A stretch of 64,000 nt of DNA. It comes from Chrysophaeum taylorii (Eukaryota > Sar > Pelagophyceae > Pelagomonadales > Pelagomonadaceae). The notes beneath the pieces were generated by a model, which searched no databases, had not been told where the DNA came from, and was given only the letters and a program-made list of their open reading frames with translations. Shown here piece by piece: positions 1 to 64,000 of this stretch. Position numbers and translations under genes: made by a program. Where the stretch lies: assembly GCA_029834535.1 (NCBI GenBank), contig JAQMWT010000011.1, positions 161,531 to 225,530 on the forward strand. Direction: 5' to 3'. Position 1 is the first letter of the stretch. Each line of letters starts with the position of its first letter.

Positions 1-959
1 TTGATGAAGCGATGTTCGGTAAGGATTTCACGGATAGCATGGGATTGGTCAAGAGTGAGGGTTCTCCGAGGGCGATCACGCGTAATGCGAAGACCAACGT
101 AAGAGGTGAGATCAAGTTCATTGACGTCAGTGAAAGCGCGGAAACGGAGGAAAAAGGCTTGGTAATGGCCAATGCAATGACGAGGGTGCGCCACAAGAAG
201 ATCATCAACGACGAGAACAAGGCGCGGAACGACAGTAGACTTAAGCATGGGTGTGTAGCTGCAAGTGTCACCAGATCCGCGGACGAAGCCACAGTCATTG
301 ACGAGAAAGCGTGCCAAATAAAGCCACCAATTACGACAAGCTTGTTTGCAACCATACCAAGAGCGACGGAGCGTGTAAATGATTTTGGAACCATCGGTGG
401 GTTGGCGAGGAGCATAGCCTTCGGGTGGCCAGACATAGATGTCTTCGTCAATGAGAGCTTGGATAAAAGCGGAGTTGACATCCAACTTATGCAAATCCCA
501 GTCATGAACAGCAACGCCAGACAGGGGCTTGTATGAAAGCAGAGATGACATCTACAGGACGGCACGTGTCGTGGTAAGCAATGCCGTGAACCTGCGTGTA
601 ACCGCGGACAACGAGGCGGGCCTTGTACGATTTGAAGCGGCCAGAGTCATACTTCTTGCGGAGGATCCACTTGAGGGTACAAATGTTGCCAGAAACATCA
701 TCATCATCGAAGGAAGGCGAATAACATCCCAGCAACCAAGCTGACCAAGAGAGCTGTATTCTTTAGCGATGGCTTGCAACCAGCCAGGACGCTCAGGATT
801 GGTCGGAGCTAAAGCTTCACGTAAATGGGTGGAAGTAATAGTAGTTTCGTCAAGGTAATACTGAGAGATTTCTTCGGAAGCAGAGTAATAAACGTGTGCA
901 TGGGGATCAACAAGGGTGTTAGCTAAACAAAGGGGAAGGAAGACATAATGAACTAACAA
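1..959 (-). pseudogene. Copia reverse transcriptase (RVT_2) fragment of element A
   Basis: Minus-strand frames at 959-552 and 735-502 give the N-terminal part of the copia reverse transcriptase, including the stretches LREALAPTNPERPGWLQAI, LKWILRKKYDSGRFKSYKA and RLVVRGYTQVHGI. They correspond to the intact frame at 6139-4421. Coding is lost by a frameshift near 700, where an extra ATCATCATC run sits. A second rearrangement lies near 535-600, where about 60 bp differ from element B. Further down (540-1) the sequence again follows element B closely. No functional protein is expected. Confidence 0.8.
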
Positions 960-2590
960 ACGAAAGCTAACAGAGAGTTACAAGAGGAAACAGAAGCGAC
1001 AGAGGAAACAGAATCAACATCGTGACAGGATGAAACAGAATCGACATTGCGTTGTTGACAAACGCCAGTATGAAAGTTTGTTTGTTGTTGTAATGCGCTT
1101 TGGTCGACTTTGCGCGGTCGGCTCCGTTTGGCGCGACTTTGTTTTGCACTTTCTGTTGTTTTCTCTCTTTGGTGCTCTTTTGCACTTTCTGTTGTTTTCT
1201 CTCGAGCTCGTAGAATGGTCGGTTCACGTGATGGGGTGATCAGTCCCAGTGAAACCGGCGCATTCTCATCAAACACAGGGGCAAGGGGGCAACACAAGGG
1301 GGCAACAGCGGAAGAACAGCGGAAGAACAGGTGACAATCGGGCAACAGCAGGAACAGGTGACAATGGGGCAACAATAGACGAGAGCTTGGAAGCGTGATT
1401 CGAGAAAGTCAGAACAACGTTGAAGTGCCTTCGGTGGTTGACATTGCAGGAAATCGGGTAAGTGAAACTGTCAGCAAAATCGAGGTCTGAAGAACAATAG
1501 CGACAAAAGTGCCTGGGATGACGTGCGTTAGACGATTGTTGCCACTGAGGATCGCAGCGGGGCAAAGATAGCGGAAACACAGGCTGGTACATATGATGGC
1601 GGTGTACCAGACGTCTGATGAGAACGTTGCCTTTGGGCAGATATGTTGTATGGTGACCAGGTTATGACGATGGTCGGAGGCGACTGAAGCAAAAACAGGC
1701 GTAAACAGGGTTGATGCGAACGTTGGGTGTTTGGTTGTTGTGGCGCGAGCAAGTTGCCATGGGCACGACCGCGTCCTGTACGCGAAGATGGAAGACTTCG
1801 GACGCGCCAGCGGTGTAAGGAACGAACACAGGTAGACCAGGCTGCTGTATGCCAGCCTGCTGTGACAGATAAGAAAGTGGCCCGTTTTCGCATTCGCAAG
1901 AACGAAGTTGCCATATGGGCCAACGTTGGAGGAGCAAGCGGCGAGCTTCGTTCGTCATACTCGAATAGACTGCGGTAGAAGTTGGCGACAGTGGCAAAAC
2001 AGTTGTGGCACGTAAGAACGTTGCAGATAGCTTGCAGATAGCGTCGCAGTGGCACGTAAGAACATTGCAGATAGCGTCGCGGGTGCTGAGCACGGAATTC
2101 ACGTCGATAGCAAAACCGAATTTTAAAGGTCAGAAAAGCGGCGAAAAAGTACGTGAAGGAGAACCACAAATCACACAGCAAAGAAGCGTCTGTCCAGGAT
2201 CCCGAAGATGAGCGATCCAACCACATAGGAAGCACGAAAACTGCGCACGCGAAAAATTGACAGGCACAGCTTAGTTGTGGCAGGTGAAATGCGCGATGGA
2301 ACGTGATTCGCTGGTTTTACCAAAACCGACAAGCACAACGAGGAGTGGATCAACGAATAGCTGAAAATGCACAACGGGGAGTGGAGCAACGAATAGGCGA
2401 AATACAGAACGAGGAGGGGAGCAACGACGAGGTGAAAAGACAGAACGAGGAGAGGAGCAACGACGAGGGAAAATACAGAACGAGGGGTGGAGCAACGAAT
2501 AGCGGAAAATACAGAACGAGGCGCCTGTGCAATGGGAGCTAAAAACAAAAACGAGGGGCTTCCGTGGGATGGGGTTGTTGATGTGCTTGC
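960..2590 (-). pseudogene. Decayed middle part of copia element A
   Basis: The frame at 1375-953 shares the stretch RKVDQ.ALQQ with the integrase-to-RT linker of element B (6903-6133), so 960-1400 is the same linker. From about 1400 to 2590 I see only short minus-strand frames with no recognisable integrase or protease. The stretch 2290-2530 is a degenerate tandem repeat built on units of the type cagaacgaggaggggagcaa. The integrase seems to be deleted or replaced here. Confidence 0.45.
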
Positions 2591-2591
2591 A

Positions 2592-3834
2592 TCAGACATT
2601 CGGCGGTACACACGCTGACTTGGAATTATCTTGATTGGCAGAAAGGTGCAAAGATGATAAGATAGAGAATCGGGAAGTGTATGTGAGACGGTGGGTGTGG
2701 CCGTTTAAGGCGGTGAAGGGGGGTGTAATAGGTGGTGGTATTAAGAAAAGCGGCGGAGTGGAACTAGAATCAGTCAAGGTGGGAGTAGGCATAGGAGCAG
2801 AAAAGGTAGTGTTAGTGGTGGTGGGTTTGGGTTGGTGTTGTTGGGTGTTTTTGGAGTCATTGGAAGTGTTGCGCTGTTGAGAAGAACGGCGATGGTGGTT
2901 AGGGCGTTGTCGTTGAATAGCTAGGAACTTTGAAACTTGCGGCAGTCCCCCTTGAAGTGATCCTTGCAGCCGCCAAAAGGACATCGGGTAGTGCGTCGGA
3001 ATCGAGTAGAGCCAGGTTGTTGGGAAAGGGGAGAGTCTAGGGTAGGTCAGTTGAAAGAGTCTGAAGTCGTGGCTGACGACGCGGCGGATAGCGCGGCGGA
3101 AGTGGTTGTGCATGCCATCGAAATTGGTTGTTGTTGAACTTCTCAAGGGTACAACCACATTCATCGGTACGAAACGCGAGACGATAAAACAAAGCCAGTA
3201 AGGCTTGAAGCACGATGCACGTAGTCAAATGCGAGGACACACTCGAGGGTGCGTCGGATCAGGTACAATGCCGAGCAACTTGAACTCCGGTGATAGGTAA
3301 AATGCCGAGCAACTTGAACGCCGGTGATAGGTACAATGCCGAGCAACTTGTATACTCCGATGATGAACTTGTTGAGGAAGTTCGCTACGCGATCCCCACG
3401 GCCCATGTAGACATCGGTAATGCGCTTGTAAAGCCGCGTGAAGTTCATATCACGGTTTTCACGGATATCCGCACGATCAGTATCATGCATTGGTAGCGCC
3501 ATGAAGAGTGCACTGTACCAGCGTTGCTGCTTGAGACCAAATTCTTCTTCAGAGCAGCCAGAGTCGGAAATGCTAGTCCAAATGTCAGTGGTCAAGATAA
3601 TGCGATCACCGGTGGAAATGATCATGTTTTCCAGGCGCCGGGTCCATTGGTGAAAAAGATGTCGCTCACCACTGAGGGCATCGAGTTTTGCGAAAGCTTG
3701 CTATCCTTAATTTCGATCGAGGACATGATAAACGATAACGAACCGAACACGTAGCAATGAACTGAAGCCGAGGAGGAGTCGCCGTTATCCGTGAAGTCAA
3801 GCAGTCGTTCGACCGCCGACGACACCTGGTACCA
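2592..3834 (-). pseudogene. Gag-like region of copia element A
   Basis: Three overlapping minus-strand frames (3975-3622, 3625-3161, 3164-2592) read in series as one broken gag-like protein. Visible stretches are IEIKDSKLSQNSMPSVVSD, TDIWTSISDSG and RLYKRITDVYMGRGDRVANF, followed by a Gln/Thr/Pro-rich tail (SQQRNTSNDSKNTQQHQPKP). Position directly downstream of the LTR and primer-binding site is what makes gag the likely identity; no zinc knuckle is visible. A 37-bp unit is repeated about three times at 3262-3350 and disrupts the frame. Confidence 0.4.
3822..3834 (-). other. Primer-binding-site-like sequence of element A
   Basis: Immediately after the LTR terminus (...TAACA) the minus strand reads TGGTACCAGGTGT. 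TGGTA.CAG is the usual start of a site complementary to the 3' end of initiator tRNA-Met used by copia elements. The matching position in element B reads TGGTAGCAGGTGT. Confidence 0.6.
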
Positions 3835-3930
3835 TGTTACGAATGGAATGAGGCGTGAGACTAGCGATAAGAGAAAGACGTATGGATACTGGATACGTGG
3901 TGTAGGGGTAAGTGTCATAGCTTCCTTACA
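3835..3930 (-). repeat. Short LTR (about 96 bp) of element A
   Basis: One of three copies of the same sequence (others 4148-4243 and 7414-7518). On the minus strand it begins TGTAAGGAAGCTATGACA and ends CATTCCATTCGTAACA, so it has the TG...CA ends of an LTR and abuts a primer-binding-site-like sequence. Confidence 0.7.
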
Positions 3931-4031
3931 AACAAACAAACAAACAAACAAACAAACAAACAAACAAACAAACAAACAAACAGACAGACTAACATCTGTC
4001 GATTAGTAGTAAGGATTTTTTTTTTTTAGGC

Positions 4032-4099
<68 letters not shown>

Positions 4100-4140
4100 A
4101 GTCTGTCTGTCTGTCTGTCTGTCTATCTGTCTCAAAAAGA
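3931..4140. repeat. Back-to-back microsatellites: (AAAC)n and (CTGT)n
   Basis: An (AAAC)n tract (about 3928-3980) and a (CTGT)n tract (about 4031-4132) are separated by about 50 bp. That spacer contains, on the minus strand, the motif ACTAATCGACAGATG, which recurs near 12960 and 13981. The tracts fill the gap between the LTRs of elements A and B. Confidence 0.9.
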
Positions 4141-4147
4141 AGAATCT

Positions 4148-4243
4148 TGTTGCGAATGGAATGAGGCGTTAGACTAGCGATAAGGGAAAGACGCATGGAT
4201 ACTGGATACGTGGTGCAGGCGTAAGTGTCATAGCTTCCTCACA
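4148..4243 (-). repeat. 3' LTR of element B (96 bp)
   Basis: Minus strand begins TGTGAGGAAGCTATGACA and ends CCATTCGCAACA. It is nearly identical to 3835-3930 and to 7414-7518. The purine-rich stretch beside it is on the plus strand, so I cannot identify a normal polypurine tract. Confidence 0.7.
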
Positions 4244-4420
4244 CAGGTGCTGGAAAAGAAAGAAAAGGAAAAAGGGGTAAGTGAGGTCTTCACACAGGTG
4301 CTGGAAAGAGAAAGAAAAGGAAAAAGGGGTAAGTGAGACGCTCACAGAGGAGAAGCTTTGAGGAAGACGTCATAGAGGCAGTGTGGCAAGAAAGAAAAAC
4401 AACAGAGATCAGGGCGAAGA

Positions 4421-6139
4421 TCACGAAGTGAGGTAAAGAGCACGAAGCCGGAGGAAGGAAGGAGCTTCCGTACTGCGGATGAAAATGTCGCTAAGATTGT
4501 GAAGGCGGGGTATGTGTTTGAGATCAATGATGTGGTTGCGCTGATATTCGGCGGTACTGTAAAAGCGAATGTCAATATGGCGGGTGCGCCGTGTGAGACA
4601 CTGGAGACGGACTTGGGTGACGGTGGTGCTATTATCAACATACATTGGGACCGTGTGACGAGGGAGATCAAAGTCATCAAAAATTTTGAGAAGCCAAGAG
4701 AGCTCAGCAGTAGCAGCGTAAAGAGCGAGCAATTCAGCTTCAAAAGAAGAGCGGGCAAGTAAGTACTGCGAGCGGGCGCAGTAGGCTATCATAGAGCCAG
4801 CAAGGAGAAAACAAAAACCAGTTGTAGAGTGGCGGTCATCAGGGTCGTCGGCCCAGCTGGAGTCGGAATAACCACAGAGATGAAGGGTAGAATCGCGACC
4901 GAGAACAAGGGCAAGATCGTGAGAGCCATTGAGATAACGCAGAGTGGGAGATAAAGCGTGCCAAGCGTGCCAGTGGGGTTTACCAGGATTGTGGGGAAAA
5001 CGCGCACACTGATTGACGGACCAAGTGATATCAGGGCGAGTCATGATGGAGATGAAGAGGACACAGCCAACAATACGGCGAAAGGGGATGCGTGCCATGA
5101 AAATGTGATCTGGAGAACCAGGAGTAGGACAATCAGCCGCAGAAAGATGAAGACCTTTGGGAGCGGGAGTGAGTTCGGGTTTACTGTTGATGAAGCGATG
5201 TTCGGTAAGGATTTCACGGATAGCATGGGATTGGTCAAGAGTGAGGGTTCTCCTAGGGCGATCACGCGTAATGCGAAGACCAACATAAGAGGTGAGATCA
5301 AGTTCATTGACGTCAGTGAAAGCGCGGAAACGGAGGAAAAAGGCTTGGTAATGGCTAATGCAATGACGAGGGTGCGCCACAAGAAGATCATCAACGACCA
5401 AAACGAGACGTAGCACGACGGTAGAATTGAGCACGAGCTTGTAGTGGCAAGTGTCACCAGATCCGCGGACGAAGCCACAATCATTGAGAAGGAAGCGTTC
5501 CAAATAAAGCCACCAATTGCGACAAGCTTGTTTGCAACCATACCAAGAGCGACGGAGTTTGTAAACGATCTTGGAACCATCGGTGGGTTGGCGAGGAGCA
5601 TAGCCTTCGGGTGGCCAGACATAGATGTCTTCGTCAATGGGAGCTTGAATAAAAGCGGGGCTGACATCGAACTTGTGCAAATCCCAGTCATGAACAGCGA
5701 CAAAGGTTAGAAAGACACGTATCGTGACGATGATAGCAACCGGTGAGTAGGTGTCATGATAATCAATGCCGTGAACCTGGGTGTAACCGCGGACGACGAG
5801 GCGAGCCTTGTACGATTTGAAGCGGCCAGAGTCATACGTCTCGCGGAGGATCCACTTGAGGGTACAAATGTTGCCAGAAAAAGTCGAAGGAAGGCGAACC
5901 ACATCCCAGCAACCAAGCTGACCAAGAGAGCTGTATTCATTAGCGATGGCTTGCAACCAGCCAGGACGCTCAGGATTGGTCGGAGCTAAAGCTTCACGTA
6001 AGTGGGTGGAAGTAATAGTAGTTTCGTCAAGGTCTGAATACTGAGACATTTCTTCGGAAGCAGAGTAATAAACGTGTGCATGGGGATCAACAAGGGTGTT
6101 AGCTAAACAAAGGGGAAGGAAGACATAATGAACTAACAA
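4421..6139 (-). CDS. Copia pol: reverse transcriptase and RNase H (element B)
   Basis: Open frame of 572 codons. The N-terminal half is an RVT_2-type reverse transcriptase: LKWILRETYDSGRFKSYKA, VVRGYTQVHGIDYHDTYSPV, FDVSPAFIQAPIDEDIYV. The catalytic box reads LVVDDLLV, so the usual YVDD is VVDD. The C-terminal half is a copia RNase H with CGYSDSSWADDPDDRHSTTG, SFEAELLALYAATAELSWL and the conserved RTRHIDIRFY. It should make cDNA from the element RNA inside virus-like particles. It is out of frame with the integrase frame ending at 6133, so a fused polyprotein would need a frameshift. It is the longest intact piece of this family in the window. Confidence 0.9.
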   Translation of the reverse strand: MLVHYVFLPLCLANTLVDPHAHVYYSASEEMSQYSDLDETTITSTHLREALAPTNPERPGWLQAIANEYSSLGQLGCWDVVRLPSTFSGNICTLKWILRETYDSGRFKSYKARLVVRGYTQVHGIDYHDTYSPVAIIVTIRVFLTFVAVHDWDLHKFDVSPAFIQAPIDEDIYVWPPEGYAPRQPTDGSKIVYKLRRSWYGCKQACRNWWLYLERFLLNDCGFVRGSGDTCHYKLVLNSTVVLRLVLVVDDLLVAHPRHCISHYQAFFLRFRAFTDVNELDLTSYVGLRITRDRPRRTLTLDQSHAIREILTEHRFINSKPELTPAPKGLHLSAADCPTPGSPDHIFMARIPFRRIVGCVLFISIMTRPDITWSVNQCARFPHNPGKPHWHAWHALSPTLRYLNGSHDLALVLGRDSTLHLCGYSDSSWADDPDDRHSTTGFCFLLAGSMIAYCARSQYLLARSSFEAELLALYAATAELSWLLKIFDDFDLPRHTVPMYVDNSTTVTQVRLQCLTRRTRHIDIRFYSTAEYQRNHIIDLKHIPRLHNLSDIFIRSTEAPSFLRLRALYLTS

Positions 6140-6903
6140 ACGAAAGCTAACAGAAGAGACATATAAAGAGTTACAGGAGGAAACAGAAGCGACAGAGGAA
6201 ACAGAATCAACATCGTGACAGGAGGAAACAGAATCGCCCGTAAAAAAGTTTTTGTTGGTTGTTGTAACGCGCGTTGGTCGACTTTGCGCGGTTGGCCCCG
6301 TCTGGCGCGACGTAATGGTGCACGTTTCGTATTGTCCGGTGACAGTGTATTCAGTGACGGTTGAGTTGTTTCAGGGGTGATCAGTCCCGATAAGGCCGGC
6401 TCCGGAGCATCAAAAACAGAAGACATGGGGGCCACGGCGGAAGATAAACGAGGGTCGTAATAAAATAAGTCAGGAAAACGAGAATCCACTAGAGGCGGAG
6501 GAAGGGGTTGAGAGGACAGTGACTTACGCAGAGCGAAATTTTCGTCAAAAACAACATCAATCGAGGTGTGGATGACAGGAGCTGTGGGGCGTTGAAGCAA
6601 TATGCGATATCCAGGGCCTGCAGAGGGATACCCAATGAAGATGCCGGTTATAGCTTTGGTAGGCCATTTGTTGCCAGTAAGAATTGCAGCGGGACAGCCC
6701 CAAACACGAAGAAAATCGACACGAGGGAGAGTTTCATGTAGCATTTCATATGGCGTCATATATCCAGGATTAGAGGCATTTGGCATACGCTCGGAGATGA
6801 AGCCAGCCGCTTCCATGGCCCAACGCCAAAAATCAGGTGGACGGTGCGCATGTACCAAAAGAGTGCGAGTAATATCAGCGGTTGCGCGATGAGAGCGTTC
6901 CAC
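6133..6903 (-). pseudogene. Copia integrase C-terminal part and linker (element B)
   Basis: The frame contains the region that follows the catalytic Glu in copia integrases: RTLLVHAHRPPDFWRWAMEA, NASNPGYMTPYEMLHE, FLRVWGCPAAIL and FIGYPSAGPGYRILL, then a low-complexity linker. It overlaps the next upstream frame (7373-6756) out of register, so the integrase is split in two. Family order and motifs make the assignment secure; activity is unlikely. Confidence 0.8.
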
Positions 6904-7404
6904 AACACCGGAAAAAGCGTGCGCCTGTGAAGTTTTTTGGACTGAGCTGCAGGAGCGCGTTTAAGCGCAATGTTGTTGCCCAGACAGAAGGTTTCGAATT
7001 GGCCCATAAGAGAGCGGTCACGATCGGTGTAGATGAGGGCAATGCGATATCCGAATGGGCGAACCACGGTAGACAGAAAAAGTTCGAGTTGACGAGCGTT
7101 CGTAAGGGCATCGTGTCGTGGAGCAAAGTAAGGCGTGCGGCGGCGCGTATGATCATCGACAAACGTGAGGATCGCGCGATCTTGATATATGAAGGATGGG
7201 ACGCCGGCAAACATGAGATCGGCGTGGATAATAAAAAAGGTAGGGCGCAACGGCACGTGGACGAGACAAAGGCTCGGAGGAAGGAGGCGAAGTGGAAGCG
7301 GAAGCATGAGCTTTACGTTGGCCAACATGCGCAGCATGCATTTTACCGAGAGCACAAGCAGGACAAAACCCATAACCCCGAGGTCGTTCGATCGAAACGA
7401 ACAC
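6756..7404 (-). pseudogene. Copia pre-integrase zinc motif and integrase core (element B)
   Basis: Two overlapping frames. 7404-7153 has CPACALGKMHAAHVGQRKAH, the pre-integrase zinc-binding type motif of copia. 7373-6756 has DLMFAGVPSF, FVDDHTRR and the second Asp region LIYTDRDRSLMGQFETFC, with an AAAQ-to-H stretch where the Glu should follow. The change of frame between them and the lost catalytic context mark it as broken. It lies directly behind the primer-binding site, so gag and protease are deleted. Confidence 0.7.
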
Positions 7405-7413
7405 CTGCTACCA
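7401..7413 (-). other. Primer-binding-site-like sequence of element B
   Basis: Directly after the LTR end (...CCTAACA) the minus strand reads TGGTAGCAGGTGT, which starts like the complement of the initiator tRNA-Met 3' end. It agrees with the site beside the LTR of element A. Confidence 0.6.
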
Positions 7414-7518
7414 TGTTAGGAATGGAATGAGGCGTTAGACTAGCGATAAGAGAAAGAGACGTATGGAGATACTGGATACGTGGTGGTGCAGGGGTAAGTA
7501 AGTCATAGCATCCTCACA
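7414..7518 (-). repeat. 5' LTR of element B (105 bp)
   Basis: Minus strand starts TGTGAGGATGCTATGACT and ends CCATTCCTAACA. It is about 9 bp longer than the other two copies because of small internal insertions (for example an added GTA and GA). A promoter in so short an LTR cannot be recognised by eye. Confidence 0.7.
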
Positions 7519-7613
7519 AAAAACTGGAGGAAAAATGTGAGTTGTGTGGTTCGACCCCGGCAGGTTAGGGTTATTTTAATCGTAAGAAGAAAAAATTCCA
7601 ACAAACAGCAACA

Positions 7614-9138
7614 ATGGAAGAGCCTCATTATTATTATCCAGCGCTGCGACGAGACGTGGACTATTGGGGAAAGGGTCCCCACCAGCGGCGGATCCACCAC
7701 TCGCGGCTCGTCGCGGAGGACGGAGAGGGACGGTGCACGTCGCGGGTAAGGGATCTTAGGAGCGTCATGACGCGACCCGAGGGCTCGTCGCTGCGGGTGA
7801 TGTCGACGACCTTCAACGTCGGGAACCGACGAGTGAACGATGCGGAGATGTCCAAGTGGCTCGCCAAGTGCGAGCACTGCGACGTCGTGGCCGTCGCGCT
7901 CCAGGAAGCGAATTATCTCTCGAGTTCGCAGAAGCGAGGCTTGGCGGTGATCGCGGGGTGCACCGTCGCGGGGCTCGCGGGACCGTTTGGAATTGGCGCG
8001 GGGCTCGCCCTCGGGACCACGACGGCGGGCGCCATGGTGGTGCACTCGCACGTCATGCCAAAGATCCGCCGCGCAATCCATAAACGAAATCCACGAATAC
8101 CCGACGTCGAACGAGCTCGTTCGCCGTTGCTCTCCGACAGCGACGACGAGGCGCCGCAGAAAGGGAGCGAGGGCACGCCGATGCTGAGCCTCGCGATCGC
8201 TGCGGCGATCGACCGCCAGCTGTTCCCGCGGGGCTTCGAGAGAGCACAGTTTGTGGAATACGGCCAGATGAGACTCGTAGTGTATAGTCGGGGCGCCGCG
8301 GCCGAGAGGCGAAGCGCCAAGCACGGCATGGGCATGGCCTTCAACAAGGGCGGGCTCGCGGCGCGGGTTGCGATTTCGCGCCACGACCGGACCTTTGATC
8401 TGGTCTTTCTGGCAGCCCATCTGCCCGCCCACGAGGGCAAAAAAGATGAGCGGACGATGGCTTTGACGGAGATTTTCGTTAACCTCCAGTCCGTCTCGAG
8501 GGATGCCGACGTCACATTTCTGATGGGAGATCTTAACTACAGGCTCGATAATTCTATGCTCGACCACGCGACCGCCTGCGCCCTGATCGACGCGCAAAAG
8601 TACGACACGCTCCACGACCGCGACGAGCTGGTCTCCGAGCTCGTGGGCCGCGACCCGGCGACCGTGCTTCGCGGCTTCGCGACACCGTCCTGCGACTTCG
8701 CCCCCACCTTCAAGTTGGTCCGCAAGCTCTCGTACCCAAAGTACTCCGAAAAGCGACTGCCAGCCTGGTGCGACCGCGTCCTCTTCAAGACTAAGTCCCA
8801 CGTCGGCTTGGATTTGGAGGACTACTCCGCCGCCTTTTGCGTCTCGACTTCGGACCACAAACCCGTTACCCTCGTCGCGACCCTCCACAAGCACCCTCCC
8901 CCGGCGGTGCCCCCCCGTTTTCCCCCGCCCCCCGACCTCCTCACGGGCGAACCCCCCCGGCGCCAAAGGGCGGTCTCCGCTAAAATCGTCAGCCCCCCCT
9001 TTGTCGAAGCGCCGAAACCCCCCCCGCCGCCGCCGAAGCGCCCGCGCGCCGCCTTCCGCCTCAGCACCCCCCGGATGATCGCCGCCAACCGCGGCGGCTC
9101 GGCCCCCCCGGCCCTCGTCGTCGGAAGCGCCCTCCACG

Positions 9139-9181
<43 letters not shown>

Positions 9182-9200
9182 CTACCCGTATAGCAGCTAA
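7614..9200 (+). CDS. Inositol polyphosphate 5-phosphatase family protein
   Basis: 528 codons, no intron needed. It carries the exonuclease/endonuclease/phosphatase fold motifs of inositol 5-phosphatases in order: STTFNVGN (64-71), ALQEANY (95-101), AAHLPAHEGKKDERT (267-281), GDLNYR (305-310), PAWCDRVLFK (383-392) and TSDHKPVT (412-419). The family removes the 5-phosphate of phosphoinositides or inositol phosphates in a Mg-dependent way. Residues 105-148 form a glycine-rich hydrophobic hairpin (GLAVIAGCTVAGLAGPFGIG and on) inserted just after the LQE motif; this is not usual and may bind membrane. The tail is proline-rich and ends in poly-Asp from a (GAC)n tract. The stop lies 9 bp from the stop of the convergent DUF1995 gene. 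Confidence 0.9.
9139..9180 (+). repeat. (GAC)n microsatellite coding poly-Asp
   Basis: About 14 GAC units at the 3' end of the inositol phosphatase gene, encoding a run of Asp before the last few residues. Confidence 0.9.
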
Positions 9201-9209
9201 TACTCTCGC

Positions 9210-10055
9210 CTAGTATGTTGTCTTTGTCGTTCTTTCTCCCCCTCCAAGCGCGGCCATCGCATCCTCGGCGGTGGGCGGGCGCTTCCCGGTCCACAGGGGC
9301 CCACTGCGCTTGGGGGCGAAGAGGGCGTTTTTCAGCGTGCCGACCAGGCCACCGTTTGACGATTCGTCGAGAGCGAGCGCCCAATCGCCCGGAAAGACGC
9401 GGTACGCGACCAGCTGATCGAAGAGCTCGTGATCGACTCCTCGGGGCGGCGGCGACAGCGAAAAGGCGGCCGTGAACTGCTCCCCCAGATTCCCCTCGGC
9501 GGTCGGGAACGCCGTAAGTCGAGGGAGCCTCGAATTCAGAAGAACCAACGCCGTATCTCGGCCGAGTTTTCTGTCGGCTTCAGACACCGCGGCCCGCGCC
9601 GACGCGCTCAGCGCGCCTACGACCAGCACAACGTCGCGCCGTTCCGGGAGACCTAGAGAAGGGCACCACTCGACCGTCTCCGCCACTCCAAACCCCTTCT
9701 TCGACGCCTTCTTTTTTTTCTTTCCCGGCAGCCGCGTACCTTCTTTCGCACGCTTGGCGGCAACCGGGTCCACGAACACCACCGCTGTCGTGACATCCGC
9801 GGGGAACAGCTTTTCGACAAACGCGGCGAGCGCAACGTCTCCGCGTCTCACCCGATCAGCTTCGCTCGACGCATCTGAAGGAGGAGTCTTCTCGTCGCGC
9901 AGGGCTATCACTGCGCCAGGCGGCACTTCCACGCTCAGTCGCGACTGCCGGCTCCGCAGAGCAGCCTGCATCCCATCGCGAATCCCGTTCGCGGCCTCCT
10001 TCATCGTCAACGCCCGAGCGGCGCCGACGAAGATGATGAGGAAACGCTTACCCAT
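9210..10055 (-). CDS. DUF1995 domain protein, probably plastid-targeted
   Basis: Start at 10055 gives about 281 residues beginning MGKRFLIIFVGAARA, a signal-peptide-like leader. A further 16 codons upstream are open but lack support. The body resembles DUF1995 proteins, which include plastid proteins of photosystem assembly in plants and algae. Matching features are an early region RLSVEVPPGAVIAL, a central VVLVVGALSASARAAVSEA, the following LVLLNSRL, and a later segment AYRVFPGDWALALDE. A Lys-rich stretch (KKKKKASKK) sits in the middle. The family role is not well defined. Identity is from memory of the family pattern. Confidence 0.7.
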   Translation of the reverse strand: MGKRFLIIFVGAARALTMKEAANGIRDGMQAALRSRQSRLSVEVPPGAVIALRDEKTPPSDASSEADRVRRGDVALAAFVEKLFPADVTTAVVFVDPVAAKRAKEGTRLPGKKKKKASKKGFGVAETVEWCPSLGLPERRDVVLVVGALSASARAAVSEADRKLGRDTALVLLNSRLPRLTAFPTAEGNLGEQFTAAFSLSPPPRGVDHELFDQLVAYRVFPGDWALALDESSNGGLVGTLKNALFAPKRSGPLWTGKRPPTAEDAMAALGGGERTTKTTY

Positions 10056-10754
10056 TTGTTTTGTTCGTGCCTCACAGAAGGGTTGTGTGTGGAGTATATA
10101 CACCTACGCGACCAAAAAGGCGAAGACGGCAACCTGCAGCAGAGCCGCAGCCTAGCCCCCGCCGGTCCGAGGCTGTTGCATATGATGACACGCTCGCTGC
10201 AGGGGATTGACGAGCGAGCGAGCGAGCGAGCGAGCGAGCGAGCTCTCGGTGCGACGCGTTTTTAGATCCGAAACTCGGCTCTCTCTGGTGGCTTGATCCA
10301 TTTGGAAGACTTGCCTCGAGCACTCCATTGGGCCACGCAAAAAAAAAAGTCGGGAAACCTTTGCAAGACAGGTGCTCTCGCTTGGAGTGAGTGAGTGAGT
10401 GAGTGAGTGAGTGGTGCACGCCTGGAACCAGGCGACTCGTTTGAAAACTAAAATTACCCTTCTTCGAAGATGAAGTGCGCGATCACGCTGCTCGACCTAT
10501 GTCGCTTTTGGCGTTTTCCGATTCGCCCCTCCTTCCCGCTCGCTTGGTTCGAGCACGAGAGCGCACCAGAGTTATGTTCATGACCGCTCCCGGCTTTGGG
10601 AGAGACCCTGCCTCTTCGCAGGAGGGTAAAGACGAGTGGAGTGCGCCCATCATCAAGTTGCGCGATCGAGATGCGGGCTGGTCGAGAGAGACAACACGCC
10701 TTAGTGGCTGGAGACAGACAGACCGACCGACCGACGGACCGACGTAGGGTTGCT
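10056..10754. other. Intergenic, microsatellite-rich
   Basis: No gene recognised. It holds (GAGC)n at 10207-10242, (GAGT)n at about 10386-10412, and a (GACC)n/(GACA)n tract at 10716-10745. A TATA-like gtatatac lies at 10096-10103, upstream of the DUF1995 start, but I cannot show it is a promoter. Confidence 0.6.
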
Positions 10755-11096
10755 TCAAGAAATATGGACGCTGTCGTCGTCGTCCGAGTCTATACCTTTG
10801 AAGAAGGCGGCCTCGATATGGTCGCCTGCGGTGAGCTGCTCCGCGCGCGTGAAAGGAGTGTCGCTCTTCTTGTAGAATATGTCGCGCGACATGAGGGTCT
10901 CGCGAGAGAGCATTCCAGGCGCCGTTCTTTCCTCTGGTTCGCGATGGCAACAACACGACCAACTCGGCGAAATAAAGGGCACGACCATGTCGAAGGTGAC
11001 GACGGGACTTTCCGGTGGACTCAGCGTCTCCGAGGGGGCGATAAAGCTGTCGACCGTCAACCGCTCCAGCGTCACGCTGCGTTCGAAAGTTGCCAT
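10755..11096 (-). CDS. Small hypothetical protein
   Basis: ATG to TGA frame of 113 codons. The N-terminus is MATFERSVTLERLTVDSF; the C-terminal part (MSRDIFYKKSDTPFTRAEQL) looks like ordered coding sequence and it ends in an acidic tail (GIDSDDDDSVHIS). I do not recognise the family. The middle (SWSCCCHREPEERTAPG) is less convincing and could hide a small intron. It lies between two well-supported genes on the same strand. Confidence 0.45.
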   Translation of the reverse strand: MATFERSVTLERLTVDSFIAPSETLSPPESPVVTFDMVVPFISPSWSCCCHREPEERTAPGMLSRETLMSRDIFYKKSDTPFTRAEQLTAGDHIEAAFFKGIDSDDDDSVHIS

Positions 11097-11166
11097 AGCA
11101 ACGGCTGAGGGTTAACTAACTCTAACTATGGAAAGTCCGTTTATTTTGTGAGTAGTAGACCGACCT

Positions 11167-11226
11167 GACCTTTCGGCGCTCCTCGTGACCTTTCGGCGCT
11201 CCTCGTGACCTTTCGGCGCTCCTCGT
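11167..11226. repeat. 20-bp unit repeated three times
   Basis: Three perfect head-to-tail copies of gacctttcggcgctcctcgt, directly in front of the SINE-like repeat at 11227-11326. Confidence 0.95.
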
Positions 11227-11326
11227 CTACAGGCCCGTGATTCCGGACCGGCTCCTGTCGGTCCGGCCTGGCTCCCATGCTCGGGAGAGGTCTGAAGTTA
11301 GTTAGTTAGTTAGTTAGTTAGTTAGG
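11227..11326 (+). repeat. SINE-like dispersed repeat with (GTTA)n tail, copy 1
   Basis: The body shares ggctcctgtcggtccggcct, then ggctcccatgctcgggagag, then a (GTTA)n tail with the copy at 22070-22240. A third, tail-less copy lies at 48750-48845. The tail here supplies the last codon and the stop codon of the TrmB-like gene on the other strand. Confidence 0.7.
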
Positions 11327-12034
11327 TAGTAGCAAGGGGTCTCCGAGGACGAGCTCGTAGAGGGGAAGGTTGTTGGTGCGATACTTAGCCTCGAAGGCCG
11401 AAAGAGGATCCCCCGTCGGGGGAAGCGAGGCGACGGCCGCGTCGCGGCTGAGGAGGCGACGGAGATTGTGGAGGGCGCGGGGCACGGTAGCTTCCTCGAG
11501 GTCCTTGACGCGATGGACGGCCTCATAAAACTCGTCGAGGTAGGTGCGCCACGACGCGCGAATAGTTATCCCGTCGCCGGCGGCGGCGAGGAGCCATGGA
11601 AAAGCCGGATGTGCGTACCATCTTCTCTTGAGGTGTTCGTTTTTTGGATAGGGATTCGGATAAAGTATGCACGTATGTCTCACGGGAACTTGACTTTCAG
11701 ACAGAAGCTTCCAAAAATCCCCGAGTTCAGCCCGCACCAATGCCCCGTTTTCGGGGGGTGGTGCCTTGGCGAGTCTCGCTTCCGACCGATCGACGCCAAT
11801 GACGAAGGCGTCCGGATACATACGAGCGAGTTTACTGGTCGACTTGCCTGTCCCACACCCAGCGTCGACGATGCACGGCCGATCAATACGATTTACGATT
11901 TTTTCGAACGCGACACGCGTGTGCCTGGCGATGGGCTTCTGGCACGCGTGTGTGAAGTGCTTCACGGCGGCTATCGCAGCGCTCTCCCTAGGTGCGCGTT
12001 CCTGGATGTGGTACATCATCGCGACCAACAGCAT
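11318..12034 (-). CDS. TrmB-like tRNA (guanine-N7) methyltransferase
   Basis: Start set to the first ATG (12034), giving about 238 residues; the frame is open further upstream without an ATG. The SAM-binding loop reads IVDAGCGTGKST, followed by VIGVDRSEARL. The tRNA-binding signature of the TrmB family is present as LYPNPYPKNEHLKRRWYAHP, and the C-terminus has the family-type FEAKYRTNNLPLYEL. The family makes m7G46 in tRNA. The form is bacterial-like, so an organellar role is possible but unproven. The reading frame ends inside a (GTTA)n repeat: its last codon and stop come from the tail of a dispersed repeat, so the 3' end has been reshaped by an insertion. Confidence 0.85.
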   Translation of the reverse strand: MLLVAMMYHIQERAPRESAAIAAVKHFTHACQKPIARHTRVAFEKIVNRIDRPCIVDAGCGTGKSTSKLARMYPDAFVIGVDRSEARLAKAPPPENGALVRAELGDFWKLLSESQVPVRHTCILYPNPYPKNEHLKRRWYAHPAFPWLLAAAGDGITIRASWRTYLDEFYEAVHRVKDLEEATVPRALHNLRRLLSRDAAVASLPPTGDPLSAFEAKYRTNNLPLYELVLGDPLLLPN

Positions 12035-12954
12035 CACTCTTAGTAACCCTTTGCTAACCTTTTTGAGTTTACTCCTCCTAGTGCCTCGCAACGCACGGTC
12101 GTCCACCCCACAATCGCAGCAGCATCTCCTGATGATGATGATGATGACAATGGCGCCGTTCCAATCCCCATCAATACCGCGCCTGCGCAACCGCGTCGGT
12201 GGTGAAGCCGTTTGCGTCCCCAATTGCAATAATAAATAAATGCAGTCCTGCCCTTGGAGCCAACATCATCATCCAACGCGCGCGATTACCCTTGGTCGCA
12301 ACACCACATCAATAGCGACGTGATTTCCACGGGACATCTCGAAGCGGCGTCCGCGCTGACGCGGCCGGAGCGACTCGCCAGGCTTCTGTCCACTATTCCG
12401 CGGCGCGCTGCCAAAATCGAGAGTCGGACGCAACCGAGCGAGGCTGCGCTTTCCTTCCGACAGATTCCGGATCGGCGCGCCGTCTTTTTCTGCTCTCGGG
12501 ACACAACAAACCCGATCTCCCTTGCGTGAGCACCTGAGGAGTGGGCGAGCCGTCCCTCGCCGGCGAGGTCGAAGACCTCGCCGGTCTCGTTGGAAAGCAG
12601 GCCAACAACCTATAACGCAATCGATCGACTCCCGCGGGCGCGCGCTGTCTCATCAATCAAGGTCCACACGGCCATCGAACAACAACAACAACTAAATACT
12701 CGTGCAAACCGCCGCCGCAGTCCCGCACTCGATAATACGCTCGCCACCACCATTTGTTGACACCCCCATGCTGGCCTTCTTCCTAGCGGCGTAGTAGCAA
12801 TGGGATCCCTGTGTAGATCGTCCAACTGCGTCTCCGGGCGGGTGTCGAGAAGAAGGCATTGTTGTTGTGTTGTCGTGTTGGTATGAAAACTCTGGCGGCG
12901 CGACGTATTCGCACCGTCGACCACAAAAAATGCTGTCCTCTGCACTCTTATTAT
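12035..12954. other. No recognisable gene
   Basis: Short frames on both strands (for example 12610-12945 minus) have no family features. A (GAT)n-like run lies at 12132-12150. The area leads into the duplicated Helitron-type repeat. Confidence 0.5.
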
Positions 12955-13977
12955 CCTAACTACTAATCGACAGATGTTTGTCTGTCTGTCTGTTTGTTTG
13001 TCTGTTTGTCCCTCGATTTAGGGTAAGGATCAGGTAGGCGCGAGAGTAAGGATCAGGTAGGCGCGAGAGCCAGACAGTGATCCTCCAAGCCGTCTACGGC
13101 GACCTCGCAGACTATTTCCACGACCCGCGGCGGCTCTTTTAGCCAGCGCGCCATTCTCACGCCCCGTCGAAACAATGTTGTCGATGCTGACAACGCGCGC
13201 ATGACCGCGGCCTTTTTTTCCCGGAGACGAGGCGTCGGAGTTCTTTTCGGCTGACTAGGCTGGGTCGGAAGACGACGCCTCGCTCTTTATAGTCGAGTTT
13301 TCAACTCCCTGACAACCAACGGCATGCTGACTTTGATCGCGAGGTTAAAGTCTTCGCAACCTCGACCCGTCGCACGGCCACTGCAACGGTACCAGATACA
13401 TGATCGATCGTGTCGTTGTCACCGAGGCTCCTCCAACCTGTATCCCGTAAGGCCCGCCTACGCCAAGCGATCAACAAGAGCCAGGGCCAGACGCCCCGCG
13501 AGGTCGGCGTCCTCTTGCCCAAGCCCGTCTTCTGTCACGTCCAGCTCTACGTGGCTCTCTGTCGATCGGCAACCCCGAGGATTTGCTCTTCTGGGTCGAC
13601 GACTCCACCCTACCCCACACGTGCTGCGCAATACCGATAAGCCCCCTCACGGCGTCTACACGCGCACTGTAGGTGAACTTACTGGGACCAGGTGAACTTA
13701 CTGGGGTTAGAGATTGGGACTAGGTGAGCTGAGTGCCCAGGTGAACTAACTGGGACCAGGTGAACTAACTGGGACCAGGTGAACTTGGTGCGGTGTTTAG
13801 AGTAAACTCAAGGGTTGGCGGCGCGTGCGGATCAAAGCAGCTTGGATTGGCGGGGGTGAGAGCGACGAGCTCAAAGGAGAGTGGGGTGAGTGGGTGTGAG
13901 CACGAGTGGGTTTACGCCGAACTTACTGGGGTAAGAGATTGGGAGTAGGTGAACTTACTGGCCTCCACTTGTTGGAT
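12955..13977 (+). repeat. Tandem duplication, copy 1 (about 1.02 kb)
   Basis: This unit is followed directly by a second copy (13978-14990). Both start ctaactactaatcgacag, then a (TGTC)-rich stretch, a doubled 24-bp motif around aaggatcaggtaggcgcg, the helicase remnant, and finally short repeats of aggtgaacttactggga type. Point differences and small indels separate the copies, so the duplication is not brand new. Confidence 0.9.
13079..13660 (+). pseudogene. Helitron-type PIF1 helicase remnant, copy 1
   Basis: Scattered over three frames are pieces of the C-terminal half of a PIF1-like helicase as found in Helitron Rep/Hel proteins. These are AVYGDLADYFHDP, then NSLTTNG, then an NGTRYMIDR-type motif near 13390-13415, then AINKSQGQT and VGVLLPKPVFCHVQLYVAL at 13465-13560. 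Several frameshifts separate them. The Rep nuclease and helicase N-terminus are absent. Confidence 0.75.
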
Positions 13978-14990
13978 CCTAACTACTAATCGACAGATGT
14001 TTGTTTGTCTGGTTGTCTGTCCCTCGATTTAGGGTAAGGATCAGGTAGGCGCGAGAGTAAGGATCAGGTAGGCGCGAGAGCCAGACAGTGACCCTCCAAG
14101 CCGTCTACGGCGACCTCGCAGACTATTTCCACGAGCCGCGGCGGCTCTTTCGGCGCGCCATTCTCACGCCCCGTCGAAACGATGTTGTCGATGCTGACAA
14201 CGCGCGCATGACCGCGGCCTTTTTTTCCCGAAGACGAGGCGTCGGAGTTCTTTTCGGCCGACTAGGTTGGGTCGGAAGCCGACGCCTCGCTCTTTACAGT
14301 CGAGTTTTGAACTCCCTGACAACCAACGGCATGTTGACTTTGATCGCGAGCTTAAAGTCTTCGCAACCTCGACCCGTCTCGCACGGCCACTGCAACGGTA
14401 CCAGATACATGATCGATCGTGTCGTTGTCACCGAGGCTCCTCCAACCTGTATCCCTTAAGGCCCGCCTACGCCAAACGATCAACAAGAGCCAGGACCAGA
14501 CGCCCCGCGAGGTCGGCGTCCTCTTGCCCACAAGCCCGTCTTCTGCCACGTCCAGCTCTACGTGGCTCTCTGTCGATCGGCATCCCCGAGGATATACTCA
14601 TCTGGGTCGACGACTCCACCCTACCCCACACGTGCTGCGCAATACCGATAAGCCCCCTTTCCGGCGTCTACACGCGCACTGTAGGTGAACTTACTGGGAC
14701 CAGGTGTACTTACTGGGGTTTGAGATTGGGACTAGGTGAGCTGAGTGCCCAGGTGAACAAACTGGGACCAGGTGAACTAACTGGGACCAGGTGAATTTAC
14801 TGGGGTGTTTAGAGTAAACTCAAGGGTTGGCGGCGCGTGCGGATCAAAGCAGCTTGGATTGGCGGGGGTGAGAGCGACGAGCTCAAAGGAGAGTGGGGTG
14901 AGTGGGTGTGAGCACGAGTGGGTTTGCGCCGAACTTACTGGGGTTAGAGATTGGGACTAGGTGAACTTACTGGCCTGCACTTGTACACAC
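13978..14990 (+). repeat. Tandem duplication, copy 2
   Basis: Second copy of the unit at 12955-13977, ending about 14990 just before the aminotransferase gene at 15004. The unit end (ggtgaacttactggcctgca) is shared with copy 1. Confidence 0.9.
14088..14670 (+). pseudogene. Helitron-type PIF1 helicase remnant, copy 2
   Basis: It contains LQAVYGDLADYFHEPRRLF, ILTPRRNDVVDADNARM, and HCNGTRYMIDRVVV in one frame, then TINKSQDQT in another. These match PIF1-type helicase motifs of Helitrons. Copy 2 keeps the first block in frame better than copy 1 but has lost the QLYVAL block to frameshifts. Confidence 0.75.
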
Positions 14991-15003
14991 ATTAAAAGGA
15001 AGG

Positions 15004-16107
15004 ATGAAGCCGGGCGAGATGTGGCGACGCATCAACGCCCTCGGCGCCGTGCCCGGTCGCGTGTCGATGGGGCAAGGGTACCCAGACTTTTTGGGGTCGG
15101 AAGTGGCGCGGCGGGCCGCCGCGGAGGCGTTGAAGGAGGCTGCGCTGAACCAGTATTCGGCACCGCGCGGGTTACCTCAACTGCGCGAAGCTGTCGCGTC
15201 TTGGCATTCGCGGCGGTACGGATCAAAGCAGACCGCGGAGGACGTGGTCGTGACAGCGGGAGGTCAGGAGGCTCTGGTGTGCGCGATCCGCGCTGGTATC
15301 GAGGCGAGCGGTCGCAGCGGCGGCGTCGTAGTGATGGAACCATTTTACCCGTTTCTCGGCGGCGTCGTAGTGATGGAACCATTTTACCCGTTTCTCGGCG
15401 GCGCCGTGTCGCGCGCCGGCGGAATCGCGATGCCGATGCGCCTCGAGGCCCCCGAGTTCAGGATACGCGGGGGTTTTCCAGACGCGGGGGTGGTGGTAGT
15501 GAACACGCCGCACAATCCAACCGGGTCGTATTTTTGACAAAGTCGAACTTCTCGATATTCCCGAGAACGCGTTTGTGGTTGCCGACGAAGTGTACGAAGG
15601 CACCGCAAAACACCGGCGCGTCGCGTCGGTGGTGGATCCGCAGCGCGTCATCACCGTCGGCTCGGCGGGGAAACTCCTGTCGCTCACGGGGTGGCGCGTC
15701 GGCTGGATCGTCGCGTCGAACCGGGAGCTCGCCGACCGCGCGGCCGCGGCGCACCTCGATCTAACGTACGCGGCGCCGACCCCGCTCCAGGCGGGGGTCG
15801 CAAGGGCCCTCGACGAGGATGATCTGGGGGGCGTTGGCGCGCTCTTTAAGCAGAACTACGAAAAGCTCGAGGCAGCGCTCCCGTCATCCTTAAAAGCTCG
15901 CGGCGGACCCCGCGGCTACTTCCTGGTCGCCGAGATCATCGACGGCACGGACGACCTCACCTTCGTGGAGAGGCTTGCCGAATCGACCGGGGTCGTTGCC
16001 GCGCCCCTCCGGGTTTTCTATGCCGACCCGCCACCCACAAACCTCGTCCGGTTTACAAATCAGCACACCACGTCGACGCCGCGCGTCGGCGCCTCCTAGA
16101 CTCATGA
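15004..16107 (+). pseudogene. Class I/II aminotransferase (kynurenine aminotransferase-like), frameshifted
   Basis: A PLP-dependent aminotransferase in three frames. Frame 1 (15004-15537) has RVSMGQGYPDFLG, LNQYSAPRGLPQLREAVASW, VVTAGGQEAL and NTPHNPTG. Frame 2 (from about 15527) has VVADEVYEG and the PLP-lysine motif GSAGKLLSLTGWRVGW. Frame 3 carries the last residues (KSAHHVDAARRRLLDS). One extra base after the PTG codons and a second shift near 16055 break the gene. A 39-bp tandem duplication (15321-15398) repeats VVVMEPFYPFLGG. The family transaminates aromatic or sulfur amino acids. Either a dying gene beside a Helitron scar, or a poor-quality stretch of assembly. Confidence 0.8.
15321..15398 (+). 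repeat. 39-bp in-frame tandem duplication in the aminotransferase
   Basis: Two perfect copies starting cggcgtcgtagtgatggaac at 15321 and 15360. It inserts 13 residues at a conserved PFYPF-type strand of the fold. Confidence 0.95.
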
Positions 16108-17055
16108 ATGAATGACATCCACCGTCGGCGGGGTCTTGAGGACGAGGAGGTAGACGACGGGGACAAAGGATACGGTCGCGAGAAGAAAAGAGCTCCGGAA
16201 AGTCGTGGGGCTTGGGTCGGAGGCGGGTCGGGACGAACGCCACAAACACCGCGGTGGTGGTGGTGGTGGTGTAGCAGGTGCTGTCGATCAACGCGTACCT
16301 ACCTCCTTCGGCGAGAAAAAAGCGGTGGAATTGCTGGCGTCGCCACGTCGCCGGCGCCAGCAGGGGTACACCAATATCATTCATTATTCCCGCGGCCAAG
16401 AAGTCGCTCTGCGACGAAAACTGTGGAGCCGTTTGACTGACGCAGAAGCGTGCCCTTTCTCTCTCCGCGAGTGAAGTGAAGTGAAGTGAAACCGGGGGGC
16501 CACGAGCGTCGGCCGCGACCGCATCATAAAGTTCGTACTAACCCAGAATAGGAACCACGCCTGAATGAAAAAAATGCGCGACGAGAAACGTCGGCGCGTC
16601 CAGCTACTCACGGACTCCGTTCGCGGCGGCCTCGACGAGGTAGAGCGACCGCGATTCGATGGTTTCTTGCATTTCCTTCAAACGTACGGACGCATCGCTC
16701 CGAGTCAACAACGTCTCTGCCTTGCGATCCTGACGACTCTGTTCTTTCCGAAGAGAACGCCACCACCTTCGTAGAATTAATTTTCCGACGCTGCGTGTTG
16801 CAAACCTCCCGTTGGAAGCGTAAAGGCGCGCGGAGACTATCATCCTGGTCGTAGGTGTATCCACCGAGAGAGACCCTACGCGTCGCGGCCATCCAGATGT
16901 TCTCAGGAGGGACCACCAACCCAATGATAGAAGCTGTCTGTCGTCTGGATTTACTAGCCTTTATTATTGCTTTCGTGCCCAACAAGGGAAGGGAAGCAAA
17001 TGGCCCAGAAGAGAAGGGACCTAAAGACAAAAAAAAACACCCGGCTCGCTCTATG
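16108..17055 (-). other. Candidate spliced gene, identity unknown
   Basis: The minus strand shows pieces that look coding but do not share a frame: RLKEMQETIESRSLYLVEAA (about 16690-16630), a donor-like GTGAGTAGC followed by a pyrimidine-rich acceptor TTTTTTTCATTCAG (about 16616-16564), AAGIMNDIGVPLLAPATWRR (about 16397-16335), and a hydrophobic last piece SSFLLATVSFVPVVYLLVLK ending near 16106. Together they suggest a small membrane protein with two or more introns of about 50-100 bp. I cannot settle the exon joins or name the protein. Confidence 0.3.
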
Positions 17056-17802
17056 TTAGGGCTTGTTTGTTTCTTTTTTCCGTCGCCACCAGAAGGTACG
17101 CTTCTTCTTCTTCTTCTTGGTGGGGGTTTTCTCCTCCTCCTTCGCCGCAGCTTCTGCGACGGTCGGCGCTTCTGCCGAATCGGGATCCCCCCGGGATGGT
17201 TGTAGCGTCGTCGAGGCTTTGAGAAAAGCGGCTGCTGCCCGGCCAACTCGAACAGAAGAGTCGGAGGCTCCTGGACGCGGCACGGAGAGTCTCGAGGCAA
17301 TCCTAATAGAGTCGACGTAGGCCTCGTCGCAGGTCTCGACGAAGGAAGCTGTGGTGACGACGCCGCCGACCGAAAATGCGTCGACGACCCGGAGGAGATA
17401 GTCGCGGCGGAGCTCGGGGAGGCAGTCGGCGAGGACGTCGGCGAAAACATCGCTCGGGAGACTCGGGCCAAGTCTGTCAGCGATCGTGGACCTGCGTCGC
17501 ACGACCAAGGGCGCAATCGTGGATGGGTCGGCCTCGACGCAGCCGTGGATAGCCGCTCGCAGTTGCGCTGTCATCGCGGCGAGCTTGGCGTCGTCTGCGT
17601 GGAAATTGTGGACGACTTCCCACTTGAGGGCTTGGAATCTCTCGTCGGTCGTCTTTAGCATCTCGTCCTTGAGGGCCACCATCGCCGCCAGCAGCTCGAC
17701 CTTGGAACTCAGTTTCTGGGAGACCTGCCTCTCGCGCCGCAGCTCGGTCCTGAGGGCTTGGATCTCGTGCTCCTGCTGCTGCTGCTGCTTGTTGTGCTTC
17801 AT
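17056..17802 (-). CDS. Coiled-coil protein of unknown function
   Basis: ATG-started frame of 248 residues. The N-terminus is Gln-rich (MKHNKQQQQQEHEIQALRTE) and continues as a coiled coil to about residue 90. A helical middle follows (LPSDVFADVLADCLPELRRD), then a low-complexity tail with a Lys run and a basic/Trp end (KKKKKKRTFWWRRKKE). It is divergent from the coiled-coil gene at 17917, with only about 115 bp between starts, so the two may share a promoter. Family not recognised. Confidence 0.7.
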   Translation of the reverse strand: MKHNKQQQQQEHEIQALRTELRRERQVSQKLSSKVELLAAMVALKDEMLKTTDERFQALKWEVVHNFHADDAKLAAMTAQLRAAIHGCVEADPSTIAPLVVRRRSTIADRLGPSLPSDVFADVLADCLPELRRDYLLRVVDAFSVGGVVTTASFVETCDEAYVDSIRIASRLSVPRPGASDSSVRVGRAAAAFLKASTTLQPSRGDPDSAEAPTVAEAAAKEEEKTPTKKKKKKRTFWWRRKKETNKP

Positions 17803-17916
17803 GAATGAATGAATGAATGAATGAATATACGAACGAAATAAATAAATAAAAAAAAAACCGTTCGTTCGTTCGTTCGTTAGGATACACTCACTCCTATACT
17901 TCCGGATTCGTTAGTT
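17803..17916. promoter_or_regulatory. Short divergent intergenic region
   Basis: This 114-bp gap between two divergent starts holds (GAAT)n, (AAAT)n and (GTTC)n runs. Any promoter for both genes must be here or inside the genes. No specific site is recognised. Confidence 0.4.
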
Positions 17917-18633
17917 ATGCGGCCGTCGAGGCCATCGTCGGCGCCGAGCCGGCGGCGGCCTCCCCAGAGCCTTGCGAACCGCGACGCGCAGTCCCCGGAG
18001 CGCCGGGCCGACGAGATTTGCGAGTTGAAGCGGGAGCTCAATGTTTTGAGCGCCGAGCTCCGGCGTTCTCTGGCGACAAACACTCGGCTCGAGGAGCAAA
18101 ATAGTCTCCAAGCGCGCCAGATCCACAAGTTGTTGCGGAGCGGCGATGACGGCGGGATTCGGCGGCACCACGAGCGCGGCCTCATCGTCAAGAGGTTGCG
18201 CGAGCAGCTCCAAGGGGTGAGAGATGCGGTGCGCGAGAGGGACGACGTGATACGCGCTCTGCGCCGGTCGCACCGGAACTGCGTTATGGTCGAATTGGAA
18301 GCCGCCAAAGAAGAGTACTTTGCCGAGATCACGAGGCTCAGGAGAGCCCTCGAACAGCAGCAGCAGCCACCGGCGGTGGTGCCGAAATCTGGCGACGACG
18401 ACGCGCTGCGGCTGCTGTACAGAGAAGCGAGATCCAAGGCGATCGAGAGCGTGGCGGAGGCTTATCTCCCTCTCGACGACGACGACGACGACGACGACGA
18501 CGGCGGCTACCGGCCCCGTAGTCGCACGAAAAACGACGCCGCCCGGCGCATCTGGCGGTGGTGGTGGCGGCGGTCCCGACAACAACAACAAGAACAAGAA
18601 GAAAAGAAGATTAATTTATGGAGGAAGTATTAG
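17917..18633 (+). CDS. Coiled-coil protein, possibly IQCE-like
   Basis: 238 residues from an ATG. Basic N-terminus (MRPSRPSSAPSRRRPPQSLA), then long coiled coil (about 25-155) including MVELEAAKEEYFAEITRLRR, then poly-Asp from a (GAC)n tract, then a Trp/Arg/Gln-rich tail. The coil pattern reminds me of ciliary coiled-coil proteins such as IQCE, but no IQ motif is visible, so this is only a suggestion. Its stop is 8 bp from the stop of the convergent HECT gene. Confidence 0.65.
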   Translation: MRPSRPSSAPSRRRPPQSLANRDAQSPERRADEICELKRELNVLSAELRRSLATNTRLEEQNSLQARQIHKLLRSGDDGGIRRHHERGLIVKRLREQLQGVRDAVRERDDVIRALRRSHRNCVMVELEAAKEEYFAEITRLRRALEQQQQPPAVVPKSGDDDALRLLYREARSKAIESVAEAYLPLDDDDDDDDDGGYRPRSRTKNDAARRIWRWWWRRSRQQQQEQEEKKINLWRKY

Positions 18634-18641
18634 TAATGGCG

Positions 18642-20462
18642 CTAGCGGAGGCCGAAGCCCTCGTAGGATTCTTTGATGGCGATGAGAAGCTTGGCGCGCG
18701 TTTTTTCGAGGTTTTTGTAGTCCGGGAGGACGAGGTGGTGGAAGCAGGTGTGGGAGGAGGGGAGGTGGTCGGTGGCGCCGACCCTGGATATGACAAATCT
18801 GGAAGCGGCGAGGCCGTTTATCGGGGCGCGGTCCGAGCCGGTGACGAACTTGAGGAGTTTAAGTTTTAGGGGGTGTTCGAGCTCGTCGACGACGGTCCAG
18901 AAATCGTTGACGGTTTGGGAGTCGTCGTCGTAGCCGTCCTCGTATACCGCGGCCGAGCGCCAGGCCGCAAAATCCAGGGTTTTGGAGCCTCGTACCAAGA
19001 GCTCGAGGTCGGCGGGGGTGAGGAGCTTCCAGACGTTGCCGCCGACGACGCGCTCGAAGCCCTTCCTAAACGCGAGGAAGGGCCGGCCTCCGCTGAGGTA
19101 CCACTCGACGTATTTGGACACGAACTCCTCCGCGTTTTCCGGCGAGACTCGTCGGGAGGTTCCGTTGTCGCCGAGGGGAACAGTGACCGAGCCAAAGGAG
19201 GCTTCGAAGGACATTTCGGTCGCGTCGAAAAAGGCCCGGTCCGCGGTCCGGATCGTATCCAAAGATTTCGCGACCGCGGGAGACGCGTCGCGCAGGTCTT
19301 CTAGGTCTACGGGCTTGTCGAGGAGTTTTTTCCAGAGCGGGAGAGGGAAAGGAGCATCCACGAGTATCGAGTTGTGGATTGCGATGCCGAGCAAAATTCC
19401 CGCGAGCTCGAACTCGTCGTCTCGGTCGGAAGACCTCGAAAACCACAACCCGCCTTCTTCCTCCACAAAATTGCCGCGGGAGGGCGAAAAAAGAGACTTG
19501 GTCGCGAGCTGGAGGAACTCGTTCGCAACCCCGCCCTCGTCGACGCCCTCTTCCCCCCGAAACGCGACCTTCAACTGTTTCCTCAATTCCGAATCGTCGG
19601 CTCGGACGATCTTCGAGAGAGAGTCCGAGAGGAGTTTATCGCGCGAGACCGCGACCACGAAAAACGGCTGGGCGAGGGAGTTGATGGCCGCGCCATACAT
19701 GGCCCGCCGCGACTCGGCACGCAGAAATCTGGCCTTGCTCGCGGCGTCGAGGAGGTACGGAAACGACAGCAGCGACGAACCCGGCGCCGACGGGCTCCAC
19801 GTCCGATACGTCTGCGAGACGAGGTGCTCGTCGTCGGCGAGGCGGTCGTTCAGCAGCTCGTTCGTGGTCCGGCAGATTCCCCGGAGCTCGGCATCGACCG
19901 ACCCGAGCGCGTCGAGAGCGCGAGCGCAATGCAGTAATTCCGAATGTTCGGCTCCCGTCGCCACCAACACCGCCATATGATCCTGCACCAACTCGCCCCA
20001 CCGCCTTCTCGTCGGAATGGCGCGCGCGAACCGCCCGAACGCCTCCCGTGCCTCGGCCATCGCCGCGCCCAGCGCCACGAGCGTCGATCGCAGCAGGACG
20101 GGTCGCGTCGCGATTTCCGGATGTTCCAGAAGCACGCACCACGCCAACGCAGCGTTCGCGTCGCCCTGCCGCGCCGACAGCTCGGAGCACAACGCGTCCA
20201 ACGCGTTAGACAGCACGTTCTCCAACTTTACATCCCGCAGCAACCGTTCGAACGTCTTGCGAGGCGAAGCATTCCGATGTGTCGACAGCTTTCGTTTGTT
20301 CGAGAACGCCGCCGTCACCGCCTCCACCGACGAAAACGTCTCCCACACCCGCGCGCTCGACCATTCCTCCTCGTTCATCTCCAACAACGCCTCGGCGGCG
20401 GCCTCGTTCGGCGACAACCCCCCGGCCACCTTGGCCTCGAAGACTTCACGGAAACGATTCAT
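18642..20462 (-). CDS. HECT-type E3 ubiquitin ligase
   Basis: First ATG at 20462 gives 606 residues (MNRFREVFEAKVAGG). The C-terminal ~350 residues form a HECT domain: LKVAFRGEEGVDEGGVANEF, GILLGIAIHNSILVDAPFPL, FVSKYVEWYL, and the catalytic region LPSSHTCFHHLVLPDYKNLE with the Cys 34 residues from the end. The end YEGFGLR matches the usual C-terminal helix and tail. HECT ligases take ubiquitin onto this Cys and pass it to substrates. The N-terminal ~250 residues are helical with no zinc finger or WW repeat seen; the protein is shorter than most HECT ligases and resembles the UBE3A/HECTD2 layout. No intron needed. Confidence 0.92.
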   Translation of the reverse strand: MNRFREVFEAKVAGGLSPNEAAAEALLEMNEEEWSSARVWETFSSVEAVTAAFSNKRKLSTHRNASPRKTFERLLRDVKLENVLSNALDALCSELSARQGDANAALAWCVLLEHPEIATRPVLLRSTLVALGAAMAEAREAFGRFARAIPTRRRWGELVQDHMAVLVATGAEHSELLHCARALDALGSVDAELRGICRTTNELLNDRLADDEHLVSQTYRTWSPSAPGSSLLSFPYLLDAASKARFLRAESRRAMYGAAINSLAQPFFVVAVSRDKLLSDSLSKIVRADDSELRKQLKVAFRGEEGVDEGGVANEFLQLATKSLFSPSRGNFVEEEGGLWFSRSSDRDDEFELAGILLGIAIHNSILVDAPFPLPLWKKLLDKPVDLEDLRDASPAVAKSLDTIRTADRAFFDATEMSFEASFGSVTVPLGDNGTSRRVSPENAEEFVSKYVEWYLSGGRPFLAFRKGFERVVGGNVWKLLTPADLELLVRGSKTLDFAAWRSAAVYEDGYDDDSQTVNDFWTVVDELEHPLKLKLLKFVTGSDRAPINGLAASRFVISRVGATDHLPSSHTCFHHLVLPDYKNLEKTRAKLLIAIKESYEGFGLR

Positions 20463-20603
20463 CTTTTGTCTCACGAGACTCTACACTAGACGTTTTTTGT
20501 GTGGTGGTGTGGACACTTTCTACAAGCAAAACGGATAATTTTATATTTTTTAATTTTTAAAATAGATTTTGTGTTCGTATTGGTAGCTGCGACGACGACT
20601 TCA

Positions 20604-20675
20604 GGGGAACTAGCTCAGGGGCAGAGCGATCGCTTCGCATGCGATAGGTCAGGAGTTCGAATCTCCTGTTCTCCA
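20604..20675 (+). tRNA. tRNA-Ala (CGC)
   Basis: 72 nt without encoded CCA. Acceptor arm GGGGAAC pairs with GTTCTCC, D arm starts AGCTC, the anticodon stem ATCGC/GCGAT closes a TTCGCAT loop, so the anticodon is CGC. The T loop TTCGAAT is normal. The same tRNA occurs three times on the minus strand at 31.6-32.3 kb. Confidence 0.95.
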
Positions 20676-22069
20676 GTATTTTCGTAGATGTGGCGTGTTT
20701 TTGCAGTTGCTTTCTTTGTTCTGGATCATCGTGAGTAGGCCACGCCCACGTCTGATCACTAGCAAGTTACGACGTGGCAAGAAATCAGTGACGACGGGAG
20801 TCGTGCTTTTGGGCCGATATGAATGTCAGCGTCGTCGTCTAATGGGACACCACGAGGATTGTCATGCCAGCCTGCCCCGGAGTTTTCGATCGATGGCACA
20901 TGCACCAACGGCGGCCGCCGCCTCGCGCTCCCGTAGAAGCAACGCTTGTTCTGGCGAAGCCGCTTCTATGGGATCGCCGAAATTATCGCACCGAAAAACA
21001 AGGTGGCTCGCATCGCAAGCATCGGCGCCGATCCGTACGTTCTTTTGCAGACACAGCAATCCCTGCAACGAGTGCAGGCGGCCAGTAGTCGCGCGTAGCG
21101 CTGGCGCCTTCTCGGCGCGCGCTTAGGAGCGACGAGCCTCCGCGAGCTGGCGCTTGGCCTCCGCCGCCTCAGGGCGGGAAGCCTCCTGGGATTTGCTTTA
21201 CAGCCTGGCCGCATCGTGGCCGTTCAATGGCGACCCGGATCTTGGAGATGTTTTTCTTGCGAATCTCCTCGATGCCCACGCTGCTGACGGAGTTGATGCG
21301 GTCCGTGGGGGGGCTCCAGAACCTGCCCAAGATACTCGATACCCTCGAAGTGCTTTCTCCTAAACCATCTCCTCGCAGTTCACCGCGGCCAACGAGCTGC
21401 CACCACGAAACCCATTCCTTCAACTCGGGGTGATTTGACAAGCACTTCTTCGCTCCGACGCCTTTCTCCGACAGTTTTTTTAGGGAATCCGCGAAAACCT
21501 GCTGTTGCTTCCGCTTCTTCGCAGCAACGGCATCCGCTGTCACCTTGTCGAAGGAGCGCTTCTTCTTGGGTGCTTCCTTCGCCGCCTGGCGCCTCGCCTG
21601 CGCCGACTTGGGCTTGGCGCCAGGCTTTTCGATGTCACAATAGTAGGTGGCCGCCAAAAAACCACGCGTCGCTGTTTTGTGCTCACGAGAGAAGCAAGCG
21701 CAGGTTTTGGTATCGCGTACGTTTTGGTATCGGGCCTCCTCTAGCAGGATAACGATTTCGAGTGTCGTCGGACAGACAAAAGTAAGGAGTAATATGCGTG
21801 TTGACCGCGCGCGTTCCTGGTTATTTTCCCAGCTTTTCTCCTTCCCGAGAAAAACACGGCCGTTTTCTTGACGAGCAAAACGTGGCAAATCTAGTGAAGG
21901 CACGCACCCTGAAATCGTGAAGTAAACTCAATCGCCACTTCAGCGAAATGTGTACAAAGCTCCCAGTTCCGTCCGTTGAGGACGACATCTCTCCCTCACC
22001 TTTTTCAGCCATTTTCGCAAGAGCTATTTGTCCTCTGCATTGTGCTCTCAACCGGTCCGCCATCAACGC
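20676..22069. other. Mostly unassigned; one possible gene on the minus strand
   Basis: The minus-strand frame 21903-21169 (up to 244 residues) has stretches that look coding, such as FDKVTADAVAAKKRKQQQVF, SEKGVGAKKCLSNHPELKEW and INSVSSVGIEEIRKKNISKI. The start is unclear and no family is recognised. The remaining sequence has short frames only. Confidence 0.4.
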
Positions 22070-22173
22070 CTTTTCATCCCTCGCCTCTCTACCCCAGCTG
22101 TGTGATTTTGCTCTGTGATCCTAGACTGGCTCCTGCCGGTCCAGCCTGGCTCCCATGCCCGGGAGAGGTCCGG

Positions 22174-22240
<67 letters not shown>
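22070..22240 (+). repeat. SINE-like dispersed repeat with long (GTTA)n tail, copy 2
   Basis: The body contains ccctcgcctct, tgtgattttgctctgtgatc, ggctcctgccggtccagcct and ggctcccatgcccgggagag. A (GTTA)n tail of about 16 units follows (22177-22240). It is shared with 11227-11326 and, without tail, with 48750-48845. Confidence 0.75.
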
Positions 22241-22242
<2 letters not shown>

Positions 22243-22611
22243 TTGCGCTCTCAACCTCAGTATGGCGGCACAGAAAAACCTTCCCGACCCCCGGGTGACA
22301 AAGGGGGTACTCACCGACTCGTCCTAGACCTCACTGAACGAGGAAATCACGGACTCGGGGTCGGATATGCTCGCCACACACCTTGCTCACGCTCACCAAG
22401 CCTCTCAACAAGATGGAGAGATGGTATATGATAGCAAGAATGCTACAAGAATATAGCAAGAATGCTTCTCGCAAAAGAGAGGTATGATGTCACTAAGAAG
22501 ATAGGGAAAGGTGTCCCGTTGAACGGGTATCAGCCTCGAGAGAGAGAGGGTAAGCCTTAGCGATCAGGAGTTGCCGCCACAGGACTCCCCTGGTGAGAAC
22601 ACGAGCTGCCC
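22241..22611. other. Flank of the gypsy-type element
   Basis: No gene. This could contain the 3' untranslated part or an LTR of the element at 22612-27903, but I find no matching copy at the other end. It contains a short direct repeat around atagcaagaatgct. Confidence 0.4.
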
Positions 22612-24483
22612 TCAGCGAGTCCGGCGAGAAGCACGAGCCTTGGCTGAATGAGCGTCTCGGGAACGAATCTTCTTGTAGACACGTTCAACGACAGGTTCAG
22701 GAACGCGTCCACCACGCAAAGTGAACTTAGGAATCAACACATCGATCTCATGCGGGGCGAAGTCGGTGACACAAGGAGTGGTACTGTTGTTGACCTTGGT
22801 CTTGTCGGTGAAACTGCGACCGTCCACGTCCTTGTATTCCGGCTTAAGCTTGCGAGTAGAGAGATGTGAAGTAGGCTTGTAATAAGAAACCTTGTCATGG
22901 GTACCGAGATCAGCATAGAAATGCAGAGCGACTCGATCATTCACAAAATCATAGGATTCATAAACTTCAGCGACGTAAATCTTCTTTCGCCAATCGGACC
23001 GTTTATTATCCAGAATCCGAAAGACAACGAACTTACCATGCTTGTAATCATCCCGAAAGGTCTCCTTGGGCTTGGGCACAGCTCGATCGACCACTGGAGA
23101 AACCATCACAGGGGTGATCTGGCTAACATGAACACAACGGCGTTCGGGAGGAGAATCAAGAGACTCAGTCCTGTAAGTTACCGGGGACAAAATATCGAAT
23201 GGACCGCGCCATTCCGGTCGAAGCTTGTTCTGAAGAAAAGGGATGTAGAGCAGAACATGTGAACCTTCTTCATCCTCCACATCAACATGGTCCGCATTAT
23301 AGGCGAGACGTTGTTTACGAAGAGCCTTCTCACGAGCTTCGTTCACCGTAGCGGTATAGAACTTCAGCCTCTCGCGAGTCTCTGCCACAACATCGGAGCG
23401 AGTTTTCGGCAGGCGGCGGACATCAAGATCCATGATCGTGTAATCGGTTGGCAATAAAGGCTGCCGGTTAAGACGAAGCATGAAAGGTGAGATCTGAGTC
23501 CCCGGAATAAATTTGCGATTGTAACAGAAAGCAATGTACTCCGCGAATTCGGGCCATTCCGTGATCTTGCGGTTTTGAAGGCACGCACGGAGGAAAGCCT
23601 TGATAAAGCGGTTGACCCTTTCCGCAGGATTAGCCTGAGCATGATACGGAATCGTGGTACTATACCGAACATTGAAAAGATGACAAAACTCTTCCATCAA
23701 CTTGTTGACGAACTCTTTCCCATTGTCGGTACGAATCCTCTGAGGTAGATAACCTTTGAGTAATATATTCGCGACAAAAGACTCGAGGATTGACTCAGCA
23801 GTCTTATGGTGTAGTACGTCAAGAATCAAGAAATGAGAAAATGGATCAAAAAACACGATGAGATATGTCTCGGGACCAGCACTGGGCAAAGGTCCAAACA
23901 AATCCATACAAAGGACGACACAATCACCATCATACACCGGTTGCTGAAGCAGACCTGCTCTCTTTGGTTCAGGCGTACGAGCTTTCTTGCACACTATGCA
24001 ACCAGCAATGTAAGCACCCACCTCATTAGACATGTGGGGCCACCAAAAACGTTCAAGTATCGACTGCACTGTACTTTGACGACCCATATGGCCACCATTG
24101 AGAGGTGTGTCATAGTACAATCGGATGATGCGCGTCCGTGAAGTTCGGGGTGCGACTATCATCGGGTGCAAGTCGGGTGCGGCACGGTAGAGAACTCCTT
24201 TCACCACTTGATAGCGATAATTGGCTCCGTACCGACGAAGAGAATGGCCCTGAGCCATGCGATAACGAATGTCCTCGCAAGTAGCATCAGTGATCTGCTC
24301 TTTGGCTATCTCTTCCAAAGTCAAATTATCCGGAATCTTGTCGACGTACTCTTGGTAATCATCGGCATCACGGAAAATACTAGGCTGGGTCTGCGGTCGT
24401 TGCTTCTGACGTTGTTTCGTAGCATGAGACGTGACCAATTGCATCGGATCATCGAGGTCTTCTTTCTGTTCCTCCACAGGCAA
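22612..24483 (-). pseudogene. Gypsy-type integrase with C-terminal extension
   Basis: Open for about 620 codons. The zinc region keeps GGHMGRQST...C162-x2-C165 (GCIVCKKA), but the first His of the usual HHCC motif is replaced by Tyr. The catalytic core has D194 (MDLFGPLP), D253 (RTDNGKEF) and E288 (NPAERVNRF), so the DD(35)E triad is complete. After the core, ERRCVHVSQITPV is the normal gypsy GPY/F-type end. About 190 extra residues follow, including GKFVVFRILDNKRSDWRKKI and HLSTRKLKPEYKD, which do not look like a standard chromodomain. The frame joins the RNase H frame only by a frameshift near 24500. Confidence 0.85.
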
Positions 24484-25481
24484 CTCAGTCGTAACAAACG
24501 ACAGAATGACATGGCACCCAGGTAAAGGTACTCTAGATACGCGTGGTTCAAGGGCTCACCAAACTCGTCCGTCTCGATGACATGATCTATAGGATTGCGA
24601 GAGAGACAGTCAGGGATGCTCATTCCCGGCGACTTCCCTGGCTTGTAACCCAATTCAGGATCAAAATTGGCGAGCCGTATCGCCCATCGAGTCAACTGCC
24701 CAGACGAGTGCTTCGCCTTTCGTAAAAACGTCAAGTTGCGATGATCTGTTTCAAGGATCGTCTTGTGACCTTCAATATAAGAGCGGGAATGCTCAAGAGA
24801 AAGAATAACTGCCAGTAGCTCTAGCCGGCGAGGCTCATAGTTCCGCATCTCTTTCGGCACAGCTCGGCTCCAATACTCAATTACTCGTTCCTCTCGTGTC
24901 ACCTTGCCGGTTTCGTCCTTGATTTCTACGAGCTGAAAAAGATACGCACCCAGACCATCCTTGGAAGCATCCGAGCGGATCTGAAAAGGAAGATCGTAGT
25001 CAGGATGATAAACTCCACGAGAATCCACCAAAGCTTCGATGATCGTGTCCCATGCCTTTTGGCACTCAGGCGTCCACTCAAACTTAACGCCTTCAAGACA
25101 CAATCGCCTAAGCGGCTCCACAATCTTCGAATAATTCTTCACATATCGGCGGCAATAGTTGCTCATACCAATGAAAGATCGAATCTGGGTCTTCGGGGAC
25201 GTATTGGGCAACGTACCGGGAATCGGCATCTGCTGCAACGCTTCTAACGTCTTGGGATTCGGCTTCAAGCCTTCCGGAGTCGAAATATGTCCCAGAAACT
25301 CGATTTCATCCTTGAGGAGGTGGAACTTCGAAGTTCGTCCACTATATCCTCGCTGTGCTAAATGGCACAATACTTCAATCAAAACTTGTAAATGTCGATG
25401 GAGTTCATCCGATCCCATCATAATATCGTCGACAAATGCGACCAAGTCCTTATACATCCATGTGGACAAATCGCTAGCCAT
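24321..25481 (-). pseudogene. Gypsy-type reverse transcriptase (C-terminal half) and RNase H
   Basis: Starts just after an in-frame TAG. LVAFVDDIMMGS is the RT catalytic box (FVDD). RGYSGRTSKFHLLKDEIEFL, HISTPEGLKPNP and FIGMSNYCRRYVKNYSKI are classic gypsy RT thumb segments. RNase H follows: IRSDASKDGLGAYLFQ, EPRRLELLAVILSLEHSRSY and ETDHRNLTFL. The last 60 codons of this frame are out of register; the true continuation is the 24483 frame. Confidence 0.88.
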
Positions 25482-26483
25482 CTACTTACAAAAGAGAGCT
25501 CCTGCTGTTTTTACTCCTAGAGGCAAGCGCAAGAAACTATGGGCTCCAAGTGGACTAACCATCGTAACAGCGTCCTGAGCAGCGGCGTCCAAACGTAAAT
25601 TATGATGACCCCATCGAATATCAATGCACGTCCGCCAACGGCGCATGGCAAGAAAAGCCAAAGCATCATCTTGACGAATATTCGGCCAACTGTCATTGAC
25701 CAGCTGATCGTTGAGCTGACGCAAGTTAACTGCAGCACGAAAAGCATTCGACGTCCCGGCCTCGGCTCCCTTCTTGGGCAGCATCAGTACAGGGAATCCC
25801 CACGGAGAGTTCGCCGGTCGGATGACTCCATCGCGACACCACTCAGTGATCTGCTTTCTGAGACACACGAGCTTTGCTGGCATCAACCTATAAGGCGTCA
25901 TCTTGATCGGTCGTGGGTTTGCGTCTATAAAGCGTAGAGAAACCGGTGGCGAGTCCACGGGTCTCATAATCGGATTAAAGAAAGCCCACGCGTATTGCAC
26001 GCAATGGCTCAGCATCATCTTCGCATCATCATCCAGATGCGGGTTGTCGGGAATTCCTAGATCTCGAACAGCCTTTTCAACTTCTTCCTTCGTCGGAATT
26101 ACGACTTTCATCGCATCATTGTCCTTGACGTGCTCGGGAATCTGCGGTAACGGTACACCGTCCGCATCGCGCGGCGCATCCTTCCATGGCACATCGAACT
26201 TTTCTTCGTATTTGAACCTCGCCTCAGGGTGGCTCTTATTGATCTTTTCACCTTTGACGCGCACATTCGGCTCGCTCCTTACTTTCGGCTCCTGTTCAGG
26301 TTCAGGATCCGGCGGAACGTCCACTTTTGATTGTCGTTGTCGGGGGGGGGGGTGCAGAAAAAGCATGAGCCGTCCCCAGCGCATCTGTTGGAAGCGGAAG
26401 CATAGGAACTTCTGGTGGTTCCCATTTAGTGGGATCCTGGAGATCATCCTTTGACACCCACTTAACAAGACGAGTACGCGCAT
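25482..26483 (-). pseudogene. Gypsy-type reverse transcriptase, N-terminal half
   Basis: Contains the RT fingers and palm: KQITEWCRDGVIRPANSPWG, FPVLMLPKKG, AAVNLRQLNDQLVNDSWP, CIDIRWGHHNLRLDAAAQD and FLRLPLGVKTAGALF. It then hits TAG where a Trp codon is likely, and the same frame reopens at 25481. The first Asp box reads CIDIRWGHH rather than the common DL.SGYHQI. The upstream 70 codons are Pro/Glu-rich (PPDPEPEQEP). Its overlap with the methyltransferase frame is at 26302-26483. Confidence 0.88.
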
Positions 26484-27903
26484 TTAACAGCGGAATCTCT
26501 ACGTGACGAAAGGTGGTGTCGAAGATTCGTAAATACTGCTCAAAGGATCGATCTGTCGGGCTCAACGCGGTCGGCAGGACTTCACCACTTTGGCGGAAAC
26601 CTCTGGTCACGGAGTTGTGCAGATCGAGTGCTAAAATCGCAAGAGTATCTGGAGGGACGACAGATGCTAAATGTTTGAACGAATCTGTCTTAGACAAGCT
26701 AGCCCAATCATGATCCACCGGCATCGTGAGCAACTCGGCCGTCATCTCGAGAGTCAAAGGCTGGGTGTCCGAGCGATGCGGTCCCAAACGAAGAGGAATT
26801 CGCGTAACGGTGTAAGCCGCATCTGTTGCTTCTGGGGACGAGCCAAGATTATTCAGCTGGAGAAGGTGGCATTCATGAGCATACCCTAAAGCTGCAGCAA
26901 ATTTTTGTTGCATGTTCACATATGTCTTCGGAGCCTCTTGCAAGTGCAGTGGGTGACTGGAAACCAACAATCGCACGCGAGAGCTCATCAGAGTGGGTGT
27001 GATATCATGAAAATTGACGACGTACACGTAAGGGTGTAAGCGCGCTATATACGAAATAATGGACGCCTCCTGTTCAATCTGCCACATCATGAAGCCAGCC
27101 ATTTTGCACAGCTTCATCGTCCAGTTAGTGGCCGTAACACCCTTGCCAACATCTCTGGATGTCAAGTTGCAGAGTGCTGAATGAACGCAGGGCGGAGACG
27201 CTATACACATCGACGATGACCATTCCGCTTCAGGCAAATAAGCCTTGATCAACCGGAGGATCGAGTCATATCGTCCACAGAGCGTTTGCTGGACCACAGG
27301 TATCTTCGGAAAATTCTTCTGATGAACCTTGTTGGCAGCTGTTGACGAGTCAAAAGCAAGGACGACTCGAAACGACGTCCCGCACAACTCGTTCGCTCGT
27401 TGCAGTCCTAATGTACTTCCTCCGGCGCCGCTGAAGAGCATCACAACCTTGCGATACGTGATCGGCACCCAGTGGACCTCTTCAAACCTTCGGCGAATCT
27501 CGCATTCTGTAACTTCTCGGCATTTCTTTTCCTCCTCGTCAGTTCGTCGGTCGAAATCGTCGTTACCGAGCGATTCTTGACGAGAATTCTTCTTCTTATC
27601 GGCAGAAGGAGGCGCCTTCTGCACTGAGCTCAAAAGGATCGGTTCGGGAGCCGCATTGCCATGAGTAAGATGGCTTGCGACCGAAACAGTGAATGATACG
27701 TTAGCCTTGTTAGATTCGGCTTCACCATCCTTCGTTAAATCGTCGACCGTCTCAGCATTCAGCTCGTCATCAAAACGAACAATATCGCCCAAAGCAAGGA
27801 CTTCACCTTGAGTAATCACGGTCGGCACATCCTGGGTAGAGGATATCGCCACTCGAGCTGCGAACTTATCATGATCCTCAAGAGAAGAACCTGCTAGACT
27901 CAC
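26302..27903 (-). CDS. C5-cytosine DNA methyltransferase-like domain protein (retroelement-borne)
   Basis: 533 open codons; there is no ATG before residue 155, so the true N-terminus lies upstream or is reached by a frameshift. Residues 150-430 follow the order of cytosine-5 methyltransferases. Motif I is VVMLFSGAGGSTLGL (153-167). The motif II region is VVLAFDSSTAANKVHQKNFP (180-199). Motif IV is IASPPCVHSAL with Cys239 as candidate catalytic Cys. A motif IX-like stretch is PLTLEMTAELLTMP (382-395) and a motif X-like one is HLASVVPPDTLAILAL (411-426). Motif VI is altered (PYVYVVNFHD; the usual ENV Glu is missing) and motif VIII (QxRxR) is not clear. The enzyme family methylates cytosine in DNA; with these changes activity is uncertain. 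Confidence 0.8.
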   Translation of the reverse strand: MSLAGSSLEDHDKFAARVAISSTQDVPTVITQGEVLALGDIVRFDDELNAETVDDLTKDGEAESNKANVSFTVSVASHLTHGNAAPEPILLSSVQKAPPSADKKKNSRQESLGNDDFDRRTDEEEKKCREVTECEIRRRFEEVHWVPITYRKVVMLFSGAGGSTLGLQRANELCGTSFRVVLAFDSSTAANKVHQKNFPKIPVVQQTLCGRYDSILRLIKAYLPEAEWSSSMCIASPPCVHSALCNLTSRDVGKGVTATNWTMKLCKMAGFMMWQIEQEASIISYIARLHPYVYVVNFHDITPTLMSSRVRLLVSSHPLHLQEAPKTYVNMQQKFAAALGYAHECHLLQLNNLGSSPEATDAAYTVTRIPLRLGPHRSDTQPLTLEMTAELLTMPVDHDWASLSKTDSFKHLASVVPPDTLAILALDLHNSVTRGFRQSGEVLPTALSPTDRSFEQYLRIFDTTFRHVEIPLLNARTRLVKWVSKDDLQDPTKWEPPEVPMLPLPTDALGTAHAFSAPPPPTTTIKSGRSAGS

Positions 27904-29058
27904 AGGGTGAGGCGGGATGGTTCTTCAGTTCTGTTACCACTGCTCCTCAGAATCCGCTGGAGTGTTGCTCGAACTGTTATGCGACGGCGGTTATGATGAC
28001 GAATCGGCATCGGAGGGGGGGGCGTCGCCTCATCACCGCCATTTCAAAGCCCGGTGGGCAAAGCGTCGCACGGACTTCACGGTGGTTCCGAGGACCCAGA
28101 TGCTGGTCGCTCGACGGCGCAAAGAGAGATCGCGCCTCCAGGCGAGAAGCGCGTACGAGATTTCCGCCCAACGCGCGGCTGGCGAGATCGAGGCGATTGC
28201 CAGTTGGTTCGGAGACGTGAATCGAGCGCTCGCTACTCCGCCACGGACTTTGTGACTTGAACCTCGTCGACCTGCAGCTACGTAATCGCTGCTTCAACTG
28301 TAGTCGGGGCTTTACGGGTTAGACGAGCTCTGGACACAGCTGTTTCGCTGTGGCGGCTAAGTAAGGCGTCGTCGTCGTGGCTTCACGAAGCTACCGATCG
28401 AGGGCAAGACGGCCGGCGGCGCGATCCAAATCGAGACCGTAGTGACAGCCCTCGCTAGAAATCCTAGTCGACTTAAAAAAAACCGTTGCGCATCCGCCAC
28501 GAAGGAGATCTCAAGGCCGAACGCCGCAGGGCCGGCTGTCGATGCCCAAATACCTCTTTTACAAATACCCTTGCCATGGTAAGCGGCGTAGCGGCGCGTG
28601 AATTTGTATGTGTCGCGTGGGCGGCGGTTCTTGGGGGCTGTCCGAATTAAGGGTGCGGTGCGCTATTCTGGCCGAGCGCCGGCGAATTTCGCAACAAGTC
28701 CCACGAGAAAAAATACGGCCCATGCCACGGGCAGTATTCTTCTCGTGGTAGTTGTTGGGGAAATTCCCCGGCGCTGGCCTCTTATTCGCGTGCGCGTGGC
28801 GTGACGGCGCCCTCGACGCAGGACCTCGAACCAACTGTGTGGTTGGATGCGTTCAAGGACCTCAATCTCAAGTTCAAAGCGCACTCCAAGTCATCCCTTT
28901 CTGCGTTAAGCCCGGTCGCAGAATTTTGGGCTAGAGGCATGATCATTTGATGCAGGTTGCGCGTCGGGCGTACTATAGCAGGGCCTTCGTGGCCAACCAC
29001 GTCAAGATAATAATGGAGAACATCAATGTAACTGGACCGCACTGCGGGCCGCCGCCGA
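27904..29058. other. No firm gene; possible fragments
   Basis: A plus-strand frame at 27917-28255 has a helical, basic stretch (TQMLVARRRKERSRLQARSA) and could be a gene fragment. On the minus strand this is where the gag of the gypsy-type element would lie, but I see no zinc knuckle or protease. 28260-29058 shows nothing recognisable. Confidence 0.4.
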
Positions 29059-29412
29059 TGGGTTCATGGAGACGGACGGCGACACCGTGACAAGGACAAA
29101 GGAGGAGATCGAAGCCGTCAACAAGCGCGTCGACCCCCTCTGGTGCGCCTACACGTCTCTCTTCCTTCTTATCCGCTCTGAGCGCTTCTTCACGAACTCC
29201 GAGGTTGAGGGGCTTTGCGACGCCTGTGAATCCGTGTAGGCCGCGGCGCGCAAAGCGCTCCCGACCATCCAAGTGCAGCTTTTCCACCATATCATCGAAG
29301 ATCATGTCAACTACAGCGCCACACGCTGGCGAGCGGTCGGCCTCTTTACCGAGGAGGCCTGCGAGGCGAACCTTCACCGTCATTGGCCGAGCCGATCTAG
29401 CCTGGTTTGGTT
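29059..29412 (+). pseudogene. Coding remnant with one in-frame stop
   Basis: A single frame reads through DGFMETDGDTVTRTKEEIEA, then SERFFTNSEVEGLCDACESV, TAG at 29237-29239, then QVQLFHHIIEDHVNYSATRW and AVGLFTEEACEANLHRHW. The HxIxEDHV...GLFxEE...E..H pattern reminds me of proteins encoded next to transposases in large eukaryotic DNA transposons; this is from memory and not certain. It is followed at once by a 75-bp tandem duplication. Confidence 0.5.
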
Positions 29413-29500
29413 TATTAAACAATCAGGGTGAGTTTATTTTTTAAAATCTTTTGACACAAATCTTTGCGGGCAGTTGGTTGGGTTGGATTATCATCATTGC

Positions 29501-29650
29501 GCGACGTGTCTCCTGGCTGGTTTGGTTTGGTTTGATTCCTTCTCTTCGCCGACGCATTCCTGAACCATGCTCGACGCGACGCGTCTCCTGGCTGGTTTGG
29601 TTTGGTTTGACTCCTTCTCTTCGCCGACGCATTCCTGAACCATGCTCGAC
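29501..29650. repeat. 75-bp tandem duplication
   Basis: Two nearly identical copies, 29501-29575 and 29576-29650, each with tctcctggctggtttggttt and gacgcattcctgaaccatgc. Confidence 0.95.
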
Positions 29651-30297
29651 ATAGCTCGAGCTGTGCGCCGCGAAGCCGTTGACAACAAAGCGACATGCAA
29701 AACCGTTGGTTGCGTCTTTCTTTGGGCTACGTCGTATAGTGACCTACGAATTCCAAGAAGCAAGCGACGTTTTCGTGTGCGGCGCAAGGCTGCAAATTCT
29801 CGAAAGAGACGCAGACGCGGAATGCTTATCGAACGCAAGCAGCCCCTCATCAAAGCATCCGCCGACATGCGACTCGAGACATCCACCGAGCGCGAGATCA
29901 TCAAGCAGTCTCGGATGATGTCCGTCGCCAACGACTGGCGACTCACCGGCGTTAAGCAGTTCCCAAAGACCGCCCCCCTCGTCATCCGCATCGACAAGAT
30001 GGTTGTCCAGTCTGCCGAGGTCGAGCGAGTCCCCAAGACCGACAAGCTCACCGACACCAAGACGCGCAACCGCCTTTACATCCTCATCATCCAATGGCTC
30101 CCTTTTCCTACGTCCGCCTCTTCAACGAGTGCACTGACGAGCGCGGCGACTTCCTCATGCAGACGCGGAGCACCTGCCACATCGAGGACGAGTCCCCTCT
30201 CGAGGCTGGGTGCATTGACTACGAAGACCCAGACGCAGTCGCCCATGACGTTTCCTTCGTCGCCGCTGTGTGGTGGACGACGAGAGCATATTTTTGA
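29651..30297 (+). other. Possible decayed gene in two frames
   Basis: The frame 29642-30304 has IKQSRMMSVANDWRLTGVKQ and PKTDKLTDTKTRNRLYILII. From 30094 another frame continues with FSYVRLFNECTDERGDFLMQ and HIEDESPLEAGCIDYEDPDA to a stop at 30297. The two may be one protein split by a shift near 30090. Not recognised. Confidence 0.35.
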
Positions 30298-31035
30298 GCT
30301 TTAAGTTTGTGTACAGCGAGCGTACACTAGGCGCTTTTTCTCTATACTGTATCGATAATATATCCTTTGGTTGAAAAACTAGCCCTCTCGAAGAGAGGGT
30401 GTTTGCCAAAGCTCTTCGGATGATTAATGCGTGCGCGAAACCGTCGTCGTCAGATCAGTGTATCAGTACATTGCATACTAAACGGATCGCACGAAACGGG
30501 AAGTTCAATGTGTGTCACGTCTGTCCGTGTGTCTTTAAATGTCGACTGCTAAGAGGGGGGGGTGTGTGTGGGGAGCATGAAGGATGTGGGTGGGTTTGTG
30601 GGGTATGAGGGATGTGCCTGTGTCCTGTCAGTCTTCTGTATTTTCTTTTTACGTGCTAGAAAGAGAAATTACCTATAGGACGCAAGACTGCTTCCAAACC
30701 AGGAAAGAAAGAAGAAAAAAGAAAAAAGACTAAGCCGTAAGTAGCTTTCTATAAAGAGAAGTTTGTCTTTAAATGTCGACTGCTAAGAGGGGGGTGTGTG
30801 TGGGGAGCATGAAGGATGTGGGTGGGTGTGTGGGGCTCTATAAAGGGAAGTTACCTATAGGACGCAAGACTGCTTAGGACGTCTTCCGGTTTTTGTCGCG
30901 GTAAACCGTGTCGTGGCTCGCCCCATCGTGGAGAGCGACGGCGGACCGCCGCGCGGCCCGGGATGACGAGACAAACCGTCCGGCGCTCGGCGAGGCGGGA
31001 GATCGTGCGGGAAAACGAAAGAGGCGCAAGTTCCT
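30298..31035. other. Repeat-rich intergenic
   Basis: It holds two direct copies of a G-rich repeat (30530-30608 and 30769-30838; shared start tctttaaatgtcgactgcta). It also has a block at 30478-30512 (ctaaacggatcgcac, gggaagttcaatgtg) that recurs at 49470-49503 beside the superoxide reductase gene. No gene is seen. Confidence 0.6.
30530..30838 (+). repeat. Direct pair of a dispersed G-rich repeat
   Basis: Copies at 30530-30608 and 30769-30838 both read gtcgactgctaagagggggg followed by gtgtgtgtggggagcatgaa. A shorter third copy lies at 47691-47725. Confidence 0.85.
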
Positions 31036-31560
31036 TTGAAAAGGAACTGGTACTCGAGTGTCCTCGCCCAGGAGTGGAATGGCGAAGAGAAAGTGTACAA
31101 GCGCGCTGTTGATGCGTGGAAGCGCTTGTGGCGTGTTCGAGACGATCGCTTTCTCGAGCGCGAACGTGCGGTCCGTCGCGACAAGATGGGGCGATTGCGA
31201 GCCGCTCGTCGTGAAGCTCTTGCCGCCGGCGACGAGGATGCGGCGATGCTGCTTGAGCGTCAACGCGAGGCCAGGCGTATTGCAATTGCAGAGCGGCGTG
31301 ATGATCGTCTAGAAGAAGTGCACGCCGGCGACGAGGGCGCGATGCGCGCGCTCGAGGACGATCGCGTGGCTGATCGTCTGCGCCACGTCGCAAGGCGCGA
31401 CAGACGTTTGGTAGTAGCGCACGCCGGTTTGGTAGTAGCGCACGCCGGTTTGGTAGTAGCGCACGCCGGCGACGAGGACGCGATGCGCGCGCTCGAGGAC
31501 GAACGCGAGAGTCATCGTCTGCGCCACGCCGTATGCCTGCAAGAGTTGTTGGGAAGCTAA
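31036..31560 (+). CDS. Repetitive Arg/Ala/Glu-rich hypothetical ORF
   Basis: 174 codons from an ATG with strongly charged helical sequence (ERERAVRRDKMGRLRAARRE) and internal repeats. A 21-bp unit around ggtagtagcgcacgccgg occurs three times (31407-31470), and a GDEGAMRALEDDR-type unit occurs twice. It could be an expanded coiled coil or chance coding in repeat DNA. Confidence 0.3.
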   Translation: MKRNWYSSVLAQEWNGEEKVYKRAVDAWKRLWRVRDDRFLERERAVRRDKMGRLRAARREALAAGDEDAAMLLERQREARRIAIAERRDDRLEEVHAGDEGAMRALEDDRVADRLRHVARRDRRLVVAHAGLVVAHAGLVVAHAGDEDAMRALEDERESHRLRHAVCLQELLGS

Positions 31561-31650
31561 GCGAGGTCGTCGTAGTCAAGCGCTCCTGCGCCGGCCCTAA
31601 TTACCGTAAAAAAAGTTCTAAAACACGTCACAAGACATTATTTATCATGG

Positions 31651-31722
31651 TGGAGAACAGGAGATTCGAACTCCTGACCTATCGCATGCGAAGCGATCGC
31701 TCTACCCCTGAGCTAGTTCCCC
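31651..31722 (-). tRNA. tRNA-Ala (CGC)
   Basis: Same 72-nt tRNA as at 20604, with one change in the D loop (GGGGTAG instead of GGGGCAG). Anticodon CGC; acceptor, D, anticodon and T arms are intact. Confidence 0.93.
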
Positions 31723-31836
31723 AGGCTACGCCTGGGCGCGCTTCACGAGAGGCACCACACGTCCCACATCCACGGCGCGTGCATGGGTGGCTATCTCGGT
31801 GTTTAGAGCACCCTCTCATCGCTCCAATGGAGAACG

Positions 31837-31908
31837 TGGAGAACAGGAGATTCGAACTCCTGACCTATCGCATGCGAAGCGATCGCTCTACCCCTGAGCT
31901 AGTTCCCC
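31837..31908 (-). tRNA. tRNA-Ala (CGC)
   Basis: Identical to the copy at 31651-31722, including the T in the D loop; only 114 bp separate them. The flanks differ, so this is not a simple tandem copy of a larger block. Confidence 0.93.
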
Positions 31909-31959
31909 AAGTCGGGGGTATTTGTTAGGCTGCTTCCGCGCATAGTTCGGCGTAGTCGC

Positions 31960-32031
31960 CTACCCCTGAGCTAGTTCCCCAAGTCGGGGGTATTTGTTAG
32001 GCTGCTTCCGCGCATAGTTCGGCGTAGTCGC
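31960..32031 (-). repeat. 72-bp tandem duplication carrying a tRNA-Ala fragment
   Basis: 31888-31959 is repeated at 31960-32031. The second copy carries only the 5' part of the tRNA (GGGGAACTAGCTCAGGGGTA, minus strand) and so is a tRNA fragment without anticodon. Confidence 0.9.
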
Positions 32032-32253
32032 GCCTCGCATGAACAACGACACCCTTGGTGCTTTCTTTTTGCATCGAGACATGAGCTTTCCCCTTGCATC
32101 GTTTGATGTGGCTGTGCTTTTATTGACGATGTGCGTTCATGAAAGTAACACTTGTGCTCTGCAACCTGCAATGTCATTTCCATCACGAATGACATCGGTG
32201 TGACAGGTGCTAAGTCGAGGCGTCGTTAGAAGTATATCCACGCTGTGAACATC

Positions 32254-32325
32254 TGGAGAACAGGAGATTCGAACTCCTGACCTATCGCATGCGAAGCGAT
32301 CGCTCTGCCCCTGAGCTAGTTCCCC
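32254..32325 (-). tRNA. tRNA-Ala (CGC)
   Basis: Full 72-nt copy with GGGGCAG in the D loop, like the plus-strand copy at 20604. Anticodon CGC. Confidence 0.93.
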
Positions 32326-32619
32326 TTGCGGTTTGAACCGTCAGCGTTGCGCATGGCGCTTACTTTAGCTCACACAATGTGTTTCAGCCCTACCCTCCGC
32401 CATGACTCGTGTAGAAAACTCTTCAAAAATAACTATTGTCACTACACTGCGGTACGTGCCCAATTCCACTACGTTGGTGTGTGGCACAAACGACAGAAAG
32501 ACGTCAATTGTCTGAACGCCCGGTGACTCTGATCCCACGCCCTCCTCCACTCGCCGGCCGTGGACTCGCCGGCAGCGGACGCGCCGGCAGCGGACTCGCC
32601 GAGAACGCCAGACACCAAG

Positions 32620-32822
32620 CTGTGCCAAACTTGACCCCGAAGAAAAAGGTCAAGATCGTCTCCGACGCGAACCTGGAGACTATCCCGGACATGGAGACAC
32701 CGGGCGGCCCCTGGCTCCCGGAAGAGGTTGACACCCGGTGCAAGACGGGCGAGCTCTACACACTCACTTGCTGCCAGGGCAAAGACTACATCGAGGCATA
32801 CAATTTGGTCATCGACAGCTAA
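32620..32822 (+). other. Short coding-like stretch
   Basis: The frame ends with LTPKKKVKIVSDANLETIPD, METPGGPWLPEEVDTRCKTG and YIEAYNLVIDS before a stop at 32822. It looks like the C-terminal end of a real protein whose upstream part is not visible. Not recognised. Confidence 0.3.
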
Positions 32823-35800
32823 CGGTGACAGGACCACCTACGGCGTTGGTACCTCCTTGACGGCACCAAGAAGAAGAACACCGACTAAGGGAAAGAGGCT
32901 GCGCTCGAAAGTAACTTTGCCAAATGTGATCGAAACCTCGTCACGAAACGGAACGAGTTGTGCGACTTGCTCGATGGTCAGCAAGCCTGCTGACCATCGA
33001 GTGCGGTGCCTCCTATGACCCCAAAACCAAGCGCGCCCACAACGTCTAGTGCCTCGCTTCTTGGGCTCGCGGGGCCCGTATGTATCGACGCGTTCCAATC
33101 CGTCCGCCTTTGGCCGAGTCTCCGCCGCCACCAACACCATCCGACGCTCGTCGTCATCGGTGCCGGAAGCCATGTCGTTTTAGAGCCCACGGCCGCCAAA
33201 ATAGGCACCTTCGCCCGTGCCGCTCAAGACGCTGCTCTCGACGTCGCCTCCAGCCGAACTGTCGCCCCCGCCGAAACAAAGCCTGACCAGACAATTTCTG
33301 AAGCCATTTTACTGCTTTCCTTCGTGGCGAACCCATCCCCAACTCGAAACTAACAGCGCAGCGGACTCCAGTCTATGCTGACCTCTGCGACGACGGCCCG
33401 TCCTTGCCGCAGGTCGGCCTCCCATCACAGGAGTCAACCCGTCGCAGCGTCTATCACGTCCGCATCGGCGGCGAATCCGACCCCTGTCGCCGTTGCCGCC
33501 GTATGAGATTCGCACGCTGAAAAATTTTCAAGCTCGCTACTTTTCATCGCACTGCAAAATGAAGAACATTCACAAGATAGCTCTCCTCGCGGCTTGGGGG
33601 TGTGCGATCATTAGGGGCATCCGCCGCAATCCTGCGTCCGATGATGCCCGGCGCATTTAACTGCACCCCTGGTAGCATGCATGGCTGGCTCGAATGAACC
33701 CCGCGTGCATTGCTGCAACCTTCCTGCTGTCGCCGGCACCGATCTCGAAGACTCTCCCCGCCTTTCTACAAGTACCTTACCTCGGTCCGCGGTTGGGGTG
33801 GCTTCGCCACACCACCCTGGGTGTGGTGGCTTCGCCACCCTCTCCACCATCCCGGCAGTTAGTCTGGTCCCCCGCCCCCCCCACGCCGCGAGAGACAGAG
33901 TCAAGTTTATTTTTTTACCAGAGCATCATCCACGAGCAGCAGCAGCAGCAGCAGTTTATAATTGTGGGGGTCGCGTTGACAAGTTTCCGCCGCAACTCGC
34001 GCGGGAAAGTTGCGCGAGGACAAACTAAGAGTCTTCTTCATTCAGCGATGTCGTACCTGCTGAGGGACTTTTACTCGTGCAAAGCGCCGGGCTTTTTTTT
34101 TGGGTGACCCTATTATATAAACGCTGCACCAGATCATCTCCCGAGCAAGGTGCTTTTGAATCAACGGCGTGCGGGCTAAATTTCAACTGTACTTCAACAA
34201 CGCGACGCGAGTCATCATGGCGAGTGGAATCGTCGGAGCCACACCGTTCGTGATCCCGTTTAAGAATAAGATAGCCAGACCGACGTACACGGCTCGCAAC
34301 GACGCGACGAAAAACGCGCACTGGCGCAGAGTGCCAACCACAACTTTCTTCGCACGTCGCGCTCGTCCCGACTGTTGCGTGTCGGCATCATGCCGAGGTG
34401 CTTAATTAACTCTGTCGCGACGAAGAGTGGTACACCTCACGAGTAGAAAAAGATGTCGACGCTTTATTACGGAGTAGACTCCGTGTTCGGTGCAGCGCCG
34501 CACGAACTTATATGAGTCCTTACAGCAGCCGCCTCGCGAGGCGTCATGCACCAAGTGCCGTGCGGCTTCTGCGCGCGCCGTTTGGTCTGAACCACCCAGT
34601 CCGTCGGCGTTTGATTCGAGAGACTCGCAAGCCAGTCGTTCAGGCTCTTGGAAACATCGTCCTTTGCCGCACCGTGCAGTGTGAGCCGCTCCGTGCCACC
34701 GCAGCGATCGAGGCGAAAGCCGCGTTCCTGTCCTCGATGATTATTCGGTGCTGCTTTGCCGACGTCGTCTCGTCTCGGCGCGTCGAACTCGAGAGAGAGC
34801 ACAGAAGAAGCCCCACCAATACTGTACAAACGAGTGTAGGTAGGCTACCGAGCCTTCGACAGGCTCTGGATGCGGGAAAGACAGCTGAGGACCCGATGGT
34901 CGGAATCTACCTGGCCAGCAACGGATCCAATCCGCACGACGTGGTCGAGGAGTTGTTGTTGTTGTTGGTAATGACAGCGCGCGGGTTCGTTTTGTCGACG
35001 TAGCATGCACCGAGGTTGCCGTCCAAAGCAGGATGTCTCCGCATTGCTTGATCAGAGCGGCGGCGTCGAAAAAAAAAAGCAGGTCTATGCCTTATCAGAG
35101 AAGGCGCCGACGAGAGACCCCGGCAGTTCTGTGCGTCGCGCGCTTGAATCCGAAGGCCGACGACGCTGCAACATCCTGTTGACCGACCACGAGCAACACC
35201 TAAAGCCGGCGAAATCGCCGCCTTCCCTGACCCCGGAAAGGCCACGTCTCTTATCACAGGTGGCGTCGTCGCCTACTAGATCAAACGTCGTGGAGTGTCG
35301 TCGTCCAGGCAAAGGACTGGAGTCGTTTCTGAGGGGGCTTGGAGAATGCCTGCTTGGGAGCGCCATTGTGGTACGTCGACCGTGGTATCCGTGTTTGTCG
35401 AGGCCTGGTAAGCATCGTCGTGGAGTCCGCAAGAGCCGGCGAAGGAGTCGTGCGTTCAACCACGTCTGTCCCAACCGACAATAATAATACACCAAAAAGA
35501 ATGGAGTCTGCTACATTTCTTCTCCGGACCTACCTCGAGAAGCAGCACGAATAGGTTGTGCCAGTCTAAAGACGCGAAGCGGTGATTGAAGAGCAGGACA
35601 CCGACAGTGTGCTCGCCGCAATAATGAGCTGGATCTTATTTTTGACACGCGACAACACTACTCGTAACACGAAAAAATAAGAACCACCAGGCAGCATATT
35701 GTTGTGTTGGCGTCGAAGGCCGGCGAAGAAAGTCCCAGCTGCTTGGCAAGACACGTAGTAGTGCTTTCGGACGCGTCACTAACCGAAACCCCACCACCAC

Positions 35801-35959
35801 CACCCTAGCTAGGCAATCGACCGATTCTTAGAATGCATAGCACTACCGGGCGCAGACTACTTACTACTGCAGGTCGCGGGCAGGAGATGACGCTCTGGTG
35901 CGGGAGACCGTCCGCGTGGTGATTATCATCGCGGGGTGGTTTGGAAGAATAGCCCTCAC
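32823..35959. other. Long stretch without a firm gene
   Basis: Only short frames on both strands without family features (for example 33006-33353 plus, 34512-35003 plus, 35339-35554 plus). Two small hairpins gtggcttcgccac lie at about 33797 and 33827. A (GCA)n run is at 33934-33953 and a (TTG)n run at 34952-34968. Probably decayed mobile DNA. Confidence 0.5.
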
Positions 35960-35962
35960 TCA

Positions 35963-37872
35963 CGATAGACGTGCTAGTTTGGGGTTGAATTCTTGCCAAA
36001 ATTTGAAGTTGGACGTACTTTCGCTCGTGTTGTAAGGCAAGAGCCCCGCAAAGACCCACCGGATGACGAGGATGTAGATGAGGATAATCACGACGTAGTC
36101 GAGGACGAAGAGCGCGAGCAGAAGCGGATCAACGACTGGTATTATTATTCGCGCGTGATTTTGTCGAGATTTGACGGAAACGAAACCGTCTAGTTTTGGG
36201 GACAATCCGCTGAAAGCACGGGACATCTTGGTAGATAGCTTATCTTGAGCCACGCGCAAAATGTGGTAGAAAGTCGTCGTTTCGGGACTAGAAACCGATT
36301 TCTCTCCGCGAACGTCTCGAGCCTAGAAAATTATTATTGAAAAAATCACGCTCACACACACACAAGTCGACGACGCACGACAAGCGAACAGACGTGCACT
36401 TCTATCAGGAGGAAAGCAAGAATGACCTGCGAAAGAAAGCGAGTTGCAATTGCAAAAAGTGTCATCTCTCGTACGAAGCGATTGATCATGAAAATAGCGC
36501 GCAGAACTCGGAAACGGCCTTCGGCGTCGGCGTCGTCGTCGTAGATCATGTACTTGCCGTGCGACGTCAGACGTTGTCCGGCAAAGGCACACGAGAAGGT
36601 GAGGATGATACTGACCAAAGTTCTGAAATGGACCGAGTTGCGGTGAAGAAATGCGACGCGTCGATGTCCGCCGGGACGAGCCGATGCTCGTCTAGCGTTG
36701 GCGATCATCGCAGTAATCCATTGCGTCGACCGCGCTTGACGCTGCGGCAGCGTCAGTCTCTTGTGGGAGTCGTCCTTTTTGATGTCGAACACCAGTCCGA
36801 AATTGAGGAGGTCGACGCCGACGAAGTTGTCGACGTCGAGGACGAAAAGAAGTGCCAGAGAGCTCATCAACCTTAGAAATAAAATGAGATTCTGAGAAAA
36901 AAATAAAGGACACTGCGTCGGCACAGTTCGACGGGGCCATCGCTCGCGCCCAAGATGATCATGGTCAGATCGTAAAAGGACAAGAGCAGACAGAGTTTGA
37001 GGACGCGGAGGAAGTAGGCGGCGAGAAGGCGAGCGATTTTGTCTCGCGGGGGGGATCGCTCGATATTCAAATCGTGCTTGGCCTTCTCGGTCGTTATTGG
37101 CTCTGGTTCGACGAATGCGACCATCTCCATCTTGCACTTTTCGATCTCGGGTCTTATCTGGAGTGCGAGCATGACTACGACGAAAAACAGAGAGATCATC
37201 GTCATGATCGGCACGCCCTCGTAGGAATAATTGTCCCTGTCTCCAAACAAATTAATCATGTAGTGCCAATTGCTCGGCCCATCCTCTCCCTGGGGAAAGG
37301 CCTCGCTGTCGTCGTCATACTTTGACCATTTAAAGAACAGCCAGTTCGACTGCCACACGGACTGCATGGCAAAAATCTGTAAAAAGATCAAAAAGGCCGC
37401 CACGAGCACGTGCGCTATCCACCCAATGTCCTTCGAGCTCGGAAGCATGGTCCCATCGCCGGCGACCAGCATCTCGATGGTGCGGTAGTAGTACGAAGCG
37501 TACCTACGACGATAATCAAACGATAACGGAGAGCGCGCACGCGAGGGAGTGAACATCCCAGATAACTTGGTCGACCTCGTCGTCCGCCTCTAAAGCAACA
37601 ACCTCGCTGTCTCGCGCGCTATCAGCGCTGAGGCTCAGTCGGTCGATGTTCGCCATCATCTTGTTCTCGAGCGCGCCGAGTCGCTCCGTCATCTTTTCGA
37701 ATCGCAGTCCGAGCTTATCGCCTTGCGCCCGCATTCGATCAAATTCCGCCCAAAGTTCCTCGACGGTCCGCGCCGCCTCCTCGTGCTCCGCGTCGCCCTC
37801 CTGTGTCGTCGCGTAAACGATGTCCAGGCCGTCCGTGTCACTTGAACCATCACCCTGCGAACGACCTTCCAT
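35963..37872 (-). CDS. Multi-pass membrane protein with N-terminal coiled coil, split by introns
   Basis: I read one gene from ATG 37872. It begins MEGRSQGDGSSDTDGLDIVY, then a coiled coil (EELWAEFDRMRAQGDKLGLR), and a candidate intron near 37570-37505. Next come a TM-containing exon (37505-36925: DIGWIAHVLVAAFLIFLQIF, MTMISLFFVVVMLALQI, LLLSFYDLTMIILGA) and a short intron ending TTTTTTTCTCAG or TTCTAAG near 36890. The next exon has LALLFVLDVDNFVGVDLLNF and VSIILTFSCAFAG, and the last piece (36259-35963) has LLLALFVLDYVVIILIYILV. The parts are in different frames but in one direction, with splice-like borders. The family is unknown; a channel- or transporter-like protein is possible. Confidence 0.5.
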
Positions 37873-38679
37873 GCTGCTGTGGTAATTTTTTTCAGATACC
37901 GTTTGATTCACCGTTTTTTTTCTCGAGCCGCCGATGCCGTTCGAGCTGGACGGTCCGCACAGCTCGAGTCGTCGTTGCTCGACACGACCGGCCCGCCGAT
38001 GGCGCAAGGCGTCACAAAGAGCGCTCTCGCGCCAGCTACATTGTTGTTGTCCAACCTCGCCGTCGCAAACTCCGACGTCGGGGTTGGCTCTCGGTTTCTT
38101 CTCATCATATGACTAGGTGCTGCGGAGGCCAGACCGACTCCTTCGTTCACCAACGACCACTGGCCGCGCAAACAACAATATCGCTGTTCAGAGAGAAGAG
38201 ATCCGTCCATTACCACCATCCGTGCTTTCTTTCGTTTTGACGAAGAGACGGATGGATGTATGTCCCCAAGGCCACACCTCTGGACAAGGAACCTCCCTCC
38301 CAGCGCGGCCAAAAAAAAAGAATATGTTCGCGTGGATATGATGCTTCCTATGGATGGAATATACAATACGACCAGAGAGTTATAATTAATCATCAGCAGT
38401 CTGGACAAAGTAGATATCGCCAACAACAACAACAACAACAACACCACCACATGAAAATTGACGACGAAGGCACCACCCCAAAAGAGGAGCCGTGGATATT
38501 GGAAAAGAAGAGTCTCCGGCCGGCCGGCCGGCGGTTTTCGACGACGAGTTTTCGAGAGAAGCAAACTGCGCGGACTGGACTGGACTGGACTGGACTGGAC
38601 TGGACTGGACTGGACTGGACTGGACTGGACTGGACTACTACTACTGGAAGAAAGCAGCAGCAGCAGCAGCAAGGGAGTT
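37873..38679. other. Intergenic between membrane protein and kinase
   Basis: No gene recognised. It contains (AAC)n at 38420-38440, a (GGACT)n minisatellite at 38572-38636 and a (GCA)n run near 38655-38671, just beyond the 3' end of the kinase gene. Confidence 0.6.
38572..38636 (+). repeat. (GGACT)n minisatellite, 13 units
   Basis: Perfect pentanucleotide array (13 units by eye) ending about 45 bp downstream of the SRPK-like stop codon on the other strand. Confidence 0.95.
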
Positions 38680-40821
38680 TTAGACGGAACGGGGGGAGTC
38701 CGAGGAGCGGGCGGGGGGATCGAGGTTAGTCGTCGATGGCTCGGCACCAGCGCAGCGGGGACGATCGTCGTCGTGGTCGTCGTCGTCGAGTGATGAGGAT
38801 ATGGAGAGGAAGGGGTGGTTGAGACACTCGAGGGCCGTCGCTCTACGCTGGGGGTAAAAGTCGAGCATGGGCGCGAGGAAGTCGGATATTGCCTCGGCTC
38901 GAGGCTGGGCGTAGTTATACTTCTTAACCAGCACGCTCTTGAGGTCCCAGAAATTGAGGTTCTGGATGTGTTTTAACTCGCCGCGCCTGTTAAAGAAGCG
39001 TCTCGCCTTGGACGCGAGACTCTTGGGGTATCGACCGAGAAGCTCCTGCATTTGAGCGAGATGATCTTCGTCGCGGTCGTAATCGACGCCGGCTCTCGGA
39101 TCGAAGAGGAGATCGCCAGTCAAAAGCTCGAAGATGACGCAAGCGAGGGACCAGACGTCTGCGGAGGTGTCGTAGTCGGCGCCGACAATCACTTCGGGCG
39201 ATCGGTACTGTCTCGTCTGAATATCCTCGGTGAAATGCTTGTGGCGCCAGCACGCGTTGCCGAGGTCGACGATCTTGACGTCGTCGATCCTCGCCTCTTC
39301 GTCGCAGTAGGCGTCTGTCGAGGCGATGCGGATCCTGCGAGAGAGGGGCTTTGGTTTCCAGCTCCTTTGCTTCGAGGAGGATGACTCGCAGCTCGCGGTA
39401 CTAAAGAAGTCGAGGCCGAGAAGGGCCGCGTCGTGCTCGGCCGCGAGCGCGGCCAGCCGGTCGTCGTTCGTGGTATCCACGAAAACTAACCCTGGCAATC
39501 GTCTTTCGAGGGCCGCCAGCACGCGCAACAGCGGACCTCCGGCTCGAATCCGGACGAGCCAGGTCGAGCCCGAGAGCGGCACGAACGAGTCAACTTCGTT
39601 CTTCGACGAGGGACTGCCTCGTCCCTCGACCGAAAAATCCGCATACCTCCAAGTCGCGAGCTCCAGGCGCGGCGGCCGCTCCTCGTGGTAAGGTCCAAGA
39701 GCTTCGTACACTCGTTGCCACGGCGACACCAAGACGACCGACAAAGCGTCGTCAGAACCGGCGTCGCCGTCTTCTCGGAATAGCGAATCCTCGTCATCCT
39801 CGTTACCTTCTTCCTCCTCGTCTTCTTCCTCCTCGTCTTCTTCTTCTTCTTCTTCTTCGAAATTGGTCTTCAAAAAGAGCGACGGCGGCGCGCGGACCTT
39901 GCGTCCGGCCACGGAGACGAGCACGTCCTCCACCACCACCTTGCGCGCCTTCTGGCGCTGCTTCTTCAGCTTGTTCTTGATGCGCTTCCGGTCCTTCTTC
40001 CCGACGGCGTCGTCCAGGTTTTTACAGAGTTCGTCGATCTTCGACTCGATCGAGGCGCGCCGGGACACGACGGTCGCCACCGGCAACAACCGCCGCGGCC
40101 TCTTCAATAGCACGTTCTCGGGCTTGAGGTCCGTGTGGATGATCGAGCACTCGCGATGCAAAAAATCCAAACCCTCGCAAATTTGCCTGGCCAAGTTACG
40201 GACCGTGGAAATCGGCAACCCCCGATACTCTGATTTACGAATAACGCTCAACAGGTTGGCCCCCAGCATCTCGAAGATCATGCAGACGTGCCGGCCGTTC
40301 GGCCCGTCGTGCTCGAAATGGTCCAACAGCTTGACGACGCGCTCGTTCCCTCCCGCGCGTCCCGCGTGCAACAGCAAATCGATCTCGTCCAACGCGGCGT
40401 CCGTGTAGTGCGAGGCGCTCTTCTGGACCTTGAGCGCGACGTGCAAGGGCGACCCGAGCGCGCGATGTAGCACGTCCTTAACCATCCAAACCGTCGAAAA
40501 ATGGCCCCACCCCAATTTCTCGACCACCTCGTAACGCTCGTTGAACACGTCCCCGATCTTCACCGGATGGTATCCCCCCGGACGATACCCCTCGCTCCCC
40601 TCCTCGTCAGACTCGGAGCACGTCTCCTCCTCCTCCTCCTCCTCCTCCTCTTCGAGCACCTCGCTCGTCGCCGTCTCCTCTTCCTCCTCCTCCTCCTCCT
40701 CCTCCTCCTCCTCTTCCACGCCAGGCCCAGGCCCAGGCCCAGGCCCAGGCCCAGGCCCATGCGGCGGCTTCTTCTTGATCTTCCGCCGCTTGCGACCGCC
40801 CGGCAAGTTCACCACGACCAT
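38680..40821 (-). CDS. SRPK-type serine/arginine protein kinase
   Basis: First ATG at 40821 gives about 713 residues (MVVVNLPGGRKRRKIKKKPP). A PG repeat (PGPGPGPGPG) and a long acidic run precede the kinase. The N-lobe has YEVVEKLGWGHFSTVW, VALKVQKSASHYTDAALDEI and FEMLGANLLSVIRK; the catalytic loop is IIHTDLKPENVLL. A spacer of about 250 residues rich in Lys and Glu splits the kinase, as in SRPK proteins. The C-lobe has VKIVDLGNACWRHKHFTEDI, TRQYRSPEVIVGADYDTSAD, ELLTGDLLFDP and HIQNLNFW. The DLGNACW box (DLG for DFG) and split domain are the SRPK hallmark; these kinases phosphorylate SR splicing factors. No intron needed. An upstream extension without ATG is also open. Confidence 0.93.
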   Translation of the reverse strand: MVVVNLPGGRKRRKIKKKPPHGPGPGPGPGPGPGVEEEEEEEEEEEEEETATSEVLEEEEEEEEEETCSESDEEGSEGYRPGGYHPVKIGDVFNERYEVVEKLGWGHFSTVWMVKDVLHRALGSPLHVALKVQKSASHYTDAALDEIDLLLHAGRAGGNERVVKLLDHFEHDGPNGRHVCMIFEMLGANLLSVIRKSEYRGLPISTVRNLARQICEGLDFLHRECSIIHTDLKPENVLLKRPRRLLPVATVVSRRASIESKIDELCKNLDDAVGKKDRKRIKNKLKKQRQKARKVVVEDVLVSVAGRKVRAPPSLFLKTNFEEEEEEEDEEEEDEEEEGNEDDEDSLFREDGDAGSDDALSVVLVSPWQRVYEALGPYHEERPPRLELATWRYADFSVEGRGSPSSKNEVDSFVPLSGSTWLVRIRAGGPLLRVLAALERRLPGLVFVDTTNDDRLAALAAEHDAALLGLDFFSTASCESSSSKQRSWKPKPLSRRIRIASTDAYCDEEARIDDVKIVDLGNACWRHKHFTEDIQTRQYRSPEVIVGADYDTSADVWSLACVIFELLTGDLLFDPRAGVDYDRDEDHLAQMQELLGRYPKSLASKARRFFNRRGELKHIQNLNFWDLKSVLVKKYNYAQPRAEAISDFLAPMLDFYPQRRATALECLNHPFLSISSSLDDDDHDDDRPRCAGAEPSTTNLDPPARSSDSPRSV

Positions 40822-40866
40822 CTGCTCTGCTTCTAGACCTCTCCCATCGCCGCTGTTGTCGGCCAA

Positions 40867-42175
40867 ACGGATCTCGTAACGGATGACTCAGCGCCTTCCT
40901 TGGAAATCAATCGATCACCGAGGGTAAGCAATTATTCTAGGAAACTAGATTCTTGATGAGTTGTCGAAAAAAAAAAATGGCCACAGCAGCGAGGCCCTCG
41001 CCTCTATGATTCCAAGCCCTCCGAGAGGTTTAGCCTAAATCCTGGTCACTCACCAAAAACTTCTCAAAATTCAGTGTCGATCTCGACACTTTGTGGATCG
41101 GATCAAAAGTGGAATCAGGCGTGTGCAACGGAGACGACGACGACGACGACACCAGCGTGCGAGGGTGTAGAATCGAACTGGGTGCCCCTTAAATCACTAC
41201 TACAAGGGCGCCATAGCCAGACCGTCACGAAGCGCGGTGGCTCCGGTGGATAAAAGAATGCGGCCGCAAGGAGCGCCTTTCAGCGTCGAATTGGGTTCTG
41301 TAGATGACGGGCACCAAGTACGAGAACAAAGGCTCGCTGAAAAAAAAGTCTACAGGAAAGGACCACAGCGGTTTGCAAAACTCCCTCCGACGCTCGGACT
41401 TCTTATCTTTGGAGCGTATCGCGGTCCAACAGAGGTCTTGACCGCCACAAATTGTGCTTCTCGCTCTACGCGAATGCTCGAGGAAATGGTTGTGTTGGTG
41501 CCTCTTTGCACGAACGCGTTCTTTGGGAGTTGAGGGGAAGATCTTTTCTGGCGGCGTCACGACCGACTCCGCGAAAGAGTCGGAAGTGTGGTGGTATGTC
41601 CGTCGCGATAGCGCGGTACCATCCATGGATCAAGCGGCGTAGCCTTACTGGGCTAGCGGACGAACATTATGGATTAAGTGGCGTGGAGAAACCTCTCGTA
41701 CGTCGTGGTCCACGATGGACTTGAAATACAAAAAGAGCACCGCGCCATGTGTCCCACGCGCCTCGCACCTTGCAGCGTATTCGCGTAGTGGAGAGCTCTG
41801 GAGGACACCAGTCACGTAGGAGGGGTGCAAAAGTCACATCGCGAAAGTGCGTCGCGGCGTGGAAAGACCTGGTGGCTCGCGCGTGCATCATTCATCGCCC
41901 TGCGAGCTAGCTGCCTCCCCGTCATCAAGGGAAGTCGCCGTCGACCCACTCCTGCTCAACTTAAATCCACCCCTTGCTTGAAATCGAGCTCATGCCGTCA
42001 GGCTATGCCCCTCGAAGTCAATAATAACAATCGCCGTACGTAGATATTCTAAAGCAGGCTCAACGAGCCAGAACGAGGGATCGCAAAAGGAAGGGGCTGG
42101 CATCACCGTATCGCAAGCGAGGCAAAAAACAAGGAACCAGACATCACGACGTTTTGAGCACAACTGCGTCGGCGA
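40867..42175. other. No recognisable gene
   Basis: Short overlapping frames on both strands around 41225-41720 have no family features. A (GAC)n run lies at 41132-41150. The stretch borders the left end of the MULE-like element. Confidence 0.5.
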
Positions 42176-42224
42176 TAGTTAATTAATTAAGTAATTAATT
42201 AATTAATTCATTAAGGGATCGGTC

Positions 42225-42480
42225 AAGTTTGGTCAAAAAGTTTGGTGAATTTCTTTCATGTTTGCTCGATTTTGATGTATGATTAAGGAAAAACTCACAT
42301 GTGTGGTCACTTTCCATAGAAGTTAGGTCAGTTAAGTTTGGTCACTCCTCCGAAGTTGCATTAAGTTTGATCAATCAACCCTTCAAGTTTGACTAATTTC
42401 CTTGTAAGTTTGGTCAACAAGTTTGATCACCACTCCTCAAACTTCCACAGTATTGACCAAACTTGGGCTTTTTAAATCAA
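42225..42480. repeat. Cluster of AAGTTTGGTCA-like motifs, left end
   Basis: At least seven variants of aagtttggtca or its complement in about 250 bp, irregularly spaced, just inside the left AT-rich end. They may be transposase-binding sites. Confidence 0.8.
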
Positions 42481-42559
42481 ACTTAAGGAGGCTTTTTAAG
42501 GGGGCGCGTGAGCGCTTTTGGTGCGAAAATGCTTTTAAAACGAAAGCTAGGTGCTGCAG

Positions 42560-43270
42560 CTACGCAGAATCTACCGTGGCGTTACACGCGCGGCATGGAC
42601 ACCCCCCCATGACTGTCTTAGAAGGAGATCCTAAGGCAGCGCGGCGATACGCAAGGAGCTTCGCATATTGAGGGCTGCGACGCGCGGCCTCGCCAGCAGT
42701 TTCCCACGGCTTGACGCGGTTAAGCTGGGCCCATTCTCGCACCTTCCATCGTAGGAGCATCCCATACCGCGACTCACCATGGTGCTGTTGCCGTGGTCGT
42801 CCGCCATTCTTCGGCAAGAGGCAGACGCCAAAAGACAAAGGTAAATGGTCAGCGTGACACGGATCACCCCATTCTGGATCCCAAAATCCGAGAGGGAGAA
42901 CGTCTTTGCGAATCGATTCAGGGTCGAGAGCGCGCATCAGAGGTTCTAAGGAGGGTGCCTCTTGATAGTGTTGTGGAGGTTGTCGTTGGCGGTCTTGTCG
43001 AGGCAACCACACAGCTATGTCGAAGTGCCCCCCGGGCGTTAATGAACCATGGATTTGAAGTCGACGCGGGAGCTTGGAAATAAACAAGTCACCTGTGAGC
43101 CTTGTTGAACGAGCGGAGAACATGGCGCACTGGGTCCTTTTCTTGGAGCGAGGCTTTCCGGCCGGTGGAGCACGCGTAGGCCGTCCTGATTGATTGGATT
43201 CCTGCACGAAGCCTGTTGTTTCCGTGTCGAGTGCGTTGGGTGTACATGCCCGATAGGACCGTGGGGTCAC
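42560..43270 (-). CDS. Possible second ORF of the MULE-like element
   Basis: 236 open codons downstream of the SWIM-containing frame on the same strand. Stretches such as FDIAVWLPRQDRQRQPPQHY, PLMRALDPESIRKDVLPLGF and YGMLLRWKVREWAQLNRVKP look coding, and a CxxC-type end (GGCPCRACNATV) is present. It could be an accessory protein or the last exon of the transposase. Family not recognised. Confidence 0.4.
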   Translation of the reverse strand: MTPRSYRACTPNALDTETTGFVQESNQSGRPTRAPPAGKPRSKKRTQCAMFSARSTRLTGDLFISKLPRRLQIHGSLTPGGHFDIAVWLPRQDRQRQPPQHYQEAPSLEPLMRALDPESIRKDVLPLGFWDPEWGDPCHADHLPLSFGVCLLPKNGGRPRQQHHGESRYGMLLRWKVREWAQLNRVKPWETAGEAARRSPQYAKLLAYRRAALGSPSKTVMGGCPCRACNATVDSA

Positions 43271-44544
43271 ACGAGCTCGCTGCTACAAACATTCTTGGAC
43301 ACTCCCATAAAAACACACATCATTGAACTCGGCTTCAAATATCGCACCGAATCGTTCTCGAAAGGTAAGAAGTACCCCATACTCAGCTCGGCAAGGATTC
43401 CCTTGTCTTCGTCGTTCGCATCATACCGCTCCGTATCGTCCCCGTTGTCGTACGTGACGGCGAACTTGTTTCTGGCGTAGGTGACTGTTCCAGGAACGTA
43501 GTGTTTAGGCTGCGCAGCGGGATATGGCACATCCGAAGCCATCACCCGGACTGATTTGACACTCCTTCCGCGCGCCGTAAGCATATTGAGGGTGGTGGTG
43601 AGCTCGGCGCGCGCACGGTCCCACGCTTCTTTGTCTGTTGGCCACCAGGGAGGAAACGAGCTTGTAGACGACTCTTTCTGCTGCTTGTTTGGGGGCTCGG
43701 TCGACGCGGGAGGCTCGGTAGACGCGGGAGGCTCGGTCGACGCGGGAGGCTCGGTATACGCGGGAGGCTCGGTAGGCTCGGTATACGCGGGAGACGCGGG
43801 AGGCTCGGTAGGCTCGGTAGACGCGGGAGGCTCGGTAGACGCGGGAGGCTCGGTAGGCTCGGGAGGCTCGGTTGCTTTGCGGCCTCCTTTCCTCCGCTTT
43901 TTACTGGCGACCCGGGCTGCAGTTCCTTCTGGGTCCAACCCGGCGAACGTCTTGGCCATTTCTTTTCGTGCTCGCTTCCGGTCCTTCTTTGACCCCGACC
44001 CCGTATTCTTCCGCAGCGAGGATTCTTGGCGTTGGTCATTCTTTGGCCTGCCTGTCCGTCGGGGCCCGATCGCGGATGGCAGCCAAGGCTCAAACTCCTC
44101 ACCAGCTTCTTTGCATTCGGCTTCAATTTCTCTTTGCGCCGATTCAATTTCCGTTGCGTTGAGAATCGGAAACACCCCCCCGACCCGATATTGATTTTCC
44201 CAACGCTGCGTCGTGGTCCAAAGTGGATAGAGATCCTCAGCATGCTCACCGCGAGCTATCTGAGCTCCAATCATGCAAACGCACGGCAAGCGAGAGAACG
44301 CGTAGTTGCCACAGCTACAGGAAAGTACGTCGAGTTGCTCCGAATCTTCAAAATTCACGTATCCCTTCTGCCCGATAACAACGACGGACGTAAGTTGCTG
44401 ATTGTTGTCACCTTTGACATACACAAAGAACGTCCCCTTATTGGCCCCAGCGCCGCCGCCGTAAGGCTGAACTCTTGTTATCCGGGTCTTGCTTTTTGCA
44501 ACCTTGACTTGGGCATCATTATTGTAGTTGGGCCTATGGTTCAC
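43267..44544 (-). CDS. MULE transposase C-terminal part with SWIM zinc finger and TEPPAS repeats
   Basis: 425 open codons. Near the start, DVLSCSCGNYAFSRLPCVCM fits a SWIM-type zinc finger (CxC...CxC/H), typical of MULE transposases. A basic stretch (KKDRKRARKEMAKTFAGLDP) and a run of TEPPAS/TEPPAY repeats (43690-43880) follow. Then comes a small domain PGTVTYARNKFAVTYDNGDD that resembles a Tudor/Agenet-like fold by pattern. It is likely the same polypeptide as the upstream transposase frames, joined by splicing or broken by a frameshift near 44550-44740. Confidence 0.65.
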   Translation of the reverse strand: MNHRPNYNNDAQVKVAKSKTRITRVQPYGGGAGANKGTFFVYVKGDNNQQLTSVVVIGQKGYVNFEDSEQLDVLSCSCGNYAFSRLPCVCMIGAQIARGEHAEDLYPLWTTTQRWENQYRVGGVFPILNATEIESAQREIEAECKEAGEEFEPWLPSAIGPRRTGRPKNDQRQESSLRKNTGSGSKKDRKRARKEMAKTFAGLDPEGTAARVASKKRRKGGRKATEPPEPTEPPASTEPPASTEPTEPPASPAYTEPTEPPAYTEPPASTEPPASTEPPASTEPPNKQQKESSTSSFPPWWPTDKEAWDRARAELTTTLNMLTARGRSVKSVRVMASDVPYPAAQPKHYVPGTVTYARNKFAVTYDNGDDTERYDANDEDKGILAELSMGYFLPFENDSVRYLKPSSMMCVFMGVSKNVCSSELV

Positions 44545-44742
44545 GCTTAGATATCACATAGAACAACCCGACAAGTGTGAACATAACAACGGGAGTTTGA
44601 TCTGAAAAGACAAAGGCCCGTAGGCCCGTACGTATTTGAGATGGTTGAGACCCTTGAGATTATTGGCCGAAAACACGCTATTTTGATCGAAGACAAGACG
44701 AAACTAATGACGCAACAATTTGCATCCGAACACGAGGAAGAC

Positions 44743-45186
44743 TCACGTGAGCCTCTCGCCGGTTTTTGCGCACCGGATGGCCGCTGCGCTCGTATCCGCG
44801 TAGGTCGTTGCCTGCTCAGCGAACAAGGTCTGGAGGGACTTGGGTCCGTTGCATAACCTCGCGTTGATGTGCTTCTTGTTGAAAGCCTCCGCCGGGTTGT
44901 TCGTACTCGTGCCAAAGAGTGCCCTGGGCCCGTCTAACACTGTGACGGTGTCTGCTTCCTGATCGTTCAGATGCTTTCGCGCATATTCGCGCCGACTGGC
45001 AACCTGTAGTGCCAGAAAACTCAATGCCACGAGGAGATTATGACTCACCCAACGCTGGGCCTTGGGAGAAAGTTCGGCATGAAAAGCGTCGCTGGCCGCC
45101 TTCGTAGGCGCCTCAACAAAGCGACGAAAGATAGCGGCGTCCCCGGATTCCGCGATCTTTGCGATGTTCTCGCTGCCGTGGTTCAC
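44743..45186 (-). CDS. MULE transposase, part after the catalytic core
   Basis: 147 open codons including SPKAQRWVSHNLLVALSFLA and LFGTSTNNPAEAFNKKHINA; the latter has the NPAEAFN pattern (often NN.VES.N) found before the last acidic residue region of MULE transposases. It lies between the core frame (45853-45296) and the SWIM frame, all on the minus strand. Confidence 0.6.
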   Translation of the reverse strand: MNHGSENIAKIAESGDAAIFRRFVEAPTKAASDAFHAELSPKAQRWVSHNLLVALSFLALQVASRREYARKHLNDQEADTVTVLDGPRALFGTSTNNPAEAFNKKHINARLCNGPKSLQTLFAEQATTYADTSAAAIRCAKTGERLT

Positions 45187-45295
45187 TGTGAATAGGACGT
45201 ATTCACGAAGAGTAAACAGTTCATCAAAGACTTACTGCACGAGAAGGCGTCGGCCTCGGGCGTATGCTGCGCAGGAATCGGAATTAGACGAGGAA

Positions 45296-45853
45296 TCAAA
45301 TGGTGCTAGCGAGGTCACTCACGGTGACGTGCGCTATGAGGCCTCCCTTTTGGAAGTCCTGTACTATGACGAATCCCTGACAGTTTCTGTGCGGGATGTT
45401 CTCGACGGTCAGTTTAATGACCTTGCCGATCGATTCCGCAGACTCGGTCATGTTCCACCGCGAAGTGGATATCATCACGAGGTGGTTGTTGGCATCACGG
45501 CCGGTCACAGAAATCATCACCTGGTTGTCGAGGCAGTGAGCGCCGTCAATAAACGCCTGCCGGCGCAGGAGGCCCGCATTCATCATGCGTATGGCGGGTT
45601 TCGACACGACGACATAACCTAAGAAGAACTTCCTATCAGCCAAGGCAGGTGACTGCAGCGTTTCAGGGATCTTGTAGTCGTTGAGGTCTAAGTTCTTGTA
45701 CCGGCTCCTGTCGGTGCCATCCCTGAACTCTTGTTCCGACTTGTGCTCAGACTTGAGCCTCTTCATGAATACCTTCAGGAGATCTCCTTGTTTCGCGCCA
45801 TACAACTTAACCGCATGACCGTGGGCTCGCAACGCGCGCTGGCAAGCGTGCAA
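45296..45853 (-). CDS. MULE transposase catalytic core
   Basis: 185 open codons with the MULE domain pattern: FLGYVVVSKPAIRMMNAGLL, RRQAFIDGAHCLDNQVMISV (first Asp), GRDANNHLVMI and FVIVQDFQKGGLIAHV (second Asp). The family cuts and pastes DNA through a DDE active site. The third acidic residue should be in the next frame. The start is not certain. Confidence 0.65.
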   Translation of the reverse strand: MHACQRALRAHGHAVKLYGAKQGDLLKVFMKRLKSEHKSEQEFRDGTDRSRYKNLDLNDYKIPETLQSPALADRKFFLGYVVVSKPAIRMMNAGLLRRQAFIDGAHCLDNQVMISVTGRDANNHLVMISTSRWNMTESAESIGKVIKLTVENIPHRNCQGFVIVQDFQKGGLIAHVTVSDLASTI

Positions 45854-45944
45854 CTCCGCCTAAGAGAATGACAAGTGTGACTTTGATGCACACACGTGAA
45901 TGTAGATGTGGCGAAGTATACTAACACACTAAGCTACGATTTTC

Positions 45945-46150
45945 AAGTGTGGTCACGAAACCAAAAGAGTTTGATCAGAAAGCTACAAGTTTAATCACAA
46001 AGTTTGATCACACGAACATAAGTTTGATCATTAAGTCACAAGTTTGGTCACCAAGTCAAAAGTTTGGTCATAAAGTCACACGTTTGGTCATACAGTCACA
46101 AGTTTTGTCACAAAGTTTGGTCAGAACATTACAAGTTTGATCACACACAT
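45945..46150. repeat. Internal cluster of AAGTTTGGTCA-like motifs
   Basis: About eleven variants (acaagtttggtcac, aaagtttgatcaca and the like) all in the same direction, in a gap between two transposase frames. It may be an intron or the end of a nested copy. Confidence 0.8.
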
Positions 46151-46335
46151 GCACCTCCTCGCAGGACAACAGCCACAAACAAGACCTGCGCAAGACACCG
46201 CTGATACCGCGTTCCTCTCCTCGTTTCCCAAGAGCGCTAGGATGGACTTGAGCTAGATGTTCTCGACGGATGAGAGTGTATGCTCACGGTTCGTCATCTC
46301 ATTGAGCCTTTCCTTGATGACGTTGTTGTGGACAT

Positions 46336-46930
46336 CTACCAGACGCCTTTCCGAGTAGTGCCTCCTGACTTGCTCTCCATAGAGCCCTTCTTGATGATGG
46401 TCGTCACGGCCTCTAAGAAGTGCTCTGCGCGGTAGTTCGACTTGGGCTGGGTTTTCGTCGGTGTAAAAACTCCTGTGTGAGGTTCATCATGCGTGACGAC
46501 GAAGTCTATAAGCCCATCACGACGAGCAGCGCGCTTAAAGAAGCCGCAGCCCTCTACTTTACACTTGAACGACAACGCCGTCGCGGTATTGATCATGTTA
46601 TGCACGCTGTTGCTTGCCCCCCGTGTCGACCATCTTCTGCTGCAACTCGGCCTCTTCCCGAACGCACATACTAAATTCGGATTTCGTCGGGTAGCGTGAA
46701 AGCAGCGAAACGTGGTGCTTGAACATTCTGAGCTGCGACAGCGTACGCGGCGATCTGTCACAGTCGTTAACCTTCGTCAGGCCACGCTTGCCGTTCTTGG
46801 TGTCGTCGTCGCCCGACGTCAGCGTGATACCAGCACGATCCCGCTCGACCTGAGCGAAGCCCTCGTCGATATCGACCTCCTCGTCATCCGTGTCGAAGTC
46901 GAAGGACGCTCCGGAGTCACGACGCGACAT
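46336..46930 (-). CDS. MULE transposase N-terminal zinc-binding region
   Basis: Two overlapping minus-strand frames. 46930-46598 begins MSRRDSGASFDFDTDDEEVD and includes LRMFKHHVSLLSRYPTKSEF. 46761-46336 contains FKCKVEGCGFFKRAARRDGL and DFVVTHDEPHTG, the C..C...H..H spacing of FAR1/MuDR-type DNA-binding domains. A short intron or frameshift near 46600-46650 probably links them. Confidence 0.55.
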
Positions 46931-46994
46931 GCAGAACCTCCAAATGCTTGATCACAGCGGGCCTTGTTTTGTCAGCGAGCCCTATCCTTGCTTT

Positions 46995-47105
46995 CCTCAA
47001 GCATAAGTTTAGTCAGCCAAGATACGGATTGACTAAACTTAAGTGACCAAACTTGTTGGGGATTTACGGTGACCAAACATACGTGGTGGTTGGAAACTTG
47101 ACTTT
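46995..47105. repeat. Cluster of AAGTTTGGTCA-like motifs, right end
   Basis: About five variants, mostly in inverted direction relative to the left cluster (tgaccaaacttg, tgactaaacttaag), just inside the right AT-rich end. Confidence 0.8.
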
Positions 47106-47427
47106 TCCCATTAATTAATTAATTAATAAACGAGCCTTGTGTGGCTTGGTTTACGACACCAACGTGATTGTCTTCGCGATGTGGTCCGCTTTGGACATTT
47201 TGGTTCGAGGATGGTGGTTGAGGATACATACGGTGTTTTACCACGAGTGTACGAAAGCATATCGGGAAATGTGTGAGAATATTGGCAGTTTGGGAAACTG
47301 TTCCGAAGGTGATCTCTTTTCTGTGCTTCTTCTCTTCTCGCTCTTTCCGCGTCCATTCTTCTCCCTTTTCCCCGCCACAACAAGGTTTCTGCGTGGTGAT
47401 TCCGAGGTAAGCTAACTACAACACCTT

Positions 47428-47505
47428 TGTTTGTCTTTGTTTGTCTTTGTTTGTCTTTGTTTGTCTTTGTTTGTCTTTGTTTGTCTTTGTTTGTTTGTTT
47501 GCAAG
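47428..47505 (+). repeat. 10-bp minisatellite (TTTGTTTGTC)n
   Basis: Seven to eight units, then a short (TTTG)n end. It lies outside the MULE right end. Confidence 0.9.
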
Positions 47506-48906
47506 GCGGGTCGTGACGTACGTACCCCAGACGCTCGCACGGTGAGCAGCAACGATGTTGTCGTCCTGGGGAAAATGCAACTGCCTTGCCTGTCATCCTG
47601 TAGAAAAGAATGGCTTCGCGTTCATCTCGTGTTGCATTCTCGCTCACGTCTTCGCCGTCGTTGGCTTCTCTGCTGACCGACCGCATAGGTCTTTAAAGGT
47701 CGACTGCTAAGAGGGGGGTGAGTTTGTGGTACCGATCGGGACTCGGCTCGACGCGCTGCGGCACTTTTCGTCCGTCAGTCGTCAAACCCTCGTATCAAAG
47801 CAGCGCCTTTTCGCCTCGCGCGCGGCAGTACGGTAATCGAAGCGAGCCACGTCCCCTTCGATAGGTCCTACGGCCACCGCGTGCACAAAGACTCGCTCGT
47901 CGAGCTATGCGAATAAATCCAAAGTTTAGGCCGATTTCAAGTGTGTCGACAAGCGAGCGCATTTGGACCGATGACCGGCAGCTGAAACAAGTTAAAACGC
48001 TGGTCTTTGGCTCCGACTCGTTGACCACCAACTCAACAGTAAGCTCGGGCCTATTGCGAGAGGCACGGCTTGTACCGACACAGGACTGGCGTCTTGGCGG
48101 CAGACTATGCGTGTGTGCTCCCACGACCGAAGCGGACAGCTGCTCTCATCGCGGGCGACCCGCGTCGTTTGTTCGAGGAGGTCACCGCGAAGTCCAAAGA
48201 CGATGCTGTCTGTCTCCTCGGCTTTGGTTCCGCGAGGCGAAATTTGAAAGTCCCGTTCATCGCCGAGATCGAGCTCAGCTCGACACGACTAGCGATCGTA
48301 CCTCGCCGCTATAAAGCGTTGACGCGTTCGAGGGCGACGGCGAGTTTGTGATTCGGGTCCGGGGGTCTACCTATATACGGAGGCGCCAACCGGACCGTCG
48401 ACGACGGCGGTGTTGGTGGAGCCATGCGCTGGTTGCCATAACGTCGTAGAAAACCATTCTCCTAAACCCTGCGATCGCTAGCCATATGGTTGCGACGGAG
48501 CCTAACGCGCTTGCTCCCCGCGGCCGCGTCCCGGAGTGAGACGGTGCCTGCTCGCCTCCCGGGCTGGCCGGCCGGTTATTAGCACCCGGAAAAAAAGTCT
48601 GCAGTCTGGGAATCATCATGGGGTTCGCGCGGTTAAGCAGAACGCGACGGACAGGTCGATTGTTCGTGGACCAACACGTTCGCGGCCTGCGACGCTTTTG
48701 CACGACCTCGCACAAGACCGCGGTCCGCAGTGGCGGCCCGCCGTCAACGAGGCCTCGTCCCTCGCCTCTGCCCCAACTGCGTGATTTTGTTTCCTCTGTG
48801 ATTCCGGATCAGTTTCTGCCGGTCCCTGCCTGGCTCCCATCCTCTCGAAACCACGAAAATTGGTGCCGTTGAAAGTTGAAGTTGAATCCGTTGAGATCCC
48901 AACGGC
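47506..48906. other. No firm gene; repeats and one coding-like frame
   Basis: A plus frame at 48070-48351 (DYACVLPRPKRTAALIAGDP, DDAVCLLGFGSARRNLKVPF) looks partly coding but is unassigned. A G-rich dispersed repeat copy sits at 47691-47725 and a tail-less SINE-like copy at 48750-48845. Nothing else is recognised. Confidence 0.45.
48750..48845 (+). repeat. SINE-like dispersed repeat, tail-less copy 3
   Basis: It shares ccctcgcctctgcccc, ctgcgtgattttg, ctctgtgattccgga and cctggctcccat with the copies at 11227 and 22070. It has a gap in the middle and no (GTTA)n tail. Confidence 0.65.
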
Positions 48907-49374
48907 ATGATTCTCTTGGTGATGAGCTGCGTGGGCGCGTTGGAGGTCCAGCGCGGCGCGTTTCTAAAGACGGGGAGTCTCGCCCTCGCGTCTGTCGCCG
49001 AGCCGACGGCGTCTGCTGTGTCGAAATCCGTTGACCGCGAGGTTGCGCGGAAGATTCTTCAGATCGAACGGCTGAACGTCGACTCGAACGGCAACGGCGA
49101 CAAGGCAAAGCACCTACCGCAGCTCAAGATCGGAAAAGATGTTGAAGTCTTCGTGCCGCACATCATGGACCCCGAGAAACCACACTACATCCAGTTCATT
49201 TGGCTCAAGGACGAGGGTTCGGATGCGATCGTCGCGGCGAAGAAGTTTGAACCGACCGATCCCTCGCCACCAACGCTCGTTGCCAAGGACATCAAGCCCG
49301 GCACAATGCTCGTCCCCTACGCCTATTGCAATCTCCACGGCCTCTGGATCGGCAACTCGGACGTTGTTGCCTAG
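48907..49374 (+). CDS. Superoxide reductase (neelaredoxin type) with N-terminal leader
   Basis: 155 residues. The C-terminal ~95 residues match superoxide reductase. All five iron ligands can be placed: His69 (KHLPQL), His85 (VPHIMD), His93 (PHYIQFIWL), Cys141 and His144 (AYCNLHGLW). Lys68 matches the catalytic Lys next to the first His, but the Glu that usually precedes it is Ala. The enzyme reduces superoxide to hydrogen peroxide. The N-terminus (MILLVMSCVGALEVQRGAFL then KTGSLALASVAEP) looks like a targeting leader, perhaps signal peptide plus a thylakoid-type segment, so plastid location is possible. It is unusual to see this mainly prokaryotic enzyme in a eukaryotic nuclear setting. Confidence 0.88.
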   Translation: MILLVMSCVGALEVQRGAFLKTGSLALASVAEPTASAVSKSVDREVARKILQIERLNVDSNGNGDKAKHLPQLKIGKDVEVFVPHIMDPEKPHYIQFIWLKDEGSDAIVAAKKFEPTDPSPPTLVAKDIKPGTMLVPYAYCNLHGLWIGNSDVVA

Positions 49375-49755
49375 AGACTCTTTATCCTTTGCTTGAGAAA
49401 CCCTAAAGCGTTTCGTCGTCTGCTGATTAATACATCGCCGCCAGCTCAGTTTTACAGTATGCTGGACACTAAACGGATCGCACAAACGGGAAGTTCAATG
49501 TGCGACCTGTGCTTCTTCCGCATTTTCTTTTAACTCGTGTCGTCGTCGCGTAAAGTAATAATGTAAAGGCTGCTCGTCGGGCTGAAAATTTGAGTTTTCT
49601 GCATCGCTACGACGATTCCAATCGTCGCACCCTCGTTCGTGCCTTACAACAACACAACTATGTCAAGAGCACCCACCTGGGATCAGTTTTGATGGTTGTT
49701 TGGTGATTAATCGTCGTCGTCTTCTTCGAAGTCTTCGTTGAGGAGGGGAATGATC
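49375..49755. other. Downstream region of the superoxide reductase gene
   Basis: No gene. It carries a block at 49470-49503 (cactaaacggatcgcac, gggaagttcaatgtg) and a following tcttccgcattttctttt that match 30478-30650, so part of it is a dispersed repeat. Confidence 0.6.
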
Positions 49756-50110
49756 TCAGACCTTGAACTTGTTGAGGATGTGGCCGTACTTGTTTCGAGC
49801 CCACCACCTAATAAATAAAATAAACAAACAAACTCCCTGTTCGTGCGCAGGGTCACAAGCACGTCCAGCTCCACGTCGCTCAGGAGGGTGTTGCAACACC
49901 CTCGGTCATAACGATGTTGGCAGCTGAGATGATGCGCTCGCAGAAGTCCCCTCTCAGCAGAGGCAGTGTACCGATATTGATTGAACCTCGGGCCATGATG
50001 TCCGGAAGGTGGTAGTCCTGGTTGCCTTGGATTCGCGCGTAGAGCTTGCCGACGTTGAGCATCGTCAGGTCCCAGAGCTTGGGGATTCTTGAGGTTTTGG
50101 AGAAATTTAT
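49756..50110 (-). pseudogene. hAT-type transposase C-terminal remnant
   Basis: Minus-strand pieces give MLNVGKLYARIQGNQDYHLP, INIGTLPLLRGDFCERIISA, ANIVMTEG, then in another frame NTLLSDVELDVLVTLRTNRE, then after a candidate 26-bp intron (49808-49833, GT...AG) WWARNKYGHILNKFKV and stop. The ER(I/V)(I/F)SAA-NIV...LS...LV.LR.N pattern is the hAT dimerisation domain. A 5-bp insertion after MTEG shifts the frame and creates a perfect 20-bp palindrome (49884-49903). No other part of the transposase is seen. Confidence 0.55.
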
Positions 50111-50658
50111 TTATTTCTCCGAGAGGTAGGTAGGTCGGTCGGTCGGTCGGTCGGTCGGTCGGTCGCCAGGAAACTCCTTGGCCACTCAATCGATGCTGCG
50201 AGCGTACTGGAGACCCAGTTCACGAAGAAGACGCGTTCGAACTCCGCATTGAAGTCCGGCACCCCCCCCCTCTGAATCTCCAGTTTGCTGCTGCTGCTGC
50301 TCCTCGGGCTGAGGAATTGACGTTGCCCTCCATAAATTCTTGGCGTGTTAGTCGTCGTACTGGCTGTCCCTGGGCACGATGGCGTTGCCGTCCTCCTCCT
50401 CACCGTCGTCATCACCACCACCACCAACCACCCTCGCTCTCATCCTCCACGTTGTGGCACGCCACCACCACCGGAGGCGACTGACTGCTCCGCGTCGGGA
50501 CTCGGCTTGGCCGTCGCATGCCATAAAAAACCGCGGCAATTATCACCTGAATGAAGGTCCGTTGTATTCTCCCAACGGAGTTAAGGATCCCGCGCGAGAA
50601 GCGGGAAAAAAAAAATTCAACACTAATTCGTGTTGTTGTTGTTGTTGTTAGTTAGGGG
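50111..50658. other. Intergenic, simple repeats
   Basis: It holds a (GGTC)n tract at 50133-50163 and a (TTG)n tract at 50629-50648 directly before the PH-domain gene. No gene is recognised. Confidence 0.6.
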
Positions 50659-52272
50659 ATGGCTTTCATGCACATGCAGGGGTGGGTGAAGCGGAAAGTG
50701 AAGCAGAACGACACGTGGGTGCGGCGGTGGCTGGAGGTGGACAGGCACTTGTTGTACTCGTACCAGGCGTGCCCCGCGGAGACGGCGCAGGCGCGGGTGA
50801 TCAACATGCTGGACTTGCGGAAGACCAAGGAGATTCGCCTCGTGGAGGGCGACGCGACGCTGTTTTGCATCGTGCCGTTGTCTGCCGACAACTCGCACCC
50901 GGGGTACTTGATGTGGGTCGACACGCCGCAGATGGCGCAGGACTGGGTGACGGGTCTGAACAAGGTGAGGGAGCGCGGGCTCGAACAGAGTCCGTTGGAG
51001 GAGGAAACGGCCGTGCTCAAGCAGCCTTTGACGCCGGTGATCGAGGACCCGACGCCAGCATTTTTCCAGGTGTTTTTGGAGGCCGTCCGCGAGTCGTGGA
51101 GCAGCGAGAAGACGTTGGAAAAGCTCGCGCCGTCGATAACCGACTCGCACGAGCTGTGCCTGTTCTTCTCGGCGGCGAGTTCCGCGCACAAGCATGGCGA
51201 CATCACAAACGAGGAAAAGCGGAAGATGATCGGGGACGTGTTGTCGCGGGCCGACGCGAGCGCCCTGAAATTGGTGTTGGGCAAGGCCGAGCGCGACGGG
51301 ATCGTCGATCGAGACGAGGCCGATCGCCTTCGCAACAACCCGGACGCTTCCGAAGAGCGTTCCAAGTCGCTGGTGGCGCGGATAACCTCCCTCGAGCTCA
51401 CCGAGGAGCTCGCCGGACACGCGCGGAGTCTGGCGAGGTGTACGCGGGCATTCAAGGATGGCGCCGCGCCTCTCGAGTACGCGGGACGAGTCGACGACGA
51501 GCTCGCGACCTTGAAGGCAGCCTGCCACCTCGAGCGTCGGGCGGCGGCGGGGCTCTTGTCCTCGGTCGTCGGTGCGCTCACTTTTGGGGTCGAGATCGGC
51601 ATCGTCGACGCCGAAAAGGGCGTTCTCGGGGTCGACCTGAGCGCCGTCGTCGATTTCTCGGACACGCGACACTTGATCGACGCCGTCAAAATCGACGACG
51701 AGGTTGGACCGCGTCTCGAGTATGCCTGGTTCGCGGCCCCACTGCGGTGGATTGTCGAGAACCGCAAGATCGACGTCAAGTACCTCCCCGCGTGCGCGTT
51801 CCTCAAGACGATCGCCGTCGCCAACGACGACAAACCAGCAGAACAGGAGCCAGACGACGAGGACGAGGCGGCATCCATCGCACATCTCGAGGAGACGCCG
51901 CCGCCTCCTCCCGCGGCCGTCGGGGAGAAACTTGTCCCTGCGGTATCGTCTTCGGTCGACAGTCCCGTCTTCAACTTTTCGAGCGCCGAGGCTGCGTTTG
52001 AAGCTCTAAAGCGCGAGCTCAGCTGCGAGGAGGCGGTCGAACTCGAACCCGACGAAGACTTTGTCATGGCCTTTGAAAACTGCTTCAGCGAGGTCGACTT
52101 CGACTTGCTTGGCGACGAGGTCAGGGCTGCCTTTGTTGCCAAGCTCAAAAATCGCAACGGTCGCGTCAGCCGCCTCTCCTGGAAAAACTTTTACAACAAA
52201 TGGCAGAAGGCTAACATGCCGCTCCCAAAGTACATCGCCTCCCGTGCTACCAACAAGAAGATTTCTTTCTAG
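50659..52272 (+). CDS. PH-domain protein
   Basis: 537 residues from an ATG. Residues 5-112 are a pleckstrin-homology domain: MQGWVKRKVKQNDTWVRRWL at the start, DLRKTKEIRLVEGDATLFCI in the middle and TPQMAQDWVTGLNKVRE at the C-terminal helix with its conserved Trp. PH domains bind phosphoinositides or proteins. The remainder is helical (AAPLRWIVENRKIDVKYL and others), with an acidic/proline linker near 400-425 and a helical C-terminus ending KYIASRATNKKISF. No catalytic domain is recognised. No intron needed. Confidence 0.85.
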   Translation: MAFMHMQGWVKRKVKQNDTWVRRWLEVDRHLLYSYQACPAETAQARVINMLDLRKTKEIRLVEGDATLFCIVPLSADNSHPGYLMWVDTPQMAQDWVTGLNKVRERGLEQSPLEEETAVLKQPLTPVIEDPTPAFFQVFLEAVRESWSSEKTLEKLAPSITDSHELCLFFSAASSAHKHGDITNEEKRKMIGDVLSRADASALKLVLGKAERDGIVDRDEADRLRNNPDASEERSKSLVARITSLELTEELAGHARSLARCTRAFKDGAAPLEYAGRVDDELATLKAACHLERRAAAGLLSSVVGALTFGVEIGIVDAEKGVLGVDLSAVVDFSDTRHLIDAVKIDDEVGPRLEYAWFAAPLRWIVENRKIDVKYLPACAFLKTIAVANDDKPAEQEPDDEDEAASIAHLEETPPPPPAAVGEKLVPAVSSSVDSPVFNFSSAEAAFEALKRELSCEEAVELEPDEDFVMAFENCFSEVDFDLLGDEVRAAFVAKLKNRNGRVSRLSWKNFYNKWQKANMPLPKYIASRATNKKISF

Positions 52273-52547
52273 AAGAAGGAGGAGGAGGAGGAGGAGGAAA
52301 AGATCCTCATTCCCCCCTCCCGGCGCCCTCTATCTATTTTTTTCTTTCTTCTTTGAGGGCACCCAACCCCCAATTATATACACATCTCCCAAAAAAAAAC
52401 CGGCGCGCCGGTTTTTGTTTCGGATGAGCACCGACGACGACGACGACGACACGTGACAAAAATGATGTGGGGAGGCAGGCAGGCAGGTTTTTTATGACGA
52501 CTGGGAGAAAGCGTCCGTCGAAACAAACCCTCGTCGTACAACGGATC
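52273..52547. other. Short intergenic with palindrome and microsatellites
   Basis: It contains (GGA)n at 52276-52300, the 22-bp palindrome at 52395-52416, a (GAC)n run at 52431-52450 and (GGCA)n at 52472-52486. The frame of the next gene is open from 52467 but the supported start is 52548. Confidence 0.6.
52395..52416. repeat. Perfect 22-bp palindrome
   Basis: aaaaaccggcg/cgccggttttt with no spacer, flanked by more A on the left. In RNA it would fold into a GC-rich hairpin followed by U, like a bacterial terminator, but here it lies about 120 bp past a eukaryotic stop codon. Confidence 0.9.
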
Positions 52548-53162
52548 ATGTCTTCTTATATCCGCGTCTCCGAGGACGACACGCTCCTGGACGAGGACTG
52601 CAGCGACGAGAAGGTGGTCCTTAAGCGAGAATACAAACGGTCGACATGTTGCTCTTGCGTCGACCTCATCAGCTGTTTGCGTCGGTGCTGCGCATCGCCG
52701 AAATTCATAGTTTGTCTGAGCCTGGCGAGTATGGCCGTTGCGTTCGTGCTCCTCGCGGGCGTCGTCGTCATGGCGCGAGCCCTCGATGGCGAGATCGATT
52801 TTGCCCTGCAAGCCGTCGCTCTCTCGGCAGCGCTTTTGATAGGCAGTGCCGTGTTTTCCACCTGTTCTGGATCATCTCGGACGTTTGTTTCTTGTCTCGT
52901 ACTCCCGAGCAATCTCGTGCAGCTGTCGACGGCCGTCTTTCTGGTGGCGGCGCGCGAAAAGGACCTCGAGCGCCGCGCCGCGAGGAGCCTCGGCAACGCG
53001 CCGAGAATCGCGGCGTTCTTGTTGCTCTTCGGCGTGATGCTCGATTTCCTTCGCCGCCGCGCGCTGCAAAACCTCCAGTCAAACCCCGGCCGAACGGCCG
53101 ACGCTGTCCGGGTCAAGTACGCCGCCCCGCCGGACGACGACCCCTCACTCATTTCCTTGTAG
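52548..53162 (+). CDS. Small multi-pass membrane protein
   Basis: Chosen ATG 52548 (MSSYIRVSEDDTLLDEDCSD) gives about 204 residues. A Cys-rich segment (STCCSCVDLISCLRRCCAS) leads into four hydrophobic segments: FIVCLSLASMAVAFVLLAGV, FALQAVALSAALLIGSAVF, SCLVLPSNLVQLSTAVFLVA and IAAFLLLFGVMLDFL. The tail is polar (PPDDDPSLISL). No family is recognised; the tetraspan layout and Cys cluster suggest a palmitoylated tetraspan-type protein. Confidence 0.65.
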   Translation: MSSYIRVSEDDTLLDEDCSDEKVVLKREYKRSTCCSCVDLISCLRRCCASPKFIVCLSLASMAVAFVLLAGVVVMARALDGEIDFALQAVALSAALLIGSAVFSTCSGSSRTFVSCLVLPSNLVQLSTAVFLVAAREKDLERRAARSLGNAPRIAAFLLLFGVMLDFLRRRALQNLQSNPGRTADAVRVKYAAPPDDDPSLISL

Positions 53163-53315
53163 GCGAACTTTGTTTGTTTCTTATGTATATGGGTCCGTCT
53201 GACCGTACGATTATGAGACCAAACCTCTCTCTCTTGAAAGAAGAGCGGCGAGGGCTCGACACAGTATTTTGCGGTTGGTGGTTGTCCCGAGATTCATATA
53301 ACCACGACTCTCCCG

Positions 53316-53365
53316 ACGACGACGACGATTAAAATTTTCGTCGTCGTCGTCGTCGTCGTCGTCAA
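53316..53365. repeat. (GAC)n/(GTC)n inverted repeat
   Basis: A stem of gacgacgacgacga and its complement tcgtcgtcgtcgtc around a ttaaaattt core, followed by more GTC units; 55-100 bp upstream of the Rab start. Confidence 0.85.
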
Positions 53366-53418
53366 ACCCTAGTACGTGAATGATTACTAAAAATAACCCT
53401 AATTATTCGGCAGAAAAC

Positions 53419-53982
53419 ATGATGGAAGAGGTGGTGGTAAAAATCAACGTGATCGGGGACCTTGGCGTCGGGAAGTCGAGTTTGCTGGGCAAGTTCTGCG
53501 GTGGTCCGACGGTGGGGATGGACATCTGCGAGAAGCACGTGGTGATCAACCGGCGGAAGGTGGTGCTCCAGTGCTGGGATACCGCTGGTCAGGAGCGGTA
53601 CCGGACGATAAGCTCGAGCTACTACCGCGGTGTTCACGGCGTGATTGTTGTGTTCGACGTGTCAGCGCGCGAGTCGTTCAGCAACGTGAAGCAGTGGCTT
53701 CACGAGGTGGACCGGTACGCGCACCAGGATGTCCGCAAGGTGATAGTGGGAAACAAGTGCGATTTGACAGAGGAGCGGTGGATTTCGACGCACCAGGCCC
53801 AGGAGTTGGCGGCGTCGATCGGGGTGGAGTATGTCGAGACGTCGGCCAAGACGGGGCGGAACGTCGAGTTGGTCTTCGAGATAATCGCGGCCCAGGCCCT
53901 CACCTGGTTCGACGAGACGCCCGGGCTCAGAAAGAAGAAGAAGAAAAAAAAGAAGATAGCGCAAGAAGGGGGGTGTTGCTAA
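53419..53982 (+). CDS. Rab GTPase (Rab1/Ypt1-like)
   Basis: 187 residues from MMEEVVVKINVIG. All G boxes are present: GDLGVGKSS (13-21), Thr31 in PTVGMD, WDTAGQERYRT (53-63), GNKCDL (111-116) and ETSAK (140-144). SYYRGVHGVIVVFDVSARES and NVKQWLHEVDRYA are Rab1/8-like. The C-terminus ends GGCC for double geranylgeranylation, after eight Lys. The helix 1/switch I stretch between the P-loop Lys and the switch Thr is about seven residues shorter than in normal Rab proteins. Such proteins direct vesicle traffic, Rab1 between ER and Golgi. Its stop is 27 bp before the STE24 start. Confidence 0.93.
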   Translation: MMEEVVVKINVIGDLGVGKSSLLGKFCGGPTVGMDICEKHVVINRRKVVLQCWDTAGQERYRTISSSYYRGVHGVIVVFDVSARESFSNVKQWLHEVDRYAHQDVRKVIVGNKCDLTEERWISTHQAQELAASIGVEYVETSAKTGRNVELVFEIIAAQALTWFDETPGLRKKKKKKKKIAQEGGCC

Positions 53983-54009
53983 GGGTTTAGGATTCGAAAA
54001 GAAGACCAG

Positions 54010-55380
54010 ATGGCGATTATCCCATATTACCGGCAGGATGGCCACGAGGACGCCGCGGTGCCGTACTTGATGGTGAGCCTGATCTTCGGCTTTGTGCTGC
54101 ACTTGTGGGAGAGCTACCTCGACTTCCGGCAGCACGTGCGGACCCGGGAGCGCGGAGACAAGGTCCCCCCCGAACTCCGGACGCTCGTCGCGAAGCTGGA
54201 GGGGGATCTCCTTTCGGAGCTGGAGGAGAAGGCGCCTGCCGTCCAGGCATACGCTTTAGCGAAGTCGCGGTTCAAGTTTGTCGCGGGAACTTGGGAGCTC
54301 TTGCAGTCGACGATGCTGGCGTGCGCTGGCGCGCACGCGTTCGTCTGGGACCGATGCGCTTTGACCGACGGAGAAATCAAAAATTCGCTCGTGTTTTGCG
54401 CCGCGTGGGTCTTGTATTCGACAGTCACGTCGCTTCCGTTCGAGGCGTATTCGACGTTTGTGATCGAGCAAAAACACGGATTTAACAAAACCACGGTATC
54501 TTTATTTTTTATCGATAAAGTAAAAACTCTCGCGTTGACGGCCGCGTTGGGTGGTCCCGTCGTCGCGGCGCTCCTCGGGATCATACGTGCCGTGGGACCC
54601 CAGTTCCTCGCTGTCTACGTTGGAGCGTTTATGCTTTGTGTGTCGTTGTTTTTTGTCACCATCTTTCCCGTCTGGATTCAACCGCTATTCAACAAGTACG
54701 AACCTTTGGAGGACGGCGAGCTCCGCGCGGCCATCGAAGACCTCGCCGCCTCGGTCCATTACCCGCTCTACAAGCTCTTTACGGTCGACGGTTCGCTGCG
54801 GTCGTCGCACTCCAACGCTTACATGTACGGTTTTTTTAAATTCAAGCGCATAGTCTTGTACGACACGCTGTTGAAGCAAGCTAAGACCGACGAAATCGTC
54901 GCCATCCTCGCCCACGAGCTCGGCCACTGGAGTCACGGCCACACGGTGGTCGGGTTTGTGGTGATGCAGCTCTACACTCTCGCCTCTTTTTCGGCCTTTT
55001 CGAAAGCGATGGCAGACCCTTCCCTCTACCGGTCCTTTGGGTTCCGCGCTTCGGGCGCCACCCCGACCGCGGGCGCCCCCGTGGTCGTGGGCTTGTTTTT
55101 GTTCTTCACCACGCTCTGGGAGCCCGTGGACCACCTCCTCTCCTTCCTCCTCACCATCAACTCGCGCCGCATGGAGTTCCAGGCCGACCAGTACGCCGTC
55201 CACCTCGACAAGGCCGACCCCCTCCAGAGCGGCCTCGTAAAAATTCACGCCAAAAACCTCTCCAACTTGGACCCGGACCCGTGGTACTCGACCTACCACC
55301 ACTCCCACCCCCCCCTCCTCCAGCGCCTCGCGGCCATCACCTCCAACAACAAGAAGAAGCCGACGAAGAAGTCAGACTAA
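54010..55380 (+). CDS. STE24: CAAX prenyl protease 1 (STE24/ZMPSTE24 family)
   Basis: 456 residues, the normal family length. Zinc motif H302-E-L-G-H306 (LAHELGHWSHGH) with third ligand Glu389 (RRMEFQADQYA). Other family landmarks are LPFEAYSTFVIEQKHGFNK and SRRMEFQAD; seven or so membrane segments are visible (for example LFLFFTTLWEPVDHLLSFLL). The enzyme sits in the ER membrane and removes the last three residues of farnesylated CAAX proteins, and helps clear translocons. The C-terminus is Lys-rich (NNKKKPTKKSD). Its stop codon directly abuts the stop codon of the convergent VPS29 gene. Confidence 0.95.
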   Translation: MAIIPYYRQDGHEDAAVPYLMVSLIFGFVLHLWESYLDFRQHVRTRERGDKVPPELRTLVAKLEGDLLSELEEKAPAVQAYALAKSRFKFVAGTWELLQSTMLACAGAHAFVWDRCALTDGEIKNSLVFCAAWVLYSTVTSLPFEAYSTFVIEQKHGFNKTTVSLFFIDKVKTLALTAALGGPVVAALLGIIRAVGPQFLAVYVGAFMLCVSLFFVTIFPVWIQPLFNKYEPLEDGELRAAIEDLAASVHYPLYKLFTVDGSLRSSHSNAYMYGFFKFKRIVLYDTLLKQAKTDEIVAILAHELGHWSHGHTVVGFVVMQLYTLASFSAFSKAMADPSLYRSFGFRASGATPTAGAPVVVGLFLFFTTLWEPVDHLLSFLLTINSRRMEFQADQYAVHLDKADPLQSGLVKIHAKNLSNLDPDPWYSTYHHSHPPLLQRLAAITSNNKKKPTKKSD

Positions 55381-55938
55381 CTACTTCTGGAACTCGGACT
55401 TGGAGACGTCGACGGTGTCGCCGAGAAGTTGGTAGACGTAGGTCACGACCTTGTTTCCTTGGATCGCGAGGAGAATGAACGAAGGCGTCACGTCGGCGTG
55501 GAGGCTCGAGTAGGCCCCCGTAATACTTCCCGGGTTGATGAACCACTTGCCGTCAAATTCGTTCACCTCGTTCTTGTGCGTGTGCCCCGTGATCAGGATG
55601 TCGACGTCGAGACGTCGCTGGAACATTCCAAGACTGTGCGGATCGCCCCAGGGCGCGATCTGGTGCCCGTGCATCACCCCTATGCGAAACTGTCCGATCT
55701 GCACCACCTTTGACTCGGGAAAGGATCCTTCGTCGAGGTCGCCGGATACCATGTGCACGTTCGGAGCGAGCGTCCGCAAGCCCTCGTACTGGTCCTTCGA
55801 GTTTCCCGTACAAATAACGTGTTGCATCTTGTTCGGTACCAACATCCGCTGGAACTTCTCGGGGATGAACGCGGCGCGGTGGGGGATGTGCGCGTCCCCA
55901 AGAACCAACACGAGCTCACCAAAGTCCTTCCCTGCCAT
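55381..55938 (-). CDS. VPS29: Retromer subunit VPS29
   Basis: 185 residues, full length. Phosphoesterase-like fold with LVLGDAHIPHRAAFIPEKF, HVICTGN, VHMVSGDLDEGSFPES, IGVMHGHQIAPWGD, ILITGHTHKNEVNEF and INPGSITGAY. VPS29 is a scaffold of the retromer coat that returns cargo from endosomes to the Golgi. It ends VVTYVYQLLGDTVDVSKSEF, as usual for the family. The start ATG is unambiguous. Confidence 0.97.
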   Translation of the reverse strand: MAGKDFGELVLVLGDAHIPHRAAFIPEKFQRMLVPNKMQHVICTGNSKDQYEGLRTLAPNVHMVSGDLDEGSFPESKVVQIGQFRIGVMHGHQIAPWGDPHSLGMFQRRLDVDILITGHTHKNEVNEFDGKWFINPGSITGAYSSLHADVTPSFILLAIQGNKVVTYVYQLLGDTVDVSKSEFQK

Positions 55939-56032
55939 CTCTCGCGTGATAATCGCCGAACCTAACCTCTCTCTGATAAGAAAAAAATAAATAGTCCTAC
56001 TTTATACAACAAACTGGGTGCTGCTGCAAAAA

Positions 56033-57875
56033 ATGGTTCGTTATGCACGAATCGACGACGACGACGACGATAATCAAGGCCGCTACTATCCGGCAAGCCG
56101 ATGCTTCATTCTTTTGCTTGGGGTCGCCGCCATTATTTCATCGAGGTGGTGGTGGTGGTGGATAGCGACAAAAAAAAACACAATCCTTTCAATATCATCG
56201 TCATCAGAAGATGAGGAGGTGCTCAACGTCGAGATCTCAAACTTGTACGAAGTTGCGGCTCGTCGCAAGATCGGCGATGGTCTCTACCCCTACGAATACC
56301 TCGCCGAAATCCACCGCGAAACCACGCTCCGAGCGACGCCGGGAGTCGCGTGCGAGTGGGAGTTGGACGACGAGACGATCGTAACGGGGTGCGTCGCGAC
56401 GCGCGTCTGGACGTCGGTCGGTCAGAAAATCGTGCGGGTGACTGCCGACGCCACAAAACAGCGGGAAATTCGAGTTTACGTCAAGTACGTGCGCCGCGAG
56501 CTTAGGGAACTCGACGTTGACGACAGAGAACGTTATTTGTCGGCCGTCGCGATTCTGTACCGAGTCGACACCGACGTCGGGGCTAGGCAATGGGGTCCTA
56601 ACTACAAGTCGGCGGCTTGGCTCGTGCGCGAACACCTCTATGGCGCGGCCTCTCGGGAGTGCGACCATTGGCACGACGACGCCGGATTCCTTAACCACCA
56701 CGTCGGCATCACTTTTCAGTTCGAACGCAGCATTCAAGCCGTCGACGCGGCCGTTTCCGCGAGCTATTGGGACTACACCATCGACGCGTCCGAGTCTTTC
56801 TCAAAATCCCTCGTGTTTGCCACGACCTGGTTTGGCCCCGCGAGTCCGCCCTCGGATTCTCACGTCGTCGACTCGGGCAGATTCGCCTACGCGCCAGTCC
56901 CTTTTTCGTCTTCTTCTTTCTCGACGATCAAAAACCCGTATGGACTTCTCCGGAGCCCGTGGAACACCAATCCCGTGCCCTACTTGCTCCGCTTCGACCA
57001 GGTCCTCGGCATGAAGCACGACGGATACCTTTTAACTACGTGCGAGGACTTCGCCGCGACGCTCGACGACGACGAAAAAACCTCGCTTTCGGTCATCGTC
57101 TCGCGACTCAACGGCAAGCTCCACGGCCCCATCCACATCATGATTGGGGGTCACTGGTGGTTCGACAACAACACCGCCTCCTGGCTCGGCACGACCGAGG
57201 GCGCCCGCTCGCGCGCCCTTCTCGCCTCGAAATTCCTCTGGAGACAGGGGTATTTAAGATGCCCCGAAACCTGCTCGGCCGACGCCGACTTTCGCGCCTG
57301 CGCCTGTTCCTGTCCGGCCGCCGACGACGCTTACCAGGTCCTCCGCAACTCGGGTCTCCTCGACATCAACAAATCCTGGCGGTCGCCGGAAAAAAACGAC
57401 TGGCGAAAAATCCTCGAGTTTCTCTGCCACGTTGGCCACCCCGGCGACATGTTTACTTCCGCCGCGCCCCAGGACCCCATCTTCTGGCCACTCCACGGCA
57501 ACGCCGAGCGCTTCGTCCACCTCGTTCGTCTCCTCCGCGCCCGCGGCGAAAAAGTTTCGACGAACGTGGGGCTACGCGCACGTCACCAACGGTCTCGACT
57601 CTGACACTCGCGTCGTCTGCGACTGGACGAACGTCGCCGGCATGCAGAGGCCGACCTGCGACCGAGGCGAGACCTGCCCCGGCCACAAGAAAAACGATCT
57701 CCTCCCCTTTCGTCGCGGCCTTTTCGACGACGACGACGACGACGACGAGAGGCACCTGACCAACGCGGAGTTTTATAACTTGACCTCGCCCCTCAACCCC
57801 GACCTCCCCTACGTCTACGACCGCCTCACCTACTGGCCCGCCTGCCGAGACCAGACCATCTGGCACCACCGTTAG
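56033..57875 (+). CDS. Tyrosinase-like type 3 copper protein, with one frameshift
   Basis: ATG 56033 (MVRYARIDDDDDDNQ). A hydrophobic anchor follows (CFILLLGVAAIISSRWWWWW). The CuA-like region reads ECDHWHDDAGFLNHHVGITF and the CuB region LHGPIHIMIGGHWW followed by AAPQDPIFWPLHGNAERFVH. A Cys-rich stretch (CPETCSADADFRACACSCP) lies between. Family members oxidise phenols using two coppers. At the A5 run near 57549-57553 the frame must shift to continue as KKFRRTWGYAHVTNGLDSDT and on to 57875; otherwise it stops at 57604. Most likely an indel in the sequence or a recent lesion. The tail has poly-Asp and ends CRDQTIWHHR. Confidence 0.85.
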
Positions 57876-58009
57876 TTCGAACATCCATCACCTCTCTCCC
57901 TTTTTTGGATGGATTTTTTTCGGTCGCCTCAAGTAGTAGTATCCAAGAAGAAGCGTTAGTGGGGTAAGGATTAAGCCTTTATTCGGGTGGTGGTGGATTT
58001 CATAATCAT
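57876..58009. other. Short intergenic gap
   Basis: 134 bp between the tyrosinase-like stop and the GUCD1 start; no site recognised. Confidence 0.5.
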
Positions 58010-58627
58010 ATGGAGATGCTGACGATGGATGAAACCGTAAGCGCTCTCGGAAGTCCGACAGGTCGGTCCCCCCCTCACGTGCGACAGCGCGAGACCTGGG
58101 ACTGCGGTATCGCGTGCCTTCAAATGGTTACCGGAGCGTCCTGGGAAGAGGTGTTAGGTAGATGCGGAACGCGTAGCATATGGACCGTAGACCTCGCGCA
58201 AGTGCTGCACGGCTTGGAGGTTCGGTTCGTCTTCGCCACCAAAACCCTCGGGTGCGACCCCGCCTACAAGCGTCTCCCCTTTTACAGCAACGACATCTCG
58301 ACAGACGAGGACAGAATTCGGCGAATATTCTCGCGAGCCGAGTTTAAAATACACCAAAAAATTGTATCTTCCGAGCTTCTCGAGGCCATACTCGCGGCGG
58401 GCTACGCCGTCGTGGTCCTGGTTGACCTCCGCTTCCTCAACGGCGAGGTCCCTTCTTGGACCTACACGGGCCATTACGTCGTGCTCTTCGCGGTCGAGCG
58501 AGGCTACGTCGCGTACCGCGACCCCGCCGCCGACCAGCCCGAGCTCTGGGTTAAATCTGACGATTTACACAAGGCCCGTACGGCCCACGGCACCGACGAG
58601 GACCTCGTCGTCGTCAGATTACCTTAA
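58010..58627 (+). CDS. GUCD1-like protein (Guanylate_cyc_2 family)
   Basis: 205 residues from an ATG. Family landmarks: HVRQRETWDCGIACLQMV, RSIWTVDLAQVL, a middle YKRLPFYSNDISTDEDRIRR, and YTGHYVVLFAVERGYVAYRD near the end. The Cys in WDCGIAC and His in TGHYVVL lie where a papain-like fold would have its pair, so a peptidase-like activity is conceivable; the guanylate cyclase name of the family is historical. No intron needed. It is convergent with the GOST gene, 99 bp apart. Confidence 0.88.
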   Translation: MEMLTMDETVSALGSPTGRSPPHVRQRETWDCGIACLQMVTGASWEEVLGRCGTRSIWTVDLAQVLHGLEVRFVFATKTLGCDPAYKRLPFYSNDISTDEDRIRRIFSRAEFKIHQKIVSSELLEAILAAGYAVVVLVDLRFLNGEVPSWTYTGHYVVLFAVERGYVAYRDPAADQPELWVKSDDLHKARTAHGTDEDLVVVRLP

Positions 58628-58726
58628 AAGAGGTGGTGTCCTCGTCGATAGGTACGCGATAATAGACGGCGATTCCGAACGAGAGGAGAGTCTCTGTCTG
58701 TCTCTCCCTCCCTCCCTCCCTCCCTC

Positions 58727-60061
58727 CTATGGTTCGCCTACTTCCGGTCGTCGTCCGTCGGAAGGATTTGCAGCAGCAGCAGAATCATCGTCTTGGCGGG
58801 CGCGGTCGTCGTCGTCGACCGGGGGCTGCTCGAGGGCGACCATCTCGACGCCGTCGTCGTCGTCGTCGTCGTCAGCGTTGGTGGTCGCGAGCTGGTCGTG
58901 GTGGAGGAGGAGCTTCGAGCGCGCGTTGGGCTGCCATATAACACAGATCGCGGCGAGGGCGGCGAAGTTGAGGATCTCGAGGGGAACGAGCTGGAGCCAG
59001 TAGAGCTCGGGCGGCCACCGGAAAGCGCCGAGGGACGATAACGTGACCGCGGCGGTAACAACGCCCGCGAGGACCACAAAGGTGGAGAGGACCGTGTAGA
59101 GTCTCGAAAACATCCTGAGCTTGTAGGTCTGCTTGGAGGCCGCGAGGAGGTCGATCATGTGGACGAGGGCCGAGTAGATCCACGTGACGAAAGCGAGGTC
59201 GACGACGAGCAACGGGACGTCCCACGTCAAGCTCCCCCCGTTGTCTTGCGGCGTCGCGGAGTTCTGAACCTGGTGTGCCAAAACAGCGGCGCTCGCTGCC
59301 ACGTAGCACGTCGCAATCACAACAATCCCAGCGAGTTCGTACGAGGCGAGCGTCGATCGGACGAGGCCGAGGCCCGAGCAAATCACCAACAGCAACACTC
59401 TCGAGCCCGTTCGCTGGACCAGCTCGAGGGCGAGGGCTGCCGTGAAGGAGGGCGTAAACGGGCAGCACGGGGGGACCCCTTCGTAATTCTGGATGAGGTA
59501 GGATGCGCAATAGGTTCCGGCGTCGGCGGCCGCGACCGCGGCCGTCGCGAGGATCGCGAGATGTACTTTGAGAACGTTTTCGCGGTGCACGACGCACAAA
59601 GTTCCGAAAATAATCAGAACCAGGAGGCTCGCGAAGGCTCGCGCGATCTCGAACGGCACGAGCCCCGCGTAAATCGCCGGCACGAAGCCGTACGGATTCC
59701 GGATCTCTATTCTCCCCGCGAACGTCGCGACGCCGCCAAAGTCGCACGCTTCTAGGACGAGGTAATGAAAACCCGTGCGCTTCACCTCGTAGGTTCGCTT
59801 GAAATGCTTATTCTTCGGAACTGTCGCGTTTGGCGAGCAGATTGATGGAAAATCTTTCAATTCCTTGTGACGACTCATCACGTGACGAATCTCAGTCTTG
59901 CCCTTCACGCTGCCCTCGATTCTCATGTACGACGACTCGCCACCGTACTGAAACGTCTCGGTGAACGTCGCGCGCTTCCCGTAACTCTTCTCCGCCAGTT
60001 CGTACTTGTACCCTGCGACAACACCACCTACGAACACCACCACCCACAGACTCATCATCAT
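58727..60061 (-). CDS. GOST-family seven-transmembrane protein (GPR107/TMEM87-like)
   Basis: 444 residues. Signal peptide MMMSLWVVVFVGGVVAGYKY, then a luminal beta-rich domain with a Cys pair (FPSICSPN and LEACDFGG). The family signature RNPYGFVPAIYAGLVPFEIA starts the first membrane helix, and six more helices follow, ending around EILNFAALAAICVIWQP. The cytosolic tail has poly-Asp and ends GRRPEVGEP. Members sit in Golgi and endosomal membranes and affect protein traffic. The layout matches the Lung_7-TM_R domain family in length and topology. No intron needed. Confidence 0.88.
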   Translation of the reverse strand: MMMSLWVVVFVGGVVAGYKYELAEKSYGKRATFTETFQYGGESSYMRIEGSVKGKTEIRHVMSRHKELKDFPSICSPNATVPKNKHFKRTYEVKRTGFHYLVLEACDFGGVATFAGRIEIRNPYGFVPAIYAGLVPFEIARAFASLLVLIIFGTLCVVHRENVLKVHLAILATAAVAAADAGTYCASYLIQNYEGVPPCCPFTPSFTAALALELVQRTGSRVLLLVICSGLGLVRSTLASYELAGIVVIATCYVAASAAVLAHQVQNSATPQDNGGSLTWDVPLLVVDLAFVTWIYSALVHMIDLLAASKQTYKLRMFSRLYTVLSTFVVLAGVVTAAVTLSSLGAFRWPPELYWLQLVPLEILNFAALAAICVIWQPNARSKLLLHHDQLATTNADDDDDDDGVEMVALEQPPVDDDDRARQDDDSAAAANPSDGRRPEVGEP

Positions 60062-61050
60062 TTTGATGAATTACTTTAGTATAAGAAGCAACAAGTGCAG
60101 GCCTAACAACAACAACAACCCCAAGTGTACACTTGTATGTATGTACAAAGGGGGTCGACTCGGACGAGGAAACACCGCACATGCTGCTGTCGGTGGTGTG
60201 TGCCGCCTTCTTGACGTCTGTCCCAGGATCCAACCAACGCGTCTTTGTTGTTGTTGAGTTCGCGCTCCCTCTCGACCTCTCCTTTCGTTTTATGGGTGCT
60301 TGCGGAACGACGACTCCAAGAAACTGATGGCGTTGCAACCTTCTGGCGCTTCTTCTGCGCCATTTGTCGTCGCAGCATTTAAATTTAAAAGAAGGGGCAA
60401 AAAACACGCGAGAGGCACGGTTCCAAACAAACAAACGGCCCTGGATGAGTGCCGAACTCTCTATCATCGGCATCACCGCGCAGTGAAACAGCGTGCTTGC
60501 GTGGGCTGCCAACAGGGGCGGTATGCTGCCGCGCCGAGGATCCGTGCACTGGGCGCGAAGCGCACTCGCGCCCAGTCGACTCGGCCGCAGATCGGCGTGT
60601 CACTGCGGTGCCGGAGCGGAGAACAGTGCTGAGCCGCCGCCTCCACGCGAGCCGGGGTCACAGCCACCGACAACACGTTCTCTCAATCTCGCCGGTGCTT
60701 GGCGTTGACGGTGCCAGGGAGATGCAGACTGATGATCTGTCGCCGGCGTCCATGCTGCGGAGGAAGATCTATTACCAAACAATCGTCTTGACACCAGACG
60801 CCCCCGGTGTTGTTGAGTCGAGGCGGAGAGTTTGCTCGCGATGCGTTCGTCGCTCGATGATCTTCTTCTTCTTCTCAAAGAGTCCTCGTACTACAAAAAT
60901 TTCAAAAAAATCCCAGAGAGAGAAGAGATCTTTGGCAAAAATATATATCGCCAAACCCTATACCACGTGTTCCACGACACGACGTCGACCCAAAAAAGGG
61001 GTCCACAAGTAACCAAAACGTGCCCCCATAAGGATGAATGAACAGTCTAA
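60062..61050. other. No firm gene
   Basis: Short frames only. A Cys/His-containing stretch on the plus strand near 60460-60630 (RHHRAVKQRACVGCQQGRYA) could be a decayed zinc-binding transposase tail but is too little to call. (AAC)n at 60104-60120. Confidence 0.45.
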
Positions 61051-61755
61051 TCACTCGTAGCGGGCGGGAGCGGGGCGATGGCGGTGGCGATGGCGATGGC
61101 GGTGGCGGATCCACCACGAAGGGGCGGACGCGGATCGGTATAGTAATGTGTGTTGTTGTAGGCGAATGGCGAGGGCGTGTCGCTGGTGCGGAGGCATTTT
61201 CCAGGATGCTGTCGAATCTGGAGCGTGCGAGCGCGAGTCTGGAGGCGGCCTTTGCGTAGGCCGCCGCATCGACCCGTTCTTCCCGAGGACCGAGAGTTGT
61301 TGGACAGATCGTGGGTCGAGAATTTTGAGGCCACGTCGCGTTTCGCGGAGTTTGTCGTTGAGGCGGCGCTGGTGATCGGAGCGCTGGGCGAGTTGGGCCT
61401 GCGCTGCCTCGACGCGGCGTCGCGCGGCAATCGCTCGTTCGACGAGACCCTCCGAGTGGTACTGCGTCGCCGAAATGAGCGCGGGGTCTCTTTTCGGGCA
61501 GGACTTCCAGTGCATTTCGTAGGATGAGGAGGAAAAAGACATTTGGCAAAAGTTGCAGCGACGTGGCGCAGACGACAATGCTTCGCCGTCTGGATGCTTC
61601 ACCAAGAAGAACTGTGGTTTCGTCAAGGGCACCGAGCCGTCGATCGGATCTGGAATATCGTAGGTGCTCCATTCCTCCCGCACCGACACGTCGCCGTCGA
61701 TTCCACTTTTCCTACTATCGCCGCCGCCGCCGCCGCATGGAAACAAGTCAAACAT
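61051..61755 (-). CDS. C2HC-type zinc-finger protein (ZC2HC1-like)
   Basis: Start set to ATG 61755 (MFDLFPCGGGGGDSRKSGID), since the upstream open frame is antisense to the NHE gene. One clear zinc finger RRCNFCQMSFSSSSYEMHWK followed by SCPKRD gives the C-x2-C-x12-H-x4-C pattern of ZC2HC1 proteins. After it comes a coiled coil (ALISATQYHSEGLVERAIAA, LNDKLRETRRGLKIL) and a His/Arg repeat tail (HRHRHRHRHR) from a (GGCGAT)n-type repeat. 234 residues. It is divergent from the NHE gene with 87 bp between starts. Confidence 0.7.
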   Translation of the reverse strand: MFDLFPCGGGGGDSRKSGIDGDVSVREEWSTYDIPDPIDGSVPLTKPQFFLVKHPDGEALSSAPRRCNFCQMSFSSSSYEMHWKSCPKRDPALISATQYHSEGLVERAIAARRRVEAAQAQLAQRSDHQRRLNDKLRETRRGLKILDPRSVQQLSVLGKNGSMRRPTQRPPPDSRSHAPDSTASWKMPPHQRHALAIRLQQHTLLYRSASAPSWWIRHRHRHRHRHRPAPARYE

Positions 61756-61842
61756 TGCAGCATTTGAAAATACTAGTAGTGTGCAAGGGTAAGGATGACC
61801 TAGAATTCTAATAACAAAGTTAGGGAGGCGATCGTCGTCGAC
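61756..61842. promoter_or_regulatory. 87-bp divergent gap between zinc-finger and NHE genes
   Basis: Shared upstream region of two divergent genes. No defined element is recognised. Confidence 0.35.
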
Positions 61843-63542
61843 ATGCGATCGCGATTTCTTCGAATTCTCGAGGATGGTGGGGAGGGCTCGGGTGGCGGCG
61901 AGGAGGAGGAGGAGGGCGAACACGAGTTCTACGCGTTGAACACGTTGCTTCTGGTGATGGTCCTCGGGCTGTGCATATTGTGCGCGTACCTTATTAAGAA
62001 GTACCGGTTCTACTTCATACCCGAATCGTCGGCCGCGTTGTGCGTGGGGCTTGTGGTGGGCGGCATCGCGCGGATGATCACGCACAACGACGAGGAGCTG
62101 AATTTCATCTCGTTCAAGCCAGAGCTGTTCTTTTTCATGTTGCTGCCGCCGATCATTTTCGAGGCCGGCTACACGCTGAGGAGAAAAAATTTTTTCGGAA
62201 TCTCGGAACCATCACAGCCTACGCGGTCGTTGGCACCTTGATTTCGACGTTTTTTGTTGGATATCTCGTGTTCGCGATGGGACGCTTGAAGGTGATCGAC
62301 GTCGACGGCAACAACCCGATGGAAGCGCTGCTGTTTGGATCTTTGATTTCGGCCGTCGATCCCGTGGCTACGCTTTCGATCATGGGCTCGCCCGAACTCA
62401 ACTGCGATCCCCTCCTCTACTCGCTCGTGTTTGGCGAATCCGTCTTGAACGACGCGGTAGCGATCGTGTTGTTCCGGACTTTCCAGAAGTACTACGACGA
62501 ACGCGCCGAGCTCGACGAGGCGAAAGTAGGGCAAGCAACGATTGCTTTCGTCGGCGTTTCGACTGGGTCTGTGTTTATTGGCGTGCTCACGGGTCTCGTG
62601 TGTAGCTACATATTCCGCCACACGCGAATCAGGGACTACCCCAAGTACGAGGTCTCGCTTCTGTTTCTGTTCGCTTACGGCGCTTACGCGATCGCCGAAT
62701 CGATCGAACTCTCGGGCATCATGTCTCTGTTTTTCTGCGGGATCATTCTCGCGCACTACAACTCGTACAATCTCTCGAAAACATCGCAAACAACCGCCGA
62801 AGAGATCTTCGCGTCCCTCGCCTGCGTCGCCGAGAGCTTCGTCTTCATGTACATGGGCATGGGCGTCTTCACCGGCAGGTTCAAGTCGTGGGATCCCGCC
62901 TTCGTCGTCCTCGCCATCCTCTTCTGCCTCGTTGGCCGTGCCCTCAATACCTTTCCCCTGAGCGCCGTCTCGAACCTCGTCTTCCGCCGCCACAAAATCC
63001 CCCTCCGCATGCAATTCGTCATCTGGTTCGCCGGCTTGAGAGGAGCCATCGCGTTCGCCCTGTCGCAAAACATGCCCGGCCGCCACAAGGACGCCTACGA
63101 GACCACAACCCTCTCCATCGTCGTATTCACCACCGTCGTCTGCGGCGGTCTCACCGAGCCCATGCTGCGTTACGCAGGGATGAAGCGCAGCCCCGACCAC
63201 GAAGACGATGTGAGTGTTTACCTACCCCTCGAAGACGACGTAAGAGCTTTTTTGTGTTTGTCATGTACTTCGCGATAGGCCGACGCCGCGCAGCCACTCA
63301 ATCCCCAGTACGAGCTCGCTTCGATCGGGGACTCGGAGGAAAAGACGCAACGAGCCCAAACCCACCGCGTACGCATCGCCGGATACTACCTCGGCTTCCA
63401 CGCCAAGTGGCGCGACCTCGACGACCGCTACCTCAAACCCCTCTTCGGCGGCCAAGTCCCCGACGACGACGACGACGACGACCACCACCATCTTGTTGTC
63501 AACTCGCCCACCACCACCGCCGCCGCCTCCGCCTCCGCCTGA
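61843..63542 (+). CDS. Na+/H+ exchanger (NHE/CPA1 family), with one frameshift and one intron
   Basis: ATG 61843 (MRSRFLRILEDGGEGSGGGE). TM segments begin NTLLLVMVLGLCILCAYLI. The family landmarks are FFFMLLPPIIFEAGYTLRRK, SAVDPVATLSIMG, FGESVLNDAVAIVL and WFAGLRGAIAFALS. After RRKNFF a one-base shift at the T6 run (62190-62195) is needed to continue as RNLGTITAYAVVGTLI. Near the 3' end a candidate 39-bp intron (63240-63278, GTAAGA...GATAG) joins LPLEDD to ADAAQPLNPQYELASIGD; another donor at 63210 would give 69 bp. The last exon has KWRDLDDRYLKPLFGG, typical of NHE tails. It exchanges Na+ or K+ for H+ in endosomal or plasma membranes. Confidence 0.9.
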
Positions 63543-64000
63543 ATTCTTCTTCTTCGTCGTCGTCCTAAGTATATATTCATCTTCCCATCTTTCCTCCCCT
63601 ACCTCATCGTTAACGTCGAGCTTGCTTCTTCTTCTTCTTTTTGTTGTTGTAGTAGTTGTTGTTGATGATAATGATGAACGGCTCCAGCTTTATTTAAAAA
63701 AATCTTTTGCGTCCTCGTTCACACTACCGGCAAAACAAAATTCCAATTCCAATTCCAATTCCAATTCCAATTCCACCCAGGGTGTGGTTGGTGGTGGTGG
63801 TGGTGGTGATGTACGTGGTGGTTGGTCTCCTCCGAATTTCTTGTTACTCCTCTTATTCTACTACTAATCAGTGTGTTTCTCGCGGCGACGGCGGCGGAAG
63901 CGGAAGATGGGGCCTCGCTCGCATCCCGTGGCCTATAGAGTTAATAGACCGGGTCGCAGTTGAGGGTTGATCGGATGCTGGTCCGTGCCTAGGAAGGGGT
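63543..64000. other. Downstream intergenic with microsatellites
   Basis: No gene recognised. (TTC)n-type and (TTG)n-type runs, and a (AATTCC)n tract at 63738-63774. (GGT)n at 63788-63806. Confidence 0.6.

Follow-up and report, generated by a model that had tools for sequence, protein, structure and literature searches.

A divergent C5-cytosine-methyltransferase-like domain in the polyprotein of a Ty3/gypsy retrotransposon family of Chrysophaeum taylorii

Sequence comparison confirmed that a minus-strand frame at 26302–27924 of the analyzed window (64,000 nucleotides of Chrysophaeum taylorii, assembly GCA_029834535.1, contig JAQMWT010000011.1, positions 161,531 to 225,530) carries a divergent C5-cytosine-methyltransferase (C5-MTase) domain. 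The frame belongs to a Ty3/gypsy LTR retrotransposon family with hundreds of motif sites in the assembly, termed family A, and we consider it fairly probable that the domain represents a captured C5-MTase of this high-copy family, kept by selection and methylating the element's own nucleic acid. Retroelements bearing the same kind of enzyme that is used to silence them constitute a puzzle, and the compact genome studied here contains two families with MTase-like domains, of which one numbers hundreds of copies, alongside a DNMT2 and a DNMT5-like gene.

The window element and the organization of family A

The window copy consists of four minus-strand frames in succession, 26302–27924 (540 aa), 25482–26483, 24321–25481 and 22612–24555. 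Frame 24321–25481 matched the Pfam families RT_RNaseH and RT_RNaseH_2, with RVT_1 below the cutoff, and frame 22612–24555 matched integrase H2C2 and rve, while frame 25482–26483 alone yielded no Pfam match. These matches agree with the earlier note, which had placed reverse transcriptase (RT), RNase H and integrase after the domain on the same strand. The following parts were delineated:

26515..27537, minus strand: C5-MTase-like domain, residues 130–470 of the 540-aa stop-to-stop frame 26302–27924
27403..27438, minus strand: motif I, LFSGAGGSTLGL, with F, G, G, G of FxGxGG invariant in 25/25 aligned copies
27187..27195, minus strand: motif IV, PPC; Cys246 is the candidate nucleophile, invariant in 25/25 aligned copies
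27073..27075, minus strand: Glu284 (Cys+38), candidate ENV Glu as judged from spacing, reading EQE; 24/25 copies
26971..26979, minus strand: RVR, putatively motif VIII-like; its two Arg in 25/25 and 24/25 copies
26650..26757, minus strand: weak, putative motif IX–X-like stretch, PLTLEMTAELLTMP...ASVVPP
25164..25883, minus strand: RT region, protein 94% identical to the contig C5 copy, with bounds deduced from that alignment
24654..25163, minus strand: RNase H region, PF17917 3.6e-26 and PF17919 9.9e-23, with deduced bounds
22624..24531, minus strand: integrase with H2C2 zinc finger, rve core and C-terminal part, PF17921 3.3e-15 and PF00665 1.6e-12, given as homology span
22250..22429, minus strand: probable 3' LTR remnant with deduced bounds and LTR identity, matching at 94.5% the sequence that precedes the long frame in the C235 copy
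27888..27890: 5' truncation point, where homology to longer copies ends; 5' LTR, gag-like and protease-like regions missing
25482..25484, minus strand: in-frame TAG in the RT region

Homology to the longer copies thus spans from about 22250 to 27888–27890, and at the 3' end the homology to the C5 copy extends 38 bases into the C5 LTR. Owing to the in-frame TAG and to further changes of frame at about 26340 and about 24525, the window copy is dead, a 5'-truncated fossil of family A, as the earlier note had suspected. The absence of gag and protease from this copy results from the 5' truncation and hence reflects damage rather than design. The proposal that the domain sits where gag and protease normally lie was not supported by the longer copies, in which gag-like and protease-like regions, recognized by eye and giving no Pfam match, precede the domain, placing it between the protease-like region and the RT.

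A search of the 697 contigs (70.8 Mb) of the assembly with the 540-aa frame gave 1233 candidates, of which 80 were scored. All 80 listed places showed 70–100% identity; 30 of them had a listed open frame of more than 1000 codons, a few of them reading through a stop. A degenerate 27-nt pattern for motif IV yielded 301 exact sites, compared with 0 for the pattern read backwards, and a motif I pattern yielded 275 sites with 2 in the control. These counts include duplicate-looking contigs, as hits of family A, family B (see below) and PF17919 lie at almost identical positions on C10 and C297, so that the true number of family A insertions is lower.

The copy on contig C5 comprises a single 3067-codon frame flanked by two 336-bp LTRs of 100% identity with TG...CA ends. 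Two bases past its 5' LTR follows TGGTGGAGGAATACG... (TGGTGG...), as in a tRNA primer site; a pattern search, using a pattern with one ill-fitting end base, did not find the primer tRNA gene, and no target-site duplication was seen at this copy. Within the C5 stretch, repeats of at least 60 bp were confined to the two terminal LTRs and to one short local repeat that lies outside the element. The Pfam matches of the C5 copy run in the order RVT_1, RT_RNaseH, H2C2 and rve, which is the Ty3/gypsy order. The C311 copy, with LTR pieces at 94.5%, and the C235 copy have a common gag-like core (48% identity) that the C5 copy lacks, and the latter may rely on other copies for Gag. The family A polyprotein is best explained as the succession gag-like, protease-like, C5-MTase-like, RT, RNase H and integrase.

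The association of domain and RT, which the earlier note had seen in one copy and proposed to look for elsewhere in the genome, recurred on the same strand in 28 of the 30 places that were fetched, a total that includes the window itself; for the two others just 146 and 394 nt of sequence were fetched downstream. A protease-like region lay upstream in 29 of the 30, the exception being the window copy. Approaching the question from the RNase H, we checked 49 PF17919 places on contigs up to C206, among 150 scored, and found the family A motif 2.1–2.7 kb upstream on the same strand in 23 of them. The other 26 have no such motif nearby, so that not every element of this kind requires the domain, which is a fixed part of one large Ty3 group and seems absent from others. 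Some of the RNase H places without the motif may be truncated or diverged copies.

Identity of the domain and its catalytic motifs

Taken copy by copy, the PF00145 match of the family A domain is weak at the level of sequence scores. The window frame reached 23.4 bits (cutoff 22; E 4.7e-5) over residues 159–211 only and the excised domain 25.4 bits, and two longer frames with the domain remained below the cutoff at 19.5 and 19.2 bits. Of 32 places with the domain, 25 entered the alignment. L041, L042, L052, L055 and L063, which have in-frame stops, were set aside, and so were L036, a near-duplicate of L035, and L038. All 25 aligned copies matched PF00145 singly at E ≤ 0.1, the best at 1.3e-6. 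The C5-MTase-like domain that the earlier note had read into the Ty3/gypsy polyprotein is an inherited part of the element, and neither of the two results named there as grounds for giving it up, the lack of a PF00145 match and the lack of a second genomic copy linked to the RT, materialized.

We compared the family with nine reference C5-MTases, eight from a phage collection and one host DNMT2. Profile–profile alignment with hhalign, which began at motif I and ended at the PPC Cys, gave a probability of 93% (E 2.6e-7). With an HMM built from these references the 25 family A copies scored a median of 16.6 bits; in a shuffled control 107 of 200 sequences were reported, with a maximum of 0.9 bits. 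The same HMM aligned a second, weak segment (0.8–5 bits, three alignments), which falls on the motif IX–X stretch named in the earlier reading. Two DNA methyltransferase families of the PHROG collection were also matched by the window frame (1.7e-8 and 6.3e-8). Outside motifs I–IV the sequence resemblance of family A to C5-MTases is faint. Searches of protein databases at the cutoffs used, the first of which covered proteins of 297–945 aa, returned no relative of family A or family B, and pattern searches of viral contigs gave 20 and 12 matches, none of them a relative.

The motif IV Cys proposed earlier was borne out in every aligned copy, its number changing from Cys239 to Cys246 of the stop-to-stop frame. 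A Glu follows 38 residues on in 24/25 copies, within the Cys-to-ENV spacing of 37–44 in eight of the nine references (65 in the remaining one), and the distance from this Glu to the Arg is 32 residues in family A as against 33–55 in the references. The ENV Glu, previously described as lost, is therefore probably retained, in a motif VI position that reads EQE, where Asn and Val are not kept. Motif VIII, previously called unclear, turned out to be partly legible: the RxR of QxRxR is kept, whereas its Gln is replaced by Ser or Cys. In addition, the usual motif IX Glu is Met in 25/25 copies. These three replacements, ENV to EQE, the QxRxR Gln and the motif IX Glu, render the activity of family A uncertain, and catalysis may be lost or altered.

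Selection, base composition and the proposed role

Family A falls into the subfamilies A1 (the window's, 21 copies) and A2 (the C5 copy); as the domain is present in both, its capture predates their split. Between A1 and the C5 copy, dN over the 341-codon domain was 0.117–0.150 at a dS of about 2 or more, dS not being computable in one comparison. Within A1 the median dN/dS was 0.22 over 210 pairs, as expected if many copies are dead. Because dS was mostly saturated in the region comparisons, we relied on dN rather than on ratios. Relative to C5, the window and C235 copies showed dN values of 0.101 and 0.087 for MTase motifs I–VIII, 0.196 and 0.189 for TRD–X, 0.036 and 0.029 for the RT, 0.099 and 0.115 for the integrase core, and 0.303 and 0.294 for the C part of the protease-like region. 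Motifs I–VIII are accordingly as constrained as the integrase core, and constraint on the C-terminal part (TRD–X) is weaker than on either the integrase core or the RT. Among six blocks of the domain the lowest dN, 0.041, was found for codons 244–300, which hold the Cys and the Glu. Purifying selection on the domain since the A1/A2 split is the best explanation of these data.

Base composition was inspected for a trace of methylation. The observed/expected CpG ratio was 1.09–1.34 in four family A bodies, 0.82 in the C5 LTR, 1.01 in a family B copy and 1.25 over the whole window; the family B copy (1.01; TpG 1.14, CpA 1.13) and the window copy (1.09) lay below the value of 1.29 obtained for each of two stretches of host sequence in the window. 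Between A1 copies C/T changes occurred at 0.050 in CG, CC and CT and at 0.025 in CA. With no C/T excess at CG, family A shows no clear sign of CG self-methylation, methylation of element DNA having been proposed in the earlier note, and CpG depletion, sought as its mark, was not seen in this family. Between family B copies the corresponding values were 0.136 for CG, 0.178 for CT, 0.119 for CC and 0.083 for CA, CG not being the highest. A family A enzyme acting on RNA, in another sequence context or on short-lived cDNA stays compatible with this composition.

In the mechanism we favour, the domain would be released by the protease or left fused to the RT, and would be carried in the particle. 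There it would methylate cytosines of the element's cDNA, or of its RNA or primer tRNA, which may help new copies to survive or to be tolerated.

Other explanations compete with this one to very different degrees. A host MTase pseudogene lying merely beside a retrotransposon would fit the fragmentary window copy when viewed alone, but is refuted by the linkage, with domain and RT in one open frame in the C5 copy, the 2.1–2.7 kb spacing in 23/49 RNase H places and the RT downstream in 28/30 fetched places; we regard it as practically dismissed. It is also very improbable that the domain is unrelated to C5-MTases and resembles them by chance. A single copy barely above the Pfam cutoff and two longer frames under it might invite that view, against which stand the 25/25 copies matching PF00145 at E ≤ 0.1, the profile E of 2.6e-7, the shuffled maximum of 0.9 bits compared with the median of 16.6, and the PHROG matches at 1.7e-8 and 6.3e-8.

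The domain could instead be a non-catalytic C5-MTase relative that is retained because it binds nucleic acid or serves as a structural element of the particle or of the RT. The change of ENV to EQE, the replaced QxRxR Gln and motif IX Glu, the weak Pfam score and the lack of a CpG signature in family A are all in line with this. Against loss of catalysis stand a Cys present in 25/25 copies, a Cys+38 Glu in 24/25, preserved RxR and GxGG, and the lowest block dN (0.041) falling on the codons around Cys and Glu, and we judge this alternative rather unlikely. A related proposal, overlapping with our preferred explanation, is that the domain is a DNMT2-type RNA cytosine-5 methylase acting on element RNA or primer tRNA. 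By sequence, the window frame matched three PDB entries, all of them DNMT2/tRNA-C38 enzymes and all weakly (E 0.1–0.28); of three PDB matches of the family A profile two are DNMT2-type (0.22 and 0.24) and the third is the unrelated GGA1, with no DNMT3 entry among the hits at E ≤ 5. Among ten references, nine of which were reported, the host DNMT2 scored highest with the family A profile (4.5 bits). The AlphaFold model of the domain is poor (mean pLDDT 36); the two entries that Foldseek returned for it at E ≤ 0.001 are both human DNMT2, in a list headed by C5-MTases and by GAR transformylases, which have an unrelated fold, and this list is weak support for the family A domain. The missing CpG signature would suit an RNA substrate as well. 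Since all of these scores are weak, the sequence scores mostly concern motifs I–III and the remaining domain has diverged, we consider a specifically DNMT2-type enzyme unlikely, and retain the broader explanation of a selected C5-MTase that would act on the element's cDNA or RNA.

A second family, host enzymes and known retroelement methyltransferases

The PF00145 search of the assembly, in which the best candidates were scored, listed 57 places, with the window's own place not among them. Two were host-type genes, one a DNMT2 (L001; E 3.9e-39 to human DNMT2) and one DNMT5-like (L002; E 3e-143 to PDB 7r76, deposited under the name Rad8 and taken by us to be a DNMT5). The 28 further places that were fetched (L003–L030; 27 more remained unfetched) all matched one other domain, termed family B. 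In the C96 copy (L017/L065) the frame with the family B domain also contains, ahead of the domain, a protease-like stretch recognized by eye and, behind it, a weak rve match (E 0.0048, below the cutoff); RVT_2 (7e-40) comes next, all between LTRs at 60459–60666 and 69888–70083 with 89% identity. This order between LTRs identifies family B as a Ty1/copia LTR element with a different MTase-like domain.

The family B alignment comprised 14 of the 28 places, those left out being mostly truncated or broken. In it, the PC of PCQ, ENV and one Arg are invariant and motif I is degenerate; L007, one of the copies left out, reads ENA. The family B profile matched the C5-MTase references with a probability of 96% (E 4.6e-9), and dN/dS over II–VIII was 0.07–0.16 in the 13 pairs printed. 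No DNMT3 entry occurred among its 13 PDB sequence hits; the structure model was poor (pLDDT 36), and its weak Foldseek hits, which include DNMT3A/B, were of no use. A count of 154 family B motif sites was discarded, as the pattern also matches the antisense strand of family A, to which 28 of the first 100 listed sites belonged on reading.

Comparison of the family A and B profiles gave no similarity (0.4%). A shared capture is hence not supported, both domains being too diverged for proof, and we read A and B as two captures on the basis of their sequences, a single old capture diverged beyond recognition being possible. Only tentatively, and with more doubt than conviction, do we extend this to the view that Ty3/gypsy and Ty1/copia elements each took a different non-Dnmt3 C5-MTase into the same slot after the protease, where selection kept it, with the family A enzyme acting on RNA or cDNA in the particle. 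If true, LTR elements would have arrived at methylase capture as a strategy repeatedly and by convergence.

Retroelement MTases are known as KnitGypsy-Dnmt3, SymbioDIRS-Dnmt3 and SymbioLINE-Dnmt (de Mendoza 2018, PMC5890265), whose role that paper left unclear. KnitGypsy-Dnmt3 of Klebsormidium nitens resembles family A in having a C5-MTase in a Ty3/gypsy Pol frame, in several copies and under purifying selection (PMC5890265). Compared by description, it is called Dnmt3-type, a class that did not appear among the PDB sequence hits of the family A profile, and has a DIRS-like repeat arrangement (PMC5890265), which the C5 copy with its simple LTR pair does not show. SymbioDIRS-Dnmt3 and SymbioLINE-Dnmt of Symbiodinium resemble family A in that numerous retrotransposon copies carry a DNMT; for SymbioDIRS domains CG methylation in yeast is reported, and for the LINE-Dnmts CG depletion (PMC5890265). 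These elements carry a tyrosine recombinase or an endonuclease, whereas A and B are LTR elements with an rve-type integrase.

A 2025 paper in Mol Biol Evol names "LTR Copia and DIRS" among retrotransposons with DNMT3 (PMC12344493), in contrast to family B with no DNMT3 among its 13 PDB sequence hits. The source given in the Copia passage is the 2018 paper, in which the element described is Gypsy, so that the meaning of the passage is ambiguous. DAM- and DCM-bearing Ty3/Gypsy and DIRS elements are described from many lineages, including stramenopiles, red and green algae and charophytes (PMC6338049); the passages concerned do not specify in which of these an LTR element bears a C5 (DCM) domain, and the comparison with family A is likewise one by description. 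In the passages covered of four open-access papers (PMC6338049, PMC9998398, PMC12477816 and PMC12344493), no family was equated with A or B. The capture in family A is likely an independent one, with KnitGypsy compared by description.

The coexistence of a copy with identical LTRs and of Ty3-type elements without the motif makes a direct test of the domain's role possible. Finally, the scores of family A lie close to the PF00145 cutoff, and the 57 places listed from the best candidates did not include that of the window; this suggests that counts based on Pfam can miss such domains, and captures across eukaryotes may be undercounted.

Methyltransferase-like domain of family B and host-type methyltransferase genes

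Besides the Ty3/gypsy family A, the assembly holds a Ty1/copia element (family B) whose C5-MTase-like domain, as seen in the contig C96 copy, is distinct from the family-A domain.

C96:60459-70083 (fetched as L065:2460-10000 plus L066:1-2084): family-B Ty1/copia element with a C5-MTase-like domain inside

The family-B domain was present in all of the fetched PF00145 places L003-L030 (28/28). Host-type DNMT2 (L001) and DNMT5-like (L002) genes were found in the same assembly, so the host probably methylates cytosines with a system of its own. Within the window, Ty1/copia sequence occupies one end.

Window 1-7460: Ty1/copia sequence, RVT_2 (copia-type RT) at 4424-6370

The family-B MTase was not found in this sequence, which contains direct repeats about 5.18 kb apart. 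As matches to family A, family B and the RNase H profile PF17919 lie at near-equal positions in C10 and C297, these look like duplicate (haplotype) contigs that inflate site counts.

Family-A and family-A-like copies

The C5:520043-530330 copy (L061 and L062) has identical LTRs and lacks the gag-like core common to the C311 and C235 copies; if the identical LTRs reflect recent movement, it may rely on Gag supplied by other copies. A third, more remote family-A-like MTase piece was also identified.

L047:4219-4569: MTase piece, 56% identity over domain residues 43-162

This piece contains two stops and is adjoined by a copy of subfamily A1.

Other repeats and tRNA genes

The remaining window features include four nearly identical tRNA genes.

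Window 20604-20675, plus strand: tRNA-Ala(CGC) gene
Window 31651-31722, minus strand: tRNA-Ala(CGC) gene
Window 31837-31908, minus strand: tRNA-Ala(CGC) gene
Window 32254-32325, minus strand: tRNA-Ala(CGC) gene
Window 12987-14984: tandem duplication, unit about 1 kb, 95% identity
Window 43655-43908: closely packed repeats of 9 and 18 bp, in an array that overlaps open frames
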